A DNA stretch of 64,000 nucleotides, from NCBI GenBank assembly GCA_020722725.1, contig DYKG01000006.1, positions 1 through 64,000 of the forward strand, given 5' to 3'. Shown piece after piece: positions 1 through 64,000 of this stretch. The notes below the pieces were generated by a model. That model worked only from the letters and a program-made list of their open reading frames with translations. It was not told where the DNA came from and ran no database searches. The DNA is from Candidatus Methylomirabilis sp. GTDB lineage: Bacteria > Muiribacteriota > Ozemobacteria > Ozemobacterales > Ozemobacteraceae. The position numbers were made by a program, and so were the translations under genes. How positions within the stretch are numbered: the stretch's first letter is position 1; the number at the start of each line of letters is the position of its first letter.

Positions 1-104
1 AAACTCTGCTTAAATACTGGATAGCACAAACGATCCCGACGAAACCATTGCCGGAGGCTGCACCAATCCGCATACCGAGAATTGCTGCAGGGTACCTAAA
101 TTCC

Positions 105-133
105 TTGACTTAGAAAAGCTGTTGGGATATAAT
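105..133 (+). promoter_or_regulatory. sigma70 promoter of the ffh operon
   Basis: A TTGACT -35 box (105-110) is followed by an exactly 17-nt spacer and a perfect TATAAT -10 box (128-133). Transcription would start near 140, about 40 nt before ffh. This is the only strong promoter seen before about 18.7 kb, so it may drive much of the following housekeeping run. Confidence 0.85.
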
Positions 134-179
134 TAACGTTCCATCTCATGTTCTAAGGTATTGAAAAGGAGTCTGGATA

Positions 180-1520
180 ATGTTTCAGAGTCTTTCTGCG
201 AAGCTTTCTGCGGTTTTCGACAAGTTGCGAAAATCGGGCAAGCTTACGGAAAAAGATATTGATGCTGCGCTTAACGAAGTTAAAATGGCATTGCTTGAGG
301 CAGATGTCAATTTTAAGGTTGTCAAAAATTTCGTTAAAAACGTCAAAGAAAAAGCGGTTGGCGCAGAAATCTTATCCAGTTTAACGCCGACTCAGCAGGT
401 AATAAAAATTGTTCTCGATGAATTGACCTCCCTACTGGGAAAAGAACGGTCCAAAATTCAGATCTCCCCTAAAAAGCCCACAGTTATCATGATGGCCGGC
501 CTGCAGGGTTCCGGTAAAACTACCACCACGGCCAAGCTTGGCCTTTACATGAGAAAAGAAGAAAAGAAAAATCCGATTCTGGTTGCCTGCGACATCTATC
601 GCCCCGCTGCAATCAAGCAGTTGCAGGTTCTTGGCGACCAGCTGAGCATGAAGGTTTATGCCGGCGAAGCCGGAACCAGGCCGGCAGAAATTGCCCGCCA
701 GGCCATAGAGCATGCCCGCGAGCATGATTTCGATGTGGTAATTCTTGACACCGCCGGTCGTCTGCACATCGACGAGCAGATGATGGGTGAGATCAAAGAG
801 CTTAAAGAAGTCGCTCAGCCTCACGAAGTGCTTCTGGTGGTCGATGCAATGACCGGCCAGGATGCGGTTAACATGGCCAAAAGTTTCAACGAAATGCTTG
901 AACTTACTGGGCTGGTGTTGACCAAGCTCGACGGTGACGCAAGGGGTGGCGCGGCTCTTTCCATAAGAGAAGTTACAGGCAAGCCCGTGAAATTTGTTGG
1001 TATTGGTGAAAAGGCATCGGCACTTGAGCCCTTCTACCCTGAGCGCATGGCTCAGCGAATTCTGGGTATGGGCGATGTTCTAACCCTCATCGAAAAGGCT
1101 CAGGCCAACATGGATGCCGAAAAGATGAAGGAAATGGAAAAGCGGGTTCTTGAAGCGGAATTCAACTTCAACGATTTCCTTTATCAGCTCACTCAGATCA
1201 AAAAAATGGGGCCGCTCGATCAGCTTCTCGGCATGATTCCAGGCCTTTCCAGCCTAGGGAGTTCTCTCTCTGAATTTTCCTTTGATGATAAAAGATTCAA
1301 AAAATTTGAGGCAATTATTCTTTCAATGACCAACATTGAAAGAAATAATCCCGATATTATTGATGGTTCACGACGAAAACGCATTTCTGAAGGCAGTGGC
1401 AACGATATCCAGGATGTCAACCAGCTGCTCAAACAGTTTGCTCAGATGCGCAAAATGATGAAGCAGCTCGGCAGCCTGGGCAAAAAGCGTTCGAAAATGT
1501 CAAAATTCTTTGGAATGTAA
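180..1520 (+). CDS. ffh: Signal recognition particle GTPase Ffh (SRP54)
   Basis: This is the protein subunit of the signal recognition particle. It binds signal sequences emerging from the ribosome and, with FtsY, targets the ribosome to the membrane. The N domain (about 1-90) is followed by the G domain with its P-loop GLQGSGKTTT (107-116), DTAGR and TKLDGDARGG. The C-terminal M domain keeps the RNA-contact motif RRKRISEGSG and a methionine-rich tail (QMRKMMKQLG). The length of 446 aa is normal for the family. The ATG has a clear ribosome-binding site (AAAAGGAG). It is first in the classic ffh-rpsP-khpA-rimM-trmD-rplS order, behind a consensus promoter. A small 5-bp hairpin with a short T run (1523-1540) follows the stop and could cause partial termination. 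Confidence 0.98.
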   Translation: MFQSLSAKLSAVFDKLRKSGKLTEKDIDAALNEVKMALLEADVNFKVVKNFVKNVKEKAVGAEILSSLTPTQQVIKIVLDELTSLLGKERSKIQISPKKPTVIMMAGLQGSGKTTTTAKLGLYMRKEEKKNPILVACDIYRPAAIKQLQVLGDQLSMKVYAGEAGTRPAEIARQAIEHAREHDFDVVILDTAGRLHIDEQMMGEIKELKEVAQPHEVLLVVDAMTGQDAVNMAKSFNEMLELTGLVLTKLDGDARGGAALSIREVTGKPVKFVGIGEKASALEPFYPERMAQRILGMGDVLTLIEKAQANMDAEKMKEMEKRVLEAEFNFNDFLYQLTQIKKMGPLDQLLGMIPGLSSLGSSLSEFSFDDKRFKKFEAIILSMTNIERNNPDIIDGSRRKRISEGSGNDIQDVNQLLKQFAQMRKMMKQLGSLGKKRSKMSKFFGM

Positions 1521-1564
1521 GCACCGCGTAATGCGGTTTTAGTATTAGAAAAGGAGTTATAACA

Positions 1565-1864
1565 ATGGCCGTTTCAATCAGACTAAAAATGCTTGGAACA
1601 AAACATCGTCCCTGTTACCGCATTGTGGCTCTCGACAGCCGCAAGACCCGTGACGGGAAAACCCTCGAAAATCTTGGACAGTATGCTCCCCTGAATGAGC
1701 CTGCCGGACTCGATATTCGTGAAGATGCGGTTCTCGAACTGCTCAACAACGGTGCTGTTCCCTCTGAAACCGTAAAGAACCTTCTCAGACAGAAGGGCAT
1801 AGTTAAGGTTGCTCAGAAGAACGAAAGTGGCGAAGTAAGATTCGTTTGGACCAAACGTGCTTGA
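1565..1864 (+). CDS. rpsP: 30S ribosomal protein S16
   Basis: Small-subunit ribosomal protein S16, which helps assemble the 5' domain of 16S rRNA. It opens with the typical MAVSIRLKMLGTKHRPCYRI segment and keeps the PLNEPAGLDI region. The length of 99 aa is at the upper end of the usual 80-100. The start is set by an AAAAGGAGTT ribosome-binding site. It sits 44 nt after ffh and 22 nt before khpA in the conserved translation cluster. Confidence 0.98.
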   Translation: MAVSIRLKMLGTKHRPCYRIVALDSRKTRDGKTLENLGQYAPLNEPAGLDIREDAVLELLNNGAVPSETVKNLLRQKGIVKVAQKNESGEVRFVWTKRA

Positions 1865-1886
1865 TTGCACTCTGGAGAGCTGTTAA

Positions 1887-2126
1887 ATGACAACACTTGT
1901 TCAGGGTATGCTTGAGAAGCTGGTTAAAGCGCTGGTGGAGCATCCGGATGAAGTGATCGTGACCCCTATCGAAGGCGACAGCACAGTGGTCTTCGAGGTT
2001 CAGGTTCACCCCGACGACACCGGAAAGATAATTGGTAAAAAAGGGCGGACAATCAACGCTCTGCGCACAATTATCCGCTCGTCAGCTACTACTGGTGCCA
2101 GGAAGGTAATTATGGAGCTTGTTTGA
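1887..2126 (+). CDS. khpA: KH-domain RNA-binding protein KhpA
   Basis: A small (79 aa) single-KH-domain RNA-binding protein. The GXXG nucleic-acid loop is visible as GKIIGKKGRTINALRTI in the middle of the protein. KhpA partners with KhpB/Jag in Gram-positive bacteria and affects small RNAs, cell division and envelope growth; what it does in this lineage is not known. Its place between rpsP and rimM is the standard one, which supports the assignment strongly. Confidence 0.95.
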   Translation: MTTLVQGMLEKLVKALVEHPDEVIVTPIEGDSTVVFEVQVHPDDTGKIIGKKGRTINALRTIIRSSATTGARKVIMELV

Positions 2127-2147
2127 CAGGCTCAGACTGGCAGGAAA

Positions 2148-2729
2148 ATGATGAGCCGTGGAGTCTTCAAATTCAGTGCAGCCTCTGGCCAGACTCAGGA
2201 TCAATCTGAGTGGGTTGCTGTCGGTAAGCTGTTGAAGGCGGTAGGTCTTGATGGGTGGGTCAGGGTTGGCATTCTGACCGACTACCCCGATAGATTTGCT
2301 CCAGGTGCCGAATTTCATTTCCAAACGAGAGCTGGTTCTCCTGTGCCATGCAAAATCGCGGATATCCGCGAACATTACAACGAGACAATCGTCGAAATCA
2401 GGTTCGAAGGCCTTGAAGATCGTGATGCGGTGATGCCTTTTACCGGGGCGTATCTGGTGATACCCAAAAGTGAACGGGCTCCGGCAGACGATCAGAGCTT
2501 TTATCCTGATGAGATTCAGGGACTCGACCTTCTTTCTCCCGAAGGGAAAAAGGTTGGCCGGGTGGTTCGGCTTGAAGCCGATGCCCCCAGCCCGTATCTG
2601 GTGATTGATTCCACCGAATATGGCGAAGTTCTGATTCCGTTTCGCAAAGCTTTTTTTGCTGAAATCAGCAAGAAAAAAGCATTGCTGAAGCTTAAAGATG
2701 ATTTAACCGTGCATGTGCCGGAAGAATAA
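2148..2729 (+). CDS. rimM: Ribosome maturation factor RimM
   Basis: RimM binds S19 and helps mature the head domain of the 30S subunit. The N-terminal RimM beta-barrel (VAVGKLLKAVGLDGWVRVG, about 23-41) and the C-terminal PRC-barrel (FYPDEIQGLDLLSPEGKKVGRV, about 117-138) are both recognisable, ending in the usual LKDDLTVHVPEE. At 193 aa it is slightly longer than most RimM proteins because of about 20 extra N-terminal residues; either of two adjacent ATGs (2148 or 2151) could be used. It lies one base from trmD, so translation is probably coupled. Confidence 0.95.
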   Translation: MMSRGVFKFSAASGQTQDQSEWVAVGKLLKAVGLDGWVRVGILTDYPDRFAPGAEFHFQTRAGSPVPCKIADIREHYNETIVEIRFEGLEDRDAVMPFTGAYLVIPKSERAPADDQSFYPDEIQGLDLLSPEGKKVGRVVRLEADAPSPYLVIDSTEYGEVLIPFRKAFFAEISKKKALLKLKDDLTVHVPEE

Positions 2730-2730
2730 A

Positions 2731-3462
2731 ATGCGGGTAGATATAATCACTCTTCTACCCGGGATCTTTGACAATGTATTTGCTGAAAGCGTTCTCGGCT
2801 CGGCCATCAGAAACGGCCTGATTGAAATTGTTCTGCACAATTTTCGTGAATTTGGCGATGGTCGGCATAGAACGGTTGACGACACACCTTTTGGTGGTGG
2901 CCCGGGCATGTTACTCAAGCCGGGGCCCCTGATCAGCTGTTTAAACGATGTTCGCCAAGCGGCTCAACCGGCCCCGGTCATTGGTCTGACTCCCCAGGGC
3001 ATCAGATTTGACCAGCAGGTTGCCAGATCGTTAGCGGGTTATTCCCGCATAATCCTGGTTTGTGGCCGTTATGAGGGCTTCGATGAAAGAATAGTAAACG
3101 AATTCGATGTGCAGCTGTCAATCGGTGACTATGTATTAACCGGTGGAGAAATTGCGGCTATGGCAGTTGTTGACGCAGTTTCCCGCATGATTCCGGGAAC
3201 GGTAGGCAGACAGGAATCGGTGGAACAGGATTCGTTCTTTGACGGACTGTTGGATCACCCGCAATATACCCGGCCAGCAACCTGGGAAGGGCAGGTGGTT
3301 CCGGCGGTGCTTCAGCAGGGCAATCATGCTCACATCGAGAGCTGGCGCAGAAGCAATTCGCTTCTTCGCACTGCGGTTGCCAGGCCCGACGTTTTCAGAG
3401 CCGCTGCGGTAAGCGAAAGCGACCGTGAGTATCTTCAAAAAGTGATGAAGAGAAGGCACTGA
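2731..3462 (+). CDS. trmD: tRNA (guanine-N1)-methyltransferase TrmD
   Basis: TrmD methylates G37 of tRNAs using S-adenosylmethionine, preventing +1 frameshifting. It has the SPOUT trefoil-knot motifs [11 protein letters not shown] and [11 protein letters not shown], followed by MIPGTVG and DHPQYTRP. The ORF track starts it at 2713 inside rimM, but the family begins at [11 protein letters not shown], so the ATG at 2731 is chosen. That gives 243 aa, the normal length. The start is one base after the rimM stop. Confidence 0.97.
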
Positions 3463-3505
3463 ATCAATTATTTATTTGAAAATCAATCCGGAAGGAGTTT
3501 TATCA

Positions 3506-3874
3506 ATGAACCCTATTATTGAAAGTGTTGAAAGAAACTATCAGAAAAACAAAAGCGAAATCCCATCTTTCCAGCCAGGTGATACCATTCGCATGGAAAT
3601 CAAGGTTCGCGAAGGTGAAAAAGAAAGACTGCAGGCTTTTGAAGGCGTGGTAATTTCACGTCGTTACGCCGGTCTGCGCGAAAACTTCACCGTAAGAAAA
3701 ATTTCTTATGGTGTTGGCGTCGAAAGAACTTTCCTCATTCACTCTCCCTCAATTGCTACCATCAAGCTGGTTCGTCATGGTAAGGTTGCCCGTGGCAAAC
3801 TTTACTATCTGCGCGACAGAGTTGGTAAAAAGACTCGCGTTAAAGATAAAATCTTTGCCAAGGATAACAGCTGA
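3506..3874 (+). CDS. rplS: 50S ribosomal protein L19
   Basis: Large-subunit ribosomal protein L19, located at the 30S-50S interface. The characteristic sequence [20 protein letters not shown] and the [25 protein letters not shown] region are present. The ORF track begins at 3476, but GGAAGGAG sits just before the ATG at 3506 and the family starts MNPIIESVE, so that start is used (122 aa). It ends 2 nt before lepB, which starts with TTG. Confidence 0.97.
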
Positions 3875-3876
3875 TC

Positions 3877-4890
3877 TTGCTAGAATCAACCTCATCCGAC
3901 CGGAATGTCGGATTGTATATCCACGATTTGTCTATCAGATATGCTGAGCAGGTTGTGCCACTAGATGCTCTCGATACTGAAGAAGTGCTTGCTGAAAGGC
4001 ATCTACAGCTTTCGGGGAGTGTCAGCGGAAAAATCGAGGGTGCCGTTGAGGTTTTAATCGACCAGTCTTATCGGCCGGTTTTTAAAGCAGTCAAGGTTCC
4101 CTGTCGGGTAATCGAAGTCAATCGTGGAAGATTCCGGACTGATCTGAAACTGCACAACGGAATCAACAGGCTGCAACTCAGTGTTGTTGATTCCGACGGT
4201 GTTGTTTTAGACATTAAGAGTTTTGAGCTGCACTACAAGGGCTCGTTTCGCGAATGGAACGAGACGATTTTCATTGCCTTTTTTCTGGCAATTGTTATCA
4301 GGAGCCTGGTAATTCAGGCATTCTGGATTCCCACTGGAAGCATGGAGCCAACTCTGCTCGGCGAAAAGCGCGAGCCATTTTCCCACAAACTTGAAAGGAA
4401 TGGTGACCGCATTCTGGTAAGCCGCTTTGCCTATGTAATTGATCTTTCTCTGGATGGAAGACTTCCATTCGGGCCGCGAATCTGGCTGAAAAAACCGGCG
4501 CGGGGTGATATCATCGTTTTTAAATACCCAGACCCCGACAAAACCAATCCACCGAAAGATTATATTAAACGAGTCATCGGTATCGCCGGCGACCACATTC
4601 TTGTCGAAAACGGAATCGTTTATGTCAATGGCGTGGCATTACAGGAGCCCTATATTGCCGAGCCGCCGGTTACCGATTTTGAAACGGTGGTTCCGGCTGA
4701 GACTGTTTTCTGCATGGGTGATAATCGCAACAACAGTGCAGACAGCAGATATTGGGGGCCGATGCCTTTGACCAACCTGAAAGGGCAGGCAATTTTTGTC
4801 TATCTGCCGTTTAACCGTATTCATCCAATTTTGAGTTATCCGCACAATTATCTTGACCAGAAAGCGGAAGCCGGGGGCTCGGAAATCTGA
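3877..4890 (+). CDS. lepB: Signal peptidase I with an N-terminal Ig-like extension
   Basis: Type I signal peptidase, which removes signal peptides from exported proteins on the outer face of the inner membrane. One transmembrane helix (about 130-150) is followed by the catalytic serine in PTGSMEPTL (Ser155), the general base in DYIKRVIG (Lys231) and box E, GDNRNNSADSRYWGP (281-294). Unusually, about 125 residues precede the membrane helix. They resemble a bacterial Ig-like/glucodextranase-B-type beta sandwich (SGSVSGKIEGAVEVLID ... GINRLQLSVVDSDG). In a normal LepB topology this domain would be cytoplasmic. The start is TTG, 2 nt after rplS. Catalytic assignment is certain; the fold of the extension is inferred. 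Confidence 0.93.
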   Translation: MLESTSSDRNVGLYIHDLSIRYAEQVVPLDALDTEEVLAERHLQLSGSVSGKIEGAVEVLIDQSYRPVFKAVKVPCRVIEVNRGRFRTDLKLHNGINRLQLSVVDSDGVVLDIKSFELHYKGSFREWNETIFIAFFLAIVIRSLVIQAFWIPTGSMEPTLLGEKREPFSHKLERNGDRILVSRFAYVIDLSLDGRLPFGPRIWLKKPARGDIIVFKYPDPDKTNPPKDYIKRVIGIAGDHILVENGIVYVNGVALQEPYIAEPPVTDFETVVPAETVFCMGDNRNNSADSRYWGPMPLTNLKGQAIFVYLPFNRIHPILSYPHNYLDQKAEAGGSEI

Positions 4891-4893
4891 GCC

Positions 4894-5778
4894 ATGAAAA
4901 AAGATCTTCCGGGTCATATCAAAAAAGCATTTAAGTCAATAGACCGATTTCTGCCGGTTATCGACATGGTTGTTGAGCTAGTTGATGCAAGAATGCCGCA
5001 GGGTTCAAGATTACAGGGGCTGGTTGACCGGCTGGAAAAAAAATCGCTGATTGCTCTTGGCAAAGCAGATCTTGCCGAACCGGATGAAACTGAAAAATGG
5101 GTAGAGCGCTATCGTTCTGGTGGGGTGGCCTGTGTTGCTCTCGATTCGCGAAGCAGTGTTTCGGTAAAAAAGGTGGCGCAGCTTATTCAGAACCTGGCTT
5201 CAGCGTCTCAATCAGCTAATCCTGCAAGAAAAGCCCGACGGGTAATGATTATCGGTATTCCAAACGTGGGAAAATCGACGCTGATAAATTCTCTTGCCGG
5301 GCGCAAAGCGGCAAAAGCTGCCAACATGCCCGGAGTTACCCGTGATGTCCAGTGGATCAAGCTGTCTGGACAGCTTGAATTGCTTGATTTGCCTGGAATT
5401 CTTGATTTTTCATTGCTTAAACGGGGTGGAATTCTGAAATTGATCAACACAATGCCTGGTAATGAGGATGACTGCTATGATCAGGCAAGATTGCTCTGTG
5501 AGGTTCTTGCCGCAACGAGCAATGTCGGCATTATTCCGGGCCTGGCTGATTCCGCGGGAAAGTTTGATCAGTTTGTTGCAGATTATGCCCGCCGCATGAA
5601 TTTTCTAGCCAGGGGTGGTGAGGTTGATGAGCATCGTGCGGCAGCCGACATGATAAAAAGGTTTCAATCCGGCGGTTTTGGTGTGGTGACCCTTGAAAGG
5701 GCTGATGAAGCAACGCCGGTTTATGCGATTAAGCGCGATAATCAACCATCTTTAGAGGATACAGATTTCGATGAATGA
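4894..5778 (+). CDS. rbgA: Ribosome biogenesis GTPase RbgA/YlqF
   Basis: A circularly permuted GTPase that acts late in 50S subunit assembly. The motif order is G4 (LGKADL, 55-60), G1 (GIPNVGKST, 121-129), G2 (PGVTRD) and G3 (DLPG, 165-168), which defines the YlqF/YawG group. The N terminus (PGHIKKAFKSID, then VVELVDARMPQGS) is also typical. G4 has Gly in place of the usual Asn of NKxD, a mild deviation. The length of 294 aa is normal. It starts 3 nt after lepB and overlaps phoH by 8 nt. Confidence 0.93.
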   Translation: MKKDLPGHIKKAFKSIDRFLPVIDMVVELVDARMPQGSRLQGLVDRLEKKSLIALGKADLAEPDETEKWVERYRSGGVACVALDSRSSVSVKKVAQLIQNLASASQSANPARKARRVMIIGIPNVGKSTLINSLAGRKAAKAANMPGVTRDVQWIKLSGQLELLDLPGILDFSLLKRGGILKLINTMPGNEDDCYDQARLLCEVLAATSNVGIIPGLADSAGKFDQFVADYARRMNFLARGGEVDEHRAAADMIKRFQSGGFGVVTLERADEATPVYAIKRDNQPSLEDTDFDE

Positions 5779-6760
5779 AGTTGAAGAATGTCTCGAATTG
5801 AGCGAAGACCTGTCGCGTCACATTCTTGGGCCGGGTGAGCAAAGCGGACTTGAGCTGATAAAGACTTTGCCTGATTTGACGGCGCGGGCGCGTGGCAACA
5901 ACCTTTTTCTTGGCGGAGACCCTGAAAAGATTGCCATGGTTAAAAGGTTTCTGCAGACTTTGCAGCTTCGCTTGAGAAGCAGTCAGGTTCTTGATCCTTT
6001 TGAAGTCAGAAGAGTTTTTGAAACTTTGCAGGATCCTCAATTTATAAAATCCGCAAAAGATAATGGCCTGAGTTTTCCTGAAATCATTCAGACTCACGCC
6101 GGGCGCTCAATTCGGCCAAAAACGCTGATGCAGCAGAGCTATATTGATTCCATCGAAAAGAGCACGGTAGCAATCGTGCGCGGACCTGCCGGTACCGGTA
6201 AAACCTACCTTGCAACCGCGATGGCGGTAAAAGCTTTGAAAGAAAAGCGGGTCAGCCGCATAGTTCTTTCACGGCCAGTGGTAGAAGCGGGTGAGAGCCT
6301 GGGCTACCTTCCTGGCGATGTTAAGGAAAAAGTTGACCCGCATTTCAAGCCGTTGTATGACTCAATTCAAGAATTTATCGGTATGGGGAAATTCGAGCAG
6401 TTTCTTCGTCAGGGCATTATTGAAATTACACCGCTGGCTTATATGCGCGGCCGAACTTTCAATGAATCTTTCGTTATTCTCGATGAAGCTCAGAATACTA
6501 CCTTAGCCCAGATGCGCATGATTTTAACGCGGCTTGGATATGGTTCAAAGATGGTAGTTACCGGGGATCACACTCAGGTAGATCTTCCGCGCCGCAAAGA
6601 CAGTTCTTTGCTTTATCTTCAGGAAATTCTGAGCGAAATCAGTGCGGTAGCCTTTATTGACTTATCTTATAAAGACGTGATAAGGCATGAAGTGGTCAGC
6701 AGAATTATTACAGCATTTGACATCTATTTGAACAGGAACCAGAAAAAACTTGAGCGATAA
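5771..6760 (+). CDS. PhoH-like ATPase (YbeZ family)
   Basis: A PhoH-family P-loop ATPase linked to RNA metabolism; in many bacteria it is adjacent to the rRNA-processing factor YbeY, as here with only one gene between them. Walker A is GPAGTGKTYLA (138-148) and Walker B is VILDEAQNTT (about 234-243), followed by the VTGDHTQVDLP sensor region. The N-terminal 120 residues form the usual KH-like extension. The gene overlaps rbgA by 8 nt and may overlap the following HD-hydrolase gene by 11 nt, depending on that gene's start. Confidence 0.95.
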   Translation: MNEVEECLELSEDLSRHILGPGEQSGLELIKTLPDLTARARGNNLFLGGDPEKIAMVKRFLQTLQLRLRSSQVLDPFEVRRVFETLQDPQFIKSAKDNGLSFPEIIQTHAGRSIRPKTLMQQSYIDSIEKSTVAIVRGPAGTGKTYLATAMAVKALKEKRVSRIVLSRPVVEAGESLGYLPGDVKEKVDPHFKPLYDSIQEFIGMGKFEQFLRQGIIEITPLAYMRGRTFNESFVILDEAQNTTLAQMRMILTRLGYGSKMVVTGDHTQVDLPRRKDSSLLYLQEILSEISAVAFIDLSYKDVIRHEVVSRIITAFDIYLNRNQKKLER

Positions 6761-8927
6761 AACCAACTTGATAATGTCGACCTTTTTTGAATGGCTCAAC
6801 ATTCCGACCAAAGATCAGAAAGGGTTTCTGATCAGGCTTGTCGGTTTTTTCGTGTTGATGGTCGTTCTGATGGCTATCGACCCCAGCGGATTCAGCCCGG
6901 ATGTCATCGAAGGGCGCCCGGCCCCAAAGACAATCAGGTGTCCGCGCATGATGAGTTTTGTCGATGAACAGAAGACTAAAGAGCTGCGAAATCTTGAAAT
7001 GGAAAAGGTTTTGCCGGTATTTTCGACGATTGAACACGCTGAAGCCCAGATGTTCGAGCGCTTTGACCGCTTTACCGATACCCTTAAGCTTTATTGCGAA
7101 GATCTTCGGCAGCTGCCTTCTTCGGAAGAACCTCAGAATCTGATTGCATCTTATTTTTCATCGGAAAGTCTGCTGGAAGAAGAACGGCTGGTTCAGCTGA
7201 AAACTCTCAGACCGGCCCAGCTTGAGCGCCTGATATCGGTTTCCCGCAGAATATTACAGAATATCAGCCAGAAGATTATAACGTCGCAAAACCTTGAGAT
7301 GATCAAGGCAGAAGTTAAAGGGATGGTTGATGCTTACCCGGAAGGTGCAAATTTCAAGCTGTTGATGACCGGGCTTATTCGTAACTCGCTGATGGTTAAT
7401 GCGATTGAAGATGAAAAGCTTACCAGGCAGCGCCGCGAAGCTGCAGCCAGGTCGATACAACCGGTTAAGCGAACTTTTCAGAAGGGCCAGAAAATCATCG
7501 ATGAGGGGGTAATCGTAACCTCAGATGACTACTACGTAATTCGCCATATCGCCAAGCAGTTGCAGAAGAGCAGGGTTCTTTCGCTGAGTGGCAACTTTCT
7601 GCTGGTGCTTATGACTCTGGTCGTTTCGCTGGTATATCTTCGACTTGAAAGACCCAATATTCTCAAAGACAATGATCAATTGCGGCTTCTTGGAATTCTT
7701 TGTATTCTTACTATTCTGATGGCCAAAATTGCCCGTGGCGTGGGTGTAACGTTTGACAAGCCGTATCTTACTATTCTTCTGACTCCGCTGCCGGCAGTAG
7801 CATTGCTGATGACGATGCTTCTCGACTCGACCATCGCATTTTTCCATATTGTATTGCTGGGCATGCTGATGTTTGTAATCGGTGAATCCAATGTCAAATT
7901 TGTGGTTGTCAGCCTTTTTGGCGCAACCAGCGGTATTCTTGCCTGGCGGTCGGCCACGAGAGCAAATGATGTAAGAAATCTCATCGGTTCTTCTGGTTTG
8001 AAAATCGGGTTTGCTTCGAGTGTTGCTCTTATGGCTTTTCTGCTGCTCGATTCAGAGGTCTTTTCAACCATGGATCTGCAGGAAATCATTATGATGGCAG
8101 GCTTTGGCCTGATGAACGGGATCTTTTCGGGAATTCTGGCCAATGGAGTTCTTCCCTATATGGAAAACATGTTTTCGCTTGCTACCAGCTCGAGGCTGCT
8201 TGAACTGGCGGATCTTTCGCAACCGCTGCTCAAAAGACTTGCAGATGAAGCGCCAGGCACATATCAGCACAGTATTGCCGTGGCAACCCTGGCTGAAGCG
8301 GCGGCGAACGGCATCAACGCCGATCCTTTGCTTACCAAAATCTCAGCTTACTTTCATGATATTGGCAAGCTCAAGCGGCCGATGTATTTTGCTGAAAACC
8401 AGAGCGATCAAAACCGTCACGACCAGGTTACTCCCTATATGTCGAGTCTGATTCTGATTGGTCACATCAGAGACAGCCTCGACCTGGGCCGGGAATACGG
8501 CCTGCCGGAGCGGGTGTTGTCGATAATGTCGCAGCACCACGGCACTACCCTGATCAGTTATTTCTTTGAAGAAGCCAAAAAGAACAAAGACGGCGAGGAT
8601 GTCAGCGAGGATCGTTTTAGATATCCCGGTCCCAAGCCCCAGACCAAAGAAGCGGCGATCATTATGCTTGCCGATTCAGTTGAAGCGGCTGCCAGAACCC
8701 TGCCTCAGCACACCCACAGCAAAATTGAAGGTCTGGTGCAGAAAATTATCGAGCACAAACTAAATGACGAGAATCAGCTTGATGAAAGCGATCTGACGCT
8801 GAAAGACATTGAAAAGATCGAACAGATATTCGTCAGAACGATTTCATCGATGTATCACAGCCGGGTTGATTACCCCGGAAAACTATCGAATCAGGCGAAG
8901 GGGGCAACAGATGGAAGTTCTGATTAG
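6750..8927 (+). CDS. pgpH: 7TM-HD membrane phosphohydrolase (PgpH/YqfF family)
   Basis: Members of this family are membrane c-di-AMP phosphodiesterases, as shown for Listeria PgpH; the substrate here is inferred from the family. The architecture is an N-terminal helix (about 30-48), a long extracytoplasmic 7TMR-HDED-type domain (about 50-270), a block of membrane helices (about 277-470) and a cytoplasmic HD domain (about 495-700) with HSIAVATLAEAA and YFHDIGK. It lies between phoH and ybeY, the typical location. The start is uncertain: TTG at 6750 overlaps phoH by 11 nt, while ATG at 6774 gives a protein 8 residues shorter; neither has a strong ribosome-binding site. Confidence 0.93.
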   Translation: MSDKTNLIMSTFFEWLNIPTKDQKGFLIRLVGFFVLMVVLMAIDPSGFSPDVIEGRPAPKTIRCPRMMSFVDEQKTKELRNLEMEKVLPVFSTIEHAEAQMFERFDRFTDTLKLYCEDLRQLPSSEEPQNLIASYFSSESLLEEERLVQLKTLRPAQLERLISVSRRILQNISQKIITSQNLEMIKAEVKGMVDAYPEGANFKLLMTGLIRNSLMVNAIEDEKLTRQRREAAARSIQPVKRTFQKGQKIIDEGVIVTSDDYYVIRHIAKQLQKSRVLSLSGNFLLVLMTLVVSLVYLRLERPNILKDNDQLRLLGILCILTILMAKIARGVGVTFDKPYLTILLTPLPAVALLMTMLLDSTIAFFHIVLLGMLMFVIGESNVKFVVVSLFGATSGILAWRSATRANDVRNLIGSSGLKIGFASSVALMAFLLLDSEVFSTMDLQEIIMMAGFGLMNGIFSGILANGVLPYMENMFSLATSSRLLELADLSQPLLKRLADEAPGTYQHSIAVATLAEAAANGINADPLLTKISAYFHDIGKLKRPMYFAENQSDQNRHDQVTPYMSSLILIGHIRDSLDLGREYGLPERVLSIMSQHHGTTLISYFFEEAKKNKDGEDVSEDRFRYPGPKPQTKEAAIIMLADSVEAAARTLPQHTHSKIEGLVQKIIEHKLNDENQLDESDLTLKDIEKIEQIFVRTISSMYHSRVDYPGKLSNQAKGATDGSSD

Positions 8928-9414
8928 CAACAATCAGTCTTTGCTTAAACTTGATCTCGACCAGGTCAGACAGATTGCCGAAGAAATCATGATGTTCGAA
9001 GGAAGTCCGGATAAGGCTGAGCTTTCTCTGGTTTTCTGCGACGATGATTTTATTCAGAAACTGAACAAAGACTATCGTGGCAAGAATGAACCCACCGATG
9101 TCCTTTCTTTCCCTATAGAAGAAGAGGCTTTCGAGTCCGAGGTCAGAGTTCTTGGCGATGTAGTAATCAGCACCGAGACTGCAGTGCGCCAGGCAGATGC
9201 CATCAGGCATGAACCATTTCTAGAGATCGTTTTTCTCATGATTCATGGGGTTTTGCACCTGCATGGCTATGAGCATTCAAACAAAATTTTGCGTAGAAAG
9301 ATGCGCGATCGTGAGGTTTCGATTTTTCGGCACCTGTGTGAAAAACAATTGTTGAAATGTGGCAATTGTGATGATTATTCGCCGCTGATCAAGCGGGTAA
9401 CCGAAATTGACTAG
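8911..9414 (+). CDS. ybeY: Endoribonuclease YbeY (rRNA maturation)
   Basis: YbeY is a single-strand-specific metallo-endoribonuclease needed for 16S rRNA 3'-end maturation and ribosome quality control. The zinc-binding motif is HGVLHLHGYEHS (about 111-122), and the family segment YRGKNEPTDVLSFP lies upstream. The ORF track starts at 8809, deep inside the previous gene. The ATG at 8911, preceded by AAGGGGG, gives 167 aa, the normal length, with a 17-nt overlap with the HD hydrolase gene. Confidence 0.95.
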   Translation: MEVLISNNQSLLKLDLDQVRQIAEEIMMFEGSPDKAELSLVFCDDDFIQKLNKDYRGKNEPTDVLSFPIEEEAFESEVRVLGDVVISTETAVRQADAIRHEPFLEIVFLMIHGVLHLHGYEHSNKILRRKMRDREVSIFRHLCEKQLLKCGNCDDYSPLIKRVTEID

Positions 9415-9431
9415 AATTTTTACGAAGGTGG

Positions 9432-10754
9432 ATGACTGGTATTTTTATGGATGACTCGTTATCTGGTCTAATTTTCGTGGGCCTTTTGTGCCTTTCAGCT
9501 TTTTTCTCGGCTACAGAAACCGCTTTTTTTGCCCTTTCGCCGCTGCGTTTGAAAAAAAATGAATCCGAGGGCGACGAACGCGCCACTGAAATTCTCGGGG
9601 TACTGGCAGACAAGCAGAAAATGCTGATGACACTGCTGCTGGGCAACACCATGGTCAATGTAACGGCAACTGCTATGGCTACCAGGTTTATTGTTGATTA
9701 TCTGCCTGGATCGCCGATCGCAGAATGGGTCGGGGGCAGTCTGCCGATTGCGGTTGCGCTGGCATCTTTTACCATGACGATTATTCTTCTGGTTTTCGGC
9801 GAAATTACCCCGAAAACCATTGCTATTTATGGTGCATACGGGTATTCTCGCTATGCGGTAAAGCCCCTGCGGCTGGTAATTCTGGTTTTTTACCCGATTA
9901 CCGCCTCGGTAACCTGGATTTTAAGCAGAATTTTCCCGCGTTTTTCTGACTGGAACAGTCATCTTGGATCAACTACGTCGATGGAAGAGATTGACAGCTA
10001 CTTTACGCTTGGTGAGGAAGTGGGAATTATTGAACGCGATGAGAAGGAAATGATTAGCTCGGTTTTTGAATTCGGCGATACACTGGTGCGTGAAGTTATG
10101 ATTCCACGACCCGATATCATTGCCATGCCGATAAATATCGAACTCAATGCATTGCTTGAATTTATCAGAGAAGATGGGCATTCCAGGTTTCCTGTTTTCG
10201 ACAGCAGTCTTGATCGCATTGTCGGAATTCTTTATGTAAAAGATATTCTAATGAAACTCGATGAAATCAAACAATCATATGATCTTTTCAAGATGCTCCG
10301 CCCGCCTTTTTTTGTGCCCGAAACCAAGAAGCTTGATGACCTTCTGAGCGAATTCCAAAAGCGCAAGCAGCACATGGCGATAGTTGTGGATGAGTATGGC
10401 GGAATCTCTGGTCTGGTTACGATTGAAGACCTTCTTGAAGAAATCGTCGGCGAGATTGTCGATGAATACGACCTTGAAGAGCAGGATTCTCTCACTAAAG
10501 TTGATGAAAATCTGTTTAGCGTCGACGCAAGATTCAGTATAAGTGATTTTGAAGAGGAACTGGGCTTTGAATTGAATTATGAAGACTCAGAAACAGTTGG
10601 CGGCTTTGTTCTTGAAAAACTGGGACGCATTCCGCAGAAGGGCGAAGTGTTAACTGAACCCCAGGGAACATTTCAGGTTACCGACATCAAGGGTAATCGC
10701 ATTCTTCGGGTAAGATTCACTAGAAATCCTGAATTTACACCTCCCGCAGCCTGA
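9432..10754 (+). CDS. CNNM/CorC-family membrane protein (first copy)
   Basis: A CNNM transmembrane domain (DUF21) protein with a CBS pair and a C-terminal CorC/HlyC domain. Relatives bind or transport Mg2+/Co2+ or modulate ion homeostasis; the true ion is not predictable here. The membrane part (about 1-190) begins with [11 protein letters not shown]. The CBS pair spans about 205-330 ([32 protein letters not shown]). The CorC domain occupies about 345-435 ([31 protein letters not shown]). It shares its last base with the start of a second, related gene. Confidence 0.92.
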
Positions 10755-12007
10755 TGGAGATACCCTTATATATCCTGCTGATCGCCGTTTTTCTTGGCTT
10801 GAACGCTCTTTTCAACGGGGCTGAGACTGGTCTTGTAGCTATCGATCCTGATTATCTGCGTTTCAAAGTGCGCTCTGACCCCTCTGCGTGGCGTGAAAAA
10901 AAGCTTCTAAAGATCGTGAGAGTTCCAGAGAACTATCTGTCAGTTACCTTGTTGGGTATCAACAGCTGTCTGGTAGTAGCAACTTCCCTGTTAACGGTGC
11001 TTTTGCAGAAGGCGGGGCCATTGGCTCTGCAGCTTGGAACTCTGGTCGATTCCATTTTCATTTTCCTCGCCTGCGAATTCATTCCTAAAATGCTGTTTAG
11101 TGAAAGACCTCTGAAACTCTGTCTGAAATTTCTACCCGCCCTGATTATCGCAGAGATTATTTTTTATATTCCGGTCAGGGTCGTTACTTTTTTTACCCGT
11201 GTCGTCATGAGTATTCTCAAGATTCCAACCGACAAAACCGAAGGCAGGTTGTCGCGTGAAGAACTTCTTATTCTTCTGATGAACGGCTCTCTTTGCGGCA
11301 CTCTTGAAAAGACTTCAAGCGAGATGGCCAGGGGAATCATCGAGCTGCGTGATACGACCGTAAAAGAGATCATGATTCCGCGCCCGCAGATTGTGGCTCT
11401 TGAGCTTAACACGTCAGTGGATGTTGCCATGAAAACCGTTATTCAATCGGGCTTTTCACGCATTCCCGTCTATCGAGGAGAAATAGATCAGATCGTGGGA
11501 ATTTTATATTTCAAAGATCTTTTTATGAAAAGTGAAAAGATCAGATCACTCAGTGAAATTATGCTGCCGCCGCTTTTTGTGCCGGAAATGAAGCCTGCTC
11601 TGGGGCTGTTTCGCGAGATGCGTGAGAAATCAGCCCAGGTTGCGGTGGTGGTCGATGAGTTCGCATCGGTAGCAGGCATTGTTACATTTGAAGATCTGGT
11701 TGAAGAAGTGGTGGGCGAGATTCACGACGAGTTCGACAAGCCGAAAAATCGCATGAAATTCAATGATGACGGAACGATTTTGGTGCGGGGCGATGTGAAT
11801 CTTTTTGAACTGAACCATATTCCCGAGTTTGAATTCTCTTCTGTTGAAGGAGTTACAACAATTAATGGACTGATACAGGAAAATCTTGGTAGAATACCCG
11901 CTGCCGGTGAAACTTTTATGCTCGATGGCTTCAGATTGAAAATCATTTCCGGAGACGAGCGAAAAGTGGACTGGATAAAGATTATCAGGGAAACCCCAGG
12001 AAAATGA
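10754..12007 (+). CDS. CNNM/CorC-family membrane protein (second copy)
   Basis: A paralogue of the preceding gene with the same order of domains: CNNM membrane region (about 1-170, NGAETGLVAIDPD), CBS pair (about 195-320, VKEIMIPRPQI, RIPVYRGEIDQIVGILYFKDLF) and CorC domain (about 330-410). The two are clearly diverged, so this is an old tandem duplication, and the products may form heteromers. The genes overlap by one base (TGATG). The gene also overlaps the DUF502 gene by 4 nt (ATGA), so translation is probably coupled. Confidence 0.9.
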   Translation: MEIPLYILLIAVFLGLNALFNGAETGLVAIDPDYLRFKVRSDPSAWREKKLLKIVRVPENYLSVTLLGINSCLVVATSLLTVLLQKAGPLALQLGTLVDSIFIFLACEFIPKMLFSERPLKLCLKFLPALIIAEIIFYIPVRVVTFFTRVVMSILKIPTDKTEGRLSREELLILLMNGSLCGTLEKTSSEMARGIIELRDTTVKEIMIPRPQIVALELNTSVDVAMKTVIQSGFSRIPVYRGEIDQIVGILYFKDLFMKSEKIRSLSEIMLPPLFVPEMKPALGLFREMREKSAQVAVVVDEFASVAGIVTFEDLVEEVVGEIHDEFDKPKNRMKFNDDGTILVRGDVNLFELNHIPEFEFSSVEGVTTINGLIQENLGRIPAAGETFMLDGFRLKIISGDERKVDWIKIIRETPGK

Positions 12008-12717
12008 AGCTTCCGATACAGCATGAAAGACTTAATCGAACCCTTGAGCGGGTGTTTTTGCGTCTCGAGGATCTATTGCTGATTCTGCGCAAATACCTGC
12101 TGACCGGGATTCTTGTTCTGGTTCCAATGGCGGTTACCATTTATATCATGTATTTTCTTTTTCAGTTGACTGATGGATTCCTGGGAGTGGCGGTTTCACG
12201 GGCTATCGGTTATCGAATTCCGGGAATGGGGCTGTTTCTGACAATGATGTTTTTTATCATAGCCGGGGTGATTGCTCAGAACTACGTTGGAAGACGCATT
12301 TTGTCAGGGATCGAAGGTTCTCTTGAAGCAATTCCCGTAGTCCGCTCTCTATACAACGGAATCAAGCAGGTTGCGGATGTGGTTGTTCAGAAAAATCGCG
12401 GTGAATTCAAGCGGGTTGTCATGGTTGAATACCCTAAAGAGCACAGTTGGACCCTTGGTTTTGTCACCAATGATTTTTTGGTACCGATTCAATCTGATTT
12501 AATCGATTGCCATAAAATGGCTACAGTCTTTGTTCCTACGACCCCGAACCCCACTTCCGGATTCCTGCTTATAATCGAAAAGGACCGTATCCTTGATACC
12601 AATATGGATATCGAAGATGCCATGAAAATTGTAATCAGCGGCGGACTGGTTCAGCCTGGCCGAATTTCAGAAAAAGTTGAAGAAGCAAAAATTGATGATT
12701 CTACCATACCCCACTAA
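12004..12717 (+). CDS. DUF502 family membrane protein
   Basis: An inner-membrane protein of the DUF502 family, function unknown. Two membrane segments are clear: LTGILVLVPMAVTIYIMYFLF (about 34-54) and GMGLFLTMMFFIIAGVIAQ (about 75-93). They are followed by the family hallmark GSLEAIPVVRSLYNGIKQV and a cytoplasmic region containing VFVPTTPNPTSG. The length of 237 aa is typical. It overlaps the upstream CorC-like gene by 4 nt, which places it in the same envelope-related operon. Confidence 0.9.
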   Translation: MKLPIQHERLNRTLERVFLRLEDLLLILRKYLLTGILVLVPMAVTIYIMYFLFQLTDGFLGVAVSRAIGYRIPGMGLFLTMMFFIIAGVIAQNYVGRRILSGIEGSLEAIPVVRSLYNGIKQVADVVVQKNRGEFKRVVMVEYPKEHSWTLGFVTNDFLVPIQSDLIDCHKMATVFVPTTPNPTSGFLLIIEKDRILDTNMDIEDAMKIVISGGLVQPGRISEKVEEAKIDDSTIPH

Positions 12718-12733
12718 TCCACGAGGACTACAA

Positions 12734-14662
12734 ATGATAAAAGGCAGATTGATTGTGCTTATGATTGCTCTACTTGCCCTGAATTGCGCTCTCAGGGCTG
12801 AAAAAATAGATGAAATCAAACAGTATTTTGAACTCAGAGATACTCTTGGTCTGGTAAATCTTGAAATGAAGAGGTCTTTGGCGCCGAACTCCAGGTCACC
12901 AATTTTGAATGATTCACAAGCAGAGCAGAATCTAACTCGTCTGGTCATGTTTCTTGAAAACCGTATCAAGAGCTTTGCCGAATTGGATACCCCTCTGAAG
13001 CTCCATTATACGAGAAATTTAAACAGCCTGTTCAATGAAACCCGTTATCTGTATGCCAATGTTCTGGTAAAAATTCGCAGTTCCCGTTTGAACCAGCTGC
13101 CCGAAAAAATTGCCCGGGTGCCGACTGCTTCTGAAACGCTCGAAGCTCAGCCTCGGCCATATTTTAAACCTATCGACCTGAGAACGTTGTTAAGTCCAGC
13201 TTTGCTTAATAAAGCCGACTTGAAAAAGGCAGGGTCAGTATGGGCAAATCAGATGCAGGCCACCGAATCGGCGGTACTTGAGCCGGCAAAAGCCGAACCA
13301 CAAACCAAAGTAGCCCCTGAAGTAATCGGTAAAACACCAATAGTCGTATCTCCACCAGCGGATATGCCAAAACCGACCCCACAGGCAAAGTCGGATTTGT
13401 TGAAGCCAGTTACGATTGCTGTAACAAAACCACAAGACCCGATGCCAGCTGCGGCAGGTAAGCAAAAGCTGTTGGGAAAAAATTTTGAGCCGGTGAAAAA
13501 ACGGGAAACAAAGATCGAAGTTGTTCCACCCCCTCCTGAAGCGATTATTTCACCGGTTGCTTCAGTGTCGGCAGCTGTAGTTGAGCCGGTAAAACCTGAA
13601 ATTCAAGACCCCAGGACAGTTGCAGCAGCATCTCAAACTGCCAGTATCATTCAAACAACGCCGCCGCAGGATCAGGTTCTGGTTGTTCCGCCCGCGACAT
13701 CATCGACAATGATATTTCCGGTGTCGGTTGCTTCTGGCACCGCATTGCGGCCGCTTGCGGTAATGATTGAAAATCACAACAAAGCCAGACCCCAAAGTGG
13801 TTTGATCAACGCTGAAATTGTCTATGAAATTCCGGTTGAAGGTGGCATTACAAGGTTTATGGCCCTGTTTCTGCATACTCCCGGGATTCTTGGGCCGGTT
13901 CGCAGTTGTCGGGAATATTTCGTTGACCGCGCCATTGAAGTTTCTGCTCTCTATGTTCATTGTGGCGGCAGCCCAAAAGGTTATGCCTATATCAGCAAGA
14001 GCAAAATAAACTCAATTGATGAAATCAAACATGGAAAGCCGTTTTTCCGGGATAACACCCGAAAAGCTCCTCACAATCTTTACACTAAAGGCACTGAATT
14101 GGTTAAATACATGGCTGGTTTAATTTCCATGAAATTGCCGCAAAAACCGGTTCCATTGAATTATGGCCCGGTACCAAGCATTGGTGAAAAGCCTGGTCAC
14201 GAGCTGAGAATAAGGTATCATGGCAATTATAAAATGTGTTATAAGTTTAAAGATGGGGTTTATGAGCGCTTTATGAACGGTGAAAAGCATATCGACCGCG
14301 AAAACGGTTGGCAGATTGCCCCAAAAACTGTTATTCTGCAGACTGCCAATATGAAAACTGTCGATGCGGCAGGACGCCAGGAAATCAGTTTTATTGGCAG
14401 CGGTCCGGCATTGGTTTTCTACGGTGGTCGAATGCTTGAAGCTACCTGGAAAAAGAGCAGCGCATCGGGCATGACCGAGTATTTCGATCAAAATCAAAAA
14501 AAAGTTGTTTTTGACCAGAGTGGGTCTGTCTGGGTACAGGTGGTGTCACCAAGCCTGGCAGTTGCCCTCAATGGTTCAGAACTTGAAACAGACAAAAAAC
14601 AAAAAAAGGCCGCCAAGCCAGCTAAGTCTGATAAAAACAAAAATGTTGCGGGAAAGAGTTGA
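12734..14662 (+). CDS. Secreted DUF3048 protein with proline-rich linker
   Basis: An exported protein with a hydrophobic signal segment (about 6-22; possible cleavage after ALRA). A helical N-terminal region runs to about 150, and a Pro/Ala/Lys-rich linker covers about 165-335. The C-terminal DUF3048 domain (about 339-615) begins RPLAVMIENHNKARPQSGL. DUF3048 is best known from the lipoprotein YerB of Bacillus; its function is unknown. The ORF track starts at 12677 inside the DUF502 gene; the ATG at 12734, after ACGAGGA, gives a sensible signal peptide and is preferred. It ends one base before era. The final 25 residues are a lysine-rich tail. Confidence 0.85.
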   Translation: MIKGRLIVLMIALLALNCALRAEKIDEIKQYFELRDTLGLVNLEMKRSLAPNSRSPILNDSQAEQNLTRLVMFLENRIKSFAELDTPLKLHYTRNLNSLFNETRYLYANVLVKIRSSRLNQLPEKIARVPTASETLEAQPRPYFKPIDLRTLLSPALLNKADLKKAGSVWANQMQATESAVLEPAKAEPQTKVAPEVIGKTPIVVSPPADMPKPTPQAKSDLLKPVTIAVTKPQDPMPAAAGKQKLLGKNFEPVKKRETKIEVVPPPPEAIISPVASVSAAVVEPVKPEIQDPRTVAAASQTASIIQTTPPQDQVLVVPPATSSTMIFPVSVASGTALRPLAVMIENHNKARPQSGLINAEIVYEIPVEGGITRFMALFLHTPGILGPVRSCREYFVDRAIEVSALYVHCGGSPKGYAYISKSKINSIDEIKHGKPFFRDNTRKAPHNLYTKGTELVKYMAGLISMKLPQKPVPLNYGPVPSIGEKPGHELRIRYHGNYKMCYKFKDGVYERFMNGEKHIDRENGWQIAPKTVILQTANMKTVDAAGRQEISFIGSGPALVFYGGRMLEATWKKSSASGMTEYFDQNQKKVVFDQSGSVWVQVVSPSLAVALNGSELETDKKQKKAAKPAKSDKNKNVAGKS

Positions 14663-14663
14663 A

Positions 14664-15554
14664 ATGCAAAAATTCGCAGCAATAGGGCTTTTCGGTCGTG
14701 CCAACGCAGGCAAATCGACCCTGATAAATGCCATGGTGGGCGAACAGGTGTCTATCGTTTCCAACAAGCCGCAAACTACCAGAAAAAGAATTCTGGGAAT
14801 ATTAACTCATCAGCAGACTCAGCTGGTTTTCTGCGATACGCCGGGGTTGCACCAGATAAAAAACAAGCTCGACGCCTTCATGCATAACGAGATTATGGCC
14901 ACTTTAAAAGGTTTGCAGGCGGGCCTGTATCTAGTCGACCTCTCCGACCAGAGGCCGGATGAAGATCGCTCATATCTTGAACAGATGCGCTCAGAGGGCG
15001 ATTTTCCCCTGTATCTCGTATTTAATAAATCTGATCTGGTCGAAGATGCTGATATTGAAAAGGCGAAAAAAATTTACCGGGAGTTTTTTGATTTTTCCGG
15101 GATTTTTACCGTGGCGGCCCGTCGTGGTAAAACTCTCAACAGTCTGCGCGACCAGTTGATCAAAATTGCACCAGAGGGGGCGCATGCTTACGATGCAGAC
15201 TATTACACCAGCCTTTCCGAACGTGAAATAGTCGAAGAAACGATTCGTGAGGTGGCGTTGGAAAGCTATTTTCAGGAGGTGCCTCACTCGATAGCGGTTC
15301 AGGTCGAGCAGTTTAAAGAGCGTAAAAATGGCAAAACCTTTGTCGAAGCCAACATCTTTGTCGAACGCGATAGCCATAAGCGCATCGTTGTAGGTAAATC
15401 AGGTGCAGGTATAAGAAATCTCGGCAAAGAATCACGAGAGAGGTTGAACCGGTTGCTGGGACGTGATATTTTTTTACAGTTGTGGGTAAAAGTAAGAGAA
15501 AAATGGCGTAGCAGTGAAGAATGGATTCAGAGACTCGGATACCGTCAGGAATAA
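14664..15554 (+). CDS. era: GTPase Era
   Basis: Era is an essential GTPase that binds the 3' end of 16S rRNA during 30S assembly. G1 is GRANAGKST (11-19), G3 is DTPGLHQ and G4 is NKSD. The C-terminal KH domain (about 200-290) carries GKSGAGIRNLGKESRERL and the family ending LQLWVKVREKWR. The ORF track begins at 14505, but the ATG at 14664 has a GGGAAAGAG ribosome-binding site and gives 296 aa, the normal Era length. One base separates it from the DUF3048 gene. Confidence 0.97.
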   Translation: MQKFAAIGLFGRANAGKSTLINAMVGEQVSIVSNKPQTTRKRILGILTHQQTQLVFCDTPGLHQIKNKLDAFMHNEIMATLKGLQAGLYLVDLSDQRPDEDRSYLEQMRSEGDFPLYLVFNKSDLVEDADIEKAKKIYREFFDFSGIFTVAARRGKTLNSLRDQLIKIAPEGAHAYDADYYTSLSEREIVEETIREVALESYFQEVPHSIAVQVEQFKERKNGKTFVEANIFVERDSHKRIVVGKSGAGIRNLGKESRERLNRLLGRDIFLQLWVKVREKWRSSEEWIQRLGYRQE

Positions 15555-15584
15555 CTCTCTAAGCTGGGCCAAGAAGGATAAAAA

Positions 15585-17225
15585 ATGAATTCTATTCTGA
15601 TGATTGTTATTGCAATAGTCATTTTACTGTTGGTTTTCGTGATGTTTTCACTCGACGATCGGGAGGAAGAGGCCGATTTTCTTCAGGAAGAAGAACGGAA
15701 AAAAATCGAAGTTGAATCACCGGCTGATGTGGCTTCAAAGCTTTCTTCAGGCGAGTCTTCTTTTGCGGAAAAGATTGAAAATCAGCCGATGCCTTTGGAA
15801 AATACTGCGGCTCCGGCTGCGGTAAAGAAGATCAGAATCGAACCTCAGAAAATTCAGGAATCGGGCACGGAAGAAGACCTGCGTTTCAGAATCCTTCTTG
15901 ATCAGCGTTTCCCGGTCTGCACCGCCCTGGAAGAAATGAAAGGGGTGACAGCTGCAGTTCAGATCAGATTTCCCGAGGAAATCATCACTTCCGGTGATGG
16001 TCTGGTAAAACTTATTCAGCGAGCTGAAGCGGTTTTTGACAAAGATTTTTCTTTTCCGTTTACCAGCTTCCCATCTGCTCAACTTGACCGCATTCTCTTT
16101 TTTGATAAAAGCGATACTCGCGACGACGAGCTCTTTGAAGCGTTGGTTGTCGCATTTGAGGTGGTTTCAAGATTCAAAAAAATGCTTGAATCTGATCAGG
16201 CGTTGCGCGAAGCAAAGGCGCGAATTGCGATAGGTCTGTCGATGGGCAGCATCGTAAAGGTGAAGCGTGGACCGGTTGCCGACCCTTCATGGCTTGGCAA
16301 AGCCATTTACCTTGCAGAAACCTATGCGGAAGCTGCGGCTGATTTTGCTATTAATGTTGACGACCAGATTCACAAGGCGGCTTTGCCCCTTTTCGATTTC
16401 TGCGAGTGGAAACCGGTGAAAATGCGATCGCCATTGCCGCCGCTGCCATTTTACGTGCTGGTCGGCTGGAACAAGCCGGAAGAAATTTCAGCCTATGCTG
16501 CAAGTAAAGATTTAGCCTGCCGGCGGGCAGTAGCGATTGCTTATCGTTATCTTGAGCTTGACGAAATTATTCAGCCATTACTTGAGATGCTTTCAGACCC
16601 CGAAGAGCGCGTAGCCCTTGAAGCGCTTGAAACCATCAAGGTAATCGGCAATGAGTCGGCGCTGGGTCATTTGAAAAGAATCTTTCCTGAGACTCAGGAA
16701 GCCAACTTTCGCAGCGCAATTATTGATGCTTTTTCCAGCATCGGAAAAAGCGAAGTCGTGCCAGTAATTCTAGGCTCAACGAAAGAGTCCAGCTGGAAAG
16801 TCCGATTAAGTGCGGGCAGAGCTTTGTTCCGGCTTTCCGGTCAGGAATCACTGCGTCATCTTGATCATCTGCTCAGTGATGGTGATGCTGCAGTGAAAGC
16901 CGGGGTAAATGGAATTTTCTATCGAGCAACCGGAAAAATTCAGTATTTACAGGCTTTGGGCGAATTGCTGCAGGATCTCTCGGGCCGCGCCAGAAAAGTG
17001 GCAGTTGAAGAGCTTCTGCAAAGCGATTCAGACGAAGTTTTAAAGCTTCTGGTTGATAATTTTATCGATCAGGATTTCGATATGCAGAAAATGATACTGC
17101 GCCGCCTTGAGAGCAGTAGCAGTAAAATTTTATATCAGAGCTTTCTTACTTTATTCAAGATTTCGGGGGAAAGGGTCAGACCGCATATCGTTGAAGCGGT
17201 TCGGCGAGCTGGCCTGGTAAGTTGA
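15585..17225 (+). CDS. Membrane-anchored HEAT-repeat protein with a degenerate class III cyclase-like domain
   Basis: Function unknown. An N-terminal membrane anchor (about 3-22) is followed by an acidic linker. Residues about 118-295 resemble a class III nucleotide cyclase homology domain: ARIAIGLSMGSIVKVKRG and WLGKAIYLAETYAEAA line up with the IGIHTG...G and GDAVNLAARL segments, and FYVLVG closes the fold. The metal-binding Asp residues expected near IRFPEE and LFFDKSD are not in canonical form, so it is probably a catalytically dead sensor or scaffold. Residues about 300-540 form HEAT repeats (LLEMLSDPEERVALEALETI). It ends 2 nt before the NtrC-type regulator gene, suggesting a shared signalling role. 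The cyclase assignment is inference from pattern only. Confidence 0.75.
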   Translation: MNSILMIVIAIVILLLVFVMFSLDDREEEADFLQEEERKKIEVESPADVASKLSSGESSFAEKIENQPMPLENTAAPAAVKKIRIEPQKIQESGTEEDLRFRILLDQRFPVCTALEEMKGVTAAVQIRFPEEIITSGDGLVKLIQRAEAVFDKDFSFPFTSFPSAQLDRILFFDKSDTRDDELFEALVVAFEVVSRFKKMLESDQALREAKARIAIGLSMGSIVKVKRGPVADPSWLGKAIYLAETYAEAAADFAINVDDQIHKAALPLFDFCEWKPVKMRSPLPPLPFYVLVGWNKPEEISAYAASKDLACRRAVAIAYRYLELDEIIQPLLEMLSDPEERVALEALETIKVIGNESALGHLKRIFPETQEANFRSAIIDAFSSIGKSEVVPVILGSTKESSWKVRLSAGRALFRLSGQESLRHLDHLLSDGDAAVKAGVNGIFYRATGKIQYLQALGELLQDLSGRARKVAVEELLQSDSDEVLKLLVDNFIDQDFDMQKMILRRLESSSSKILYQSFLTLFKISGERVRPHIVEAVRRAGLVS

Positions 17226-17227
17226 TT

Positions 17228-18625
17228 ATGGCGATAGACATACTGGTCGTGGATGATGAGGAAATGATTCGCTGGACGCTTAAAGAAGCGCTCGAGGGCG
17301 AAGGATACAGCGTAAAGAGCTTCGAAAATGGTCGGGATTTCATTAACTATTTCAATGCCAATGGCGCAGATATAGTTCTTCTGGATGTCAGGCTTCCTGA
17401 CAGCAATGGTCTTGACCTGCTTCTCGAAGTAACCCGCATTGACCCCGACGCTATTGTGGTTATCATGACTGCTTTCGGCGATGTTGAAACTGCGGTGAGC
17501 GCCATGAAACGCGGTGCTTTTGATTATATTTCGAAACCATACAGCCTCGAAGAAGTCAGTCTGCTCATTAGCAAAATCGTTCAGGCAAATCTTCTTAAAA
17601 GCCAGTTGCATCATTACCAGGAACGACTTGAAACTCAGTTTTCGAGGATTCTTGGGGATAATCAGAAAATGAAGCAGTTGCGCGAACATATTCAGATGGC
17701 TGCACGAACCGATCGTACAACCGTTTTGATCCGCGGAGAATCGGGAACCGGCAAAGAACTTGTTGCCCGCCAGATTCACTTTCAAAGTGCTCGTGCTGAT
17801 AAGCCTTTTATCGATGTTAATGCCGCTGCGGTAAGCAGTACTTTGCTTGAATCAGAACTTTTCGGCCATGAAAAGGGCGCCTTTACCGATGCCCAGAAGC
17901 AGAAAAAAGGGCTTTTCGAGCTGGCAAATGGCGGAACTCTGTTTCTCGACGAAATCGGTGACCTCGACCCTTCTTTACAGGTTAAGCTGCTGAGAGTTCT
18001 GCAGGAGCGAAAATTCAGGCGGGTTGGCGGAACCACTGACATTCACGTTGACGTAAGAATCATTTCAGCTACCAATGCTGATCTTGAGCGGTCTATCGAA
18101 GATGGGAAGCTGCGCCAGGATCTTTTCTATCGTTTGAACGTTTTCACTATAAGTCTTCCGCCTTTGCGCGACCGGCGCGATGATATCATGCTTCTTGGCA
18201 AGTATTTCCTGGAAGAATTCCGAAAAGAGTTTTCCAAAGATATTTCCGGCTTCAGAGAAGATACCTGCAAAGTCCTGGAAAGCTACAATTTCCCCGGAAA
18301 CGTTCGCGAGCTGCGAAATATTGTTGAACGTGCAACCCTGCTTGAAACGTCTAACCAGATCAGGCCATCGAGTCTGCCCGACGAACTCAGGGAAGCCGCA
18401 GGAATAGAAAGTATAACCTATAATCCTTCTGAGAAGAGGCCATGGCAACTTCCGGGTTTTAATTTCAAGGATTACATCGATTCGGTAGAGAAGCAGATTG
18501 TTGTCGAGGTGATGAATGAGGCTAAAGGCAAAAAGAGCCGTGCTGCTGATATTCTTGGGCTGACCAGATTTGCTTTGCGCCATCAGCTGAAAAAGCATGG
18601 CCTCGAAAATGACTATGAAAAATGA
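17228..18625 (+). CDS. Sigma54-dependent response regulator (NtrC family)
   Basis: A bacterial enhancer-binding protein. The receiver domain has the phospho-acceptor in DIVLLDVRLPD (Asp53). The AAA+ domain carries Walker A RGESGTGKE (about 164-172), the sigma54-contact loop as GAFTDA (family consensus GAFTGA), and GTLFLDEIGDLD. A Fis-type helix-turn-helix ends the protein (KKSRAADILGLTRFALRHQL). The ORF track uses TTG at 17222; the ATG at 17228 gives the canonical MAIDILVVDDEE start. No partner histidine kinase is in the window. A probable sigma54 promoter and a palindrome lie just downstream, before the PtsN-like gene, and are plausible targets. Confidence 0.95.
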   Translation: MAIDILVVDDEEMIRWTLKEALEGEGYSVKSFENGRDFINYFNANGADIVLLDVRLPDSNGLDLLLEVTRIDPDAIVVIMTAFGDVETAVSAMKRGAFDYISKPYSLEEVSLLISKIVQANLLKSQLHHYQERLETQFSRILGDNQKMKQLREHIQMAARTDRTTVLIRGESGTGKELVARQIHFQSARADKPFIDVNAAAVSSTLLESELFGHEKGAFTDAQKQKKGLFELANGGTLFLDEIGDLDPSLQVKLLRVLQERKFRRVGGTTDIHVDVRIISATNADLERSIEDGKLRQDLFYRLNVFTISLPPLRDRRDDIMLLGKYFLEEFRKEFSKDISGFREDTCKVLESYNFPGNVRELRNIVERATLLETSNQIRPSSLPDELREAAGIESITYNPSEKRPWQLPGFNFKDYIDSVEKQIVVEVMNEAKGKKSRAADILGLTRFALRHQLKKHGLENDYEK

Positions 18626-18680
18626 AAAAAATACACTTGGTAGACAGTAATTTTGTGTTATATTTCCACATGGGTACCTC

Positions 18681-18699
18681 GAGTGTGTAATTCACACTC
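18681..18699. promoter_or_regulatory. Palindrome, possible enhancer-binding site
   Basis: A perfect inverted repeat, GAGTGTG-TAATT-CACACTC, with 7-bp arms and a 5-nt AT centre. It is centred about 63 nt upstream of the -12 GC of the putative sigma54 promoter, a suitable distance for an activator site. The neighbouring NtrC-type regulator with a Fis domain is the obvious candidate to bind it. It could alternatively be an RNA hairpin of the upstream operon, but no T run follows. Confidence 0.55.
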
Positions 18700-18716
18700 T
18701 TGGTGGGTGAGTATGT

Positions 18717-18730
18717 CCCGCAGAAGCGGG
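18717..18730 (+). other. Small GC-rich hairpin
   Basis: CCCGC-AGAA-GCGGG forms a 5-bp GC stem with a 4-nt loop. It lies between the palindrome and the sigma54-type promoter. It has no T run, so it is not a standard terminator. It may mark the 3' end of the regulator transcript or be part of the control region. Confidence 0.4.
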
Positions 18731-18739
18731 CTGAGCTAA

Positions 18740-18755
18740 TGGCATGATTTATGCT
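18740..18755 (+). promoter_or_regulatory. Probable sigma54 (-24/-12) promoter
   Basis: TGGCATGATTTATGCT matches the sigma54 layout TGGCAC-N5-TTGCA: the GG and GC doublets are in the invariant 10-nt spacing and TGGCA is intact. Transcription would start near 18766, about 34 nt before the PtsN-like gene, which has a strong AAGGAG site. A sigma70-like TATACT also lies at 18763-18768 but lacks a -35 box. Confidence 0.65.
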
Positions 18756-18799
18756 TTAAATTATACTATGATTTATTAGTTAGCCAAGGAGTAACAGCT

Positions 18800-19249
18800 A
18801 TGATATCAGAATTACTACAAGACAGTTTTATTGAGCTTCAACTCGATGCAAATGACAAGGCAGCCGCAATAGATAAGCTTTCAGGACTGCTGTGCACCTC
18901 TGGCAAAGTCAGTGATCATGGTCATTTTGTAAATGCTGTACTCGAAAGAGAAAAATTAGGCAGCACTGCTATCGGTGCTGGTATTGCAATACCTCATGCC
19001 CGTGCCAATACGGTTAACGAAGTTTCTATCGCTTTTGCCCGCTCTGGTTCTGGCATCGATTTCAATTCAGTTGATGGCGACCCGGTTCACCTCATATTCC
19101 TGCTTGCTGCTCCAGTTGAATCAGGCAGCCTTTATTTGAAGCTCCTGGCAAGGATTTCGCGATTGCTCCGCTACCAGGATCTCATTGAAGATCTCAAAAA
19201 AGCCAAGACCAAAGAAGAAGTCATTAAAATCATTGCTGCCAAAGAATAA
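18800..19249 (+). CDS. PTS EIIA protein of the fructose/PtsN type
   Basis: A phosphotransferase-system IIA domain of the fructose/nitrogen class (149 aa, a single domain). The phosphorylated histidine is in GIAIPHARAN (His66). No IIB, IIC, EI or HPr gene is nearby, so a regulatory PtsN-like role is more likely than sugar uptake. It is the first gene after the putative sigma54 promoter, which fits the known link between PtsN and sigma54 systems in other bacteria. The RsbW-like gene and ndk follow at short intervals. Confidence 0.9.
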   Translation: MISELLQDSFIELQLDANDKAAAIDKLSGLLCTSGKVSDHGHFVNAVLEREKLGSTAIGAGIAIPHARANTVNEVSIAFARSGSGIDFNSVDGDPVHLIFLLAAPVESGSLYLKLLARISRLLRYQDLIEDLKKAKTKEEVIKIIAAKE

Positions 19250-19287
19250 TAATCTGACCTGCTCCTGAATATGAAAAGGTACCTTCA

Positions 19288-19719
19288 ATGTTAAAATTAC
19301 GCAGGAATGAGCTTTCGCTGCACATGCGTATTCCCGCTGACAGGTGCTACATGGGTAATGCTCTGCTAACCCTTGATAGCATCTGTGAACACTTTTCGGT
19401 TCATTCAAATTCCCGCGAACTGATTAAAAAAGCTCTGGAATCTGCTTTGTCCAAATCCATTGAATTATCACACCAATCATGCTCAGGGTTGTTTGACTTG
19501 AAATTCTTAGTATTTAAAGATAAGCTTCAGATAACTGTTGAGGATTTCATGCTCGCCGATGAACCTACCGGCACTAATACAATACTGCCGATAAGTGAAG
19601 ATGAACTGCGGCAGACTCTTGATACGGTCATCAGCATGGCCGATGATTTCAAGGTCATGAACGAAAACGGACGGCATGCCTGTTATTCGATGCAGTTTAA
19701 TCTTCTACCGGCGGAATAA
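19288..19719 (+). CDS. RsbW/SpoIIAB-like ATPase-fold protein, possibly degenerate
   Basis: A 143-aa protein resembling the HATPase domain of anti-sigma-factor serine kinases. The opening ELSLHMRIPADRCYMGNALLTLDSIC and the following helix with KKALESALSKSIELSH line up with the RsbW pattern (AVSEALTNAIEHAY). However, the conserved N-box Asn is replaced in ALSKSIEL, and no clear DxGxG box is seen, so ATP binding may be lost. It sits between the PtsN-like gene and ndk, and no anti-sigma antagonist is next to it. The family call is inference from pattern. Confidence 0.6.
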   Translation: MLKLRRNELSLHMRIPADRCYMGNALLTLDSICEHFSVHSNSRELIKKALESALSKSIELSHQSCSGLFDLKFLVFKDKLQITVEDFMLADEPTGTNTILPISEDELRQTLDTVISMADDFKVMNENGRHACYSMQFNLLPAE

Positions 19720-19722
19720 CAG

Positions 19723-20190
19723 ATGGACAACGATCGTAAAGAAAAAACTTTTATTTTACTTAAACCCGATGCCGTTCAGCGCGGGTTAACCGGCAGGATC
19801 ATTGCGAGATTCGAAGATAAGGGTTTGAAGATAATTGCCGCCAAATTGGTGCAGGTAACCCGCGAACAGGCCGAAAAACATTATGGTGTGCACAAGGGCA
19901 AACGATTTTTTGAATCCCTGGTTGAATTTATCACCTCTTCGCCCTGTCTTGCACTGGTTCTTGAGGGGCGCAATGCGATAAAGCTTTGCCGTCGGATCAT
20001 GGGTTCAACTGATCCAATGGATTCTGAACCTGGAACAATTCGCGGTGACTTTTCACTCGATGTCAAACACAACCTGATTCACGGGTCAGATTGCCCAGAT
20101 AGCTATGCACATGAGGTGCAGGTTTATTTCACCCCCGAGGAAATTTTAAATTACCGTCTTGAACTTGAAGGCTGGATATACTACGCTTAA
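19723..20190 (+). CDS. ndk: Nucleoside diphosphate kinase
   Basis: Ndk transfers the gamma phosphate between nucleoside triphosphates and diphosphates via a phosphohistidine. The N terminus TFILLKPDAVQRGLTGRI and the active site HNLIHGSDCPDS (His120) are canonical. It is 155 aa, slightly longer than the usual 135-150. Three bases separate it from the upstream RsbW-like gene. A strong intrinsic terminator closes the unit. Confidence 0.97.
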   Translation: MDNDRKEKTFILLKPDAVQRGLTGRIIARFEDKGLKIIAAKLVQVTREQAEKHYGVHKGKRFFESLVEFITSSPCLALVLEGRNAIKLCRRIMGSTDPMDSEPGTIRGDFSLDVKHNLIHGSDCPDSYAHEVQVYFTPEEILNYRLELEGWIYYA

Positions 20191-20214
20191 TCGGCCCGAA
20201 TATTGGAAATCACG

Positions 20215-20241
20215 ACTCTCCCGTATCGGGAGAGTTTTTTT
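20215..20241 (+). terminator. Intrinsic terminator after ndk
   Basis: A perfect 9-bp stem, ACTCTCCCG-TAT-CGGGAGAGT, is followed directly by a run of seven T. It is a textbook rho-independent terminator 24 nt after the ndk stop and closes the PtsN-like/RsbW-like/ndk unit. Confidence 0.93.
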
Positions 20242-20266
20242 ATTCTACTTCAAGGATTGACGACCT

Positions 20267-21910
20267 TTGGCTGAATCGGAAAAGCAGATGCATTCTGCAA
20301 TGGGAAAAACATATCTGAAGATTTTCATGGTGGTCGTGATTCTTGCGGCTGCCTTTTTGATTTCAGCGATTCTGGCTGCTAATTCTCAAGGTTTTTCCCG
20401 CTTTGCCATCGGGCAGCTTGCCATGAATCTTGAAAAGCAAGGGTATAAAGTAGAAATTGCCTCAATCACCGGCAATCTCTTTGATGGTCTGGATATCCCC
20501 AAAATTGTCCTTAGGCGCGCTTCTCCGGCTTTTCTCTTATCAGCCGGGAATCTCAAGCTGAAGTTTGATTTTTCAGCTCTGCTGACTGCATCGGGGATTT
20601 CTGCCGAACTGGAACTTGAAAAGCTAAGCTTGAACGGTGGTTCCGGCCCAGTCTGGATAAAGAATCTGCCGGGGTTCCCTGAAGTCGGCTGTATTGCCAA
20701 TATTCCGGGCAATTTCAAGTTGAACCATGCTTTAATTCACAAGGTTGAGGTAAGGCCTTTCAACGATGATCAGTTATGGTTCAAGCTGAATCAACTTAAT
20801 CTGGAACCTTCCCTGAACGGTATGCAGCCGCTTAAGCTCAGCCTTGAGGGCTTTCTGCGCGACCGCCGGTTTTTCGACGGAAAATTTTCGGCAAATTTTT
20901 CTCATAAAGCTCAGAAGATAGAAGGTCGCCTGGAGGGTTGTCTGGCTGGTCGCACTCTTTCAACTGAAATTGTTGGTGCGGTTAAGGGTGGAAAGCTCGA
21001 GCTGAGCGGCTATTTTGCCGAAGCGGCAATCGATCTGGGGATTCTTTCGCGCTGGTTGATTTCATTGTGGCAGACATCTTTTCCATTTGGATTTGACGGG
21101 ATTCTTACACTTGGAGGTTCATGGGTTTACAGTGCAAAGACCGGGCTCATCGGCAATCTCAACGGGGATTTCAATAAAATTCACATGGTGGCTCAGGGGC
21201 TGTTTCTTACCATTTTCGAATTAAATGGTCATTGGAAATTTTTTGATGGTGCTCTTGAAGTAAGCGATTCGGGCAGCTTTTTTGCCGGGTTTCCTGCGGT
21301 AATAAATGGGCGAATTGAACAGGCATTTGCTTTAAAACGAAGGTGGAATTTAATTTTTGCCGCTGACCATATCGATACGCATAAGTTCTATAAAGACCTG
21401 CCCTGGGGAGTGAAATACGGCTCAGGTATCCCGGCTATGAGAGGACCAGCGTCTTTCAGCCTGAAGATTAGGGGAAATGTTCCGACCATTTCGGCTTCGG
21501 TGTTTGCAGAAAATCTTGATATTTCAACTGATTCTTCAACTCATCAGCTTACCGGGCAAATCTTCTTCAATTCTGAAAATCAGCCAGATTCTCTGTGGAA
21601 AATCAATTTGAAACACAAATTTTCCGGTGGCGGGCTTCCTTTGTTTCATCGCTTCAGTCGCCTGGATTCAAAACTTGACACGGTTGTTGCAGCGACGGGC
21701 ATCGATGAATGTCAATGGAACTGCATTGGCCACGACCTTGCCAATTTTGTCGTTCAGGGAAAATTAGTTCAGGGAGAAAGCATCAAGGCAGAATTAAATG
21801 GCAAATTCTCTGATGGGAGGGCTTCAATTCTAAGTGTGTCAGAAGACAGCGCTTTAAATGGTTTAAAGTCAGAGGGCATGACTTTTCTGCAATTTCTGCT
21901 TGGTTTTTAA
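20267..21910 (+). CDS. AsmA/TamB-like membrane-anchored protein
   Basis: A 547-aa protein with one N-terminal membrane helix (about 18-42, KIFMVVVILAAAFLISAIL) and a long, beta-rich periplasmic region. The segment just after the anchor (IASITGNLFDGLDIPKIVLRR) and repeated statements of the form LKLKFDFSALL / LELEKLSLNGG resemble AsmA-like and TamB N-terminal domains, which are thought to bridge the periplasm and move lipids. That role is inferred. The TTG at 20267 follows AAGGA; ATGs at 20288 and 20300 are alternatives. It converges on the minus-strand surface-protein gene. Confidence 0.65.
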   Translation: MAESEKQMHSAMGKTYLKIFMVVVILAAAFLISAILAANSQGFSRFAIGQLAMNLEKQGYKVEIASITGNLFDGLDIPKIVLRRASPAFLLSAGNLKLKFDFSALLTASGISAELELEKLSLNGGSGPVWIKNLPGFPEVGCIANIPGNFKLNHALIHKVEVRPFNDDQLWFKLNQLNLEPSLNGMQPLKLSLEGFLRDRRFFDGKFSANFSHKAQKIEGRLEGCLAGRTLSTEIVGAVKGGKLELSGYFAEAAIDLGILSRWLISLWQTSFPFGFDGILTLGGSWVYSAKTGLIGNLNGDFNKIHMVAQGLFLTIFELNGHWKFFDGALEVSDSGSFFAGFPAVINGRIEQAFALKRRWNLIFAADHIDTHKFYKDLPWGVKYGSGIPAMRGPASFSLKIRGNVPTISASVFAENLDISTDSSTHQLTGQIFFNSENQPDSLWKINLKHKFSGGGLPLFHRFSRLDSKLDTVVAATGIDECQWNCIGHDLANFVVQGKLVQGESIKAELNGKFSDGRASILSVSEDSALNGLKSEGMTFLQFLLGF

Positions 21911-21927
21911 TGCTCTGAAAAATGATC

Positions 21928-21992
21928 AGGGGCCGTTTCATCAGTTCGCTGAGCAAGTTTTCACCTGTCTCGCAATCTATGAAACAGCCCCT
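21928..21992. terminator. Long imperfect hairpin between convergent genes
   Basis: AGGGGCCGTTTCAT pairs with ATGAAACAGCCCCT (one mismatch). The loop contains a second small hairpin with a TTCG tetraloop, TCAG-TTCG-CTGA. It lies between two convergent genes and is flanked by short T/A stretches, so it may terminate in both directions. A related hairpin occurs on the minus strand at 36620-36657. Confidence 0.6.
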
Positions 21993-22015
21993 TTATCAAA
22001 AGACTGTTTGAATTT

Positions 22016-24352
22016 TCAGCCCTTGTTAAGCTTGCGTACTTTCATTTCTACCTGTTGCAGATTAACGCCCTGTTTGGAAAGAAAAGATTCGAACCATTGG
22101 GTATTAACCGCACATGATTTAAGTTCGGGTCTGAATTCAACGATCAACTGCTGTAGTTCAACCATGTCAGCAATTTTCAGTTTTGGTTTTGATGACATGT
22201 GCTGCATTGACTTGAGGTTGCTCAGCGCCGAATTGATTGCGTTTGCAAATTCATAGCGAGTAACGCTGTCAGTATAGACAAAGGGGAAGGTATTAAGGAT
22301 GCCTTTGTTGGTAATGTGTCTTACCGATCTGAAAGCCCAGTGTTTTGATTCAACGAAATTGAAAGCGGCATTTGAATTTGCTCCGCTTTTTAAGCGGGCA
22401 GCGCCTTGACCGGGCTCTTTCTTCAGCTTGCTGTCTACCAGCGGTATGTAGAATGCAGCATCGGCTTCAGTGGTCTGTCTGGGATTATAATTGTGTTTCA
22501 GGCCTTCAGAGGTTGCAAATTCCCATGAGAAATTGCTGGCAAGCTGTTCGCCCATTTTACTTCTGATCTTGTCGCTTACCAGAACTTTATATTGGGTATT
22601 TGCGTCGAGAGGTGAAGCTGGTTCAAAGATTGCCCGATTTTTTCGGCGGTCAAAGATTACTTTGCCTTCAACTCTCGTCTGCTTGCCGAAAACCGATATG
22701 TTGATACTGTTAACTGTCTTGGGATCGGCAGGTTCAGAGAAGTGCACGGCTATTTTGCTTTTTCGTGAAACATTCTGGTTGTCGGCAGCTGGGAAAATAG
22801 CGGTTACTTTGAAGGGGTTCAGTCCCGAGGGTTTTTCCTGAACGATGGTTCTGACGTTTCGATCAGCTGGGGCAATTGCAGCCATGGCACTCACTCCTGA
22901 ATTCACATTTTTTCTTTCAGGCTGTCTTGCTGTTACAGGGGCTTGGGTAGTAGTTCTGGCAGGCCTGGGGGCCGGTTGATCGAAGCTTTCTATTTCAGCG
23001 GTTTCCTGTTCGGGGTCAGCGGTTTCTGTCATCGCCATCATTTCAGGCATGGCAGGCGATGCTGCAGGGGAAGAGGTGGAGAACATCGAATTGATGCCGC
23101 TGCGAATTGGCTGGCCATTCAGATCGGTGATTCCCTGAGTAACCACAACGCGATAATTTTTGTTGCTGTCGAGCAGGCCGACCGGAGTAAGGGTAGCCTG
23201 TTTGTGTCCTTTGAAATAATGAATTTTGGCTGGAACCGGGCCGAAGTCGTCTTCAAGTCTGAAGGTGAATTCATTAAGAGTTTCGGGTCTGATTTCTTCG
23301 CTGAAACCGATGGTAACCGGCTGAGTCAAATTTGTTACCCGGGCACCATTTATTGGTGAAAGGCCTACAAGCTGCACTGGTGCAGACTGTCGCCGTGGCT
23401 CCTGGTGCTGAGCCGGTCTGATGGCAGTTGCCGGACGGGCTGCAACCTTCTGGCGTATGGTCTGGGTTTCTTCGAATGGATTATCGTAAGATGCATTTGC
23501 CGGAGCCGGGCTTTCTTCAATTTCATTTTGTGCCACGTCATGCTGTTCGTTGGCAACCCCGAGTCTGAAAGGAATCAGGGTCTTTTTGCGCAATCGCTCA
23601 CCGGTGGTGGCGGCAAGATTCTGATCAACCGCAACGGCATAAGCCGCATTTGCCTTCAGGCCGTTTCTTGGGCTGATGGTAAGGGTCTTGAGATCGCGTG
23701 AAAGCTTATAATCGACGCCGATTGGCTGGTTGTTTTCATAGAGTTTGACCGGAGCGGTTTTTAAAGAAACGATGTCAAGTGGCTTGGTAAAGGTAACTTC
23801 AAGCGCAGTTGTGTTGCTGATTTTGCCAGAGCCCATGCTGGCGTTGGCAATGTTGAGGAAGTTCTCAGGCGCTGGAGTCTGAACTGCAGCTGGAGTCGGA
23901 GCTGGAGCAGGCTGCCGGGCAGGCAATGGCTGAAAGCTGGTTTCCTGGCCGGTTGTCTGAAAGCTCCAGACTTTCTCTGAGGTGCGTCCAAGACCATCAA
24001 AATAGCTGAGCTGGGCAGTATAGGTTTGCCCTTCTTTTAGCGGCTGTTTTGATTTGAACATGATCTGCCGGGCTGAAGGGTTATAGAACAGCTCGCCTTC
24101 AACAGGATCAGTGCCGTTAAACAGATTGAGGTTAACCGTCTGATAGAAAGACTGATTGACTGATCCGGCAAATTCAACGGTCAGTGGTGTTTCTGGCGAT
24201 ACATCGGCTGCCAGATTGGCAGGGAAATGATTGCTAATTCTAATTGCGGCCGATTCGGCCGTTACGGTATTGCGATCCAGACCAGCAAAAACCGGTGTGC
24301 CCATGGCAGCCAGCAGCGCACAAAATATCGCTGCCCGTTTCCAACGGTTCAT
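22016..24352 (-). CDS. Secreted protein with repeated Big_5 (SbsA-type) Ig-like domains and a C-terminal SLH-like region
   Basis: A 778-aa exported protein (signal peptide about 1-23, cleavage after PVFA). At least four Ig-like modules of the Big_5 type are seen, each with phrases such as NLAADVSPETPLTVEFAG, ADNQNVSRKSKIAVHFSE and LDANTQYKVLVSDKI. They are joined by Pro/Ala-rich linkers. Near the C terminus, DSVTRYEFANAINSAL and QLIVEFRPEL match the SLH-like signature found in envelope-anchored proteins. It is therefore probably a surface or periplasm-spanning structural protein. AGGAGGTAATCT before the ATG is a strong ribosome-binding site. It is the only gene of its transcription unit in view. 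Confidence 0.8.
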   Translation of the reverse strand: MNRWKRAAIFCALLAAMGTPVFAGLDRNTVTAESAAIRISNHFPANLAADVSPETPLTVEFAGSVNQSFYQTVNLNLFNGTDPVEGELFYNPSARQIMFKSKQPLKEGQTYTAQLSYFDGLGRTSEKVWSFQTTGQETSFQPLPARQPAPAPTPAAVQTPAPENFLNIANASMGSGKISNTTALEVTFTKPLDIVSLKTAPVKLYENNQPIGVDYKLSRDLKTLTISPRNGLKANAAYAVAVDQNLAATTGERLRKKTLIPFRLGVANEQHDVAQNEIEESPAPANASYDNPFEETQTIRQKVAARPATAIRPAQHQEPRRQSAPVQLVGLSPINGARVTNLTQPVTIGFSEEIRPETLNEFTFRLEDDFGPVPAKIHYFKGHKQATLTPVGLLDSNKNYRVVVTQGITDLNGQPIRSGINSMFSTSSPAASPAMPEMMAMTETADPEQETAEIESFDQPAPRPARTTTQAPVTARQPERKNVNSGVSAMAAIAPADRNVRTIVQEKPSGLNPFKVTAIFPAADNQNVSRKSKIAVHFSEPADPKTVNSINISVFGKQTRVEGKVIFDRRKNRAIFEPASPLDANTQYKVLVSDKIRSKMGEQLASNFSWEFATSEGLKHNYNPRQTTEADAAFYIPLVDSKLKKEPGQGAARLKSGANSNAAFNFVESKHWAFRSVRHITNKGILNTFPFVYTDSVTRYEFANAINSALSNLKSMQHMSSKPKLKIADMVELQQLIVEFRPELKSCAVNTQWFESFLSKQGVNLQQVEMKVRKLNKG

Positions 24353-24525
24353 AGATTACCTCCTCAAAGCTAATGCTCTTCGGGTAAATCATCGGCAGTC
24401 AGCAATCGATCAATTAGCAGAAATTTCAGCTTCTCCTTAAAAGCGGTGTGTAATAGGTTGAAAAAAAGGCGGGTTAGTGATACAAATGACGGGTTATTGA
24501 AAATTGGTCGGGTAACGCTTCTAAC

Positions 24526-24534
24526 TGTTATCCT
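24526..24534 (+). promoter_or_regulatory. Candidate extended -10 promoter of the V-ATPase operon
   Basis: TG-T-TATCCT is an extended -10 element 20 nt before the subunit E start, with a possible TTGGTC -35 box at a long 19-nt spacing. It is weak on its own but is the best promoter in the gap between the two divergent genes. Confidence 0.35.
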
Positions 24535-24554
24535 GATATTACTAAGGAGCCAGT

Positions 24555-25151
24555 ATGGGAACGGATGTTGCAGCATTTGCAAAACAACTAAAAGAAGACG
24601 GCATCGACGCGGCGAAGAAAGAAGCAGAAAGCATTCTTGCTGAAGCCAGAAAAGAAGCCAAAAAGCTTCTCGACAGCGCCAAAGCCGAAATCGAAAAAAT
24701 GGAAAAGGACGCAGAAGGCCGGATTGCCCAGAAGCGTGCCAATTCTGAAGCAGAAATTCACCTTGCAGCCCGCGATCTGATGAACAGTTTCAGAAAGCGT
24801 ATTGAAGATGTAGGCAGTCACCTGCTTAAAGGCAAAGTCGCCGAAGCCCTGAACGATAAGGATATCGTTAAGAGCGCAATCAGCGACCTGCTTAAAACCC
24901 AGAAAACCGGCCAGGAATGGGAACTTGCGCTTGGTGCCAGGCTTGGCAGGTCTCTGGCAGATGTGGTTGTAAACCTGTTCAAAGCTGAAGGCGCGACGGT
25001 TAAGCTTGGTGAAGAACTGAAAAAAGCCGGTTTTGAAATCAAAGCCGGAAAAGGTAACGAAGTAATTGAAGTTACCGAAGAATCCATTACTGACAGTTTC
25101 AAGAAGTTGCTTTCGCCTGAACTCAAAAAAATTCTTGAAGCAAAAAAGTAG
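24555..25151 (+). CDS. atpE: V-type ATPase subunit E
   Basis: Peripheral-stalk subunit E of a V/A-type ATPase. The N-terminal half is a long Ala/Glu/Lys-rich coiled coil (KKEAESILAEARKEAKKLLDSA), and the C-terminal half is the globular domain that contacts A3B3. The length of 198 aa is normal. The ATG is preceded by TAAGGAG. It is first in a seven-gene operon, the same position as in Borrelia and Chlamydia. Confidence 0.92.
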   Translation: MGTDVAAFAKQLKEDGIDAAKKEAESILAEARKEAKKLLDSAKAEIEKMEKDAEGRIAQKRANSEAEIHLAARDLMNSFRKRIEDVGSHLLKGKVAEALNDKDIVKSAISDLLKTQKTGQEWELALGARLGRSLADVVVNLFKAEGATVKLGEELKKAGFEIKAGKGNEVIEVTEESITDSFKKLLSPELKKILEAKK

Positions 25152-25163
25152 CGGAAGATAAAA

Positions 25164-25880
25164 ATGTCGAGAAAACTTTTTTACCTGATGACCTATCTTC
25201 CGGCATTGCCGGCTAATATCGGTGATGTGCCTGCTGAAGAAGATGCGGTGGCAAAAATCAGAGATGAAGCTGACAAAAACCTGCTGCTGCTTGCCGATCT
25301 GCTCGATGTTGAAAACCTTATTGAACAGACGGGAATGCAGTTTTTTGTTCTGAAAAATCAGGATTTTAAAGTCGAGCTCTCTGAAAGGCTTCCTGCCGGG
25401 TTTCGTGAAACTTTTTACAGTTTTCGTGAAGTTCCTGAGGCAGTCTGGCTTACCACTGTATATGCCGCCTGGTTTGATCTGATCATCGAAATGAGTCGCA
25501 AGGCCGGTTCAAAAATGCTGGCCGACTGGGCTAAGTGGGAGTATTCGCTGCGCACAGCTCTGCGCATTGAGAGAATGCGTGCGGCATCCGGGCAGGCACC
25601 AGACCTCTCAGGCATAGTTCCCGAATTCATGAATGACCCTGATTTCTGTATCGATCACAGTCCGCTGATCGAGGCCTGGAAATCCACCGCTGATCCGATG
25701 ACGGCTGAAAAGCTTCTCGATCAGAATCGTATCGATTATCTGCGCAGTTTTTGCGGCAATTTTACCTTTGCGGTTGAAGAGCTGATCGCTTACATGCTTG
25801 AACTGCGCATTCACAAAAGGTATGCACGCTTGAGCCCTGAACAGGGGCGCAGAATTTTAGAGGAGGTTACCGCACTGTGA
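25164..25880 (+). CDS. V-ATPase-associated DUF2764 protein
   Basis: A 238-aa protein of the DUF2764 family, found second in bacterial V-ATPase operons of the spirochaete/chlamydia/Bacteroidetes type. It starts MSRKLFYLMTYLPALP. It is soluble, helical and rich in acidic residues. Because no subunit C gene is present, it may fill the central-rotor adaptor position of subunit C/d; this is inference. It starts 12 nt after subunit E and overlaps subunit A by 4 nt. Confidence 0.85.
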   Translation: MSRKLFYLMTYLPALPANIGDVPAEEDAVAKIRDEADKNLLLLADLLDVENLIEQTGMQFFVLKNQDFKVELSERLPAGFRETFYSFREVPEAVWLTTVYAAWFDLIIEMSRKAGSKMLADWAKWEYSLRTALRIERMRAASGQAPDLSGIVPEFMNDPDFCIDHSPLIEAWKSTADPMTAEKLLDQNRIDYLRSFCGNFTFAVEELIAYMLELRIHKRYARLSPEQGRRILEEVTAL

Positions 25881-27610
25881 GTACCACCGGTCGAATCGTT
25901 ACCGTATATGGCAACATGGTTACTGCAGAATTTGAAGGCGCAGTTCGACAGAATGCGGTTGCCTATTGTCAGCGTTCTGACGGCGTCAGACTGATGTCCG
26001 AGATTATCCGCATACGCGGTAAACTTGCTGACATGCAGGTTTTTGAACTGACCCGCGGCCTGAAAGTAGGTGACTCGGTAGAAATTACTGATGAATTGCT
26101 TTCGCTCGAACTTGGGCCTGGCCTGATCGGCATGGTTTATGACGGGTTGCAGAACCCGCTTCCGGAAATGGCTGAAAAAATCGGCAAATTTCTCAAACCC
26201 GGCAATTATCTGAAAGCCCTTGATCGCAACCGTGACTGGGAATTCACCCCGGTTGCATCAGAAGGCGATGTGGTTACCGCCGCCGAAAACCTTGGCAAAG
26301 TCAAAGAAAATATCTTCGACCACTTCATAATGTCGCCGTTCACCCTCGATGGTGAATGGAAGGTAAAGAAGATGGCAAAGGCTGGTAAATACAAAATTGA
26401 AAACGAAATTGCCGTTCTTGAAAAAGATGGCAAGACCGTTTCAGTTAATATGATTCAACGCTGGCCGGTGCGCCTGCCGCTCGGTGTTTATCGCGAGCGC
26501 CTGCTGCCGACCCAGCCAATGGTTACCAAGCAGCGCATTATCGACACCTTTTTCCCGGTCATGCTAGGCGGAACCTATTGTATTCCCGGCCCCTTCGGTG
26601 CAGGTAAAACGGTTTTACAGCAGATTACCAGCCGCCATGCCGAAATCGACCTGGTTATCGTTGCCGCCTGCGGTGAACGCGCCGGCGAAGTTGTTGAAAC
26701 CCTGCGCGAATTTCCGCATCTTAAAGATCCGCGTACTGGCAAGACCCTTATCGAAAGAACAATCATCATCTGTAATACTTCAAGTATGCCGGTCGCAGCC
26801 CGCGAATCATCGGTTTATACCGCAATTACCCTCGGCGAATACTATCGTCAGGTCGGCCTGAACGTTCTGATGCTTGCCGATTCAACTTCACGATGGGCTC
26901 AGGCGCTGCGCGAAATGAGCGGCCGCCTCGAGGAAATTCCCGGCGAAGAAGCATTCCCCGCTTATCTCGAAAGTTCAATCGCCCGTTTCTATGAACGCGG
27001 CGGCATCGTTGAGCTGAAAGACGGACGCAAAGCTTCGCTGACCATTGGCGGCACCGTAAGTCCCGCCGGCGGAAACTTCGAAGAACCGGTTACCCAGGGC
27101 ACTCTGAAGGTTGTCGGCACGTTTCTCGGTCTATCTTATGCCCGTTCCTATGCCCGACGCTTCCCGGCCATCGACCCGCTTGAATCCTGGTCGAAGTATT
27201 CGGGAATTATCGATGGCAAGAAGGTCAGCTGGGCTCACAATTTCCTCAGACGTGGCAAGACCATCTATGAAATGATGCAGGTTGTTGGTGAAGAGGGCAC
27301 TTCGATCGACGATTTCGTAACCTATCTGAAATCAGAATTTCTTGATAACGTTTATCTACAGCAAAACTCATTCGACGAAGTCGATGCAGCCTGCCCGACC
27401 GAACGGCAGCAGTATCTTTTCGAAATGGTTCTTGATGTTCTCAAACATGAATTCACGTTTAAAGACAAGCCTCAGGCTCGCGACATGTTTTTCTCTCTTA
27501 CCGAACAGTTCCGCGACTGGAACTATTCACCCTGGCAGAGCGACAAGATGAAGGAAAACGAGAAGAAAATACGAAGCACTTTAAACAGCAGGGAGGCCGC
27601 ACATGCGTAA
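25877..27610 (+). CDS. atpA: V-type ATPase catalytic subunit A
   Basis: Catalytic subunit of the V/A-type ATPase headpiece. The P-loop is GPFGAGKTV (about 237-245), the non-homologous region that separates A from B subunits is present (about 120-190), and the segments [32 protein letters not shown] are canonical. The length of 577 aa is normal. The start is GTG, overlapping the DUF2764 gene by 4 nt. It overlaps subunit B by 8 nt. Confidence 0.97.
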
Positions 27611-28901
27611 GTATTATTCAAAGATCGACAATATTGCCGGTAACGTTGCAACGTTGAAGGCAGACAATGTTGGTTATGAAGAACTCGCTGTAGTCGAAGG
27701 CTCTTGGGGAAAATCGCTGGCGCAGGTAATCAGAATTTCGGGCGATAACGTGGCTCTGCAGATCTTTGCGGGCACCCGCGGCGTTTCTACCGGTGACAAG
27801 GTATCGTTTCTTGGCTCTTCAATGCGGTTCAGTTTTTCTGATGATCTGTTTGGCCGGGTTTTCTCAGGCGGCGGAGAACCACGTGATGGTCGCACTGAAT
27901 TGACCGATAACCTCATCGAAGTTGGCGGCCCGGCGGTTAACCCCGCCATTCGTCTGATGCCTCACCGCATGATTCCCACCAACATTCCGATGATCGATGT
28001 TTTCAATACCCTGGTCGAAGGGCAGAAGCTGCCGATTTTCTCGATTCCGGGCGAACCATATAACGAACTGCTTTCGAGAATCGCATTGCAGGCCGAAGCC
28101 GATGTAATTGTTTTTGGCGGCATGGGTCTCAAATATGATGAATACCTATATTTCCGTCGACAGCTTGAAGAAGGCGGCGCAATGTCGAGAACGATCATGT
28201 TCATTCACACTGCCGCTGACCCGGTTGTTGAATGTCTGCAAACCCCCGATATTGCTCTTACCGTTGCCGAACAGTTTGCCATTCAGGGCAAAAGGGTTCT
28301 GGTTCTGCTGACCGACATGACCAACTTTGCCAATGCGCTGAAAGAAATTTCGATCACCATGGAACAGATTCCTTCTAACCGCGGTTACCCGGGCGACCTG
28401 TATTCACAGCTCGCTTCGCGTTATGAAAAAGCCGTCGTTTTTGAAGAAGGCGGGTCAATTACTCTGATGGCGGTTACCACCATGCCAGGCGACGACGTGA
28501 CTCACCCGGTTCCCGACAATACCGGATACATTACCGAAGGTCAGTTTTATCTCAAGAACGGTGTAATCGACCCCTTCGGTTCTCTGTCGCGTTTGAAACA
28601 GCAGGTAAACGGCAAAACCAGAGATGACCACCGTGCCATCATGGACGGCTGCATTCAGCTGTATTCAAAGTGTCGTGAAACCCGAGAAAAACGTGCAATG
28701 GGTTTTGAAATGTCCGACTGGGATAACAAGCTGCTCAAATACGGCGAAAGCTTCGAAAACGAAATAATGGATTTCTCTGCGAACGTCGGGCTCTATGATG
28801 CCCTGGCCAAGTGCTGGGAAATTCTCGCCCGCCATTTCGAACCTCGTGAAACCGGTATCAGATCAAGCCTTTGTGACCAATTCTGGCCGAAAAGGGATTA
28901 A
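27603..28901 (+). CDS. atpB: V-type ATPase subunit B
   Basis: Non-catalytic subunit B, which alternates with A in the hexameric head. As expected it has no Walker A lysine motif ([18 protein letters not shown] in its place). Typical segments include [40 protein letters not shown]. The length of 432 aa is normal. It overlaps A by 8 nt and is 8 nt from D. Confidence 0.97.
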
Positions 28902-28909
28902 TCATTAAT

Positions 28910-29512
28910 ATGGCTGATAAAATCAAGAAAACCAGACCTGAGCTGCTGCGCCAACGTCGTCAGCTGTCGATGTTCCAGCGGTTTCTGCCCACTCTGGTCT
29001 TGAAGAAACAGCAGATTCAATCTGAAATCCTCAAGGTCAGGGCCGAAGTTGAAAAGCTCGACCAGCAGCTGGCCGGGCGAATCAGGCAGATTAGCTCCTG
29101 GTCCTCTCTGTTCAGTGAATCTTTGCCAGGCCCGCTTACCAGGCTGGTTGCGGTCAAAGATATTCAGCGCGGCATCAGAAATGTTGCCGGTATCAAACTG
29201 CCGGTAGTCAAAATCGTGCAGTATGAAGTTAAAGACTTCAGCCGCCTGGCGACCCCGCCATGGATTGATGCCGGTCTGCGACTGCTGAAAGAACTGATGG
29301 AACTGCGGGAAACCGTTAAAGTTCTGCATGAGCAGGAAGCCCTGCTGCAGCAGGAATTGCGAAAAGTTACCCAGCGTGTCAATCTGTTTGAAAAAGTTAA
29401 AATACCCAGCGCAAAAGAGAATATCAGGCTTATTCGCATTGCGCTTGCCGAAGAGCAGACAGCAGCCGTTGGCCGGTCGAAGATCGCCAAAGGCAAGTCT
29501 GCTGCAGCGTAA
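28910..29512 (+). CDS. atpD: V-type ATPase subunit D
   Basis: Central-shaft subunit D, a two-helix coiled coil that rotates inside A3B3. The N-terminal helix (RPELLRQRRQLSMFQRFLPTLVLKKQQIQSE) and the C-terminal helix (LQQELRKVTQRVNLFEKVKIP) are both recognisable, and the latter is a family hallmark. The length of 200 aa is normal. The partner subunit F gene is absent from the operon. Confidence 0.95.
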   Translation: MADKIKKTRPELLRQRRQLSMFQRFLPTLVLKKQQIQSEILKVRAEVEKLDQQLAGRIRQISSWSSLFSESLPGPLTRLVAVKDIQRGIRNVAGIKLPVVKIVQYEVKDFSRLATPPWIDAGLRLLKELMELRETVKVLHEQEALLQQELRKVTQRVNLFEKVKIPSAKENIRLIRIALAEEQTAAVGRSKIAKGKSAAA

Positions 29513-29529
29513 AGGAGGTCGATGCATAG

Positions 29530-31299
29530 ATGATCAGTCCAATGAAGAAACTCCTGCTGGCTGCCAGAAACTCTGATCGTGACAGGGTTCTTGAGGTGCT
29601 TAAAGCGGTCGAGGCGGTTCATGTCGAACCGGTTGATCCGACCACGATCAGGCTTCCCGAGGGACTTTCTCTCGAAATAGACAACTGCACCCGGGCAATT
29701 GCATTGCTCGAACAGGTGCGCCCACCGGATAACAGCAAGCTGGTTCCGCCCGGTACGCCTTCCAGAATTGTCGAAGAAGTTCTCAATCACGACAGGGCCA
29801 TTCCTCAAATGCGCGAGAAACTGTCTCAGCTCCGCCATGAGATCGAAGAACTGACACCATTGGGGCCGCTGGGTATCAAAGATATTAAATATTTGATTGA
29901 AAATGGTCTGAAGGTGAAGTTGCTCAAAGGCCCCGCCGACGATTTTTCGCAAATTGTCGCTGAAGCCTCTTCGATGATTTCTAACGATGGTGGAGTTGCT
30001 TTTGCAGTGGTCGCATCGCGAAATGAAATTTCGATTCCGGCAAGTTATGTGGAAATAGGCCTTCCTTCAAGAGATGTTAATACGATCGACACCGAAATTG
30101 TTAACTTCGAACGGCAGATCGAAGAGCATTTAGATGCTCTGTCATGCTTTTCTCTGCGACTCGATGACCTGCGAAAGCATTATGTCAAGCTGATCAATCG
30201 AAAAGCTCATTCTCAGGTTGCCACCGGGGTTTACGTCGAAGATGCGATTTTCGTTCTAACCGGATGGTGCCCGGCCCATCGATCTGAAGAGCTTGGCAAT
30301 GCCTTTGAAAGCGAAGGCATTGCAGTTGGTCTTCAGTTCTCTGAACCAGCCGAAGATGAAACTCCCCCGACGCTGCTGAAGAACTCCGAGTGGGCCAGCT
30401 CCATCGCGCCATTATATGAATTCATGGGGGTTACCCCAAGTTATACCGAAATGGATATCAGCGGCATGTTTCTTATCATGCTCACGATTTTCAGCGCTTT
30501 TCTGCTGGCCGATGCGGGGTATGGGTTTCTGATTCTGATTACTCTCGTTATAGCATACATGCCGCTGGTAAAAAAAGGCGTTGACAAAAATGTCATGCGG
30601 CTCGGCATTTTTCTCGCAGGCGGCGTTTCAATTTACGGTCTGTTAACTAACACCTGGTTTGGTGAAGATTACAAGATTTTTGAAAGCTATCGGTTCGACC
30701 CCAACAGCAAAGATGGGATGATACTTCTTCAGGGCATATGTTTTCTGATGGGAACGCTTCATCTGAGCGGTGCTCATATCGTCAAAGCGCTGCGCCGGAA
30801 AATCGATATAACCATTCTTTCTGAAGTCGGCTGGGTCATGTTTCTTTGGGCCATGTATGGAATAATCTGCGGACTGATTCTGAAACAGGATTTTTTGATG
30901 CCTTCGTCGTGGATAGTTCCTTTGCTTGAGGCTTCCGGCATTCTGATCCTGCTTTTTTCAACCGCTTCGGGCGGTATTTTTGCCCGGATCGGTGCCGGAG
31001 TGGGTGCAATTCTGCAGAATGCTTCGGCCTGTTTTTCAGATATCGTCAGCTATATCCGCCTTTGGGCTGTCGGGCTGGCCGGCGGAAAAGTTGCGGCGGC
31101 TTTCAACGACATTGCAGCAATGCTGCCGATTTTTGTTCTGAAACTTCCCGTGTATCTGCTGGGCCACACAATCAATATTATTCTGGGTGTAATTGCCGTT
31201 CTTGCACACGGTGTTCGTTTGAATCTTCTTGAATTTTCGAATCACTTCGAGCTGGAATGGGCGGGTCGAAAGTATGATCCTTTCAAGGAAATCAGGTAA
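29530..31299 (+). CDS. atpI: V-type ATPase subunit I (a-type)
   Basis: Membrane stator subunit that forms the ion half-channels. The N-terminal cytosolic half (about 1-300) contains coiled-coil segments. The C-terminal half has about seven membrane helices, beginning MFLIMLTIFSAFLLADAGYG and including FSDIVSYIRLWAVGLAGGKVA with the essential arginine (YIRLWAVGLA). The length of 589 aa is close to that of bacterial relatives. AAAGGAGG precedes the start, about 10 nt upstream. Confidence 0.95.
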   Translation: MISPMKKLLLAARNSDRDRVLEVLKAVEAVHVEPVDPTTIRLPEGLSLEIDNCTRAIALLEQVRPPDNSKLVPPGTPSRIVEEVLNHDRAIPQMREKLSQLRHEIEELTPLGPLGIKDIKYLIENGLKVKLLKGPADDFSQIVAEASSMISNDGGVAFAVVASRNEISIPASYVEIGLPSRDVNTIDTEIVNFERQIEEHLDALSCFSLRLDDLRKHYVKLINRKAHSQVATGVYVEDAIFVLTGWCPAHRSEELGNAFESEGIAVGLQFSEPAEDETPPTLLKNSEWASSIAPLYEFMGVTPSYTEMDISGMFLIMLTIFSAFLLADAGYGFLILITLVIAYMPLVKKGVDKNVMRLGIFLAGGVSIYGLLTNTWFGEDYKIFESYRFDPNSKDGMILLQGICFLMGTLHLSGAHIVKALRRKIDITILSEVGWVMFLWAMYGIICGLILKQDFLMPSSWIVPLLEASGILILLFSTASGGIFARIGAGVGAILQNASACFSDIVSYIRLWAVGLAGGKVAAAFNDIAAMLPIFVLKLPVYLLGHTINIILGVIAVLAHGVRLNLLEFSNHFELEWAGRKYDPFKEIR

Positions 31300-31319
31300 A
31301 ATCTTCTAAGGAGAAAAAT

Positions 31320-31808
31320 ATGTACACATTTCTGGGAAAATTATCTCTTGGTCTTATAATGGGTCTGGGTGGCCTTGGCAGCAGTCTCGGCATTCAGGCC
31401 GCAGGTACGGCTGCCGCAGCCGGTTGGGCAAAAGAAGGCAAAGAAGGCAAACCGCTTTCTGGTAAATTCAGCGGTCTCGTTGGAATGCCCGTCAGCCAGA
31501 CTCTTTACTGCATGATTCTTTACTTCCTGATGAGCCCTTATGCTTCTGTCGAAGCTAATGGCGGCGTTCTTCTGGGTATTGCCATTGGTGTTGGCCTGTG
31601 CGAAATGATTTCTGCCTGGGTTCAGGGTGTAATCGGCGGCGCCGGGGTTCGAGCTCTGGTTGATAATGGCGGCAAGGGTTTCGGTAACATCATCGTTGCC
31701 ATGGGTATCGCCGAATCAATCGGTCTATTTGCAATGGTAACCGGAATTTTGATTCTGAATTCAGATGTAATGGTTAGGGTTGCTGAAGTTGCTGCAACCA
31801 CTCCATGA
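31320..31808 (+). CDS. atpK: V-type ATPase subunit K (rotor ring), Na+-type ligands
   Basis: Rotor c-ring subunit with four membrane helices in two fused hairpins (162 aa). The carboxylate occurs only in the second hairpin (VAMGIAESIG, Glu132), as in V-type rings. Compared with Enterococcus hirae NtpK, the Na+ ligands Thr64-Gln65, Gln110 and Glu139 have counterparts here: Ser59-Gln60 (GMPVSQTLY), Gln102 (AWVQGVIGGAG) and Glu132. This suggests a Na+-translocating enzyme. It is last in the operon and is followed by strong hairpins. Confidence 0.95.
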   Translation: MYTFLGKLSLGLIMGLGGLGSSLGIQAAGTAAAAGWAKEGKEGKPLSGKFSGLVGMPVSQTLYCMILYFLMSPYASVEANGGVLLGIAIGVGLCEMISAWVQGVIGGAGVRALVDNGGKGFGNIIVAMGIAESIGLFAMVTGILILNSDVMVRVAEVAATTP

Positions 31809-31824
31809 TAAGTAATTAAAATTT

Positions 31825-31842
31825 CAGATTAAAAAAATCTGA
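31825..31842 (+). other. Small AT-rich hairpin
   Basis: CAGATT-AAAAAA-AATCTG forms a 6-bp stem just before the main terminator of the V-ATPase operon. It may stabilise the 3' end of the transcript. Confidence 0.45.
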
Positions 31843-31846
31843 TTGA

Positions 31847-31900
31847 AAAAGCGGCATGAATAATTGTTTTTGCATTTATTCATGCCGCTTTTCCAATTTT
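31847..31900 (+). terminator. Intrinsic terminator of the V-ATPase operon
   Basis: A perfect 17-bp stem (AAAAGCGGCATGAATAA with its complement) around a 12-nt loop ends in a T-rich tract. The A and T flanks are symmetrical, so it could work in both directions. It ends the seven-gene operon. Confidence 0.92.
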
Positions 31901-31953
31901 TTCAGCTTTTTCAAACTCAAGAGGCAATAGTTAGGTGAAAATGGGGGAAAACG

Positions 31954-32397
31954 ATGTCAGAGAAAACCAGGGGAAAAGTGTCGGCGGTCTGTATTTCTGA
32001 AACGGTTGGAACATCAAAGAGAGAGGTTTCGCAATGCCGTTTCATCGCCGGTCGTGGCATAGAAGGTGACGGTCACATTGATACAATCAGACCGGTGAGT
32101 CTGCTGATGATTGAAGATATTGAAGAATACAATTCTGTTCACGAAAAAAAGGCGGGTTTCGGTGATTTTGCCGAAAACCTGGTAACCCGGGGAATTGATC
32201 TGAGAAAAGCCCGGGTTGGTGACCGGATAAGGGTTGGCGATGCGCTGCTGGAAGTCTGCCAGATAGGCAAAGAAGTGCTGCCACAGCACTATTCTTTTCA
32301 CGGTGATCGCCTTCTGCCTACACGCGGCGTTTTCTGTCGGGTAATCGATGGCGGAACCACCACTGCTGGCAGTGAAATTGAACTTCTGCAATCTTGA
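31954..32397 (+). CDS. MOSC domain-containing protein
   Basis: A stand-alone MOSC domain (147 aa), a fold found in molybdenum-cofactor sulfurases and in small proteins thought to carry sulfur or bind metals. The signature runs from FIAGRGIEGDGHID through SLLMIEDIEEYN to VCQIGKEVL and RGVFCRVIDGG. The usual catalytic Cys after IGK is not in its expected position; Cys residues occur in EVCQIG and VFCRV instead. No other molybdenum-cofactor genes are in view. Confidence 0.9.
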   Translation: MSEKTRGKVSAVCISETVGTSKREVSQCRFIAGRGIEGDGHIDTIRPVSLLMIEDIEEYNSVHEKKAGFGDFAENLVTRGIDLRKARVGDRIRVGDALLEVCQIGKEVLPQHYSFHGDRLLPTRGVFCRVIDGGTTTAGSEIELLQS

Positions 32398-32468
32398 ACC
32401 GCGCTTGTATTTTCCTGATGGCTCCAGCTTTTCTGCTGGCATGGTTTCAGCTTCGGTGGGGAAATGTG

Positions 32469-32500
32469 TTGAATCAATCTCATGAAAAATGTGTTAAAAT
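32469..32500 (+). promoter_or_regulatory. Candidate promoter of the PhnD-like gene
   Basis: An extended -10 element TG-T-TAAAAT (32492-32500) lies about 40 nt before the start codon. TTGAAT at 32469-32474 is a possible -35 box but the 20-nt spacer is long, so the extended -10 probably carries the activity. Confidence 0.45.
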
Positions 32501-32540
32501 TCGGTGCAAGCAGAATCTGGAAAACAGTTTGGAGGCAAAA

Positions 32541-33683
32541 ATGAATAAAATAACGAAGCCGTTCAGGCTCAGATACATGGTGGCAATTTGTTTTCTGATG
32601 GCGGCCATGTCGTGTTTTGCCGCCGAAAACCCCGACTTTCCAGGTAGTGACTCCGGTGAAGTTCATGAGGATTATTTTTCTGATGATTCATCTGCCGGTT
32701 ACTATGACTCCGAAACAAGTTCCAGCGATTTTTCCAGCGGTGAAAGCTACTGCGACGAGGGAAGCAGCGGTGAATCGTCTGGATATTATGATGATCAGGG
32801 CAGCTATGATTCTGAGGGTCAGGGCTACGAAAGCTATGGCGAGGAACAAGTTGAGCCGCAGCCTGCTCCTGAACCGGAAAAACCGAAAATTGAGGCGCAG
32901 CCTCCGATTAAGCTTGAGGAAAAGACAGTAAGAGTTGGACGAATTCCTTATATGAGCATTCGTCAGATGATGAAACGGGCAGTGCCGTTGTTGCGAACCC
33001 TGAAAAAGAAAACCGGTACTAAAGAAGTGCGGCTTTTTTCGAGTGGTACCAGCTATGCCAGCATCATTGAAGCTCTGTCGCGCGGCAACCTTGATTTTGC
33101 CTGGGTTGGGCCGACTGCCTATATCAAGCATCGTGATGAAAAAAATCTGATGGCGATTGCCAAAGCCAAATTTGGCAATGAGACGTCTTATCGCGGAGTT
33201 TTTATTGCCCCCGTCAAAGGCAGAGTTCAGGGGCTCGAAGACCTGCAGGGCAGCAGTGTGGGTTTTGTTGACCCCGAATCGACTAGTGGTTTCATTTATC
33301 CGATGTATCTGCTCAAAAGCCTGAAAATAAAGGTTAACCCAAAGACATCAAGATTTCTTAAAAGCCACGATAACGTGCTTCAGGCAGTTCTTAACGGCAA
33401 AGTCGATGCCGGCGTTTGCCTTGAACAAACATTGAAATCTTCGTCGGTAAAGGATCTTGATAAAAAAATCATCATTCTGGCCAAGACTGAAGAAATTCCA
33501 TCAGACGTTATAATCTGCCGGCAGGATTGCCCGATTAACCTTCGAGAAAGCTTTCAGCAGGCGCTTACCAGCATTAAAGACGGTGATCTTCCCGCCGGGT
33601 CTCAAACTTTCTTGTCTGCTTCAGATGAAGAGTTTTCTGAAGTTGAAGCGATAATGAAGGCGGTCGGCGCTTTGAAAAAATAA
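32541..33683 (+). CDS. PhnD-like periplasmic binding protein with a Ser/Asp/Gly/Tyr-rich linker
   Basis: A phosphate/phosphite/phosphonate-type (PhnD family) periplasmic binding protein. After a signal peptide (about 10-29) there is a low-complexity acidic linker (about 30-105) made of Ser, Gly, Asp, Glu and Tyr, then a Pro/Glu stretch. The binding domain follows: RVGRIPYMSI, GNLDFAWVGPTAYI, FVDPESTSGFIYP and VLNGKVDAGV. No ABC permease or ATPase gene is adjacent, so it may act as a sensor. The ORF track starts at 32394; GGAGG before the ATG at 32541 fixes the start (380 aa). It stops 6 nt before the end of the convergent gene. Confidence 0.85.
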   Translation: MNKITKPFRLRYMVAICFLMAAMSCFAAENPDFPGSDSGEVHEDYFSDDSSAGYYDSETSSSDFSSGESYCDEGSSGESSGYYDDQGSYDSEGQGYESYGEEQVEPQPAPEPEKPKIEAQPPIKLEEKTVRVGRIPYMSIRQMMKRAVPLLRTLKKKTGTKEVRLFSSGTSYASIIEALSRGNLDFAWVGPTAYIKHRDEKNLMAIAKAKFGNETSYRGVFIAPVKGRVQGLEDLQGSSVGFVDPESTSGFIYPMYLLKSLKIKVNPKTSRFLKSHDNVLQAVLNGKVDAGVCLEQTLKSSSVKDLDKKIIILAKTEEIPSDVIICRQDCPINLRESFQQALTSIKDGDLPAGSQTFLSASDEEFSEVEAIMKAVGALKK

Positions 33684-33689
33684 GTTCTT

Positions 33690-36581
33690 TCAGGCTACTG
33701 GCCTTACCCCCTGATCGGTCCGGGGAAAATGCCGATTCAGCTCTTTCAGCCAGGCGAGAAAGTCTTCGGCCTCTTCGCCGATTAAAGCGGTCAGTTCCAC
33801 TGCGTCATGGCCATCAAAGTGTTTCAGGGCATAATCGGTGAGAATGTTGAGCATTCCAGGGTTACTGAACATTTCAAGTAATCGCTTGAAATAGTTGCGG
33901 AATTTCAGTGCCCGGGCCTCAATCTCATCGCGGGTTTCACGGCGCCGGCGCCAGATTCGTTCGCCAAGAGAAGCCTGGTTAAGCAGAAGCAGGCGCAGAC
34001 AGGTTTTCCCCCGCGGGGCTCTCGACCAGACATAGAGAACGTCAAGCATGGCGGTAATTCTCTCTTCACGATCTTCTGAATGAAGTCTCGGCAGAATTTC
34101 GGTAAGATCGCGTTTTCGCAGCACAAAACGATTGCTGAACTTGTTGCTACCCTCGATGAAGCCAGCGACAACATCAGACCAGAACTTTGCCTGAACGATG
34201 CTGGGTATGCCAAAAAGATTGCCGACCGGTGAAAAAACTGTAACCACCGGCCATGAAAGCACCGAACGGAAAAAGTTGCCGCGAATTACGCTTTTGTCAA
34301 AATTGCGCAAGGTGTTATGAGTCGAAATGTAGATACCGTTGGCAAGGCAGATAAAGAAAAACTTGCTGCTTTCAAAAAGAACTCCCGCCTTCAGACCCGG
34401 GTATAACCAGTCGAAATTGTTTTTCACCAGCCCGAGAACGGGTACGCTGAATCCTGTCCAGAATACGGATTGATAAGCGTTGTCAAAGTTAACGTTTTTA
34501 AGGCTGTAATTCTTGAAATCGGTACCGGAAGAGGCAACCAGATCTACCAGCACATTGCGGAAAAATGTGACGAATAACCAGATCGTCGCAAACACTGTTC
34601 CTACAAACAGATCTCCGTCAAATTGAATGATGAACATCCAGTAAAGGGCGACGACGAAACCGCCTGCAAGGCGAAAAAAATTCTTTATCTCCGGATTCAT
34701 GTATTGCCAGAACCGTGAAAAGTTGATGAGCTCGACGATTTCTTCATCTCCCACCTTGTTGCCGGGAATGGGAATCTGTTTTCCCATGCAGACTATGGTG
34801 TCGTGGTCGCCACTGTGGTCATTCTGCAGTTCTCTGGTCCAGCGACCCTGATTCAAATAAAGAGTTGAAATAGGCTGCGGAAGAACCACATGTTTTTCGA
34901 GAAATTCTTTCTTAATTTTGGGGCAGATTTGGGATGATCTGACAAACCCCATGCCGGGAATCAGCTTGTTGCGTCCGGTTGAATCGCTGCCACAATTTGG
35001 AATGATACCGCGCTGGCTTGCAGCTAGTTTTGCTTTTTCCAGATGGTTCTGTGAAACTCCGGTAATATCATTCTGTTCAAGAAATTCAGCGATTTCTTCG
35101 ATTGGCCGGTTGTTCAGGTAAAAAATGAATTTGTTGAACAAAATAATGTCAGAAGGGTTTCTTGAAGCGCTGTCGCGCAAGTTCATGATTTCAACATGGG
35201 TAAGTTGCCCGGCAAATTCAATTATATGCCTGATTGCCTTTTTTAAGCCAAGTTCGAGGGGGTGAATCATCACCAGCTTTCCCGGAAGTCTGGCTATCGT
35301 ATCAAGCAAAGGCAATTCATCTTCAAAAACACTGTCATAGTCGACTGAACTGCGGGTTGCCAGATATTTTCCGGCCAGCTCAGATCTTGAAAGAGTTTCA
35401 AAGGTGGTGCGGGTGCTTTCATAGCGACTGTTAACCGCATCCATTTCCCACTGGGTATAAGCGCCTCTTTTAAAACGGTCTTTGGCGGCGGCAACCATGG
35501 TTTTGTAGAGCAGAACTCTCTTGTGAAATACTTTGGTGAAGCGATCCTTGAGCAGTTCGCTCAAATGTTCGCGCGAAGCCTGACCACTGGCCACCACTTT
35601 TTTGAATTCTTCTTCGGTTATCGCCGGAAACCAGCATGGACTTTCGGGAGAAAAGTCTTCGTTTAACCTTGGCAGATGGATGTCATTGAACTGTTTGATA
35701 ACTGAAAGCAATGACTTATAACGGTTAGCCTGGTTTTTTTTCAGGCCTTCTCTAAAGTCTTCAAGTTCATGGCGGTGTTTTTCGAGAAAGTTGAAAAATT
35801 CGTGACTGCGCGAAAACAGAGGTGGAACATACATGTAATGCCGGCGATTGCCGCCTTTTCCAACGCTGAATTCAATGCCGATCTCGACGTCGATTCCAAG
35901 AATCTGCCCGGCACTGATTGCTTCATGAATCATTCTTTCTTCTTCAATGTTGTTATATACCAGTGTGATGCGTGACATTCCCTTGATAAAGGCATCAAGA
36001 AGCACCTGGGTTGGGGTTTTTCGGCCTTCTGAAACCGAATCGTGAACATGGTCGTCCCAGCCAAGATCAAGCTTGTTGAGCGCTTTACCAACTTCTGGAA
36101 CTTCTACCAGCGCGAGATCCTTTAAATAAGATCTGATGACGGCTTCGTGCCCGAATGATGCAAGTCCGAAGTCGGCAATGTGTTCCATCTGGCGGCGACG
36201 GTTGCCCTGGGCTTTTACAGTGTCTTTCATCAGCTGAATCTGTACTCGTGCCGTATTAATTGGCATTGTCACAGTTTTTGCATGTAAAGACTGCTCGATC
36301 ATGATTCGCAGGGCCTGTAGTCGGTTATCCGCGTGCTCTGGGCTGTGATGTCTGGCAATAATCAGGTAAGCTTCGGCAATGCTCAGGCGTCGTCGGCCGA
36401 ATTCCCGCCCAAAGCCACCCGGATGGGAAATGTGGCGGTTTGCAAGCCTGATGGGTGGTTCATCGAGTTTCTGATTCAACCGGTCAACGATGGTGTGAAT
36501 TTCATCACTGAAGCTCAGCCATTCAATTATGCCGTTGATGAAGCCTTTCAGGCTTACGAATCCATTTTCCTTGCCAGACAT
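33690..36581 (-). CDS. Large membrane protein with a PHP-like hydrolase N-terminal part
   Basis: A 963-aa protein I do not recognise as a named family. The N-terminal 600 residues are soluble and contain phrases like those of PHP-type metal hydrolases: DVEIGIEFS (231-239), LVMIHPLE (436-443) and NCGSDSTGR (529-537). The usual N-terminal HxH motif is not obvious. A cluster of membrane helices follows (about 637-655, 658-676, 706-720, 738-756 and 772-790), then a soluble helical C terminus. It could be a membrane-tethered phosphoesterase, but that is inference. It is transcribed alone from a good minus-strand promoter with a hairpin in its leader. Confidence 0.7.
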   Translation of the reverse strand: MSGKENGFVSLKGFINGIIEWLSFSDEIHTIVDRLNQKLDEPPIRLANRHISHPGGFGREFGRRRLSIAEAYLIIARHHSPEHADNRLQALRIMIEQSLHAKTVTMPINTARVQIQLMKDTVKAQGNRRRQMEHIADFGLASFGHEAVIRSYLKDLALVEVPEVGKALNKLDLGWDDHVHDSVSEGRKTPTQVLLDAFIKGMSRITLVYNNIEEERMIHEAISAGQILGIDVEIGIEFSVGKGGNRRHYMYVPPLFSRSHEFFNFLEKHRHELEDFREGLKKNQANRYKSLLSVIKQFNDIHLPRLNEDFSPESPCWFPAITEEEFKKVVASGQASREHLSELLKDRFTKVFHKRVLLYKTMVAAAKDRFKRGAYTQWEMDAVNSRYESTRTTFETLSRSELAGKYLATRSSVDYDSVFEDELPLLDTIARLPGKLVMIHPLELGLKKAIRHIIEFAGQLTHVEIMNLRDSASRNPSDIILFNKFIFYLNNRPIEEIAEFLEQNDITGVSQNHLEKAKLAASQRGIIPNCGSDSTGRNKLIPGMGFVRSSQICPKIKKEFLEKHVVLPQPISTLYLNQGRWTRELQNDHSGDHDTIVCMGKQIPIPGNKVGDEEIVELINFSRFWQYMNPEIKNFFRLAGGFVVALYWMFIIQFDGDLFVGTVFATIWLFVTFFRNVLVDLVASSGTDFKNYSLKNVNFDNAYQSVFWTGFSVPVLGLVKNNFDWLYPGLKAGVLFESSKFFFICLANGIYISTHNTLRNFDKSVIRGNFFRSVLSWPVVTVFSPVGNLFGIPSIVQAKFWSDVVAGFIEGSNKFSNRFVLRKRDLTEILPRLHSEDREERITAMLDVLYVWSRAPRGKTCLRLLLLNQASLGERIWRRRRETRDEIEARALKFRNYFKRLLEMFSNPGMLNILTDYALKHFDGHDAVELTALIGEEAEDFLAWLKELNRHFPRTDQGVRPVA

Positions 36582-36619
36582 TTTTTACCTGTGAGTTATG
36601 CTTTGAAGACGATAAAACA

Positions 36620-36657
36620 GGGGCTGCCTCAAATTCCTGAAATACGAGACAGACCCC
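36620..36657 (-). promoter_or_regulatory. Attenuator-like hairpin in the leader of the 963-aa gene
   Basis: Read on the minus strand, GGGGTCTGTCTC pairs with GAGGCAGCCCC, and TGTTTTA follows immediately. This resembles an intrinsic terminator placed between the promoter and the start codon, so transcription may be attenuated. It could also be the end of an unseen small transcript. Confidence 0.55.
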
Positions 36658-36671
36658 ATGTCCTTTTGGCG

Positions 36672-36700
36672 ATTATAACTCTTTTGTTCATAGGCTTCAA
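36672..36700 (-). promoter_or_regulatory. sigma70 promoter of the 963-aa membrane protein gene
   Basis: On the minus strand, TTGAAG (36700-36695), a 17-nt spacer and a perfect TATAAT (36677-36672). The predicted start near 36665 gives a leader of about 84 nt that contains the attenuator-like hairpin. Confidence 0.7.
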
Positions 36701-36748
36701 GGGTATTTGAAAATCAATTTCCGGGTTTCTGGCAGAACAGAGAAAATG

Positions 36749-36757
36749 TGTTATACT
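36749..36757 (+). promoter_or_regulatory. Extended -10 promoter of glmM
   Basis: TG-T-TATACT lies about 35 nt before the glmM start. A weak -35 (CTGGCA) is present at 17-nt spacing. The same 12-mer TGTTATACTTTA recurs before the gene at 47118. Confidence 0.55.
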
Positions 36758-36791
36758 TTACCGCAAAACAAAATTTTCAGGAGTATTTCGT

Positions 36792-38141
36792 ATGGGCAAA
36801 CTTTTCGGAACAGATGGAGTTAGAGGACTTGCCAATCGCTTTCCTCTCGATGCAAGCACGGCTTTCAGAATTGCACAATCAGCAACCAGACAGTTGCTGC
36901 TCAATCACAAAAAGCAGGGTCGCCCGTTCTTCATCGGCAAAGACACCCGACGTTCCGGAGATATGCTGGAACACGCAGTTGCAGCCGGTATAGCATCAGT
37001 AGGTGCCGAGGCCAGGCTTCTTGGCGTGGTTCCCACCCCTGCTGTTGCATTTATCACTCGCGAGTTGCAGGGCATGGGCGGCGTAATGATAAGTGCATCG
37101 CACAATCCCTTCCCTGACAATGGCATCAAAATTTTTGGTGCCGATGGCTATAAAATCAGCGATAGCATCGAAGAAAGCATCGAACAGGAACTTCTTTTAA
37201 AAGAAAAAATGGATTTGCCTACCGGCGAAGAAGTCGGGCGCATAATCCCTGATGAAAATTCAGTTGCTTTCTGGCTCTCCAATCTTGGAAAGATTGCTGG
37301 CGAAAATGTTGGCGCGCGTCGCCTGAAAATAGCTCTCGACTGCGCCAATGGTTCAGCTGCCAGTTGGGCGCCCAAATTTTTCGCAGATCTCGGTTACAGT
37401 GTTGATGCAATCGGAGTTGACCCCGATGGCATCAACATCAATCACGGAGTGGGTTCAACCTGTATCTCTGCGATTCTCGAAGTAATGAAAAAAGAACATT
37501 TCGATGTGGGATTCTCTTTTGATGGCGATGCAGACCGGGTTATTGCGATTTCAAGCGACGGTGATGTTATCGATGGTGATTTTATTCTTGCGATTACCGC
37601 GAGATTTCTGAAAGATCGTGAAAAATTGCCGGGAAATTCTCTGGTAACCACGGTCATGGCCAATTTAGGTCTGGACCTGGCGATGAAGAATCTCGACATC
37701 AAAGTTTTCAAAACCAGGGTTGGCGACCGCTATGTTCTTGAAGAAATGCAGAAAACCCAGACTATCGTTGGTGGTGAACAGTCGGGCCATATAATTCTTT
37801 CTGACCATGCGACTACAGGTGATGGGCTTTTAACTGCCTGTTACCTGCTTAAGATTATGCGAGAAACCGGAGCCAGCCTGAAAGAACTCAGCGGGGTCAT
37901 GAGCAAATTGCCTCAAGTTCTGGTTAACATTAGAGTAAAAAATAAGAACTTCGATTCTATTCCTGAGATTGTCGATGTTATCAGAACCACCGAGAAGCAG
38001 CTTTCAGGGCGCGGGCGCGTTCTGGTTCGACCATCAGGTACCGAAGACCTGGTCAGGGTCATGGCTGAAGGCCCCGATGAAGGTGAAATCAAGGGTCTGG
38101 TTGACAGCATAGCCCGTACTATTTCTACGCACCTGTGCTGA
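36792..38141 (+). CDS. glmM: Phosphoglucosamine mutase
   Basis: GlmM converts glucosamine-6-phosphate to glucosamine-1-phosphate for peptidoglycan and LPS precursor synthesis. The start MGKLFGTDGVRGLAN, the phosphoserine loop MISASHNPFPDNGIK (Ser103), the metal loop DGDADR (about 243-248) and GGEQSGHII identify it. The length of 449 aa is normal. The ATG follows AGGAG. The TPR lipoprotein gene begins 10 nt downstream. Confidence 0.97.
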   Translation: MGKLFGTDGVRGLANRFPLDASTAFRIAQSATRQLLLNHKKQGRPFFIGKDTRRSGDMLEHAVAAGIASVGAEARLLGVVPTPAVAFITRELQGMGGVMISASHNPFPDNGIKIFGADGYKISDSIEESIEQELLLKEKMDLPTGEEVGRIIPDENSVAFWLSNLGKIAGENVGARRLKIALDCANGSAASWAPKFFADLGYSVDAIGVDPDGININHGVGSTCISAILEVMKKEHFDVGFSFDGDADRVIAISSDGDVIDGDFILAITARFLKDREKLPGNSLVTTVMANLGLDLAMKNLDIKVFKTRVGDRYVLEEMQKTQTIVGGEQSGHIILSDHATTGDGLLTACYLLKIMRETGASLKELSGVMSKLPQVLVNIRVKNKNFDSIPEIVDVIRTTEKQLSGRGRVLVRPSGTEDLVRVMAEGPDEGEIKGLVDSIARTISTHLC

Positions 38142-38150
38142 AGAGGTGTC

Positions 38151-38735
38151 ATGAAAAAAACAACCCTGCTGCTGGGAATTCTTCTATCTGCGCTATTCTT
38201 CAATACCGGCTGCTGTAAACAGCAGCCGGATTCGCAAACGTCTTCGGGCAACACGGCGAAAAACACCGAATCCGGGAAAGCTGGTTCTGCAGATCAGAAA
38301 GAAAATGTCGTTGACCGGCCGCTCGATATTTTGTCTCAGACCGGGCTGAATTATTCGCTCGACAGTGCGCGTCAGAAGTCGCAAATGAAGTCTGATACAC
38401 CGGGGGGCTTCTTTGAAACTCAGTATCTTGAGGGTATTGCGCTGATGGAGAAAGGCGAATACACTAAGGCTGTAAGTTTGTTTGAAGCTATTGTTCAGCG
38501 CTATCCAAATTCTGAGGAAGCCAGCGTTGCCGAACTGTGTATTGCTGAGCTTTACTTTCGTAACAAGTCGAATGACCGGGCACTTGAAGCCTATAGGCAG
38601 ATAGTTGATAAATACCCGAATTCGCATGCTGCTGAGAATGCCAGAGCCGGCATCAGATACCTTGAAGATTTCGAAAAATACGAGCATGAATATGTGCCTG
38701 CAGATGTGGAAGATAGAAAAAGACGGGGGTTTTGA
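38151..38735 (+). CDS. TPR-containing lipoprotein
   Basis: A 194-aa lipoprotein: a hydrophobic signal sequence ends in the lipobox FNTGC. After a Ser/Gln-rich linker (about 23-80) there are two tetratricopeptide-like units (YLEGIALMEKGEYTKAVSLFEAIVQRYPNS and IAELYFRNKSNDRALEAYRQIVDKYPNS), as in BamD/YbgF-type proteins. It is immediately followed by three pseudopilin genes (stop TGA, then GTG with no gap), so a PilF-like assembly or pilotin role is plausible but not shown. Confidence 0.85.
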   Translation: MKKTTLLLGILLSALFFNTGCCKQQPDSQTSSGNTAKNTESGKAGSADQKENVVDRPLDILSQTGLNYSLDSARQKSQMKSDTPGGFFETQYLEGIALMEKGEYTKAVSLFEAIVQRYPNSEEASVAELCIAELYFRNKSNDRALEAYRQIVDKYPNSHAAENARAGIRYLEDFEKYEHEYVPADVEDRKRRGF

Positions 38736-39206
38736 GTGATTCGCAGAACTGACGGCTTTTCGCTGATAGAAGTGTTGATGGCGGTTTTTATAATCGGTGT
38801 CGGAGTTGTGCCGGTTATGATGCTTTTTCTTACCGGCACCAAAACGGTAGAAAAAGGCGGGGTGATACTTGAGGCTTCGATTATTTCCCAGAATATTCTC
38901 GACCTGGCCCGCAGTGATTCTTTTATCTGGAAGCGTGAGCAACAGACGATCAATATCCCCGATCCCAAATTTCCCGAATTCAAGATTCCTGAATTTTTTA
39001 AAAAGAAATATCAGGCTTCAGCTACTCTAACGGTCGAAGAAGCTCCTGAACATACAATTCTTGGTACCGGGGCCAAAGAAACCAACCTTTTGCAGTTGAC
39101 GGTTATTCTGCACTGGCTTGAGAGCGGCATTCCAAAAGAGTATCGCATGCTTGCCTATCGCGCCAATACCAACTCGGTAAATCTGAAGACTTCGGCAAAA
39201 TTCTGA
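38736..39206 (+). CDS. PilV-like prepilin (first pseudopilin set)
   Basis: A type IV pilin-like protein of 156 aa. A short leader is followed by the prepilin peptidase site and N-methylation helix, DG-FSLIEVLMAVFIIGVGVVP. The Glu at position +5 is present. It has a PilV/GspI-like pattern with a compact beta-rich C terminus. Start codon GTG directly abuts the upstream lipoprotein stop. It overlaps the PilW-like gene by one base. Confidence 0.88.
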   Translation: MIRRTDGFSLIEVLMAVFIIGVGVVPVMMLFLTGTKTVEKGGVILEASIISQNILDLARSDSFIWKREQQTINIPDPKFPEFKIPEFFKKKYQASATLTVEEAPEHTILGTGAKETNLLQLTVILHWLESGIPKEYRMLAYRANTNSVNLKTSAKF

Positions 39207-39829
39207 TGAAAAAACTTTTAAAAAAGGGTTTTACTCTGGTTGAACTGAGCATTTCATCATTTATCGTGGCGCTGATTGCTCTGATTTTGATCATGGTTTT
39301 TCGCAGCAATCTGAATACCTGGCAATGGGGTCAGAAGCACATGGAATTCAACCAGCAGGTGCAGCTGGTCATGAAGCAGATTTTTACCGATCTGAAGACG
39401 GTTAACCCAATCGTGAAATTCGATGCCGACGGCAATATGATGTTTCAGGGTGAAAAAATCAATGATCTTTTTCCGAATCTGGTTACCATTTATGACAAAG
39501 ATAAAAATCCAGATAATGGCGGCGAAGAAATTGTGTTTTTTCTGACTTCTTTTAACGATGAGACAAGAAAAGATCGAATTAAATATTTTATTGAAAAAAA
39601 TAAGCTGATTCGCGAAGAAGAAGATTATAACGGCAATAAAAAGCGCCGGGTAATCGCTGAAAAGGCTAAAGACCTGTTTTTTAACGACGACCCGGGCGAT
39701 ATCAGGCAGGTTCAAATTAAGGTAACCCTGATCGATGAAAAGAACGAACAGCATACAGAAAACCTCGATTTTGCAGTACGCCTTGAAACCGACCTGGTTT
39801 GTGTAAAGGTGGTAAAAAACTATGATTGA
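39206..39829 (+). CDS. PilW-like prepilin (first pseudopilin set)
   Basis: A 207-aa prepilin-like protein. The leader MKKLLKKG is cleaved before FTLVELSISSFIVALIALI, with Glu at +5. The longer C-terminal domain is of PilW/GspJ type (VMKQIFTDLKTVNPIV). It overlaps its neighbours by 1 nt upstream and 8 nt downstream, showing tight co-translation in a minor-pilin operon. Confidence 0.85.
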   Translation: MKKLLKKGFTLVELSISSFIVALIALILIMVFRSNLNTWQWGQKHMEFNQQVQLVMKQIFTDLKTVNPIVKFDADGNMMFQGEKINDLFPNLVTIYDKDKNPDNGGEEIVFFLTSFNDETRKDRIKYFIEKNKLIREEEDYNGNKKRRVIAEKAKDLFFNDDPGDIRQVQIKVTLIDEKNEQHTENLDFAVRLETDLVCVKVVKNYD

Positions 39830-40316
39830 TCATCGATTTTCTGGCCGCCGCGGTTTCATCGCGATGATAACCTTTATACTGCTGGTAATTTTCGGTATTC
39901 TTGGCATCTTTTACTGGCTTTCCTCAAGATTGAGCACCGACATGATTCTGACCGAAGCGCACCGCATCAAGGCTAGAAGCTTTGCCCAGGCGGCGATTGA
40001 AAAGGTGAAAATCAATATCTGTAATCAGTACAACATGAACAATCACGATCTGAATTTCCCTTCAAAGTATGTGCAAAGCGCGGTTGATAAAGAGTATCAC
40101 AAAACTTTTCCCGACGGGGAATACCAGGTTATTAGCGTTAAACCTTACGAAAACAGCAACATGACCTATTATAATGTTCCGCATTTCCAGAAGGGTGTGG
40201 CGATCGGCCATTACGACATCTGGGAAGTCAAGGCTGCCGGTCGGGTAAAACCCACTGGCATCGAAGCCGAAATGACTTCTCTGGTGAAGATCTATCGCGA
40301 TTACGTTACCTATTAA
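39822..40316 (+). CDS. PilX-like minor pilin (first pseudopilin set)
   Basis: A 164-aa protein whose N terminus (SGRRGFIAMITFILLVIFGILGIFYWLSS) looks like a PilX/GspK-type minor pilin, lacking the usual Glu at +5, as GspK relatives do. The following AHRIKARSFAQAAIEKVK helix fits this class. It completes the first V-W-X set. The type IV pilus motor, platform and prepilin peptidase genes are not in the window. Confidence 0.75.
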   Translation: MIDHRFSGRRGFIAMITFILLVIFGILGIFYWLSSRLSTDMILTEAHRIKARSFAQAAIEKVKINICNQYNMNNHDLNFPSKYVQSAVDKEYHKTFPDGEYQVISVKPYENSNMTYYNVPHFQKGVAIGHYDIWEVKAAGRVKPTGIEAEMTSLVKIYRDYVTY

Positions 40317-40348
40317 ACCGGTAATCAGCTGAGGGGGGGGCAAAGGCA

Positions 40349-41620
40349 ATGAAGAAAAAGATTTTAACCGCTCTGGGTCTGATTTTAATCGGGTGTTGCG
40401 CTAATCTTGGTGCAGCAGAATTTCAGGCGCAGGTGCATGGCGATATTTACGGCCAGCCAAAAGTTATTGATGATTTCGATGGAGATGGTCACAAAGATAT
40501 TATTTTTGGCGCAACTGATGGAAAAGTGCATATTTTTTCGTCGACTGGCCGCGAGATTTTCAGGCCGCCTTACTGGCCTAAGCAGACCGGGGGACCGATT
40601 CTTTCAGATGTTCAGCTGGCTGATCTTGATGGCGATGCAAGAACTGAAGTTATCGTTGCGTCGCAGGATGGCAAAGTCTATTGCCTTAACAGCCTGGGCC
40701 GCGAAAAATGGATTCTTGATACGCGTGGAAAAATCCTGGTTTCCGCACCCGAAATCGCTGATGTTGATGGCAGCGGGCAACAGAATGTTTTTGTCGGTTC
40801 AAAATCCGGCACAGTAAGCAGAATTGGCCCTGACGGACACCTGGTCTGGGAAGTAAAGATGGATAAGTCGGTTTCTGCGGCAATTGTTACTTCTGACCTT
40901 GATGGCGACGGGGTAAAAGAAGTGGTCTGCAAGGATGACGGCGGTCGAGTTACCCTTTTGAGGGTGGGTGGTTCGAAAATGAATGGCTGGCCGCAGGAAA
41001 CGGCTGCCAACCTGACCTGGCCTTTTAACGTCGATGCAAACGATATCGACGGCGATGGCATCAAAGAGGTTTTTACAACAACACCGGATAAAAAATTTAT
41101 CATGTGGAATATGACCGGCGAGAAACTCTCTGAATTTGGGCTAAGTGATGGTGCTCATACCGCGCCCAGACTTGCTGATCTCAATGGCGATGGAAAAGAT
41201 GAATTCATCATTGGCCAGGCCGATGGAACCATTACGGTTTGCGATAAAAACGGCAATTCTCTGCCGGGCTGGCCCTTTGCTACCGGTCATGCAATTTATC
41301 ATGCTCCCAGAATTATGGACATCGACGGCAATGGAACGCTTGACCTGGTCTTTACCGCCTGGGACCCCAAAGGCATCGGCGAACGTGCCGGTTATGTAAT
41401 GGCATTGTCGCGAAACGGGGTTAAACTTGATGGCTACCCGAAATACATTGGCAAGACCGTTGCTCCGCTAACCTTTGCCGATCTTGATAACGATGGTTAT
41501 CTTGAAATGATTGCCGCTGGTGGAATCAATTATACCGGCAAACAGCTTCATGTGATCAAGACACGGGCAAGAAATAAAATCAAAGTGGCAATTATCGGGC
41601 AGCAGATTAATTTTGACTGA
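40349..41620 (+). CDS. Secreted FG-GAP/VCBS beta-propeller protein
   Basis: A 423-aa exported protein with a signal sequence (about 4-20, possibly a lipobox around LIGC). Eight Ca2+-loop motifs of the form DxDGDGxxD are evenly spaced: DDFDGDGHKD, ADLDGDARTE, ADVDGSGQQN, SDLDGDGVKE, NDIDGDGIKE, ADLNGDGKDE, MDIDGNGTLD and ADLDNDGYLE. This defines an integrin-like FG-GAP propeller. It follows the minor pilins by 32 nt (after a G-rich ribosome-binding site, GAGGGGGGG) and may be a pilus-associated adhesin; that role is inference. It overlaps the TPR gene by one base. Confidence 0.88.
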   Translation: MKKKILTALGLILIGCCANLGAAEFQAQVHGDIYGQPKVIDDFDGDGHKDIIFGATDGKVHIFSSTGREIFRPPYWPKQTGGPILSDVQLADLDGDARTEVIVASQDGKVYCLNSLGREKWILDTRGKILVSAPEIADVDGSGQQNVFVGSKSGTVSRIGPDGHLVWEVKMDKSVSAAIVTSDLDGDGVKEVVCKDDGGRVTLLRVGGSKMNGWPQETAANLTWPFNVDANDIDGDGIKEVFTTTPDKKFIMWNMTGEKLSEFGLSDGAHTAPRLADLNGDGKDEFIIGQADGTITVCDKNGNSLPGWPFATGHAIYHAPRIMDIDGNGTLDLVFTAWDPKGIGERAGYVMALSRNGVKLDGYPKYIGKTVAPLTFADLDNDGYLEMIAAGGINYTGKQLHVIKTRARNKIKVAIIGQQINFD

Positions 41621-42960
41621 TGATTAAAATTATTTTTAAAATTTTTATTTTAATTGCCTGGGTCGTCGCTGGCCAAACGCCTGTTCTTTCCCAGTCTGAT
41701 GATGATGTGGAAGGCTTTTTGAAGGCCGGGCGGCAAAGCTATGAAAAAAACGACCTGGCCGGGGCGGCTCTTGAATTTGAAAATGTGCTGATGATTGACC
41801 AGGCGAATTTTTCTGCCCGGGTCTGGCTGGCTCAGATTTATGCCGATCTTAAAGATATGGAAAAGGCCCGGAAATTCCTGCGGGAAGCAGCTCTTCAGGC
41901 TCCCGATCACCCGAAAGTCATTCAATTGCAGAAGCTGATTGGCGAAAGCAAAGAAAACAAACCGGTAAAAGAAAGTGATCCGGTGGTTCATGAAACGATG
42001 ACCCTGCTGGGCAAAGATACCAGATTGAGAAAATTCGGGCTGGTTATACCAGAAAGCCGAATTGCCGGATTTGATGAAGAAAAGAAACTGCTGGTTTTCG
42101 ATGACCTGGTGGTTGAGGAAAAGAAACCGGTCGAAAAAGAGATTGATCTGAGTATTTTTGAAGAAAACACTGAAAGCCCGATTTTACCGGCCCTCAAAGC
42201 CTGGGAAAATCAGGGGCTTTCTCAGGGGCTTGATTCATATTTTGAGTTGCTGCTCGCCAACCCGGGCCTGGCTTCGCAAAATGATAAGGGTCTGGTCGAA
42301 AAAGGGCGTGAGACCTATGTGCCCAGGCTGAAAAACAACGATAAAGATCCCGAGGCCATGTTCTACTGCGGAATGCTTAGCTTTATCAATGGCCAGTATG
42401 AAGAAGCCGACCTGCTGCTCGGTGCGGTTCGCAAAGACGCCGGTGCGCATTCCGGTCAGATTGAAAAGGCTTACAAAGTTATCGACAGCTGGAAAGAGCA
42501 GGAAAAACAGCGACTTCTGGCAATCAAACGGGCCGAAGAAGAGCGTATTGCTGCAGAGTTGGCCGAGAAAGAGCGTCAGGAAAAGCTCAAGGCTAAAAAA
42601 GAAGTTTGGGCTTCACTGAAAACCAATAAAGACAAAGACGAAAAATCCGGTGAAAAGGGCAATGCCGAAGCCTTGAATCTTCACGAAGAAGGCTATGAGC
42701 TTTACAAAAAAGGCAAGCTTGAAGAAGCAATCGAAAAATTTGAAGCCGCTATTGCCAAAGACGGCAATAATGGTAAATTTCATTACCATCTGGGCCTTGC
42801 CTGGACCGATAAGGGGCTTGCCGGCGAATCTGTTGCCTTCGACCGTGCAATTGACGAATTTCAAAAAGTTATCAGTCTTATGCCCGATGATAAGCTGGCA
42901 AAAGATGCCCAATCAATGATTCGTGACATCGATTCGGCAAAAAAATCGCTGGGGAATTAG
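41620..42960 (+). CDS. Secreted TPR-repeat protein
   Basis: A 446-aa protein with a signal sequence (about 4-24), an N-terminal TPR pair (AGRQSYEKNDLAGAALEFENVLMIDQANF) and a C-terminal TPR pair (LHEEGYELYKKGKLEEAIEKFEAAIAKD). In between is a Lys/Glu-rich stretch containing a short coiled coil (KRAEEERIAAELAEKERQEKLKAKK). It is translated together with the propeller gene (1-nt overlap) and probably acts with the pseudopilin cluster in the periplasm. Confidence 0.8.
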   Translation: MIKIIFKIFILIAWVVAGQTPVLSQSDDDVEGFLKAGRQSYEKNDLAGAALEFENVLMIDQANFSARVWLAQIYADLKDMEKARKFLREAALQAPDHPKVIQLQKLIGESKENKPVKESDPVVHETMTLLGKDTRLRKFGLVIPESRIAGFDEEKKLLVFDDLVVEEKKPVEKEIDLSIFEENTESPILPALKAWENQGLSQGLDSYFELLLANPGLASQNDKGLVEKGRETYVPRLKNNDKDPEAMFYCGMLSFINGQYEEADLLLGAVRKDAGAHSGQIEKAYKVIDSWKEQEKQRLLAIKRAEEERIAAELAEKERQEKLKAKKEVWASLKTNKDKDEKSGEKGNAEALNLHEEGYELYKKGKLEEAIEKFEAAIAKDGNNGKFHYHLGLAWTDKGLAGESVAFDRAIDEFQKVISLMPDDKLAKDAQSMIRDIDSAKKSLGN

Positions 42961-43196
42961 TTTTCTTTCATCAACGCAAGTTTTATAACCCGAGTTTGCC
43001 AATGAATTCCGTCGATGCAGTTAGCGAGTTCTTTATAGAGATCGGGTGAAACATCAAGTTTTCCGAGATTTAAAATGAGCCGCTGTCTCGGTTCTTCCGG
43101 GGTTCTAACGTTTTCTACGAGGTGAAGATATTCGTAGGTTTTGTCATAATCTTTGTTGTGTCTGGTAACTTTTTTGATATACATGCAAACAAGCAT
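42957..43196 (-). pseudogene. N-terminal remnant of an IS1634-type transposase
   Basis: A 79-codon ORF whose sequence (MYIKKVTRHNKDYDKTYEYLHLVENVRTPEEPRQRLILNLGKLD) matches the start of IS1634-family transposases, which are normally about 500 residues or more. The catalytic DDE domain is missing: the frame stops after GIHWQTRVIKLALMKEN at the very end of the TPR gene, with which it shares 4 nt. This is most likely debris of an inserted and deleted element. The AT-rich region beside it (43197-43385) may be its former 5' flank. Family call from memory of the conserved N terminus. Confidence 0.65.
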
Positions 43197-43285
43197 ATCG
43201 CATGGCGCGACGTTTGTTAATAAAATAATTTTTATGGGTCACTATAAATTTGTTTTTAAAAATAAAAGTGTCATTTGGCGAGGGT

Positions 43286-43347
43286 TTGACTTTTAAAAAG
43301 CAAAAAATTAATAAAATTCTGGAACGATTTGGCAAACTTGGTATAAT
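43286..43347 (+). promoter_or_regulatory. Promoter region of the OprD-like gene
   Basis: An extended -10 TG-G-TATAAT (43339-43347) with a perfect TATAAT is 39 nt before the start codon. A TTGACT box at 43286-43291 lies upstream, with a poor TAATAA at 17-nt spacing, so two overlapping promoters are possible. The region is strongly AT-rich and lies beside transposase debris. Confidence 0.55.
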
Positions 43348-43385
43348 GTGTTTTGTAGCTGAATAAATTCTTTGAAAGAGGACAT

Positions 43386-44879
43386 ATGAATCCTTTTTTT
43401 CCTGTCAATTTTTCGTTTCATCCAAAAGCCCTTTTTCTTGGTCTGATTATATTCCTTTTGCCGGGATCTACTTCTTCTGTCGATGCAATCACGGAGGAAC
43501 AATCTGGAAAAGACAGGTTTTCACAAAAAACGGCGGTGGAAGAACCAAAAGATAAAATTGAGAAAAAGGCTCGTCCCGAGTGGAAATTGTCGGGGCGTTT
43601 GAGAACGAATTCCTTTTTCTGCGAAAGAACCGGTGCAAAAGAAGATTACGGAACCAGTTTTAATCGCTTTGCGCCAGACAAAGCGGAACTGTATGATCCT
43701 CGCGGGTTCGTCAGTATTCTTTCTCTTGATCTGCAGTCTCCGGCGTTCAATCACTTTTCATTTTTTGCTTCTCATCACCTGGGGACTGACTTTGGAACGC
43801 TGGTTCCGAATGATTTTCGAATGGGCAAGTCTGGTAAAGATACTTTTGTTCCGGATACCACCACTGGGGAACCAGGAAATTTCAACATAACAGCTCAACT
43901 CTTATTGAAATATGAAATAGAAAATTTTGAAGTTAAGGTCGGTCGTTTTATTTTTGATACGATTCTTACTCATTCGAATGACACCAAGGCTGTTCCAAAC
44001 ACGTTTACCGGGTTAGCAATAAAACAAAAATTTGAAAATAATGGGGTTCTTGCTTTTGCTTTTCTTTCTTCACAGAAATTGAGAAACAGAAATTCCTTTC
44101 ATGACCTGCTGACTTTCGGAACAACCGAAGATGACAATGATGACAGCGGAATGCATAAGGGTTTGACCCGAGTTCGCCTGGATGCGTCTGGCAAACCGGA
44201 ACAGCGTTTGCTTGTCCTGGGCTGGGAAAAATTCGAAAAAAGACGTCATTCAAGGAATTTTCTGTATGTCGTGCCACAGATGCTTTCAACTGCTGTAGTG
44301 GAAGGAAAATGGCAGCTAAATAGAGCTAAAGGAAAAGACTCGCCAAAAATTACCGGGTGGGCGAGACTGATTGAACAAAAGGATCAGGGGGCCGGAGCGG
44401 TTGGCGGTGGAAAACTGGACGGAACGGCCGCGCCATGCAATGGCTCGCTCGATGGCAGGATATGGATGATAAAGCTCCAGGCCAATTGGAGTATTCAGGA
44501 AGCGTGGCTGGGTTATTCCCATGTCGCTGACCGGGGTGACATCGTCGCGCCCTGGCGTGGCTTTCCAACTCATGGGTTTACCCGCAATATGACAGAAGTT
44601 AACTGGACTGCTGGTACCAGTTCGAAGATGGTTGCCTGGAATATCAATCTGGACAAAGCACGACTTCTTAAGGGTGCAAGGCTTTTGACAGATTTTTCGA
44701 TACATGATCGCCCGGAGCAGGCTGGAAAGACCTCCAGTGATGCAAGGGCCTGGCATTGCGATTTGATTTATAAAATTCCGGGAACCGATGTAGAAATGAA
44801 AATTAGGTATCTTGCCCATTTTGGCAAAGCAGAACAGGATTTTCGAGATTCACGGCTTGAATTCAATTATTTTTTCTAA
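43386..44879 (+). CDS. OprD-family outer-membrane porin
   Basis: A 497-aa exported protein with a signal sequence (about 15-36). The beta-barrel body contains OprD/Campylobacter-MOMP-like phrases: [31 protein letters not shown], and [15 protein letters not shown]. The final residues, RLEFNYFF, end in the C-terminal Phe typical of outer-membrane barrels. Relatives pass amino acids, peptides or small carboxylates; the substrate here is unknown. The gene sits directly before a chemoreceptor (13-nt gap), suggesting that uptake and sensing share a ligand. Codons and AT content look slightly different from the pilin genes, so recent acquisition is possible. Confidence 0.82.
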
Positions 44880-44892
44880 GTGGGAGAGGGCG

Positions 44893-47016
44893 ATGAAAAT
44901 AAGCACCAGATTCATTGTTTCGATTTCTTTTGTAGTAGGTGTTTTTTCATTGGGTTTGGTTTATGCACAGAGATTCTTCATCGATGAACTGTCAGCCGAC
45001 CAGCAGAAATCTTTTGAAGCATTCGCCGAAGATGTTTTTCTTAATGAAGCAAAGTCCAGAGAAAAGGCAATAATTGATGGATTTCGACAGCTTGGGCAAA
45101 AAGCGCTTGGAGAGGCTTCTTTTTTCTCAAGATTGCCAGAGATTCAAGAGATATATCGGTTTTGTGCTACTGGCAACATGGATGATGAGACAGACCCTGT
45201 AGTTCAGGAAGGTCGCCAGAGATTGCGCGGGTTTATGAAGCCATTTATAAAAGGCTATTGCACTCAGACAGGGTCAGAATTTTTTAAGATTCATTTTCAC
45301 CTCCCCGACTCTCGCAGCCTTTCCAGGCTTTGGCGCGATGGCTGGCAGGTTAAAAGAGATGGACAGAAACTTGATGTTTCAGACGATTTGAGTTCATTTC
45401 GCAAAACGGTTGTTGAAATTAATCAGCCCCCACACAAACCAATTGTTGGCATAGAAGTCGGAGAAGCTGGCTTTGCTCTTCGAGGAATCTCGCCGGTTAC
45501 AGCTGAAAATGGCGGCCATCTTGGGTCTTGCGAAGTTTTGGTTCTTTTCGAGGATGTTATCGAGGCAAATCACGTTGATTCCAGCTATGAAATAGCTGTT
45601 TATCTAAAGTCTGAATTTTTACCAATCGCCAAAGACCTTCAGGATTCCGTTCGGTTCCCGGTTCTTGACGGAAAATATGTCTTTACCTCTTCTACAGCCA
45701 GAGCAATCACTGATCCGGTTATAAGTTCTGCTCTATTGGCGCGCGGAGAGAAAAAATCCTGCTTTGAAGTGCTTGGCGGCAAAATGGTTTATGTCTTTCC
45801 AGTGAACGATTATAGAGGTGCTGTGGTAGGTGTAATGGCACTTGTTTATGATCTTGCAAAAGTCAATTTCACTCGTAATGCATTTATCGAGGCTGGTCAA
45901 AGGGCAGTGTCCCACATTAGTTCCAAATTTGTTGCCGGTACTATTCTGGTGCTTTTAATAGTTATTTTCATTCTTAAAATTCTTATAAACCGCATTCTTG
46001 GGCCATTGTATGGTTTGGTAAAACTGGCAAATCAGGTAGCAATTGGTGATCTGACTGAAGAGCTCAATTTTACAAGCAAGGATGAGATTGGTGACCTTGT
46101 AAAATCAATCAACCTGATGATCCAGAGTTTGAGGTTGAAAGAAAACGAGGCGAGGGAAATTGCTTCGGGCAACCTTGGAATAGAAGTTAAGGTTCAATCG
46201 GAAAAAGATTCCATGGGGGCTGCATTCAGGACTATGGTTAAGAACTTAAATGAAATTCTCGGCAAAATTAAAGAAGTTGTGAACAAAATTAATATCGAGA
46301 GCAATGCATTAAAAGATTGCTCTGTAAGCTTATCCAACCAGGCGATTGAATCTGCGTCCTCGATTGAAGAGATCAGCAGTTCAATGCATGAAATAGACGG
46401 GCAGTCACAGCAAAATTCAAGCAATGCTACAGGTGCCATAGATCTGGTAAATCAGACAAAACTCCTGTCTGAAAAGGGATTGATTAAAATGAAAGAAATG
46501 AATGCCGCCATAAACAGCATTCATGAATCCGGTCAGAACGTCAAGAAGATAATCAAGGTCATCGATGACATAGCTTTTCAAACAAATCTTCTTGCGCTTA
46601 ATGCGGCGGTTGAATCTGCCAGAGCTGGTAGACACGGAAAAGGATTCGCAGTGGTGTCTGAAGAGGTTCGAAATCTTGCAGCACGAAGTGCAAATGCGGC
46701 AAAAGAGACTTCTGATTTGCTTGAGGAATCATTCAGATATGCCAATAGCAGTGTCGAAATAGTGCAGAAAACCAGTTTGTCTTTCGATGAGATAAACGCT
46801 TCAGTTCAAAAAGTGGCAGTATTGGTCGAAGAAATAGTTATCGCAAGCAAAGAACAATCTACTGGAGTTTCAATGATAACCCAGGGGCTGAGTCAGGTTG
46901 ACCAGAGCGTTCAATCTGTTTCGGCAATTTCTGAAGAAACTTCTTCTGCTGCCGAAGAATTGGCAGAAAAGGCAAAAGAGCTTAGCCGGCTTCTTGAAAG
47001 ATTCAGGTTTTCATAA
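44893..47016 (+). CDS. Methyl-accepting chemotaxis protein
   Basis: A 707-aa chemoreceptor. TM1 (about 8-26) is followed by a periplasmic ligand domain of about 320 residues, then TM2 (about 353-371), HAMP (about 375-430) and a signalling domain whose hairpin tip reads [38 protein letters not shown]. There is no CheR-tethering pentapeptide at the C terminus. The ORF track starts at 44812 inside the porin gene; GGGAGAGGG before the ATG at 44893 decides the start. The ligand domain looks dCache-like or single-Cache-like, but I cannot resolve it. Confidence 0.95.
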
Positions 47017-47074
47017 AATAGAATTTTTTGAATTGTTTTGCTGCAAGCAGTACCTTCTCGTACGGCAAAGCTTG

Positions 47075-47083
47075 TGTTATACT
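47075..47083 (+). promoter_or_regulatory. Extended -10 promoter before the CBM-like gene
   Basis: TG-T-TATACT followed by TTAA is identical over 12 nt to the element before glmM. It lies 35 nt upstream of the start codon. No good -35 box is seen. Confidence 0.5.
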
Positions 47084-47117
47084 TTAATTGCATTAGATAA
47101 CAGAAAGAAAAAGGTTC

Positions 47118-47861
47118 ATGACCAGCAACGGCGAAATTGCGGTACAGCGCAAGGCGGATAATTCGACCCGGGATGCCAGGGGTGCAGCACTTGACGCGCC
47201 ATTTACCCGGCCTTTCGAGGGCTTTTCCTATGTCAAGAAAGACTGGGTTGACTACGAAGATGGCATAGAGGCCGTCATTCTAAATTCGACCTTTGGGCAA
47301 ATCAATTTGCCCGCAAACTGGAATCATGTGGAAAGCTTTAACATGATGCCAGAGTGGGGCAGTGCTCCTCTCAGACGCTCATGGGTTCTCCGCCTTCCAA
47401 CCCACCTCAACGGTGAAGAACGCTATCTGTATCATTATTATTTCCAGGTTCGATACGATGATGGCTCTGAAAAATTCAGTGACACGTTCACTCAACTTAT
47501 CATGCCTCGCGATATTGAGTATATTGATCATTCCGGAACCTGTTCCCACATAGTTCTCCACTGGAGTATCGACGGTTGGAGTTACCCTCAGAATACCGAA
47601 TTAGAGGTCGAAGGTATCGAATGGGGTGAGGAATTCTCGGTCAGCCAGGCACCATATCGTTCTGGTGACCGGCTTTATGAAAGAGGTCGTCTTTTTTCGA
47701 TGCAGCGCCTGCCTTCACCCAGAAGATTTTTTGCAACAATCTGGGCTCCCAGGGGTTCGGTGCTGAATTATTGTTTTGTTCTGGTGAATACCGATGCTGA
47801 TGGAAATATTTACAAGCGCTGGGATAACAACTGCGGCAACAATTTTAAAATGACTATTTAG
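47118..47861 (+). CDS. Protein with CBM25-like carbohydrate-binding modules
   Basis: A 247-aa protein without a signal peptide. The C terminus, KRWDNNCGNNFKMTI, resembles the WDNNGG-N end of CBM25/CBM53-type starch-binding modules. The body (WVLRLPTHLNGEERYLYHYYFQVRYDDGSEKFSD; then HIVLHWSIDGWSYPQNT) looks like two stacked beta-sandwich units. A cytoplasmic glycogen-binding role would fit, but no catalytic domain is attached and this is inference. It precedes the isochorismatase-like gene by 19 nt. Confidence 0.55.
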   Translation: MTSNGEIAVQRKADNSTRDARGAALDAPFTRPFEGFSYVKKDWVDYEDGIEAVILNSTFGQINLPANWNHVESFNMMPEWGSAPLRRSWVLRLPTHLNGEERYLYHYYFQVRYDDGSEKFSDTFTQLIMPRDIEYIDHSGTCSHIVLHWSIDGWSYPQNTELEVEGIEWGEEFSVSQAPYRSGDRLYERGRLFSMQRLPSPRRFFATIWAPRGSVLNYCFVLVNTDADGNIYKRWDNNCGNNFKMTI

Positions 47862-47880
47862 ACAGGAGAAAGTCAGACAA

Positions 47881-48450
47881 ATGAGACACCCCGACATTCT
47901 TGCCCGTGAAGGAAGCGTGCTACTGATTGCAGACGTGCAGAAAAAGTGCATCAAACCGATTTACAAAAAAGAGGCGATGATCAATAATATCAAGACCCTT
48001 GTGTCATTCGCAGGTATGATCGGCCTTCCAGTGGTTCTAACCGAACTTGCTCCGGCAAAATTCGGCGGCACCATCGAAGAAATTCAAAAACTGGTTCCAA
48101 GACTGGAGCCAATTAAAAGAAGCCGATATAGCGCTTTTGCCAACGAAGATCTCACCCTGCGTTTCGAGGCAATGAACACGAATACCATCATTGTTGCAGG
48201 AATGGAAGCGCACATTTCCGTCTGTCAGACAGTTCTCGATGCAATAACCAGAGGTTTCAGGGTGCATGTGGTTCTTAATGCCACCAGCGCCCGCAAGAAA
48301 GTCAACTGGAACACGGCAATTGGAAAAATGCGTGCTGCCGGTGCAGTTATCACCACCATGGAAATGCTTATGCACGAAATCATCGGTCGGGTTGATGATC
48401 CGCAGTATGAAAAGATTGCCGAACTTGCCAGGCGGGAATTTGACCTTTGA
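47881..48450 (+). CDS. Isochorismatase-family hydrolase
   Basis: A 189-aa cysteine hydrolase of the isochorismatase/nicotinamidase superfamily. The catalytic triad residues can be seen in VLLIADVQKK (Asp), the LAPAKFGG region (Lys) and MEAHISVCQTVLDA (Cys). It lacks the zinc-binding DxHxxxxxH pattern of nicotinamidases, so the substrate is probably different. ACAGGAG is the likely ribosome-binding site. It overlaps the P-loop ATPase gene by one base, and both may belong to the oxidoreductase operon. Confidence 0.88.
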   Translation: MRHPDILAREGSVLLIADVQKKCIKPIYKKEAMINNIKTLVSFAGMIGLPVVLTELAPAKFGGTIEEIQKLVPRLEPIKRSRYSAFANEDLTLRFEAMNTNTIIVAGMEAHISVCQTVLDAITRGFRVHVVLNATSARKKVNWNTAIGKMRAAGAVITTMEMLMHEIIGRVDDPQYEKIAELARREFDL

Positions 48451-49187
48451 TGATTCCCTCATTTTTCTCCGGTCCGGCACCGGTAACTTTTCTGATCGGC
48501 GGTGCCGGCGCCGGCAAAACGGAACTTTCACTGAATCTTGCCACCTGGGAAGCATCCCGGTTCAAGCAGGTAAGTCTGGTTGACCTTGATATTGTTAACC
48601 CGTTTTTTCGGGTGCGAAAACTGAAAGACCAGATTGAAAAGCTGGGGGTGCACATTATTTTCCCCGACCTTCGGGTTGCCTCTGGCGATATTCCCGGGTT
48701 ACCAGGAGCGGCCTGGGGTGCTATGGAAAATCTTGAAACAGCCGTGGTTTGCGATATTGGGGGTGGCGAGCCTGGTTTGCGACCGCTTGGCCGCATGAAA
48801 GATCATGCTGATCAGCGTCAGGCCAATGTTTTTTTTGTGATCAACCCGTATCGCCCTGGATTTTCAACGGTTGCTGAACTTGAAAAAAGCTACAGTCTTT
48901 TAAGTGAATTGAGTGCCATGAAAGCCACTTGTCTGGTCGCCAACCCCAATATTTCCGGTGAAACTTCGCCAGAGATTTTTCGTGAAGGAATGGCCGTTAT
49001 TCGCGAATTCTCGCAGCATAAAAAGGTTAAAATCGCCTTTTCCATTGCTGATGCAGGCCTTGCCGAAATTTTCAAGAGCGCACCAGTAAAAGCTCCAGAA
49101 TTTTTTGATGGTTCCGAAGGGCTTATGTTGGCCATTAGACGCTATTGGGATGTTCCATGGCAATTCGGCGATAATGCAAACCATTGA
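48450..49187 (+). CDS. P-loop ATPase of the ParA/MinD-like group, oxidoreductase-linked
   Basis: A 245-aa SIMIBI-type ATPase. Walker A is GGAGAGKTE (about 18-26), with the next motif DLDIVNPFFR and then VVCDIGGGEPGLRPLGR, as in ParA/MinD-like proteins. It has no partner ParB or MinE here. Located just upstream of a 2-oxoacid:ferredoxin oxidoreductase, it may help assemble or regulate that enzyme; this is inference. TTG at 48447 is an alternative start; ATG at 48450 overlaps the previous stop codon and is preferred. Confidence 0.75.
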   Translation: MIPSFFSGPAPVTFLIGGAGAGKTELSLNLATWEASRFKQVSLVDLDIVNPFFRVRKLKDQIEKLGVHIIFPDLRVASGDIPGLPGAAWGAMENLETAVVCDIGGGEPGLRPLGRMKDHADQRQANVFFVINPYRPGFSTVAELEKSYSLLSELSAMKATCLVANPNISGETSPEIFREGMAVIREFSQHKKVKIAFSIADAGLAEIFKSAPVKAPEFFDGSEGLMLAIRRYWDVPWQFGDNANH

Positions 49188-49212
49188 AATTTTCCCGCCA
49201 CGGTAGTATTAA
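49184..49212 (+). promoter_or_regulatory. Candidate promoter of the 2-oxoacid oxidoreductase operon
   Basis: TTGAAA (49184-49189), a 17-nt spacer, then TATTAA (49207-49212). It lies in the only gap of the region (97 nt) before the first gamma-subunit gene. The small GGGC-ATTTT-GCCC hairpin at 49236-49248 would be in the leader. Confidence 0.45.
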
Positions 49213-49284
49213 TTTATAAGATAAAGGCTTTTATCGGGCATTTTGCCCAAATCAACATGGAAGCCTATACAAGGAGACAAGATA

Positions 49285-49839
49285 ATGAGAAAGGAAACCG
49301 AAGAAATCATCATGGCGGGCTTCGGTGGTCAGGGCATACTTTTTCTCGGAAAAGTCCTGGCCGAGGTCGGATTGGCCAGTGGCAGCAAGGTTTCATGGAT
49401 TCCATCTTACGGTCCGGAAATGCGTGGCGGAACCGCGAACTGTTCGGTCGTGATTTCTCAGCATGAAATTGCTTCCCCGATCGTATTGGAACCTGATACA
49501 CTGATTGCTATGAACCGTCCATCGGTGACCAGGTTCGAGCCAAAAGTCAAGGCTGGTGGAACGATGATCTACAATTCATCGCTGATCGATGTGAAAGATT
49601 TCCGCAAAGACATCAGGGCTTTTGCGGTTCCGGCCAGTCAGATGGCTATCGAAATGGGTAACGATAAAGTGGCGAATGTTATAATGGCAGGGGCGTATGC
49701 AAAGCTGAGTGGCCTTTTCAATTACGATCAGGTGATCAGCGCTTTTCCAAATTTCATGCCTTCATCCAAGAAAGAATTACTTGATATAAACATCAATGCT
49801 TTCAAAAAAGGATATGAATACGCAGCAACTTTAAACTGA
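49285..49839 (+). CDS. 2-oxoacid:ferredoxin oxidoreductase gamma subunit (first copy)
   Basis: Gamma domain of a 2-oxoacid:ferredoxin oxidoreductase, a CoA- and TPP-dependent enzyme that decarboxylates 2-oxoacids and reduces ferredoxin. Hallmarks are IIMAGFGGQGILFLGKVLAE and SWIPSYGPEMRGGTANC. The length of 184 aa is normal. The ORF track begins at 49243, but AAGGAGA before the ATG at 49285 fixes the start. A close paralogue is encoded at the other end of the operon (52024-52620). Confidence 0.93.
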   Translation: MRKETEEIIMAGFGGQGILFLGKVLAEVGLASGSKVSWIPSYGPEMRGGTANCSVVISQHEIASPIVLEPDTLIAMNRPSVTRFEPKVKAGGTMIYNSSLIDVKDFRKDIRAFAVPASQMAIEMGNDKVANVIMAGAYAKLSGLFNYDQVISAFPNFMPSSKKELLDININAFKKGYEYAATLN

Positions 49840-49885
49840 CTTTTGTTACCGGGCAACTGGAAAAATCACTGGAGGAATTAATCAA

Positions 49886-50098
49886 ATGTCCAAATGGGTT
49901 ATTAATGAGAATCTCTGCAAGGGCTGCGGCATCTGTATTGCCCGCTGTCCGCTGAAAATCCTGGGTTTTGCTGACCATCTTACTCCCAAGGGAATTCACC
50001 CGGCAACGATTTTGAACGAGGAAAAATGTACCAGTTGTGCAATCTGTGCCAGAAGCTGCCCAGACGTCGCAATTGAAATCTTCAAAGAAGAAAAATAA
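49886..50098 (+). CDS. Ferredoxin-like delta subunit, 2x[4Fe-4S]
   Basis: A 70-aa dicluster ferredoxin, the delta subunit of the 2-oxoacid oxidoreductase. The two cluster motifs are CKGCGICIARCP and CTSCAICARSCP. It passes electrons from the TPP/Fe-S catalytic subunits to free ferredoxin. It lies between the gamma and alpha genes, 10 nt before alpha. Confidence 0.95.
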   Translation: MSKWVINENLCKGCGICIARCPLKILGFADHLTPKGIHPATILNEEKCTSCAICARSCPDVAIEIFKEEK

Positions 50099-50108
50099 GG
50101 AGACAAAA

Positions 50109-51191
50109 ATGGCAAAGGTACTGATGAAAGGAAATGAAGCAATCGGCGAAGCAGCTGTGTTGGCCGGTTGTCGTTATTATTTTGGTTATCCGATTACTCC
50201 ACAGTCTGAGCTGCCGGCATATTTGTCCAAGCGCCTTCCTCAGGTCGATGGCGTTTTTGTTCAGGCCGAAAGCGAAGTTGCTGCAATCAATATGGTTTAT
50301 GGTGCCGGCAGCGCCGGTGCCCGAGTTATGACTTCGAGCTCAAGCCCTGGTATCAGCCTTAAACAGGAAGGCATTTCTTACATTGCCGGTGCTGAAGTTC
50401 CATGTCTGATTGTCAACGTTGTGCGTGGCGGTCCCGGTCTTGGAAATATTGCTCCAGCCCAGTCCGATTACTGGCAGGCAACCCGCGGTGGCGGCCATGG
50501 TGATTATCGAACTCTGGTTCTTGCCCCCAATTCCGTCCAGGAAATGGCTGATATGACCATTGAAGGTTTTGAACTGGCTGACCGGTTCCGAAATCCGGTG
50601 TTGCTGCTTAGCGATGGCGTTCTTGGCCAGATGATGGAGCCAGTCAATCTGCCCGAACCCAGGGATTATGATGTTAACAGCAAAAAGTGGGCTCTGGGTT
50701 ACCCCGGCAAGGATAAAGCCGAGCGCAATCTGTGCTCATCCATCTTCCTGGATGTGGAAGAACTTGAAGAGCATAACTGGCATCTCTATCAGAAATATCA
50801 GGTTATGACAGATCTGTTCAGTGAAGGCCAATACAAAGACTTTGCAGTTGAAGAGCATCTTTGTGATGATGCTGAAATTATTCTCGTCGGCTACGGCATT
50901 ATTTCGAGAATTCTCAAAACGGTTGTGGAAAAATGCCGCAAACGTGGTATTAAAGCAGGCCTGCTGCGCCCCAAAGTTCTCTGGCCATTCCCGACTAAAG
51001 CAATTCAGCGTCTGGCTGATAAGGCCGCAAACTTTCTTTGTGTCGAAATGTCATGCGGACAGATGGTCGAAGATGTCAAGCTTGCAGTAAATGGCAAGAA
51101 ACCTGTATATTTCTTCGGCCGCACCGGCGGAACAATTCCTTCTGACTTTGAAATTCTCAACGAAGTTGATAAAATAGTAAGACCCGACTGA
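50109..51191 (+). CDS. vorB: 2-oxoacid:ferredoxin oxidoreductase alpha subunit (VorB-like)
   Basis: The pyrimidine-binding alpha subunit (360 aa). The start MAKVLMKGNEAIGEAAVLAGCRYYFGYPITPQSE is that of proteins annotated as 3-methyl-2-oxobutanoate (2-ketoisovalerate) oxidoreductase VorB or KorA; which branched-chain or other oxoacid is used cannot be told from sequence alone. GGPGLGNIAPAQSDYWQATRGGGHGDYR is also characteristic. The ORF track begins at 50037 inside the ferredoxin gene; AAGGAGAC before the ATG at 50109 is decisive. Confidence 0.9.
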   Translation: MAKVLMKGNEAIGEAAVLAGCRYYFGYPITPQSELPAYLSKRLPQVDGVFVQAESEVAAINMVYGAGSAGARVMTSSSSPGISLKQEGISYIAGAEVPCLIVNVVRGGPGLGNIAPAQSDYWQATRGGGHGDYRTLVLAPNSVQEMADMTIEGFELADRFRNPVLLLSDGVLGQMMEPVNLPEPRDYDVNSKKWALGYPGKDKAERNLCSSIFLDVEELEEHNWHLYQKYQVMTDLFSEGQYKDFAVEEHLCDDAEIILVGYGIISRILKTVVEKCRKRGIKAGLLRPKVLWPFPTKAIQRLADKAANFLCVEMSCGQMVEDVKLAVNGKKPVYFFGRTGGTIPSDFEILNEVDKIVRPD

Positions 51192-51208
51192 AAGGAGCCA
51201 GGGATAAC

Positions 51209-51961
51209 ATGAAACAGGTTTTTAAAAGACCGGAAAGCTTGAGCAAAACTCCGTTCCACTATTGCCCCGGCTGCGATCACGGGGTAGTTCATCGCCTTGT
51301 TGGCGAAGCGATTGACGAACTCGAACTCAAGAACCGGGCGATTGGTGTTGCACCGGTTGGTTGCTCGGTTTTCGCCTATGATTATTTTGATTTTGATTTC
51401 AATCAGGCACCCCATGGGCGTGCTCCGGCAGTTGCAACCGGCATTAAGCGCACTCGACCTGACGCAATCGTTTTCACTTACCAGGGCGATGGTGATCTTG
51501 CTGCAATTGGCACCGCTGAAATCATTCATGCAGCCAACCGTGGCGAAAATATTACGGTAATCTTTATTAATAACGCAATTTACGGCATGACTGGTGGTCA
51601 GATGGCTCCAACCACTCTGATCGGCATGAAGACAGCTACTTCGCCCTATGGCCGCGATGCTTCTACTGCTGGCAACCCGATCAGGATGAGTGAAATAATC
51701 GCAACTCTCGAAAGCCCGGCTTATGTAACCCGCGTTGCGGTAAACAATCCTGCCAACCTGATGAAAGCGAAAAAGGCCATTTACAATGCTTTTAAACTTC
51801 AGAAAGAAGGCAAAGGTTTTTCTTTCGTTGAAGTGGTTTCGATCTGCCCGACCAACTGGGGCAAGAAACCGGCAGATTCGCACAAATGGTTGGCCGAAAA
51901 CATGTTGCCGGTATTCCCCCCGGGAACTTTCAAAGACGTTCATGGCGTTGAAAAAGCGTAA
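51209..51961 (+). CDS. 2-oxoacid:ferredoxin oxidoreductase beta subunit, TPP-binding
   Basis: The thiamine-diphosphate-binding beta subunit (250 aa). The HYCPGCDHGVVHRL cysteine region and the TPP motif GDGDLAAIGTAEIIHAANRGENITVIFINNAIYGMTGGQ are clear. It pairs with alpha to form the active site. It is 17 nt after alpha; a stem-loop in the next gap (51969-51993) separates it from the second gamma gene. Confidence 0.93.
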   Translation: MKQVFKRPESLSKTPFHYCPGCDHGVVHRLVGEAIDELELKNRAIGVAPVGCSVFAYDYFDFDFNQAPHGRAPAVATGIKRTRPDAIVFTYQGDGDLAAIGTAEIIHAANRGENITVIFINNAIYGMTGGQMAPTTLIGMKTATSPYGRDASTAGNPIRMSEIIATLESPAYVTRVAVNNPANLMKAKKAIYNAFKLQKEGKGFSFVEVVSICPTNWGKKPADSHKWLAENMLPVFPPGTFKDVHGVEKA

Positions 51962-51968
51962 AAATCTG

Positions 51969-51993
51969 CGCGGCTTTCACGGTGAAAGCCGCG
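51969..51993 (+). other. Strong intercistronic hairpin between beta and second gamma genes
   Basis: CGCGGCTTTCAC-G-GTGAAAGCCGCG is a perfect palindrome around a single base (an effective 9- to 10-bp stem with a short loop). No T run follows, so it is more likely a message-stability or processing element than a terminator. Confidence 0.65.
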
Positions 51994-52023
51994 TAATTGT
52001 AATAAATTCCGAGGAGGCATTTT

Positions 52024-52620
52024 ATGTCGTCAAAAGTTGAAAGAATTATTCTCGCTGGATTCGGTGGCCAGGGCATTCTCTTTCTAGGAAAGGTGCTGGC
52101 GGAAACCGGAATGCGAGCGGGCAAGAACGTTTCCTGGATCCCCTCATACGGACCGGAAATGCGGGGTGGAACCGCAAACTGCACCGTAATTCTTTCGGAA
52201 AATGAAATTGCGTCGCCGATGGTTACCGTTCCCGATACGGTTATTGCCATGAATCGCCCCTCGGTCGCCAGGTTCAACCTGAAAATAAAAGCCGGCGGCA
52301 TGTTGATGTATAATTCGTCGCTGATTGAACGCCAGGAATTTCGCGATGATATCAGACTTGTCGAAATTCCCGCGAGTGATATTGCCGAAGAACTGGGCAA
52401 CGGCAAGGTTGCCAACTTGGTCATGGCTGGGGCCTATGCCAAGTTCAGCAAGTTGTTTACCGTCGAAGATTTGTATAAGGCTCTTCCAGATTTTATGCCT
52501 GGCAGTAAAAAAGAGCTTCTCGAAATCAATCATACTGCCGTCGAAAAAGGCTTTAACTACGTTGAAGAAAAGAAATACATGTTCGGTCGTTATGTGTATT
52601 CCGTCTTCAAAGGTATTTAA
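52024..52620 (+). CDS. 2-oxoacid:ferredoxin oxidoreductase gamma subunit (second copy)
   Basis: A 198-aa paralogue of the protein at 49285-49839. The two share long stretches, for example AGFGGQGILFLGKVLAE, SWIPSYGPEMRGGTANC and IAMNRPSV. This copy has a C-terminal extension (KKYMFGRYVYSVFKGI). A GAGGAGG ribosome-binding site gives it independent translation. It ends the unit, ahead of a terminator. It may replace the first gamma under some conditions or serve another alpha/beta pair elsewhere. Confidence 0.92.
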   Translation: MSSKVERIILAGFGGQGILFLGKVLAETGMRAGKNVSWIPSYGPEMRGGTANCTVILSENEIASPMVTVPDTVIAMNRPSVARFNLKIKAGGMLMYNSSLIERQEFRDDIRLVEIPASDIAEELGNGKVANLVMAGAYAKFSKLFTVEDLYKALPDFMPGSKKELLEINHTAVEKGFNYVEEKKYMFGRYVYSVFKGI

Positions 52621-52649
52621 CCGTTTGTTTAAAATTTAAGTTTGAATGT

Positions 52650-52677
52650 CGGGGCGCATTGTGCGCCCCGCTCTTTT
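52650..52677 (+). terminator. Intrinsic terminator after the oxidoreductase operon
   Basis: CGGGGCGCA-TTG-TGCGCCCCG is a perfect 9-bp GC-rich stem followed by CTCTTTT. It lies between the second gamma gene and rsfS. Confidence 0.9.
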
Positions 52678-52695
52678 AAGGTTCGGAGGTTGAAA

Positions 52696-53046
52696 TTGGC
52701 TGCCAAGAAAAAGATTCCTGAATTGATGAAAATTATTGTCGATTCATTACGTGAAAAAAAGATCGAAAACCTCAGGGTTCTCGATGTTACCAGGCTCGTT
52801 AGTTACACAGATTATCTGGTAATCGGCACTGGAAATAATGGTCCTCATATTCAGGCGCTTGCCGATGCGGCCGCCGGCCTGATAAAAGTTCCCAATCAGC
52901 CTGGAGTACGCATTGAAAAAGATGCGGTTTCAAGCTGGGTTCTCATTGATGCTGATGATTTTATCGTTCATCTTTTCCAGCCAGAAGCAAGAAAGTTTTA
53001 CAAGCTCGAGCAACTCTGGGAAGACGCTGCTGACGTTGAGGTCTGA
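52696..53046 (+). CDS. rsfS: Ribosomal silencing factor RsfS
   Basis: RsfS (YbeB/Iojap) binds L14 and blocks subunit joining when nutrients are short. The family motif VLDVTRLVSYTDYLVIGTGNNGPHIQALAD and the C terminus DADDFIVHLFQPEARKFYKLEQLW are clear. The ORF track starts at 52642 within the terminator, which is implausible. The TTG at 52696 follows GGAGG by 6 nt and gives 116 aa, the normal length. Two bases separate it from rsmE. Confidence 0.95.
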   Translation: MAAKKKIPELMKIIVDSLREKKIENLRVLDVTRLVSYTDYLVIGTGNNGPHIQALADAAAGLIKVPNQPGVRIEKDAVSSWVLIDADDFIVHLFQPEARKFYKLEQLWEDAADVEV

Positions 53047-53048
53047 TT

Positions 53049-53759
53049 TTGTCTTTCAAGGTGCGAATTCACCAAACTGAACCTGGCGGCAGCCTGAACA
53101 AAGACAACCGTCATCGCCTGGAGCGGGTCATGCGGCTGCGGCCGGGCGATGTTTTCGTTGTTACCGATGGTTGTGGGCATGAGGCCGAAGCGGTGCTTGG
53201 CGAGGGTGGCAGTTATTCGGCTTCCGCATGGCAAAAACCCGGTCGCGAACCGTCCAGAAAAATCTCTCTATATGCCGGCCTTACCAAGGGTGAGAAATTT
53301 GACTGGCTGGTTGAAAAAGCGGTTGAGCTTGGCGTAGAGAGAATTGTGCCGGTAATCTCGCAGAACTGCGTGGTTAAAAAAACATCTGAGGCAAAGACCG
53401 AGCGCTGGCAGAAAATAGCTTTGGGCGCCATGCTGCAGTGTGGTGGCTGCGTTTTGCCGGAAGTCTCTCCGCCGGTATATCTGAAAGACCTTCCTGAAAT
53501 CGACGATGAGTCTGCACTGGTTCTTTATGAGCAGGGTGCGAACGTCGAGGCCGCCTGTTTTGCAGATTTTGCCGCCCTCAAAAAATATCGGATTCTTACT
53601 GGCCCCGAAGGCGGGTTTTCACCTGAAGAAATCGTTGGGTTACAGAAACGCGGCTGGCAGACCGTCTGGCTTGGGCCAAGAATATTCAGGGCTGAAACTG
53701 CGCCCCTGATCGTTCTTTCTGTTCTTCTTTGCGGCAGCTGGGGAAAGGTTAAGCCATGA
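53049..53759 (+). CDS. rsmE: 16S rRNA (uracil1498-N3)-methyltransferase RsmE
   Basis: RsmE methylates U1498 of 16S rRNA. It is a SPOUT methyltransferase: HRLERVMRLRPGDVFVVTDG opens the PUA-like domain, and the C-terminal knot has LTGPEGGFSPEEIVGLQKRGWQTVWLGPRIFRAETA. The length of 236 aa is normal. The start is TTG. It overlaps mtaB by 4 nt (ATGA), so the two RNA-modifying enzymes are co-translated. Confidence 0.95.
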   Translation: MSFKVRIHQTEPGGSLNKDNRHRLERVMRLRPGDVFVVTDGCGHEAEAVLGEGGSYSASAWQKPGREPSRKISLYAGLTKGEKFDWLVEKAVELGVERIVPVISQNCVVKKTSEAKTERWQKIALGAMLQCGGCVLPEVSPPVYLKDLPEIDDESALVLYEQGANVEAACFADFAALKKYRILTGPEGGFSPEEIVGLQKRGWQTVWLGPRIFRAETAPLIVLSVLLCGSWGKVKP

Positions 53760-55012
53760 GAAGCTTGAGATTTGTCCTGAAGTCTCTTGGCTGCAAGGTC
53801 AGCCAATACGATGGCGAGCGTCTTGCCGAAAAATTGCAGATTCTTGGATTGAAGCCAGATGAAAAAGAACCTGATATATTTATTTTAAATGGTTGTTCGG
53901 TTACCGGGCGGGCGTCGCAAAAAGTTCGTCAGACCCTGCGTGCGGCCAGAAAACGCTGGCCTGAAGTGAAAATCGTTCTGGCCGGTTGCGAAGCCAGATT
54001 GCGCCGCCAGCGCAATGAGGAAAGCCTTGAAGCAGACTATGTGCTGCCTTTTTTCGGGGAATTTTCGGCAGTGCTGGCAATGGTTCAGCATCTTTTTGCT
54101 GATTTTGCTTGTGATCCGCGCCGGGTCGCCTTTGAAGAGCCGGTTTTAACCGCAAAAACCCGTGCATTTCTTAAAATTCAGGATGGCTGCAACCAGTTCT
54201 GCTCTTATTGCATCGTTTCGCATCTGCGGGGCGAAGAATGGTCCCGGCCCATTGATGAGGCAATTGAAGAAGCACGCAGATTGGCAGCTGAAGGGCATAA
54301 AGAAATCGTTCTTACCGGCATTCATCTCGGCCATTTCCGGCCTTCATTGATCGATCTGCTGCGTCAGCTGGAAAAAATTCCAGAGCTGGCAAGAATCAGA
54401 CTCAGCTCGATCGAGCCGGTTGAGGTCGATGAAAAACTGATCGACTGGGCTGCTTCATCAGAAAAAGCCTGTCCGCATTTTCATCTTCCTTTGCAATCAG
54501 GCTGTGATTCAATTCTGAAAATGATGCGCCGGCCTTATTCCACTCAAGATTTCAGAAAGGTGGTCGAGCGAATTCGTCAACGAATGCCCCTGGCAGCCAT
54601 AACTACCGACCTGATTGTCGGTTTCCCTGGTGAAACTGATGAATTTTTTGCTGAAACCGTGAAGTTTATCGAAGAAATTCAGTTTTCGCGCATTCATATT
54701 TTCAAGTTTTCACCCCGGGATGGCACTCCTGCCGCCACAATGCCTGATCAGATCGGAAACCATGTAAAATCGATGCGATCAGATGAAGTTGAAAGAATCT
54801 GGCATAAGAGCGCCGCTGCTTTTTACCGAAAATTTGTCGACAATAGAGTTGAGGTTCTGTGGGAAACTTTTGCAGGAACCAGCTTGCAGGGTTTTTCCCG
54901 TGAATATGTTACTTGTTTTTGTGAAGGGAAATCCGAGGGTTTGATAAATTCAATTGCTCTGGCAACCGGTGTTTCCAGCGATGACAATGGGTTAGAAGTC
55001 TTTTTCGATTAA
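53756..55012 (+). CDS. mtaB: tRNA t6A37 methylthiotransferase MtaB
   Basis: A MiaB-family radical-SAM methylthiotransferase (418 aa). The N-terminal cluster cysteines are in SLGCKVSQYDGE, LNGCSVTGRAS and VLAGCEARL. The radical-SAM motif is DGCNQFCSYCIV. KVSQYDGE and the RLSSIEPVEV region fit MtaB rather than MiaB or RimO. It probably converts t6A37 to ms2t6A37 in tRNAs. It overlaps rsmE by 4 nt. No clear terminator follows before the pilin promoter. Confidence 0.9.
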   Translation: MRSLRFVLKSLGCKVSQYDGERLAEKLQILGLKPDEKEPDIFILNGCSVTGRASQKVRQTLRAARKRWPEVKIVLAGCEARLRRQRNEESLEADYVLPFFGEFSAVLAMVQHLFADFACDPRRVAFEEPVLTAKTRAFLKIQDGCNQFCSYCIVSHLRGEEWSRPIDEAIEEARRLAAEGHKEIVLTGIHLGHFRPSLIDLLRQLEKIPELARIRLSSIEPVEVDEKLIDWAASSEKACPHFHLPLQSGCDSILKMMRRPYSTQDFRKVVERIRQRMPLAAITTDLIVGFPGETDEFFAETVKFIEEIQFSRIHIFKFSPRDGTPAATMPDQIGNHVKSMRSDEVERIWHKSAAAFYRKFVDNRVEVLWETFAGTSLQGFSREYVTCFCEGKSEGLINSIALATGVSSDDNGLEVFFD

Positions 55013-55028
55013 TTTTATAGATTAAATT

Positions 55029-55059
55029 TTGCCAGCCCAGGCTTAGCCTATGCTACAAT
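55029..55059 (+). promoter_or_regulatory. Promoter of the second pseudopilin cluster with an internal palindrome
   Basis: TTGCCA (55029-55034), a 19-nt spacer and an extended -10 TG-C-TACAAT (55051-55059). The spacer contains the palindrome AGGCT-T-AGCCT (55039-55049), placed where a repressor could block RNA polymerase. The promoter is 31 nt before the first pilin gene. Confidence 0.5.
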
Positions 55060-55089
55060 TAAAGCGAGACTGGTTTTTGGATTAAATCG

Positions 55090-55614
55090 ATGCTGAAAAA
55101 AAGTGGTACCACGCTTATTGAGATAATGATCGCTTTATTCGTTCTTGCTTCTGCCATGATTCCGATCGCTTCAATTATGGGATACGGCGGTCGAGCAACC
55201 AGTAAAGATGCGAGACGTATTCTTGCGATGCAACTGCTCGACAAAACTTTGCGCCAGATGTTGCAGGCTGATTATGACGAGATACCCATCGGAAAAAATA
55301 TCCAGAACGGCTTTGAAGGCATAGCCCTTGGCGATGTTACAGCTGGCCAGGATAAGGGGTTCTCCTTCAATATCTCACTGGACAGTGAGTATGTTAATCC
55401 GGTGAAATTCAAATACCGGGGAGTAGGGGTAAATCGCCCGACTTTCAAGGCAGATAGCCCGGTCGGAGACGACTTTTTACCTGAAGAGACAATTTCTCTC
55501 AATGATGTGGTCATCAAATTAACGGTTACCGTGACCTGGAATGAGCAGCAGAATCTGCCGGTTTCGGTTTCAGCGATGACTTACCGGGCAGATTTTCAGA
55601 GGAGAACCGGTTGA
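55090..55614 (+). CDS. PilV-like prepilin (second pseudopilin set)
   Basis: A 174-aa prepilin. The cleavage region is MLKKSG-TTLIEIMIALFVLASAMIPIASIMGYGG, with Glu at about +5 and the typical helix ending in GGRATSKDARRI. The C terminus is a beta-rich domain. It is first in the set and probably transcribed from the promoter at 55029. It overlaps the PilX-like gene by one base. Confidence 0.85.
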   Translation: MLKKSGTTLIEIMIALFVLASAMIPIASIMGYGGRATSKDARRILAMQLLDKTLRQMLQADYDEIPIGKNIQNGFEGIALGDVTAGQDKGFSFNISLDSEYVNPVKFKYRGVGVNRPTFKADSPVGDDFLPEETISLNDVVIKLTVTVTWNEQQNLPVSVSAMTYRADFQRRTG

Positions 55615-56090
55615 TGCATTATCTTGACGCAAAACGATCTGGAATGGCCCTGATTATTGTGCTGACACTGGCTACCGGCATTCTTATACTTGGCATTTCT
55701 TATATTAATACGATCAGAAAGCAGTCCGGGCGCAATACCATCGAGCTTGGGGCAATTCAGGCTGATCTTCTTGCCGAGGGCTTGACTCAGATTGCCATGC
55801 TGAAATTCAAAGAAATTCCCGGGCCGTTGTATTACGCCTATATTGCACACGTAAAAGGAAACACCTCGCAACCCTATTCGGTTTATCACGGCGACGCTAT
55901 TCTTGGGGGCAAGCTTGACAGCCCTTTCAATGCCGAGTTTCGCACCACATTTCAGCTGCTTTCGTCGAAGATGTATCAGGATATGAACGTTAAAATTACA
56001 GTGGAAGTTGAAGTCAGCCGGCCAGATGGTGAAAAATACCAGCGTCTGATTGAACGTACGGTTTCTGGTTCTCGTCGACCAGCATTCTGA
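55614..56090 (+). CDS. PilX-like minor pilin (second pseudopilin set)
   Basis: A 158-aa protein with an N-terminal membrane helix (SGMALIIVLTLATGILILGISYINTI) of PilX/GspK type and no Glu at +5. The mature part is a single alpha/beta domain. The ORF track starts at a TTG at 55611; ATG at 55614 is preferred and overlaps the upstream stop by one base. The order here is V-X-W, while the first set is V-W-X. Confidence 0.75.
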   Translation: MHYLDAKRSGMALIIVLTLATGILILGISYINTIRKQSGRNTIELGAIQADLLAEGLTQIAMLKFKEIPGPLYYAYIAHVKGNTSQPYSVYHGDAILGGKLDSPFNAEFRTTFQLLSSKMYQDMNVKITVEVEVSRPDGEKYQRLIERTVSGSRRPAF

Positions 56091-56100
56091 AGGAGCCTGC

Positions 56101-56880
56101 ATGAGATTGAAAACTGACTGTCGCAGAGGCTTTACTTTAATAGAAATTCTTATTGCCGCCGGCGTTCTTTCGCTTTTCATGACCGGAGTATTTTCTTTAT
56201 ACCGCTCAGGTTCAAAAGGCTTTGTGGCCGGCACCTGGCGTGCTGAAGAACAGAAACGCGCACAACTTTTCCTTTCAGCCCTTTCCCGTGATTTGAGTAT
56301 GGCAAATCCGGCTTTGTTGAGAATTGAAGATGACGGGGCGCGGACAGTGGTTCAAAACACCCCCATCTATGTTAATAAAGATATGTTCAGATTCAATGCC
56401 AACCCGGTTTTTATGGATGCCAACACCAAAAACTGGACCTGCCTGCTCGCATTTTCCATTTCTTACCCTTACCTTGAAGCCAACGCCACCTTTGCCACTC
56501 CGCTTGAAAATGGAAAATGGTCTGGTGTGGCGATCTGGGTAAAAGAGCGCAAGGTGCGCTATGTAAGAACCAGTGACCCGAATTTTTATTCTTCGCACCC
56601 GGTGGGTATGCCCGGTGCCATCGTTCAGTTTCCTGGCCCGGGAATTGTGGGTCCCGGTGCAGATTTTCGGCCAGATCCAGATCAAAACCGCAATCGTGAT
56701 TTCGACTTCAATCTGGACCAGATTGCCTGCGTGGCCACTGGCACCAGTCTTGCTAGTCCAAGAGTGATGGAGTTTATTTGTCGTTTTGCCAGGATTGAGG
56801 GCGGTAAAAAAACCGACGCAGAAATCGTGCAGAACGTCACGGTAAAGCTGGCCTCGATGACTCCTATAGTAACCTTCTGA
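56101..56880 (+). CDS. PilW-like prepilin (second pseudopilin set)
   Basis: A 259-aa prepilin-like protein. The leader MRLKTDCRRG is followed by FTLIEILIAAGVLSLFMTGVFSLYRS, with Glu at +5. The C-terminal region (about 100-255) is larger than in the PilW-like protein of the first set and includes a D/R/N-rich loop (PDPDQNRNRDFDFNLD). The ATG at 56101 follows GAAGGAG; the ORF track start at 56050 lies inside the previous gene. Confidence 0.85.
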   Translation: MRLKTDCRRGFTLIEILIAAGVLSLFMTGVFSLYRSGSKGFVAGTWRAEEQKRAQLFLSALSRDLSMANPALLRIEDDGARTVVQNTPIYVNKDMFRFNANPVFMDANTKNWTCLLAFSISYPYLEANATFATPLENGKWSGVAIWVKERKVRYVRTSDPNFYSSHPVGMPGAIVQFPGPGIVGPGADFRPDPDQNRNRDFDFNLDQIACVATGTSLASPRVMEFICRFARIEGGKKTDAEIVQNVTVKLASMTPIVTF

Positions 56881-56890
56881 CAGGAGAGAT

Positions 56891-57667
56891 ATGAAAAGAT
56901 TTTTTACAACAATGATAGTTTTTTTTACACTGGTATTTATGGCATCTTCACTTCAGGCAGGCAAGCCAGAGTGGGGTGTCGTTAATTCTTCGGTTTTGAT
57001 TCGACTTCATCCGTTGATGCAGCAATTTGACCCGGCGACCCGGCGGTTCAGAGGCACTCTCTCAGAGCCCGGCCCTGAAGAAGGTCAGGCTGATTATAAT
57101 GCCAGGCTGCAAAGTCGTCTGCAGGCCATGGAAAACACTATTCGGCAGCTTGACCTGAATTATGCCGGTCAGATAACCGGTAGCGGTATGTCTGCTAAAA
57201 AGTCATACCTTCTCTACTGGAAAAAGCGGGAGAGCCTGCGTTTTTACGCGTATTTGCTCAAAGAAGCGCTAAGTCTCGCTTCAAAGCAGGGTAATTTTTA
57301 TCTCAATATGCCCTCAGACTGGACTTTAATGCCGGTTGTGAGGGGTATTAGCTCAACGATAAATGAAGTCTGTATGATTCTGGCCAAAAGAAACGAGTTG
57401 ATCGGGGTTCTCGACAGTTCTGTGTTCGATTCTCCAACTACTGCCATGGCGACCGGGGTAAATCAGCACTGGGGTGTTTGGCGCGGCGATGAGAAGGCCA
57501 TGAGTCAGATAAGCCAGTCATGCGGGCAATTAATGTTCAGTGTCAGACAAAGTTTCCCTGAAAGAAGCCACCGGCCATTCGTGGCGGGTGTGGTTGATCT
57601 TCAGGTTCCAGCGATCGAGATGTTGAAAAGCATATCATTGCCGAACGCAGATGTTCCCGAAGAATAA
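56891..57667 (+). CDS. Secreted Skp/OmpH-like protein (first)
   Basis: A 258-aa exported protein (signal peptide about 1-23, cleavage after LQA). After VVNSSVLIRLHPLMQQFD, which resembles the start of Skp/OmpH chaperones, comes a helical region with coiled-coil character (about 55-145), then a short strand near GVLDSSVFDSPT. The following gene shares this layout, so the two are probably paralogues. It lies 10 nt after the pilin gene and before the 1387-aa protein, and may help export or fold it. That role is inference. Confidence 0.6.
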   Translation: MKRFFTTMIVFFTLVFMASSLQAGKPEWGVVNSSVLIRLHPLMQQFDPATRRFRGTLSEPGPEEGQADYNARLQSRLQAMENTIRQLDLNYAGQITGSGMSAKKSYLLYWKKRESLRFYAYLLKEALSLASKQGNFYLNMPSDWTLMPVVRGISSTINEVCMILAKRNELIGVLDSSVFDSPTTAMATGVNQHWGVWRGDEKAMSQISQSCGQLMFSVRQSFPERSHRPFVAGVVDLQVPAIEMLKSISLPNADVPEE

Positions 57668-57685
57668 GGCATTCGAGGATAATAT

Positions 57686-58639
57686 ATGAAAAATATTTTT
57701 AAAAAAATTGTTTTAATTTGGGTATGCTTCTTTCCTTTGGCCGCTTTTGCTGTGCCGCCGATGTACACCGTTGATTACAAGCTTCTGGTCGGCCTCCATC
57801 CGAAGATGGGTTCATACGATATCGTTCTTGAAAGACATCTGCGATCAGATATTAACTTCAGCGATTCAAACCGTATTAATGAACTGAATCTTCAAATTGC
57901 CAGCGCCAGCATGCAGGCAAATCGGCGTATAGAAGAACTACAACGTGATCTTGATCGCCTGCTGGCCGAAAAAGCAAAAGTGGAAAACCGAATGACCGGG
58001 GTTGTTGAGTTCGATGAAGAGCTTGGAAGATATGATGGAGACAGCAGTAGAAAGCATCAGGCCAGAAAGATTTCAGAAATTGAGATGGACATTGTTGCGG
58101 TTCAGGCAAAAATAGATGCGATCTGGGATGACGTGATGAACCCACTTTACCTGAGTCGTCAGCAGTCGCGAAAAATAGTTGAATCGGTGCTTGCGGAGAT
58201 CGATCTGATGCTTGAGCAATTCTCGACGCAATTGGGGAATGCGGTTATTGTTGACCGGGATTTTCTTGGTTCACAGATACAGCCTGATAAAGTTACATCT
58301 GCTCCATCAGTAGGCGCAGACCCTTTGAGTATCAGGCTTTACCAGTCTCTTTTGCACTCTGACCTCGTTGGTGATGTTCCAGATGTTTATAAGCGTGACC
58401 CTGAACTGCGAAAATATGCTTCACAAATGCGCCGCGATATTGAAGACAGTTTCGACCGCAATATTTCAATGCAGATTTCCAAACAGCCTTTATATGGAAA
58501 TCTGCCTAAATTTCGCGGGCGACTATTTCTGGCCGGTGCTCAAAATCTCGACATAACCCGCCAGGTTCTTGAAAAGATTTTTGTAAAACATGCGGTTAAA
58601 GCTGATATTGCCGCCCGTATTCTTGCCCAGGTCAAATGA
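57686..58639 (+). CDS. Secreted Skp/OmpH-like protein (second)
   Basis: A 317-aa exported protein (signal peptide about 1-22, cleavage after AFA). TVDYKLLVGLHPKMGSYD resembles the opening of the preceding protein. A strong coiled coil (about 55-110, NRRIEELQRDLDRLLAEKAKVENRM) and a second helical block (about 120-190) follow, as in Skp/OmpH proteins. The C-terminal 100 residues have no recognised relatives. It is 14 nt upstream of the giant-protein gene. Confidence 0.6.
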   Translation: MKNIFKKIVLIWVCFFPLAAFAVPPMYTVDYKLLVGLHPKMGSYDIVLERHLRSDINFSDSNRINELNLQIASASMQANRRIEELQRDLDRLLAEKAKVENRMTGVVEFDEELGRYDGDSSRKHQARKISEIEMDIVAVQAKIDAIWDDVMNPLYLSRQQSRKIVESVLAEIDLMLEQFSTQLGNAVIVDRDFLGSQIQPDKVTSAPSVGADPLSIRLYQSLLHSDLVGDVPDVYKRDPELRKYASQMRRDIEDSFDRNISMQISKQPLYGNLPKFRGRLFLAGAQNLDITRQVLEKIFVKHAVKADIAARILAQVK

Positions 58640-58653
58640 CCAAGGAGGATTGT

Positions 58654-61600
58654 ATGCGACGATTTATTCTGTTGTCTGTCCTGGTGCTGGTTGCGTTTAC
58701 CGGTCCGGTTTACGGTCTGGCAGTAGAATACATGCGCAATGGCGAGTGCTACCTGTTGATTGGCCACAGTGATGCCACTTTCCGTGGGGTTTACCGTCTG
58801 AACAATCCTTCGAGCGAACCCGATGGCAATCCTGTCGGCGTCAAGCTTTTTGACCCCAGAGATTCGTATGGTATTGCGGTTAATCTAAACCGCAAAGTTT
58901 ATACTTTTTCTGAAAATGTTGCACCTTCTTATGTCAAAATTACCGACCCAATCAAACGTTTGCTTAAAAAGCCAGGCGGAGTAGGTCTCTGGGGCGCTCA
59001 TTGCGATACCCGCAAAAGCTATTATGTCAGTACTGAAAATACTACATATGATGAGTCTAATCGTCCGATTTACACTACTACCGGTCCGATGGGCAGCAAC
59101 AATGAAAACCTTTCAGACGATCCGACCAATGTTTCCTGGACCTGGAGCGGTATTGTAAAACCAACAATCAAGCATACCGACAAGTGGTATTTTCAAAAAA
59201 CTGCGGTTTATTGCCATAACAACTGTATTTATACCAATGGATCATCCGACGCCTACTGGTGCCATTTTGTCAATGTTGACAGCTCTGGTTATGGCTCGAT
59301 TCCCAATGATTCCTGGTGGCAGTCACGCGATGCTGACCCGCATGGCCGCAAAGGAAACATTTTCTACTGGGATCGTGTTTATCGAAAATATACCTACTAT
59401 GATCTCAATTCCTGGGATAAAACGATGGGTATCTGGAAACCATGGGCTCCGGTTTACAGCAAGTCTGAAGGGATTGCTGACAAAATCTATGACGAAATTG
59501 TAAAACGCTCGCAAATTTCTGCCTGCATGAACGTTGTCTGCGTTAATGGCAGTAACGAGCAGAATTTTTCGGCGAAGCCCAAATTTACCTGCCTGGCCAT
59601 GTCACCGTTCGGCCGCATGTATCTCTATACCAGAACACAATCCAGCGCCTCTGATGGTGAAGTCAGACTGAATGGTACGGCAATGTCTCCAACCAGTTCA
59701 AATATTCGTGGCTATCTGAATGACCTGACCACGGAATGGGTAGGGGTTTCAGCAAAAAGCAAGACTGATGATTTCGTTTATCTGCTTGGAACCAATCTGA
59801 TTAAAGACTGGTTGAAAAAGTTCAACATCAAACCCTCATCGCTGAATATTACTTCGGTCGCCGTTTCTGACCAATGGTGGCTTGACGGTGGTATCGTGTA
59901 TGCCTACGATGCTGATGAAGGCGCAGCTTATCAATTTATTCGCTTTGATAAAGATGGTAACGATACCTGTAAGGCGATTCCCAAGAAAATAGTTATTGGC
60001 GCAGGGGTTGATGCTTTGAAAGCGGATGGTTTCGGTAACCTTTATTTTGCCAAAACCACACAGGAGCCTGAATCCTCAGCCAAGATCAGCTGGCCAGAGC
60101 TGTATACATTCTACGGCTACAGTTTCTACAGTGGACGGGCCTACGCAATTGCCTATTATCGACAAAAGGTTTTTAAAACAGTTTTCTGCCAGGAGTTGGG
60201 CGCAACCGGAAACTATCAGGTCGGCAAAATCCATATCGGCAATAACATCTATCGGCGCTATTTCAGTGTTCCGCTGGCCACCTGGCCCACTTTGACCCTG
60301 GCTAATCTTAAATCAGCGGCAGCATTGCCGGGCTGGACCTGGATGACAGGGCTTCAGGTAAACACGCTGGTAGCAGATCCCAAGCTTACTCAGCTGGGAG
60401 TCATCAACGTTGCCACCCCGCCGAAAATGACTCTTCTCAACGGTCAACTTGGCGTGGTTGACATTGTTGGGGTCGAAGACGTTTCCCCTGGTTTTAAATT
60501 CCTTACCGATGAAGTTGACCAGGCCATGTATACCTTCAGAATTGAAAATGCCCCCTATTGGGAAGGCCGAAACAACATTGCAGTTCCCGGCAAAACCAAG
60601 TGGGAGGGCGATCGCAACTACAACGGCACTGAGGGCGGTTTTGTTTCTTCCCTTATGAATACCTCTTCATATGTCGATTCATCGCCTGAAGTACTCTATA
60701 CCTGGAAAATTTATAAAATTCAGGATGCTTTTGGTAACCCACTTCCTTCGCCGCAACTGGTCAAAGAAATGGTCGATAGCCCAAGCGCTGCGATTAAATA
60801 CTATTTCCGTTCAGGAACATATCAGATCATGGCTTCTGCCAAATTCAAATATTATGATTTCAACAGTCTGCCTTTTGGTTCGACCGTCGACGACCTGAAT
60901 GATTCGATTCGACCTGCCACTGGTTATGAAATTGCAAAGGCTGCGCCGGTCGATCCGGGAATAAACAAAAAAGCTTTTCCAGGCTTGGAAACTTCAATTC
61001 CTGCGAACACTGCAGTGACGGTTCTTAAAGTTAATCGCCAGATTCCGATTCCGGCCGGAAAATCTGTTGATATTCAGCGCCTGATTGGGACCAAATGGAC
61101 TGATCCCAAGCTATACGGAAGCGTCAAATATCACGGAGTATGGGAAGACGAAGATAACAAGTGGCGTTTAAAAGAAGATTCAAAAGATCCTGTCGGGGAT
61201 TACCTGCATGATCTTTATTTCCTGCCCAAGGTTAATAACAGCAATATGGTTCCGGGCACGTTGAAGTGGAAAAACAACATGCCGGTTCAGTATGAATGGA
61301 CATTTAATCTGACTCTTCCTGATGGAACCGTTTATCCTGCCCAGGAAATCTCAAAGCAGAGCTGGAGCCAGACAGATTTCGCCATCAATCTGAAGCAGGA
61401 TTTCCCAACTGACCCGACAATGGGAAAACTGGTCTGCAAAGCTTACCGAGACTGGGAATATCTTGAAAATACTTATGACAGCGATGGCAACTATATTGGC
61501 CAGGAGAAAATAGTAGGCACAATTGAATATGCCGGTGATGTTGATATTCTGGTAAAAGATCAGACTGCCCCCAAGGTTATTGCCATTAATGGAAAATCTC

Positions 61601-62817
61601 TGGTGACAGGTTCGCCTCTTGACCCCATATTACTTGGAACCACAGCCGGTTCGGTTAATGCAGCCCTTTCACACAATGATTACAGCAATCCCGCCAGTTT
61701 CTCTATTCTGGTTGAAGACAACAATATCTACGCTAATATGAATATGGTTGCCCCGGTCGCTGCTGCAGATCGACTGCATAATCGAGGCAGCAAACAGGTG
61801 GGCACTTTCATGTTTGAACGTGGTTCTGGCAAGGAACTTTATCCCTCTAATCCAGCCACTGCACAATTCAAGCATTATACAAGCCCTGGTGCAAGCCTGG
61901 TTGCCGATATTACGACCATCTGGACTCCCGATGAAACCTATAAGGTTATGCGCAAACCTCAGCCTTACAAGGCCGGTGATACAAGCAGTTTCATTCTTTA
62001 TGTTTTTAGAGTTCAGGACTGGAAACATCTTCAGGATGGAACACCCGACGATATAATGTCAGACCCACAGCGCTGGCCCATCGATTTCGCCAACAACAGC
62101 CCGGGATACAATGCTAACGGTGCTCTTGGAGCCAAGCATTCCGGGTATGCAATATTTTTCGCACCCACAGACAGTTCGGGCAATGCCAGCACCAAAGCCC
62201 ATCTGGGCAATGTCTGGATTCGTGATGACCTGTTGCCGATCGTCTATTCTGAAACCAATGACTACATCAATTCTTTCAAAGAGCTGCAGCCGTTCGGCAT
62301 CGAGAAATACCTGGTCAAACATCCATTTGACAAAAAAAAAGATTACCCATGGTATGGCAAACTGCCGAACAATCAGGGTGACTGGGCATGTGAAGATACC
62401 GGCACCTGGCCAGTTCTCAACGATCTGCTGGGTATTCCCTGCGGCCTGAACAAAAAGCTGGCAACCTACCATCCACCAATCATTCAGGAAGGCATGGAAA
62501 TATTCATGCAGGTCAGAGCGATGGATAACATTGCAGTTTCTGCAACGGTCAAACCATACATTGAAGTATCTGGTCCAGGCGGCTTGTACACCGAGGGAAC
62601 TCCGGCCCAGATCAACGAGAATTCGGGCAGTCGCGAAAATATAAGGTTGATGTTGCAGAAATCAGGGGTTTACGACGTGATGCTTACCGCACAGGATAAT
62701 GCTCTTGACTTCTTTAATAATCCCAAACCGAACCAGAGAATCATCAGGTTTGGCATTGTTGTCGGCCCTGCCCAGATGGAAATCAGGGTAATCGACAAGA
62801 AAAATTCAGACCTGTAA
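58654..62817 (+). CDS. Large secreted protein (1387 aa), pilin-locus linked
   Basis: An exported protein (signal peptide about 1-22, cleavage near VYG). I do not recognise a family. The first third is rich in Trp, Tyr and paired Cys (WGAHCDTRKSYY, AVYCHNNCIY, NVVCVNG), suggesting a disulfide-stabilised, propeller-like or aromatic surface. Later, phrases such as GTYQIMASAKFKYYD (about 722), QYEWTFNLTLPDG (about 879) and GVYDVMLTAQDNALD (about 1338) resemble PKD/Ig-like modules. The position downstream of minor pilins recalls a PilY1-type tip adhesin, but no similarity to PilY1 is seen. AAGGAGG sets the start at 58654; the ORF track start at 58636 overlaps the previous gene. Confidence 0.7.
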   Translation: MRRFILLSVLVLVAFTGPVYGLAVEYMRNGECYLLIGHSDATFRGVYRLNNPSSEPDGNPVGVKLFDPRDSYGIAVNLNRKVYTFSENVAPSYVKITDPIKRLLKKPGGVGLWGAHCDTRKSYYVSTENTTYDESNRPIYTTTGPMGSNNENLSDDPTNVSWTWSGIVKPTIKHTDKWYFQKTAVYCHNNCIYTNGSSDAYWCHFVNVDSSGYGSIPNDSWWQSRDADPHGRKGNIFYWDRVYRKYTYYDLNSWDKTMGIWKPWAPVYSKSEGIADKIYDEIVKRSQISACMNVVCVNGSNEQNFSAKPKFTCLAMSPFGRMYLYTRTQSSASDGEVRLNGTAMSPTSSNIRGYLNDLTTEWVGVSAKSKTDDFVYLLGTNLIKDWLKKFNIKPSSLNITSVAVSDQWWLDGGIVYAYDADEGAAYQFIRFDKDGNDTCKAIPKKIVIGAGVDALKADGFGNLYFAKTTQEPESSAKISWPELYTFYGYSFYSGRAYAIAYYRQKVFKTVFCQELGATGNYQVGKIHIGNNIYRRYFSVPLATWPTLTLANLKSAAALPGWTWMTGLQVNTLVADPKLTQLGVINVATPPKMTLLNGQLGVVDIVGVEDVSPGFKFLTDEVDQAMYTFRIENAPYWEGRNNIAVPGKTKWEGDRNYNGTEGGFVSSLMNTSSYVDSSPEVLYTWKIYKIQDAFGNPLPSPQLVKEMVDSPSAAIKYYFRSGTYQIMASAKFKYYDFNSLPFGSTVDDLNDSIRPATGYEIAKAAPVDPGINKKAFPGLETSIPANTAVTVLKVNRQIPIPAGKSVDIQRLIGTKWTDPKLYGSVKYHGVWEDEDNKWRLKEDSKDPVGDYLHDLYFLPKVNNSNMVPGTLKWKNNMPVQYEWTFNLTLPDGTVYPAQEISKQSWSQTDFAINLKQDFPTDPTMGKLVCKAYRDWEYLENTYDSDGNYIGQEKIVGTIEYAGDVDILVKDQTAPKVIAINGKSLVTGSPLDPILLGTTAGSVNAALSHNDYSNPASFSILVEDNNIYANMNMVAPVAAADRLHNRGSKQVGTFMFERGSGKELYPSNPATAQFKHYTSPGASLVADITTIWTPDETYKVMRKPQPYKAGDTSSFILYVFRVQDWKHLQDGTPDDIMSDPQRWPIDFANNSPGYNANGALGAKHSGYAIFFAPTDSSGNASTKAHLGNVWIRDDLLPIVYSETNDYINSFKELQPFGIEKYLVKHPFDKKKDYPWYGKLPNNQGDWACEDTGTWPVLNDLLGIPCGLNKKLATYHPPIIQEGMEIFMQVRAMDNIAVSATVKPYIEVSGPGGLYTEGTPAQINENSGSRENIRLMLQKSGVYDVMLTAQDNALDFFNNPKPNQRIIRFGIVVGPAQMEIRVIDKKNSDL

Positions 62818-62822
62818 AGGAA

Positions 62823-63539
62823 ATGCTGTTGATTCGCAAAATTCTGTCGGTGCTGATTCTTTTCAGCGCCGGCTTTTCTTTTTCTGCCGTCGAAGCCTGC
62901 AGCGAGTATGTTCATATGTGGCGACCAGTTAAAGAGGAAACATCTGCAAGCCTGTCTTCTGAAGGTCTGGCAGTTTTTCTGCGTCGGCTTGAAAAGCTTT
63001 TGCCACAGAATGAAAAAAGCTGGTTCATCTGCTTGAATCCTGCTTCAGAGACATTGAATGAGCTTTCATTGCCACTGGCTTCTGCCGTTTCATTACTAGA
63101 CAACCGCAAGCTGATCTGGCATCATGAGTTGTCGCCGTTTTCCGGGAAAGCCGGAAAAATAGCGGCGATCTGGCTTGATTTTGTCGAGCCGCTTCGGCAA
63201 AAATACTGGTGGTATGATGACAATAAACCTCCCTTGGCCATGTTTCGTGTCGGTGAGCTTGAAAGCTCAGTAGTGCGGGTTATGGTGCGCGATTCAACCG
63301 GAAAAATATTTTTAATTGAAGAATTTAAACATTTGTTTTTAATCGAGAGTGATTTCATGGTGCCCGCCTGGTTCGGCAATGGCGGTGCCTGGTTGCGTCG
63401 TCTCTCATATCAGGTCGATCCGAAAGAAAAAAGGGTTGAATATACCTTTTCCATTCCACCGGATCAGGAAACCATCAATGCTACTCCTGAAGATATCGAC
63501 CGTTTTTATTTTGGTGATACTCCACCGAAAAGCTTTTGA
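62823..63539 (+). CDS. Secreted protein of unknown function
   Basis: A 238-aa exported protein with a signal peptide (about 1-25, SAVEA region) followed by CSEYVHMWRP. There is no recognised domain. The pattern is soluble, mixed alpha/beta, rich in Trp (WLDFVEPLRQKYWWYDD) and has a C-terminal proline-rich tail. It is 5 nt after the 1387-aa gene, so it probably belongs to the same system. The Cys immediately after the signal region could also mean a lipoprotein, but the lipobox is poor. Confidence 0.6.
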   Translation: MLLIRKILSVLILFSAGFSFSAVEACSEYVHMWRPVKEETSASLSSEGLAVFLRRLEKLLPQNEKSWFICLNPASETLNELSLPLASAVSLLDNRKLIWHHELSPFSGKAGKIAAIWLDFVEPLRQKYWWYDDNKPPLAMFRVGELESSVVRVMVRDSTGKIFLIEEFKHLFLIESDFMVPAWFGNGGAWLRRLSYQVDPKEKRVEYTFSIPPDQETINATPEDIDRFYFGDTPPKSF

Positions 63540-63622
63540 AAATCTTTTCGCTGTTTTGACTTCGGGGCTTTTTTTTCAAAAAAAAATGTACTAGAATCGA
63601 AAAAAACAATCCGAGGCAAAAA

Positions 63623-64000
63623 ATGCATATTTTAAAAGAATACCTGATTGTGCTCTTATGTCTTTTTACCGCTTTAACCATTACTGGTTGTGGCATTGCC
63701 GGAGATCCAAACGCACCTGAAGAAGATGATTCGGTAACCCTGAAGATGAATGTTGAGGCGCCAGAAATTAATTCTGAAGGAATTCTTGCGGCGAAATATT
63801 CTTCCGATCTGGTATTGCGTCAGTTTTCAAGCAGTGGTGTATGCATGATCAACAATACACCGGTAAATTTTACCCTGAATACACAAAGCAGTTTATTGAC
63901 CATAGAAAAATTGCCACCCGCCGATTCTTATGAAATTGCACTGAAAACCGGTGCTCTCGAATTACGCGGTGTTGCCCAGTATAGTGGCCGAATCATCAGC
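63623..64000 (+). CDS. Lipoprotein, truncated by the window edge
   Basis: An open frame of 126 codons that runs off the end of the window and is not in the ORF track. It starts at ATG 63623 after CCGAGGCAAA. The N terminus has a signal sequence ending in the lipobox TITGC (Cys at about 23), followed by GIAGDPNAPEEDD. The rest is beta-rich (LKMNVEAPEINSEG, NFTLNTQSSLLTIEKLPP), like an Ig/Big-type domain of surface lipoproteins. It is probably part of the preceding secreted-protein cluster. Confidence 0.75.
   Translation, partial: MHILKEYLIVLLCLFTALTITGCGIAGDPNAPEEDDSVTLKMNVEAPEINSEGILAAKYSSDLVLRQFSSSGVCMINNTPVNFTLNTQSSLLTIEKLPPADSYEIALKTGALELRGVAQYSGRIIS

Follow-up and report, generated by a model that had tools for sequence, protein, structure and literature searches.

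Type IVa pili are believed to depend on tip complexes of the PilY1 type for priming, adhesion and surface sensing, and Skp is known as a general holdase. In Myxococcus xanthus there are three paralogous clusters, in each of which minor pilins are encoded alongside a PilY1 protein; the products of a cluster act jointly in priming the pilus and occupy its tip (PMC7541494). One of these clusters also encodes the periplasmic protein TfcP, by which PilY1.1 is stabilised ahead of its entry into the machine (PMC8833165). Here, an association of minor pilins with a very large secreted protein was analysed in the Riflebacteria, a phylum of uncultured bacteria that has drawn attention for being dense in novel gene families (PMC10849945). 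In the reading that we consider probable, these genes form a cassette for a complex that would prime the type IV pilus and cap it in the manner of PilY1, but that is built on an unrelated giant protein with its own dedicated Skp-type holdases.

Gene content and borders of the cassette

The window, which is the whole stretch of 64,000 nucleotides that was analysed, corresponds to bases 1-64000 of contig C5 (109,771 bp), in an assembly of 3.6 Mb and 89 contigs from a member of Candidatus Riflebacteria (family Ozemobacteraceae). The cassette spans positions 55090-63539 in the order pilV-pilX-pilW-skpA-skpB-giant-p238, with all genes on the plus strand. Its upstream neighbour is an mtaB-like radical SAM gene (53756-55012). 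From mtaB through to p238, the successive gaps are 77, -4, 10, 10, 18, 14 and 5 nt, so that those within the cassette range from -4 to +18 nt. An earlier note, made from the letters alone, had described three minor pilins, two Skp-like proteins, a secreted protein of 1387 residues and a further secreted protein as nearly contiguous; all of them were found, on the plus strand, the likeness to Skp being remote. The run is far beyond chance, since the same gene set returns at 28 of the 28 complete loci of the family. A six-frame search recovered pilins hidden by antisense open reading frames at four of the related loci (L041, L057, L058 and L062), as well as the pilX of the window.

The note had also counted a lipoprotein in the run. 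Contiguity holds through p238, but the lipoprotein gene (351 aa) begins only 83 nt further on. The window ends within this gene, which extends to position 64678 of the contig and is followed, after a gap of 104 nt, by an OMP-like gene at 64783-65904. Homologues of these two genes were found in none of the related loci and neighbourhoods fetched. In view of this lack of counterparts, and with their wider gaps, both were ruled out as members of the cassette.

The last gene, p238 (62823-63539, plus strand), encodes a secreted protein of 238 residues in which a C-x4-H-x-W motif directly follows the signal peptide, and which may be a lipoprotein. It recurs at no fewer than 17 of the 28 complete family loci, the motif is kept in 21 of 24 members, and no Pfam or NCBIfam family was matched. 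One homologue, of 380 aa (L064:12294-13436), carries an extension that reads as ankyrin repeats.

Elsewhere in the window, inspection by eye showed two similar 2-oxoacid:ferredoxin oxidoreductase gamma-like genes (49243-49839 and 52024-52620) and a V/A-type ATPase-like operon (24555-31808).

Minor pilins and pilus machinery

The pilV gene (55090-55614, plus strand) encodes a PilV/GspI-like minor pilin of 174 residues with the prepilin motif KSGTTLIEI; it matched the Pfam N_methyl family at E=1e-3 and has homologues at the family loci. Among NCBIfam models, GspI was matched at E=2.8e-4 (21.3 bits for a cut-off of 44.35) and PilV at 6e-3, both below their cut-offs. The next gene, pilX (55611-56090, plus strand), starts with TTG and encodes a PilX/GspK-like protein of 159 residues with the motif RSGMALIIVL, which lacks Glu5. 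It belongs to a conserved family (A6) of which 3 of 18 members matched GspK, the best at 3.3e-4 and below the cut-off. PilX proteins without Glu5 have also been reported from P. aeruginosa, N. gonorrhoeae and M. xanthus (PMC7541494). Finally, pilW (56101-56880, plus strand, ATG at 56101) encodes a PilW/GspJ-like protein of 259 residues (motif RRGFTLIEIL, family A8). It matched N_methyl above the cut-off (1.1e-6), GspJ at 5e-3 (16.6 bits for a cut-off of 64.85) and TIGR02599, the Verru_Chthon protein C, at 8e-5 (22 bits for a cut-off of 256.5). No pilin of the cassette exceeded the NCBIfam cut-offs for GspI, GspJ or GspK, and no fourth minor pilin (FimU/GspH) was found within the cassette.

As to the machinery, PilM was present in 37 of 37 Riflebacteria genomes. 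In the genome of the window, pilM is followed on contig C73 by matches to PilN, PilO and a secretin in one run; this genome also holds five secretins and six PilT-family matches over the cut-off. From these three observations, retractile type IV pili are expected in this organism. Four PilT-family reading frames stand in tandem at G000:C45:23206-29578. The PilY1 family (PF05567) was detected in 0 of 37 Riflebacteria genomes; since no control genome gave a match, the absence of PilY1 from the phylum is suggestive only.

The V, X and W genes matched the pseudopilins GspI, GspJ and GspK of the type II secretion system (T2SS) at least as well as their type IV pilus counterparts. These are the best family-level matches of the trio, and the genome contains several secretin and PilM-like systems. 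Both points are consistent with a dedicated pseudopilus of the GspI/K/J type that pushes the giant protein through a secretin and releases it or leaves it at the surface, the Skp-like proteins being holdases before secretion. We regard this as unlikely: neither an ATPase nor a secretin recurs beside the cassettes at the annotated loci, the PilT-family matches point to retractile pili, and the many paralogous cassettes, each with a trio of its own, are more in keeping with a common machine that takes alternative tips.

Minor pilins are paired with a propeller protein a second time, on a smaller scale, at 39206-41620 of the window, the first of its two minor-pilin clusters. There, a PilW-like gene (39206-39829) and a PilX-like gene (39822-40316) precede a gene for a 423-aa FG-GAP beta-propeller protein (PF13517, 1.6e-33).

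Skp-like proteins

The skpA gene (56891-57667, plus strand) and the skpB gene (57686-58639, plus strand) encode predicted periplasmic proteins of 258 and 317 residues, each with a signal peptide; SkpA-like genes adjoin the giants throughout the phylum. When compared by hhalign with 11 housekeeping Skp proteins of Riflebacteria, SkpA and SkpB gave probabilities of 96.7% and 95.2%, values to which a coiled-coil bias may contribute; the SkpA alignment takes in the N-terminal strand. As single sequences, 12 of 17 SkpB-like and 2 of 13 SkpA-like members matched OmpH (PF03938), at best with 1e-4 and below the cut-off, and none of the cassette proteins scanned reached the gathering score of this family. 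In the genome search with PF03938, a housekeeping Skp was found in every genome and the weaker matches were mostly Skp-like proteins of the cassettes.

The AlphaFold2 monomer model of SkpB (pLDDT 84.9) consists of a short strand, a long helical hairpin and a second short strand. In the Foldseek search with this model, coiled coils dominated, no match was significant and Skp itself (1sg2) came at rank 22; for this reason the assignment rests on the profile comparison. A PDB sequence search with the SkpB profile returned coiled-coil noise only. Thus the two proteins are likely to be remote homologues of Skp: the likeness proposed in the earlier note stands as distant homology, but not as membership of the family. 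They may act as holdases for the giant.

Distribution and linkage in Riflebacteria

Of 40 Riflebacteria genomes, 38 were matched by a profile built from 26 giants, among them 24 of 24 from family f1, often with several giants per genome. The genome of the window has three cassettes, on contigs C5, C61 (giant of 1607 aa) and C31 (giant of 1583 aa), and its Skp-like matches lie in giant loci in six of six cases. The cassette on C31 (L139) belongs to a third paralogue clade and has one Skp-like gene; its orthologues are L141-L143, L154, L156 and L157. A scan of 84,980 prokaryote species gave 36 loci, most of them titled Riflebacteria or Ozemobacter(aceae) and one Erysipelotrichia; as it used a single motif, other lineages may still hold giants.

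At the complete loci of the Ozemobacteraceae, meaning the 28 loci with enough flank, minor pilins and at least one Skp-like gene stand beside the giant in 28 of 28 cases after the six-frame search. The encoding of the large protein together with V, W and X minor pilins, as for PilY1-type proteins, was observed at every one of these loci and in none of the other families of the phylum. Several gene orders occur: V-X-W-skp-skp-giant-p238, as in the window; skp-skp-giant-p238-V-X-W; and p238-skp-skp-W-V-X-skp-giant. In the reverse direction, 46 of 46 PilX-like matches at E<1e-30 lay within 3.5 kb of a giant, all in family f1. Of the Skp-like matches in 20 genomes, 80 of 110 lay within 7 kb of a giant among the giants listed, and some of the others may be at contig ends or near giants below the listing limit. 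Furthermore, pairwise distances between giants and between their partners were correlated (r=0.86-0.88), with 0 of 999 permutations as high. This correlation, to which shared ancestry by itself contributes, shows that the cassettes are inherited jointly, as units.

Outside the family, Skp-like genes, as a rule two, stand next to the giants of families f3, f4 and f5 (about 1,700-2,200 aa), and no adjacent pilins were detected there with the pilin profiles. Two giants have neither Skp-like genes nor pilins adjoining: one of 1507 aa in family f6 (L153) and one of 1496 aa in a genome of family f1 (L155, G002). These two loci stand outside the set of 28 for insufficient flank or similarity, and the G002 genome gave zero matches to the SkpB-like profile. 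In a FastTree phylogeny of 53 giants, rooted on f3, families f4 and f5 fall outside the pilin-linked clades. The earlier note would have been contradicted by giants occurring mostly without pilins; this is not the case in the family of the organism, but it is across the rest of the phylum as sampled here. Because the f3-f5 giants keep Skp genes without adjoining pilins, we infer that skp-giant is the older core, to which the minor pilins would have been added, or beside which they would have moved, in the lineage of the Ozemobacteraceae.

The same loci in f3-f5, together with their place in the tree, would also fit a surface system made up of the Skp-like pair and the giant by themselves, with the minor pilins as mere genomic neighbours acquired in one family. 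This seems quite improbable to us, given that the linkage in the family holds over several gene orders and paralogue clades, that the distances are correlated and that strong PilX-like matches are never apart from a giant. Moreover, PilY1-type tip proteins may likewise be unlinked from minor pilins, as is PilC of Neisseria.

A secreted protein of 549 aa (L140:494-2143, G000:C47) matched the giant profile in part only (3e-8). Other genomes contain relatives of it with about 570 aa, and it is possibly a stand-alone head domain.

The giant secreted protein

The giant gene (58654-62817, plus strand) encodes a candidate pilus-tip adhesin of 1387 aa with a signal peptide; members of its family range from about 1,340 to 2,200 aa. 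Position 58654 is most likely the start, because its ATG, which yields 1387 aa, is preceded by AAGGAGG. By eye, the N terminus is MRRFILLSVLVLVAFTGPVYG, and the homologues have N-terminal hydrophobic leaders; on this inspection, the giant shares with PilY1 a Sec signal peptide on a large soluble protein. The giant had been described as rich in aromatic residues and Cys. Aromatics do make up 12.2% of the chain, but Cys is not abundant, with 13 in 1366 residues (1.0%). The Cys at position 291 is invariant, and 23 of 26 members keep another one about four residues further on.

Neither Pfam nor NCBIfam, PilY1 included, has a family that the giant matched, and a PDB sequence search with its profile gave no match. 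The PKD-like modules attributed to it were not confirmed: Pfam recognised none in it and at most five of 26 homologues gave weak PKD matches; beta strands do abound in the model. AlphaFold2, run on residues 22-1221 with 36 sequences, predicted a nearly all-beta structure (mean pLDDT 82.5, pTM 0.54). In this model, which was also compared by Foldseek, a propeller-like N-terminal head of about residues 22-590 (58717-60423, plus strand) is followed by beta-sandwiches. The top PDB matches were ROS1, integrin alpha-V and Sevenless, proteins that combine a propeller with beta-sandwiches. As the whole-chain TM-scores are low (about 0.1), this predicted likeness is one of class and indicates no relationship. 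Against viral models, Foldseek returned chiefly Ig/Fn3-rich tail proteins with low TM-scores, and one giant homologue gave a weak Pfam match to the SGL propeller.

The motif DRNYNGTEG at residues 653-661 (60610-60636, plus strand) is of the DxDxDGxxG type and is a candidate calcium-binding loop. A motif of this type stands at the aligned position in 17 of 26 homologues, and 21 such motifs occur across all 26 proteins.

That the giant is a true PilY1, diverged or rearranged past recognition, would account for the similar neighbourhood, the propeller-like domain and the candidate calcium loop, but we give it very little credence, since PF05567, the PilY1 propeller, matched 0 of 26 giants at E<=0.1, no PilY1 is among the best 50 PDB fold matches listed, and the propeller-like part is N-terminal with other beta domains after it, the reverse of PilY1. 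The giant cassette would work like a minor pilin/PilY1 complex and yet lie, by the sequence test applied, outside the PilY1 family.

Discussion

Taking the cassette as a tip and priming complex, the following mechanism can be proposed. In the inner membrane, the PilV-, PilX- and PilW-like minor pilins would assemble into the trimer that initiates the pilus. After export by Sec, the giant would be held, unfolded or competent for assembly, in the periplasm by both co-encoded Skp-like proteins. It would join the minor-pilin trimer and, carried at the end of the pilus as this grows, pass out of the cell by way of the secretin; there, its propeller-like head may serve as an adhesive or sensing tip. 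The p238 protein would be an accessory envelope protein, and several paralogous cassettes per genome would provide interchangeable tips.

More tentatively, and with somewhat less than even confidence, we suggest that PilY1 has been replaced in Riflebacteria by giant tip proteins of an unrelated family, with propeller and beta-sandwich domains, whose assembly would need duplicated Skp paralogues dedicated to this cargo, probably as hetero-oligomers, so that swappable cassettes would give one machine many tips. The picture drawn in the earlier note, with pilins as a platform, Skp-like proteins as escorts and the giant as a tip adhesin, is still the best-supported reading; it has been trimmed of the lipoprotein, the pilins do not accompany the giant phylum-wide, and skp-giant appears as the core.

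Should a whole phylum, showing no recognisable PilY1, have instead a multi-copy cassette with an unrelated giant, this would mean that a tip adhesin can be exchanged on a minor-pilin platform that itself stays in place. Lineage-specific paralogues of Skp, each linked to a single client gene, would then be an unusual specialisation. With this proposal, some of the phylum's largest conserved genes of unknown function also acquire roles that can be put to the test. In the open-access literature searched, no description of this system in Riflebacteria or Ozemobacter, or of Verru_Chthon cassettes, was found.

The Verru_Chthon cassette (NCBIfam TIGR02599 and companions), which is multi-copy in Verrucomicrobia and combines a large protein with pilin-like proteins, resembles the present one in these respects and through the pilW match; that match lies far below the cut-off, however, and the giant matches no NCBIfam model. 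With the T2SS, the cassette shares the weak matches of V, W and X to the GspI/J/K trio, which is the homologous tip initiator there, but it lacks Gsp machinery and is paired with giant and Skp-like genes.

With Skp/OmpH (PF03938), the cassette proteins share a signal peptide, a short N-terminal strand, a long helical hairpin with a VxD strand behind it and a D-I/L-T motif near the C terminus. They are longer (258 and 317 aa here, about 190-500 aa in the family, as against about 165-205 aa for housekeeping Skp), remain below the Pfam cut-off and occur as several paralogues per cargo gene, in addition to a distinct housekeeping Skp.

The type IVa minor pilin/PilY1 clusters (fimU-pilV-pilW-pilX-pilY1) have in common with the cassette a large Sec-exported protein encoded with V, W and X, an X without Glu5 and several paralogous clusters per genome (three in M. 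xanthus). The predicted propeller-like domain of the giant and its candidate calcium loop would be further points of likeness to PilY1. By contrast, the giant is unrelated to PilY1 by Pfam, its head is N-terminal where that of PilY1 is C-terminal, and no vWA domain was found in it; the Riflebacteria cassette is without FimU and has two or three Skp-like proteins added. As in M. xanthus with TfcP, a periplasmic helper is encoded in a cluster of minor pilins and a tip protein; TfcP, a cytochrome c, acts on calcium binding, whereas the helpers of the cassette are of the Skp type and come in twos or threes.
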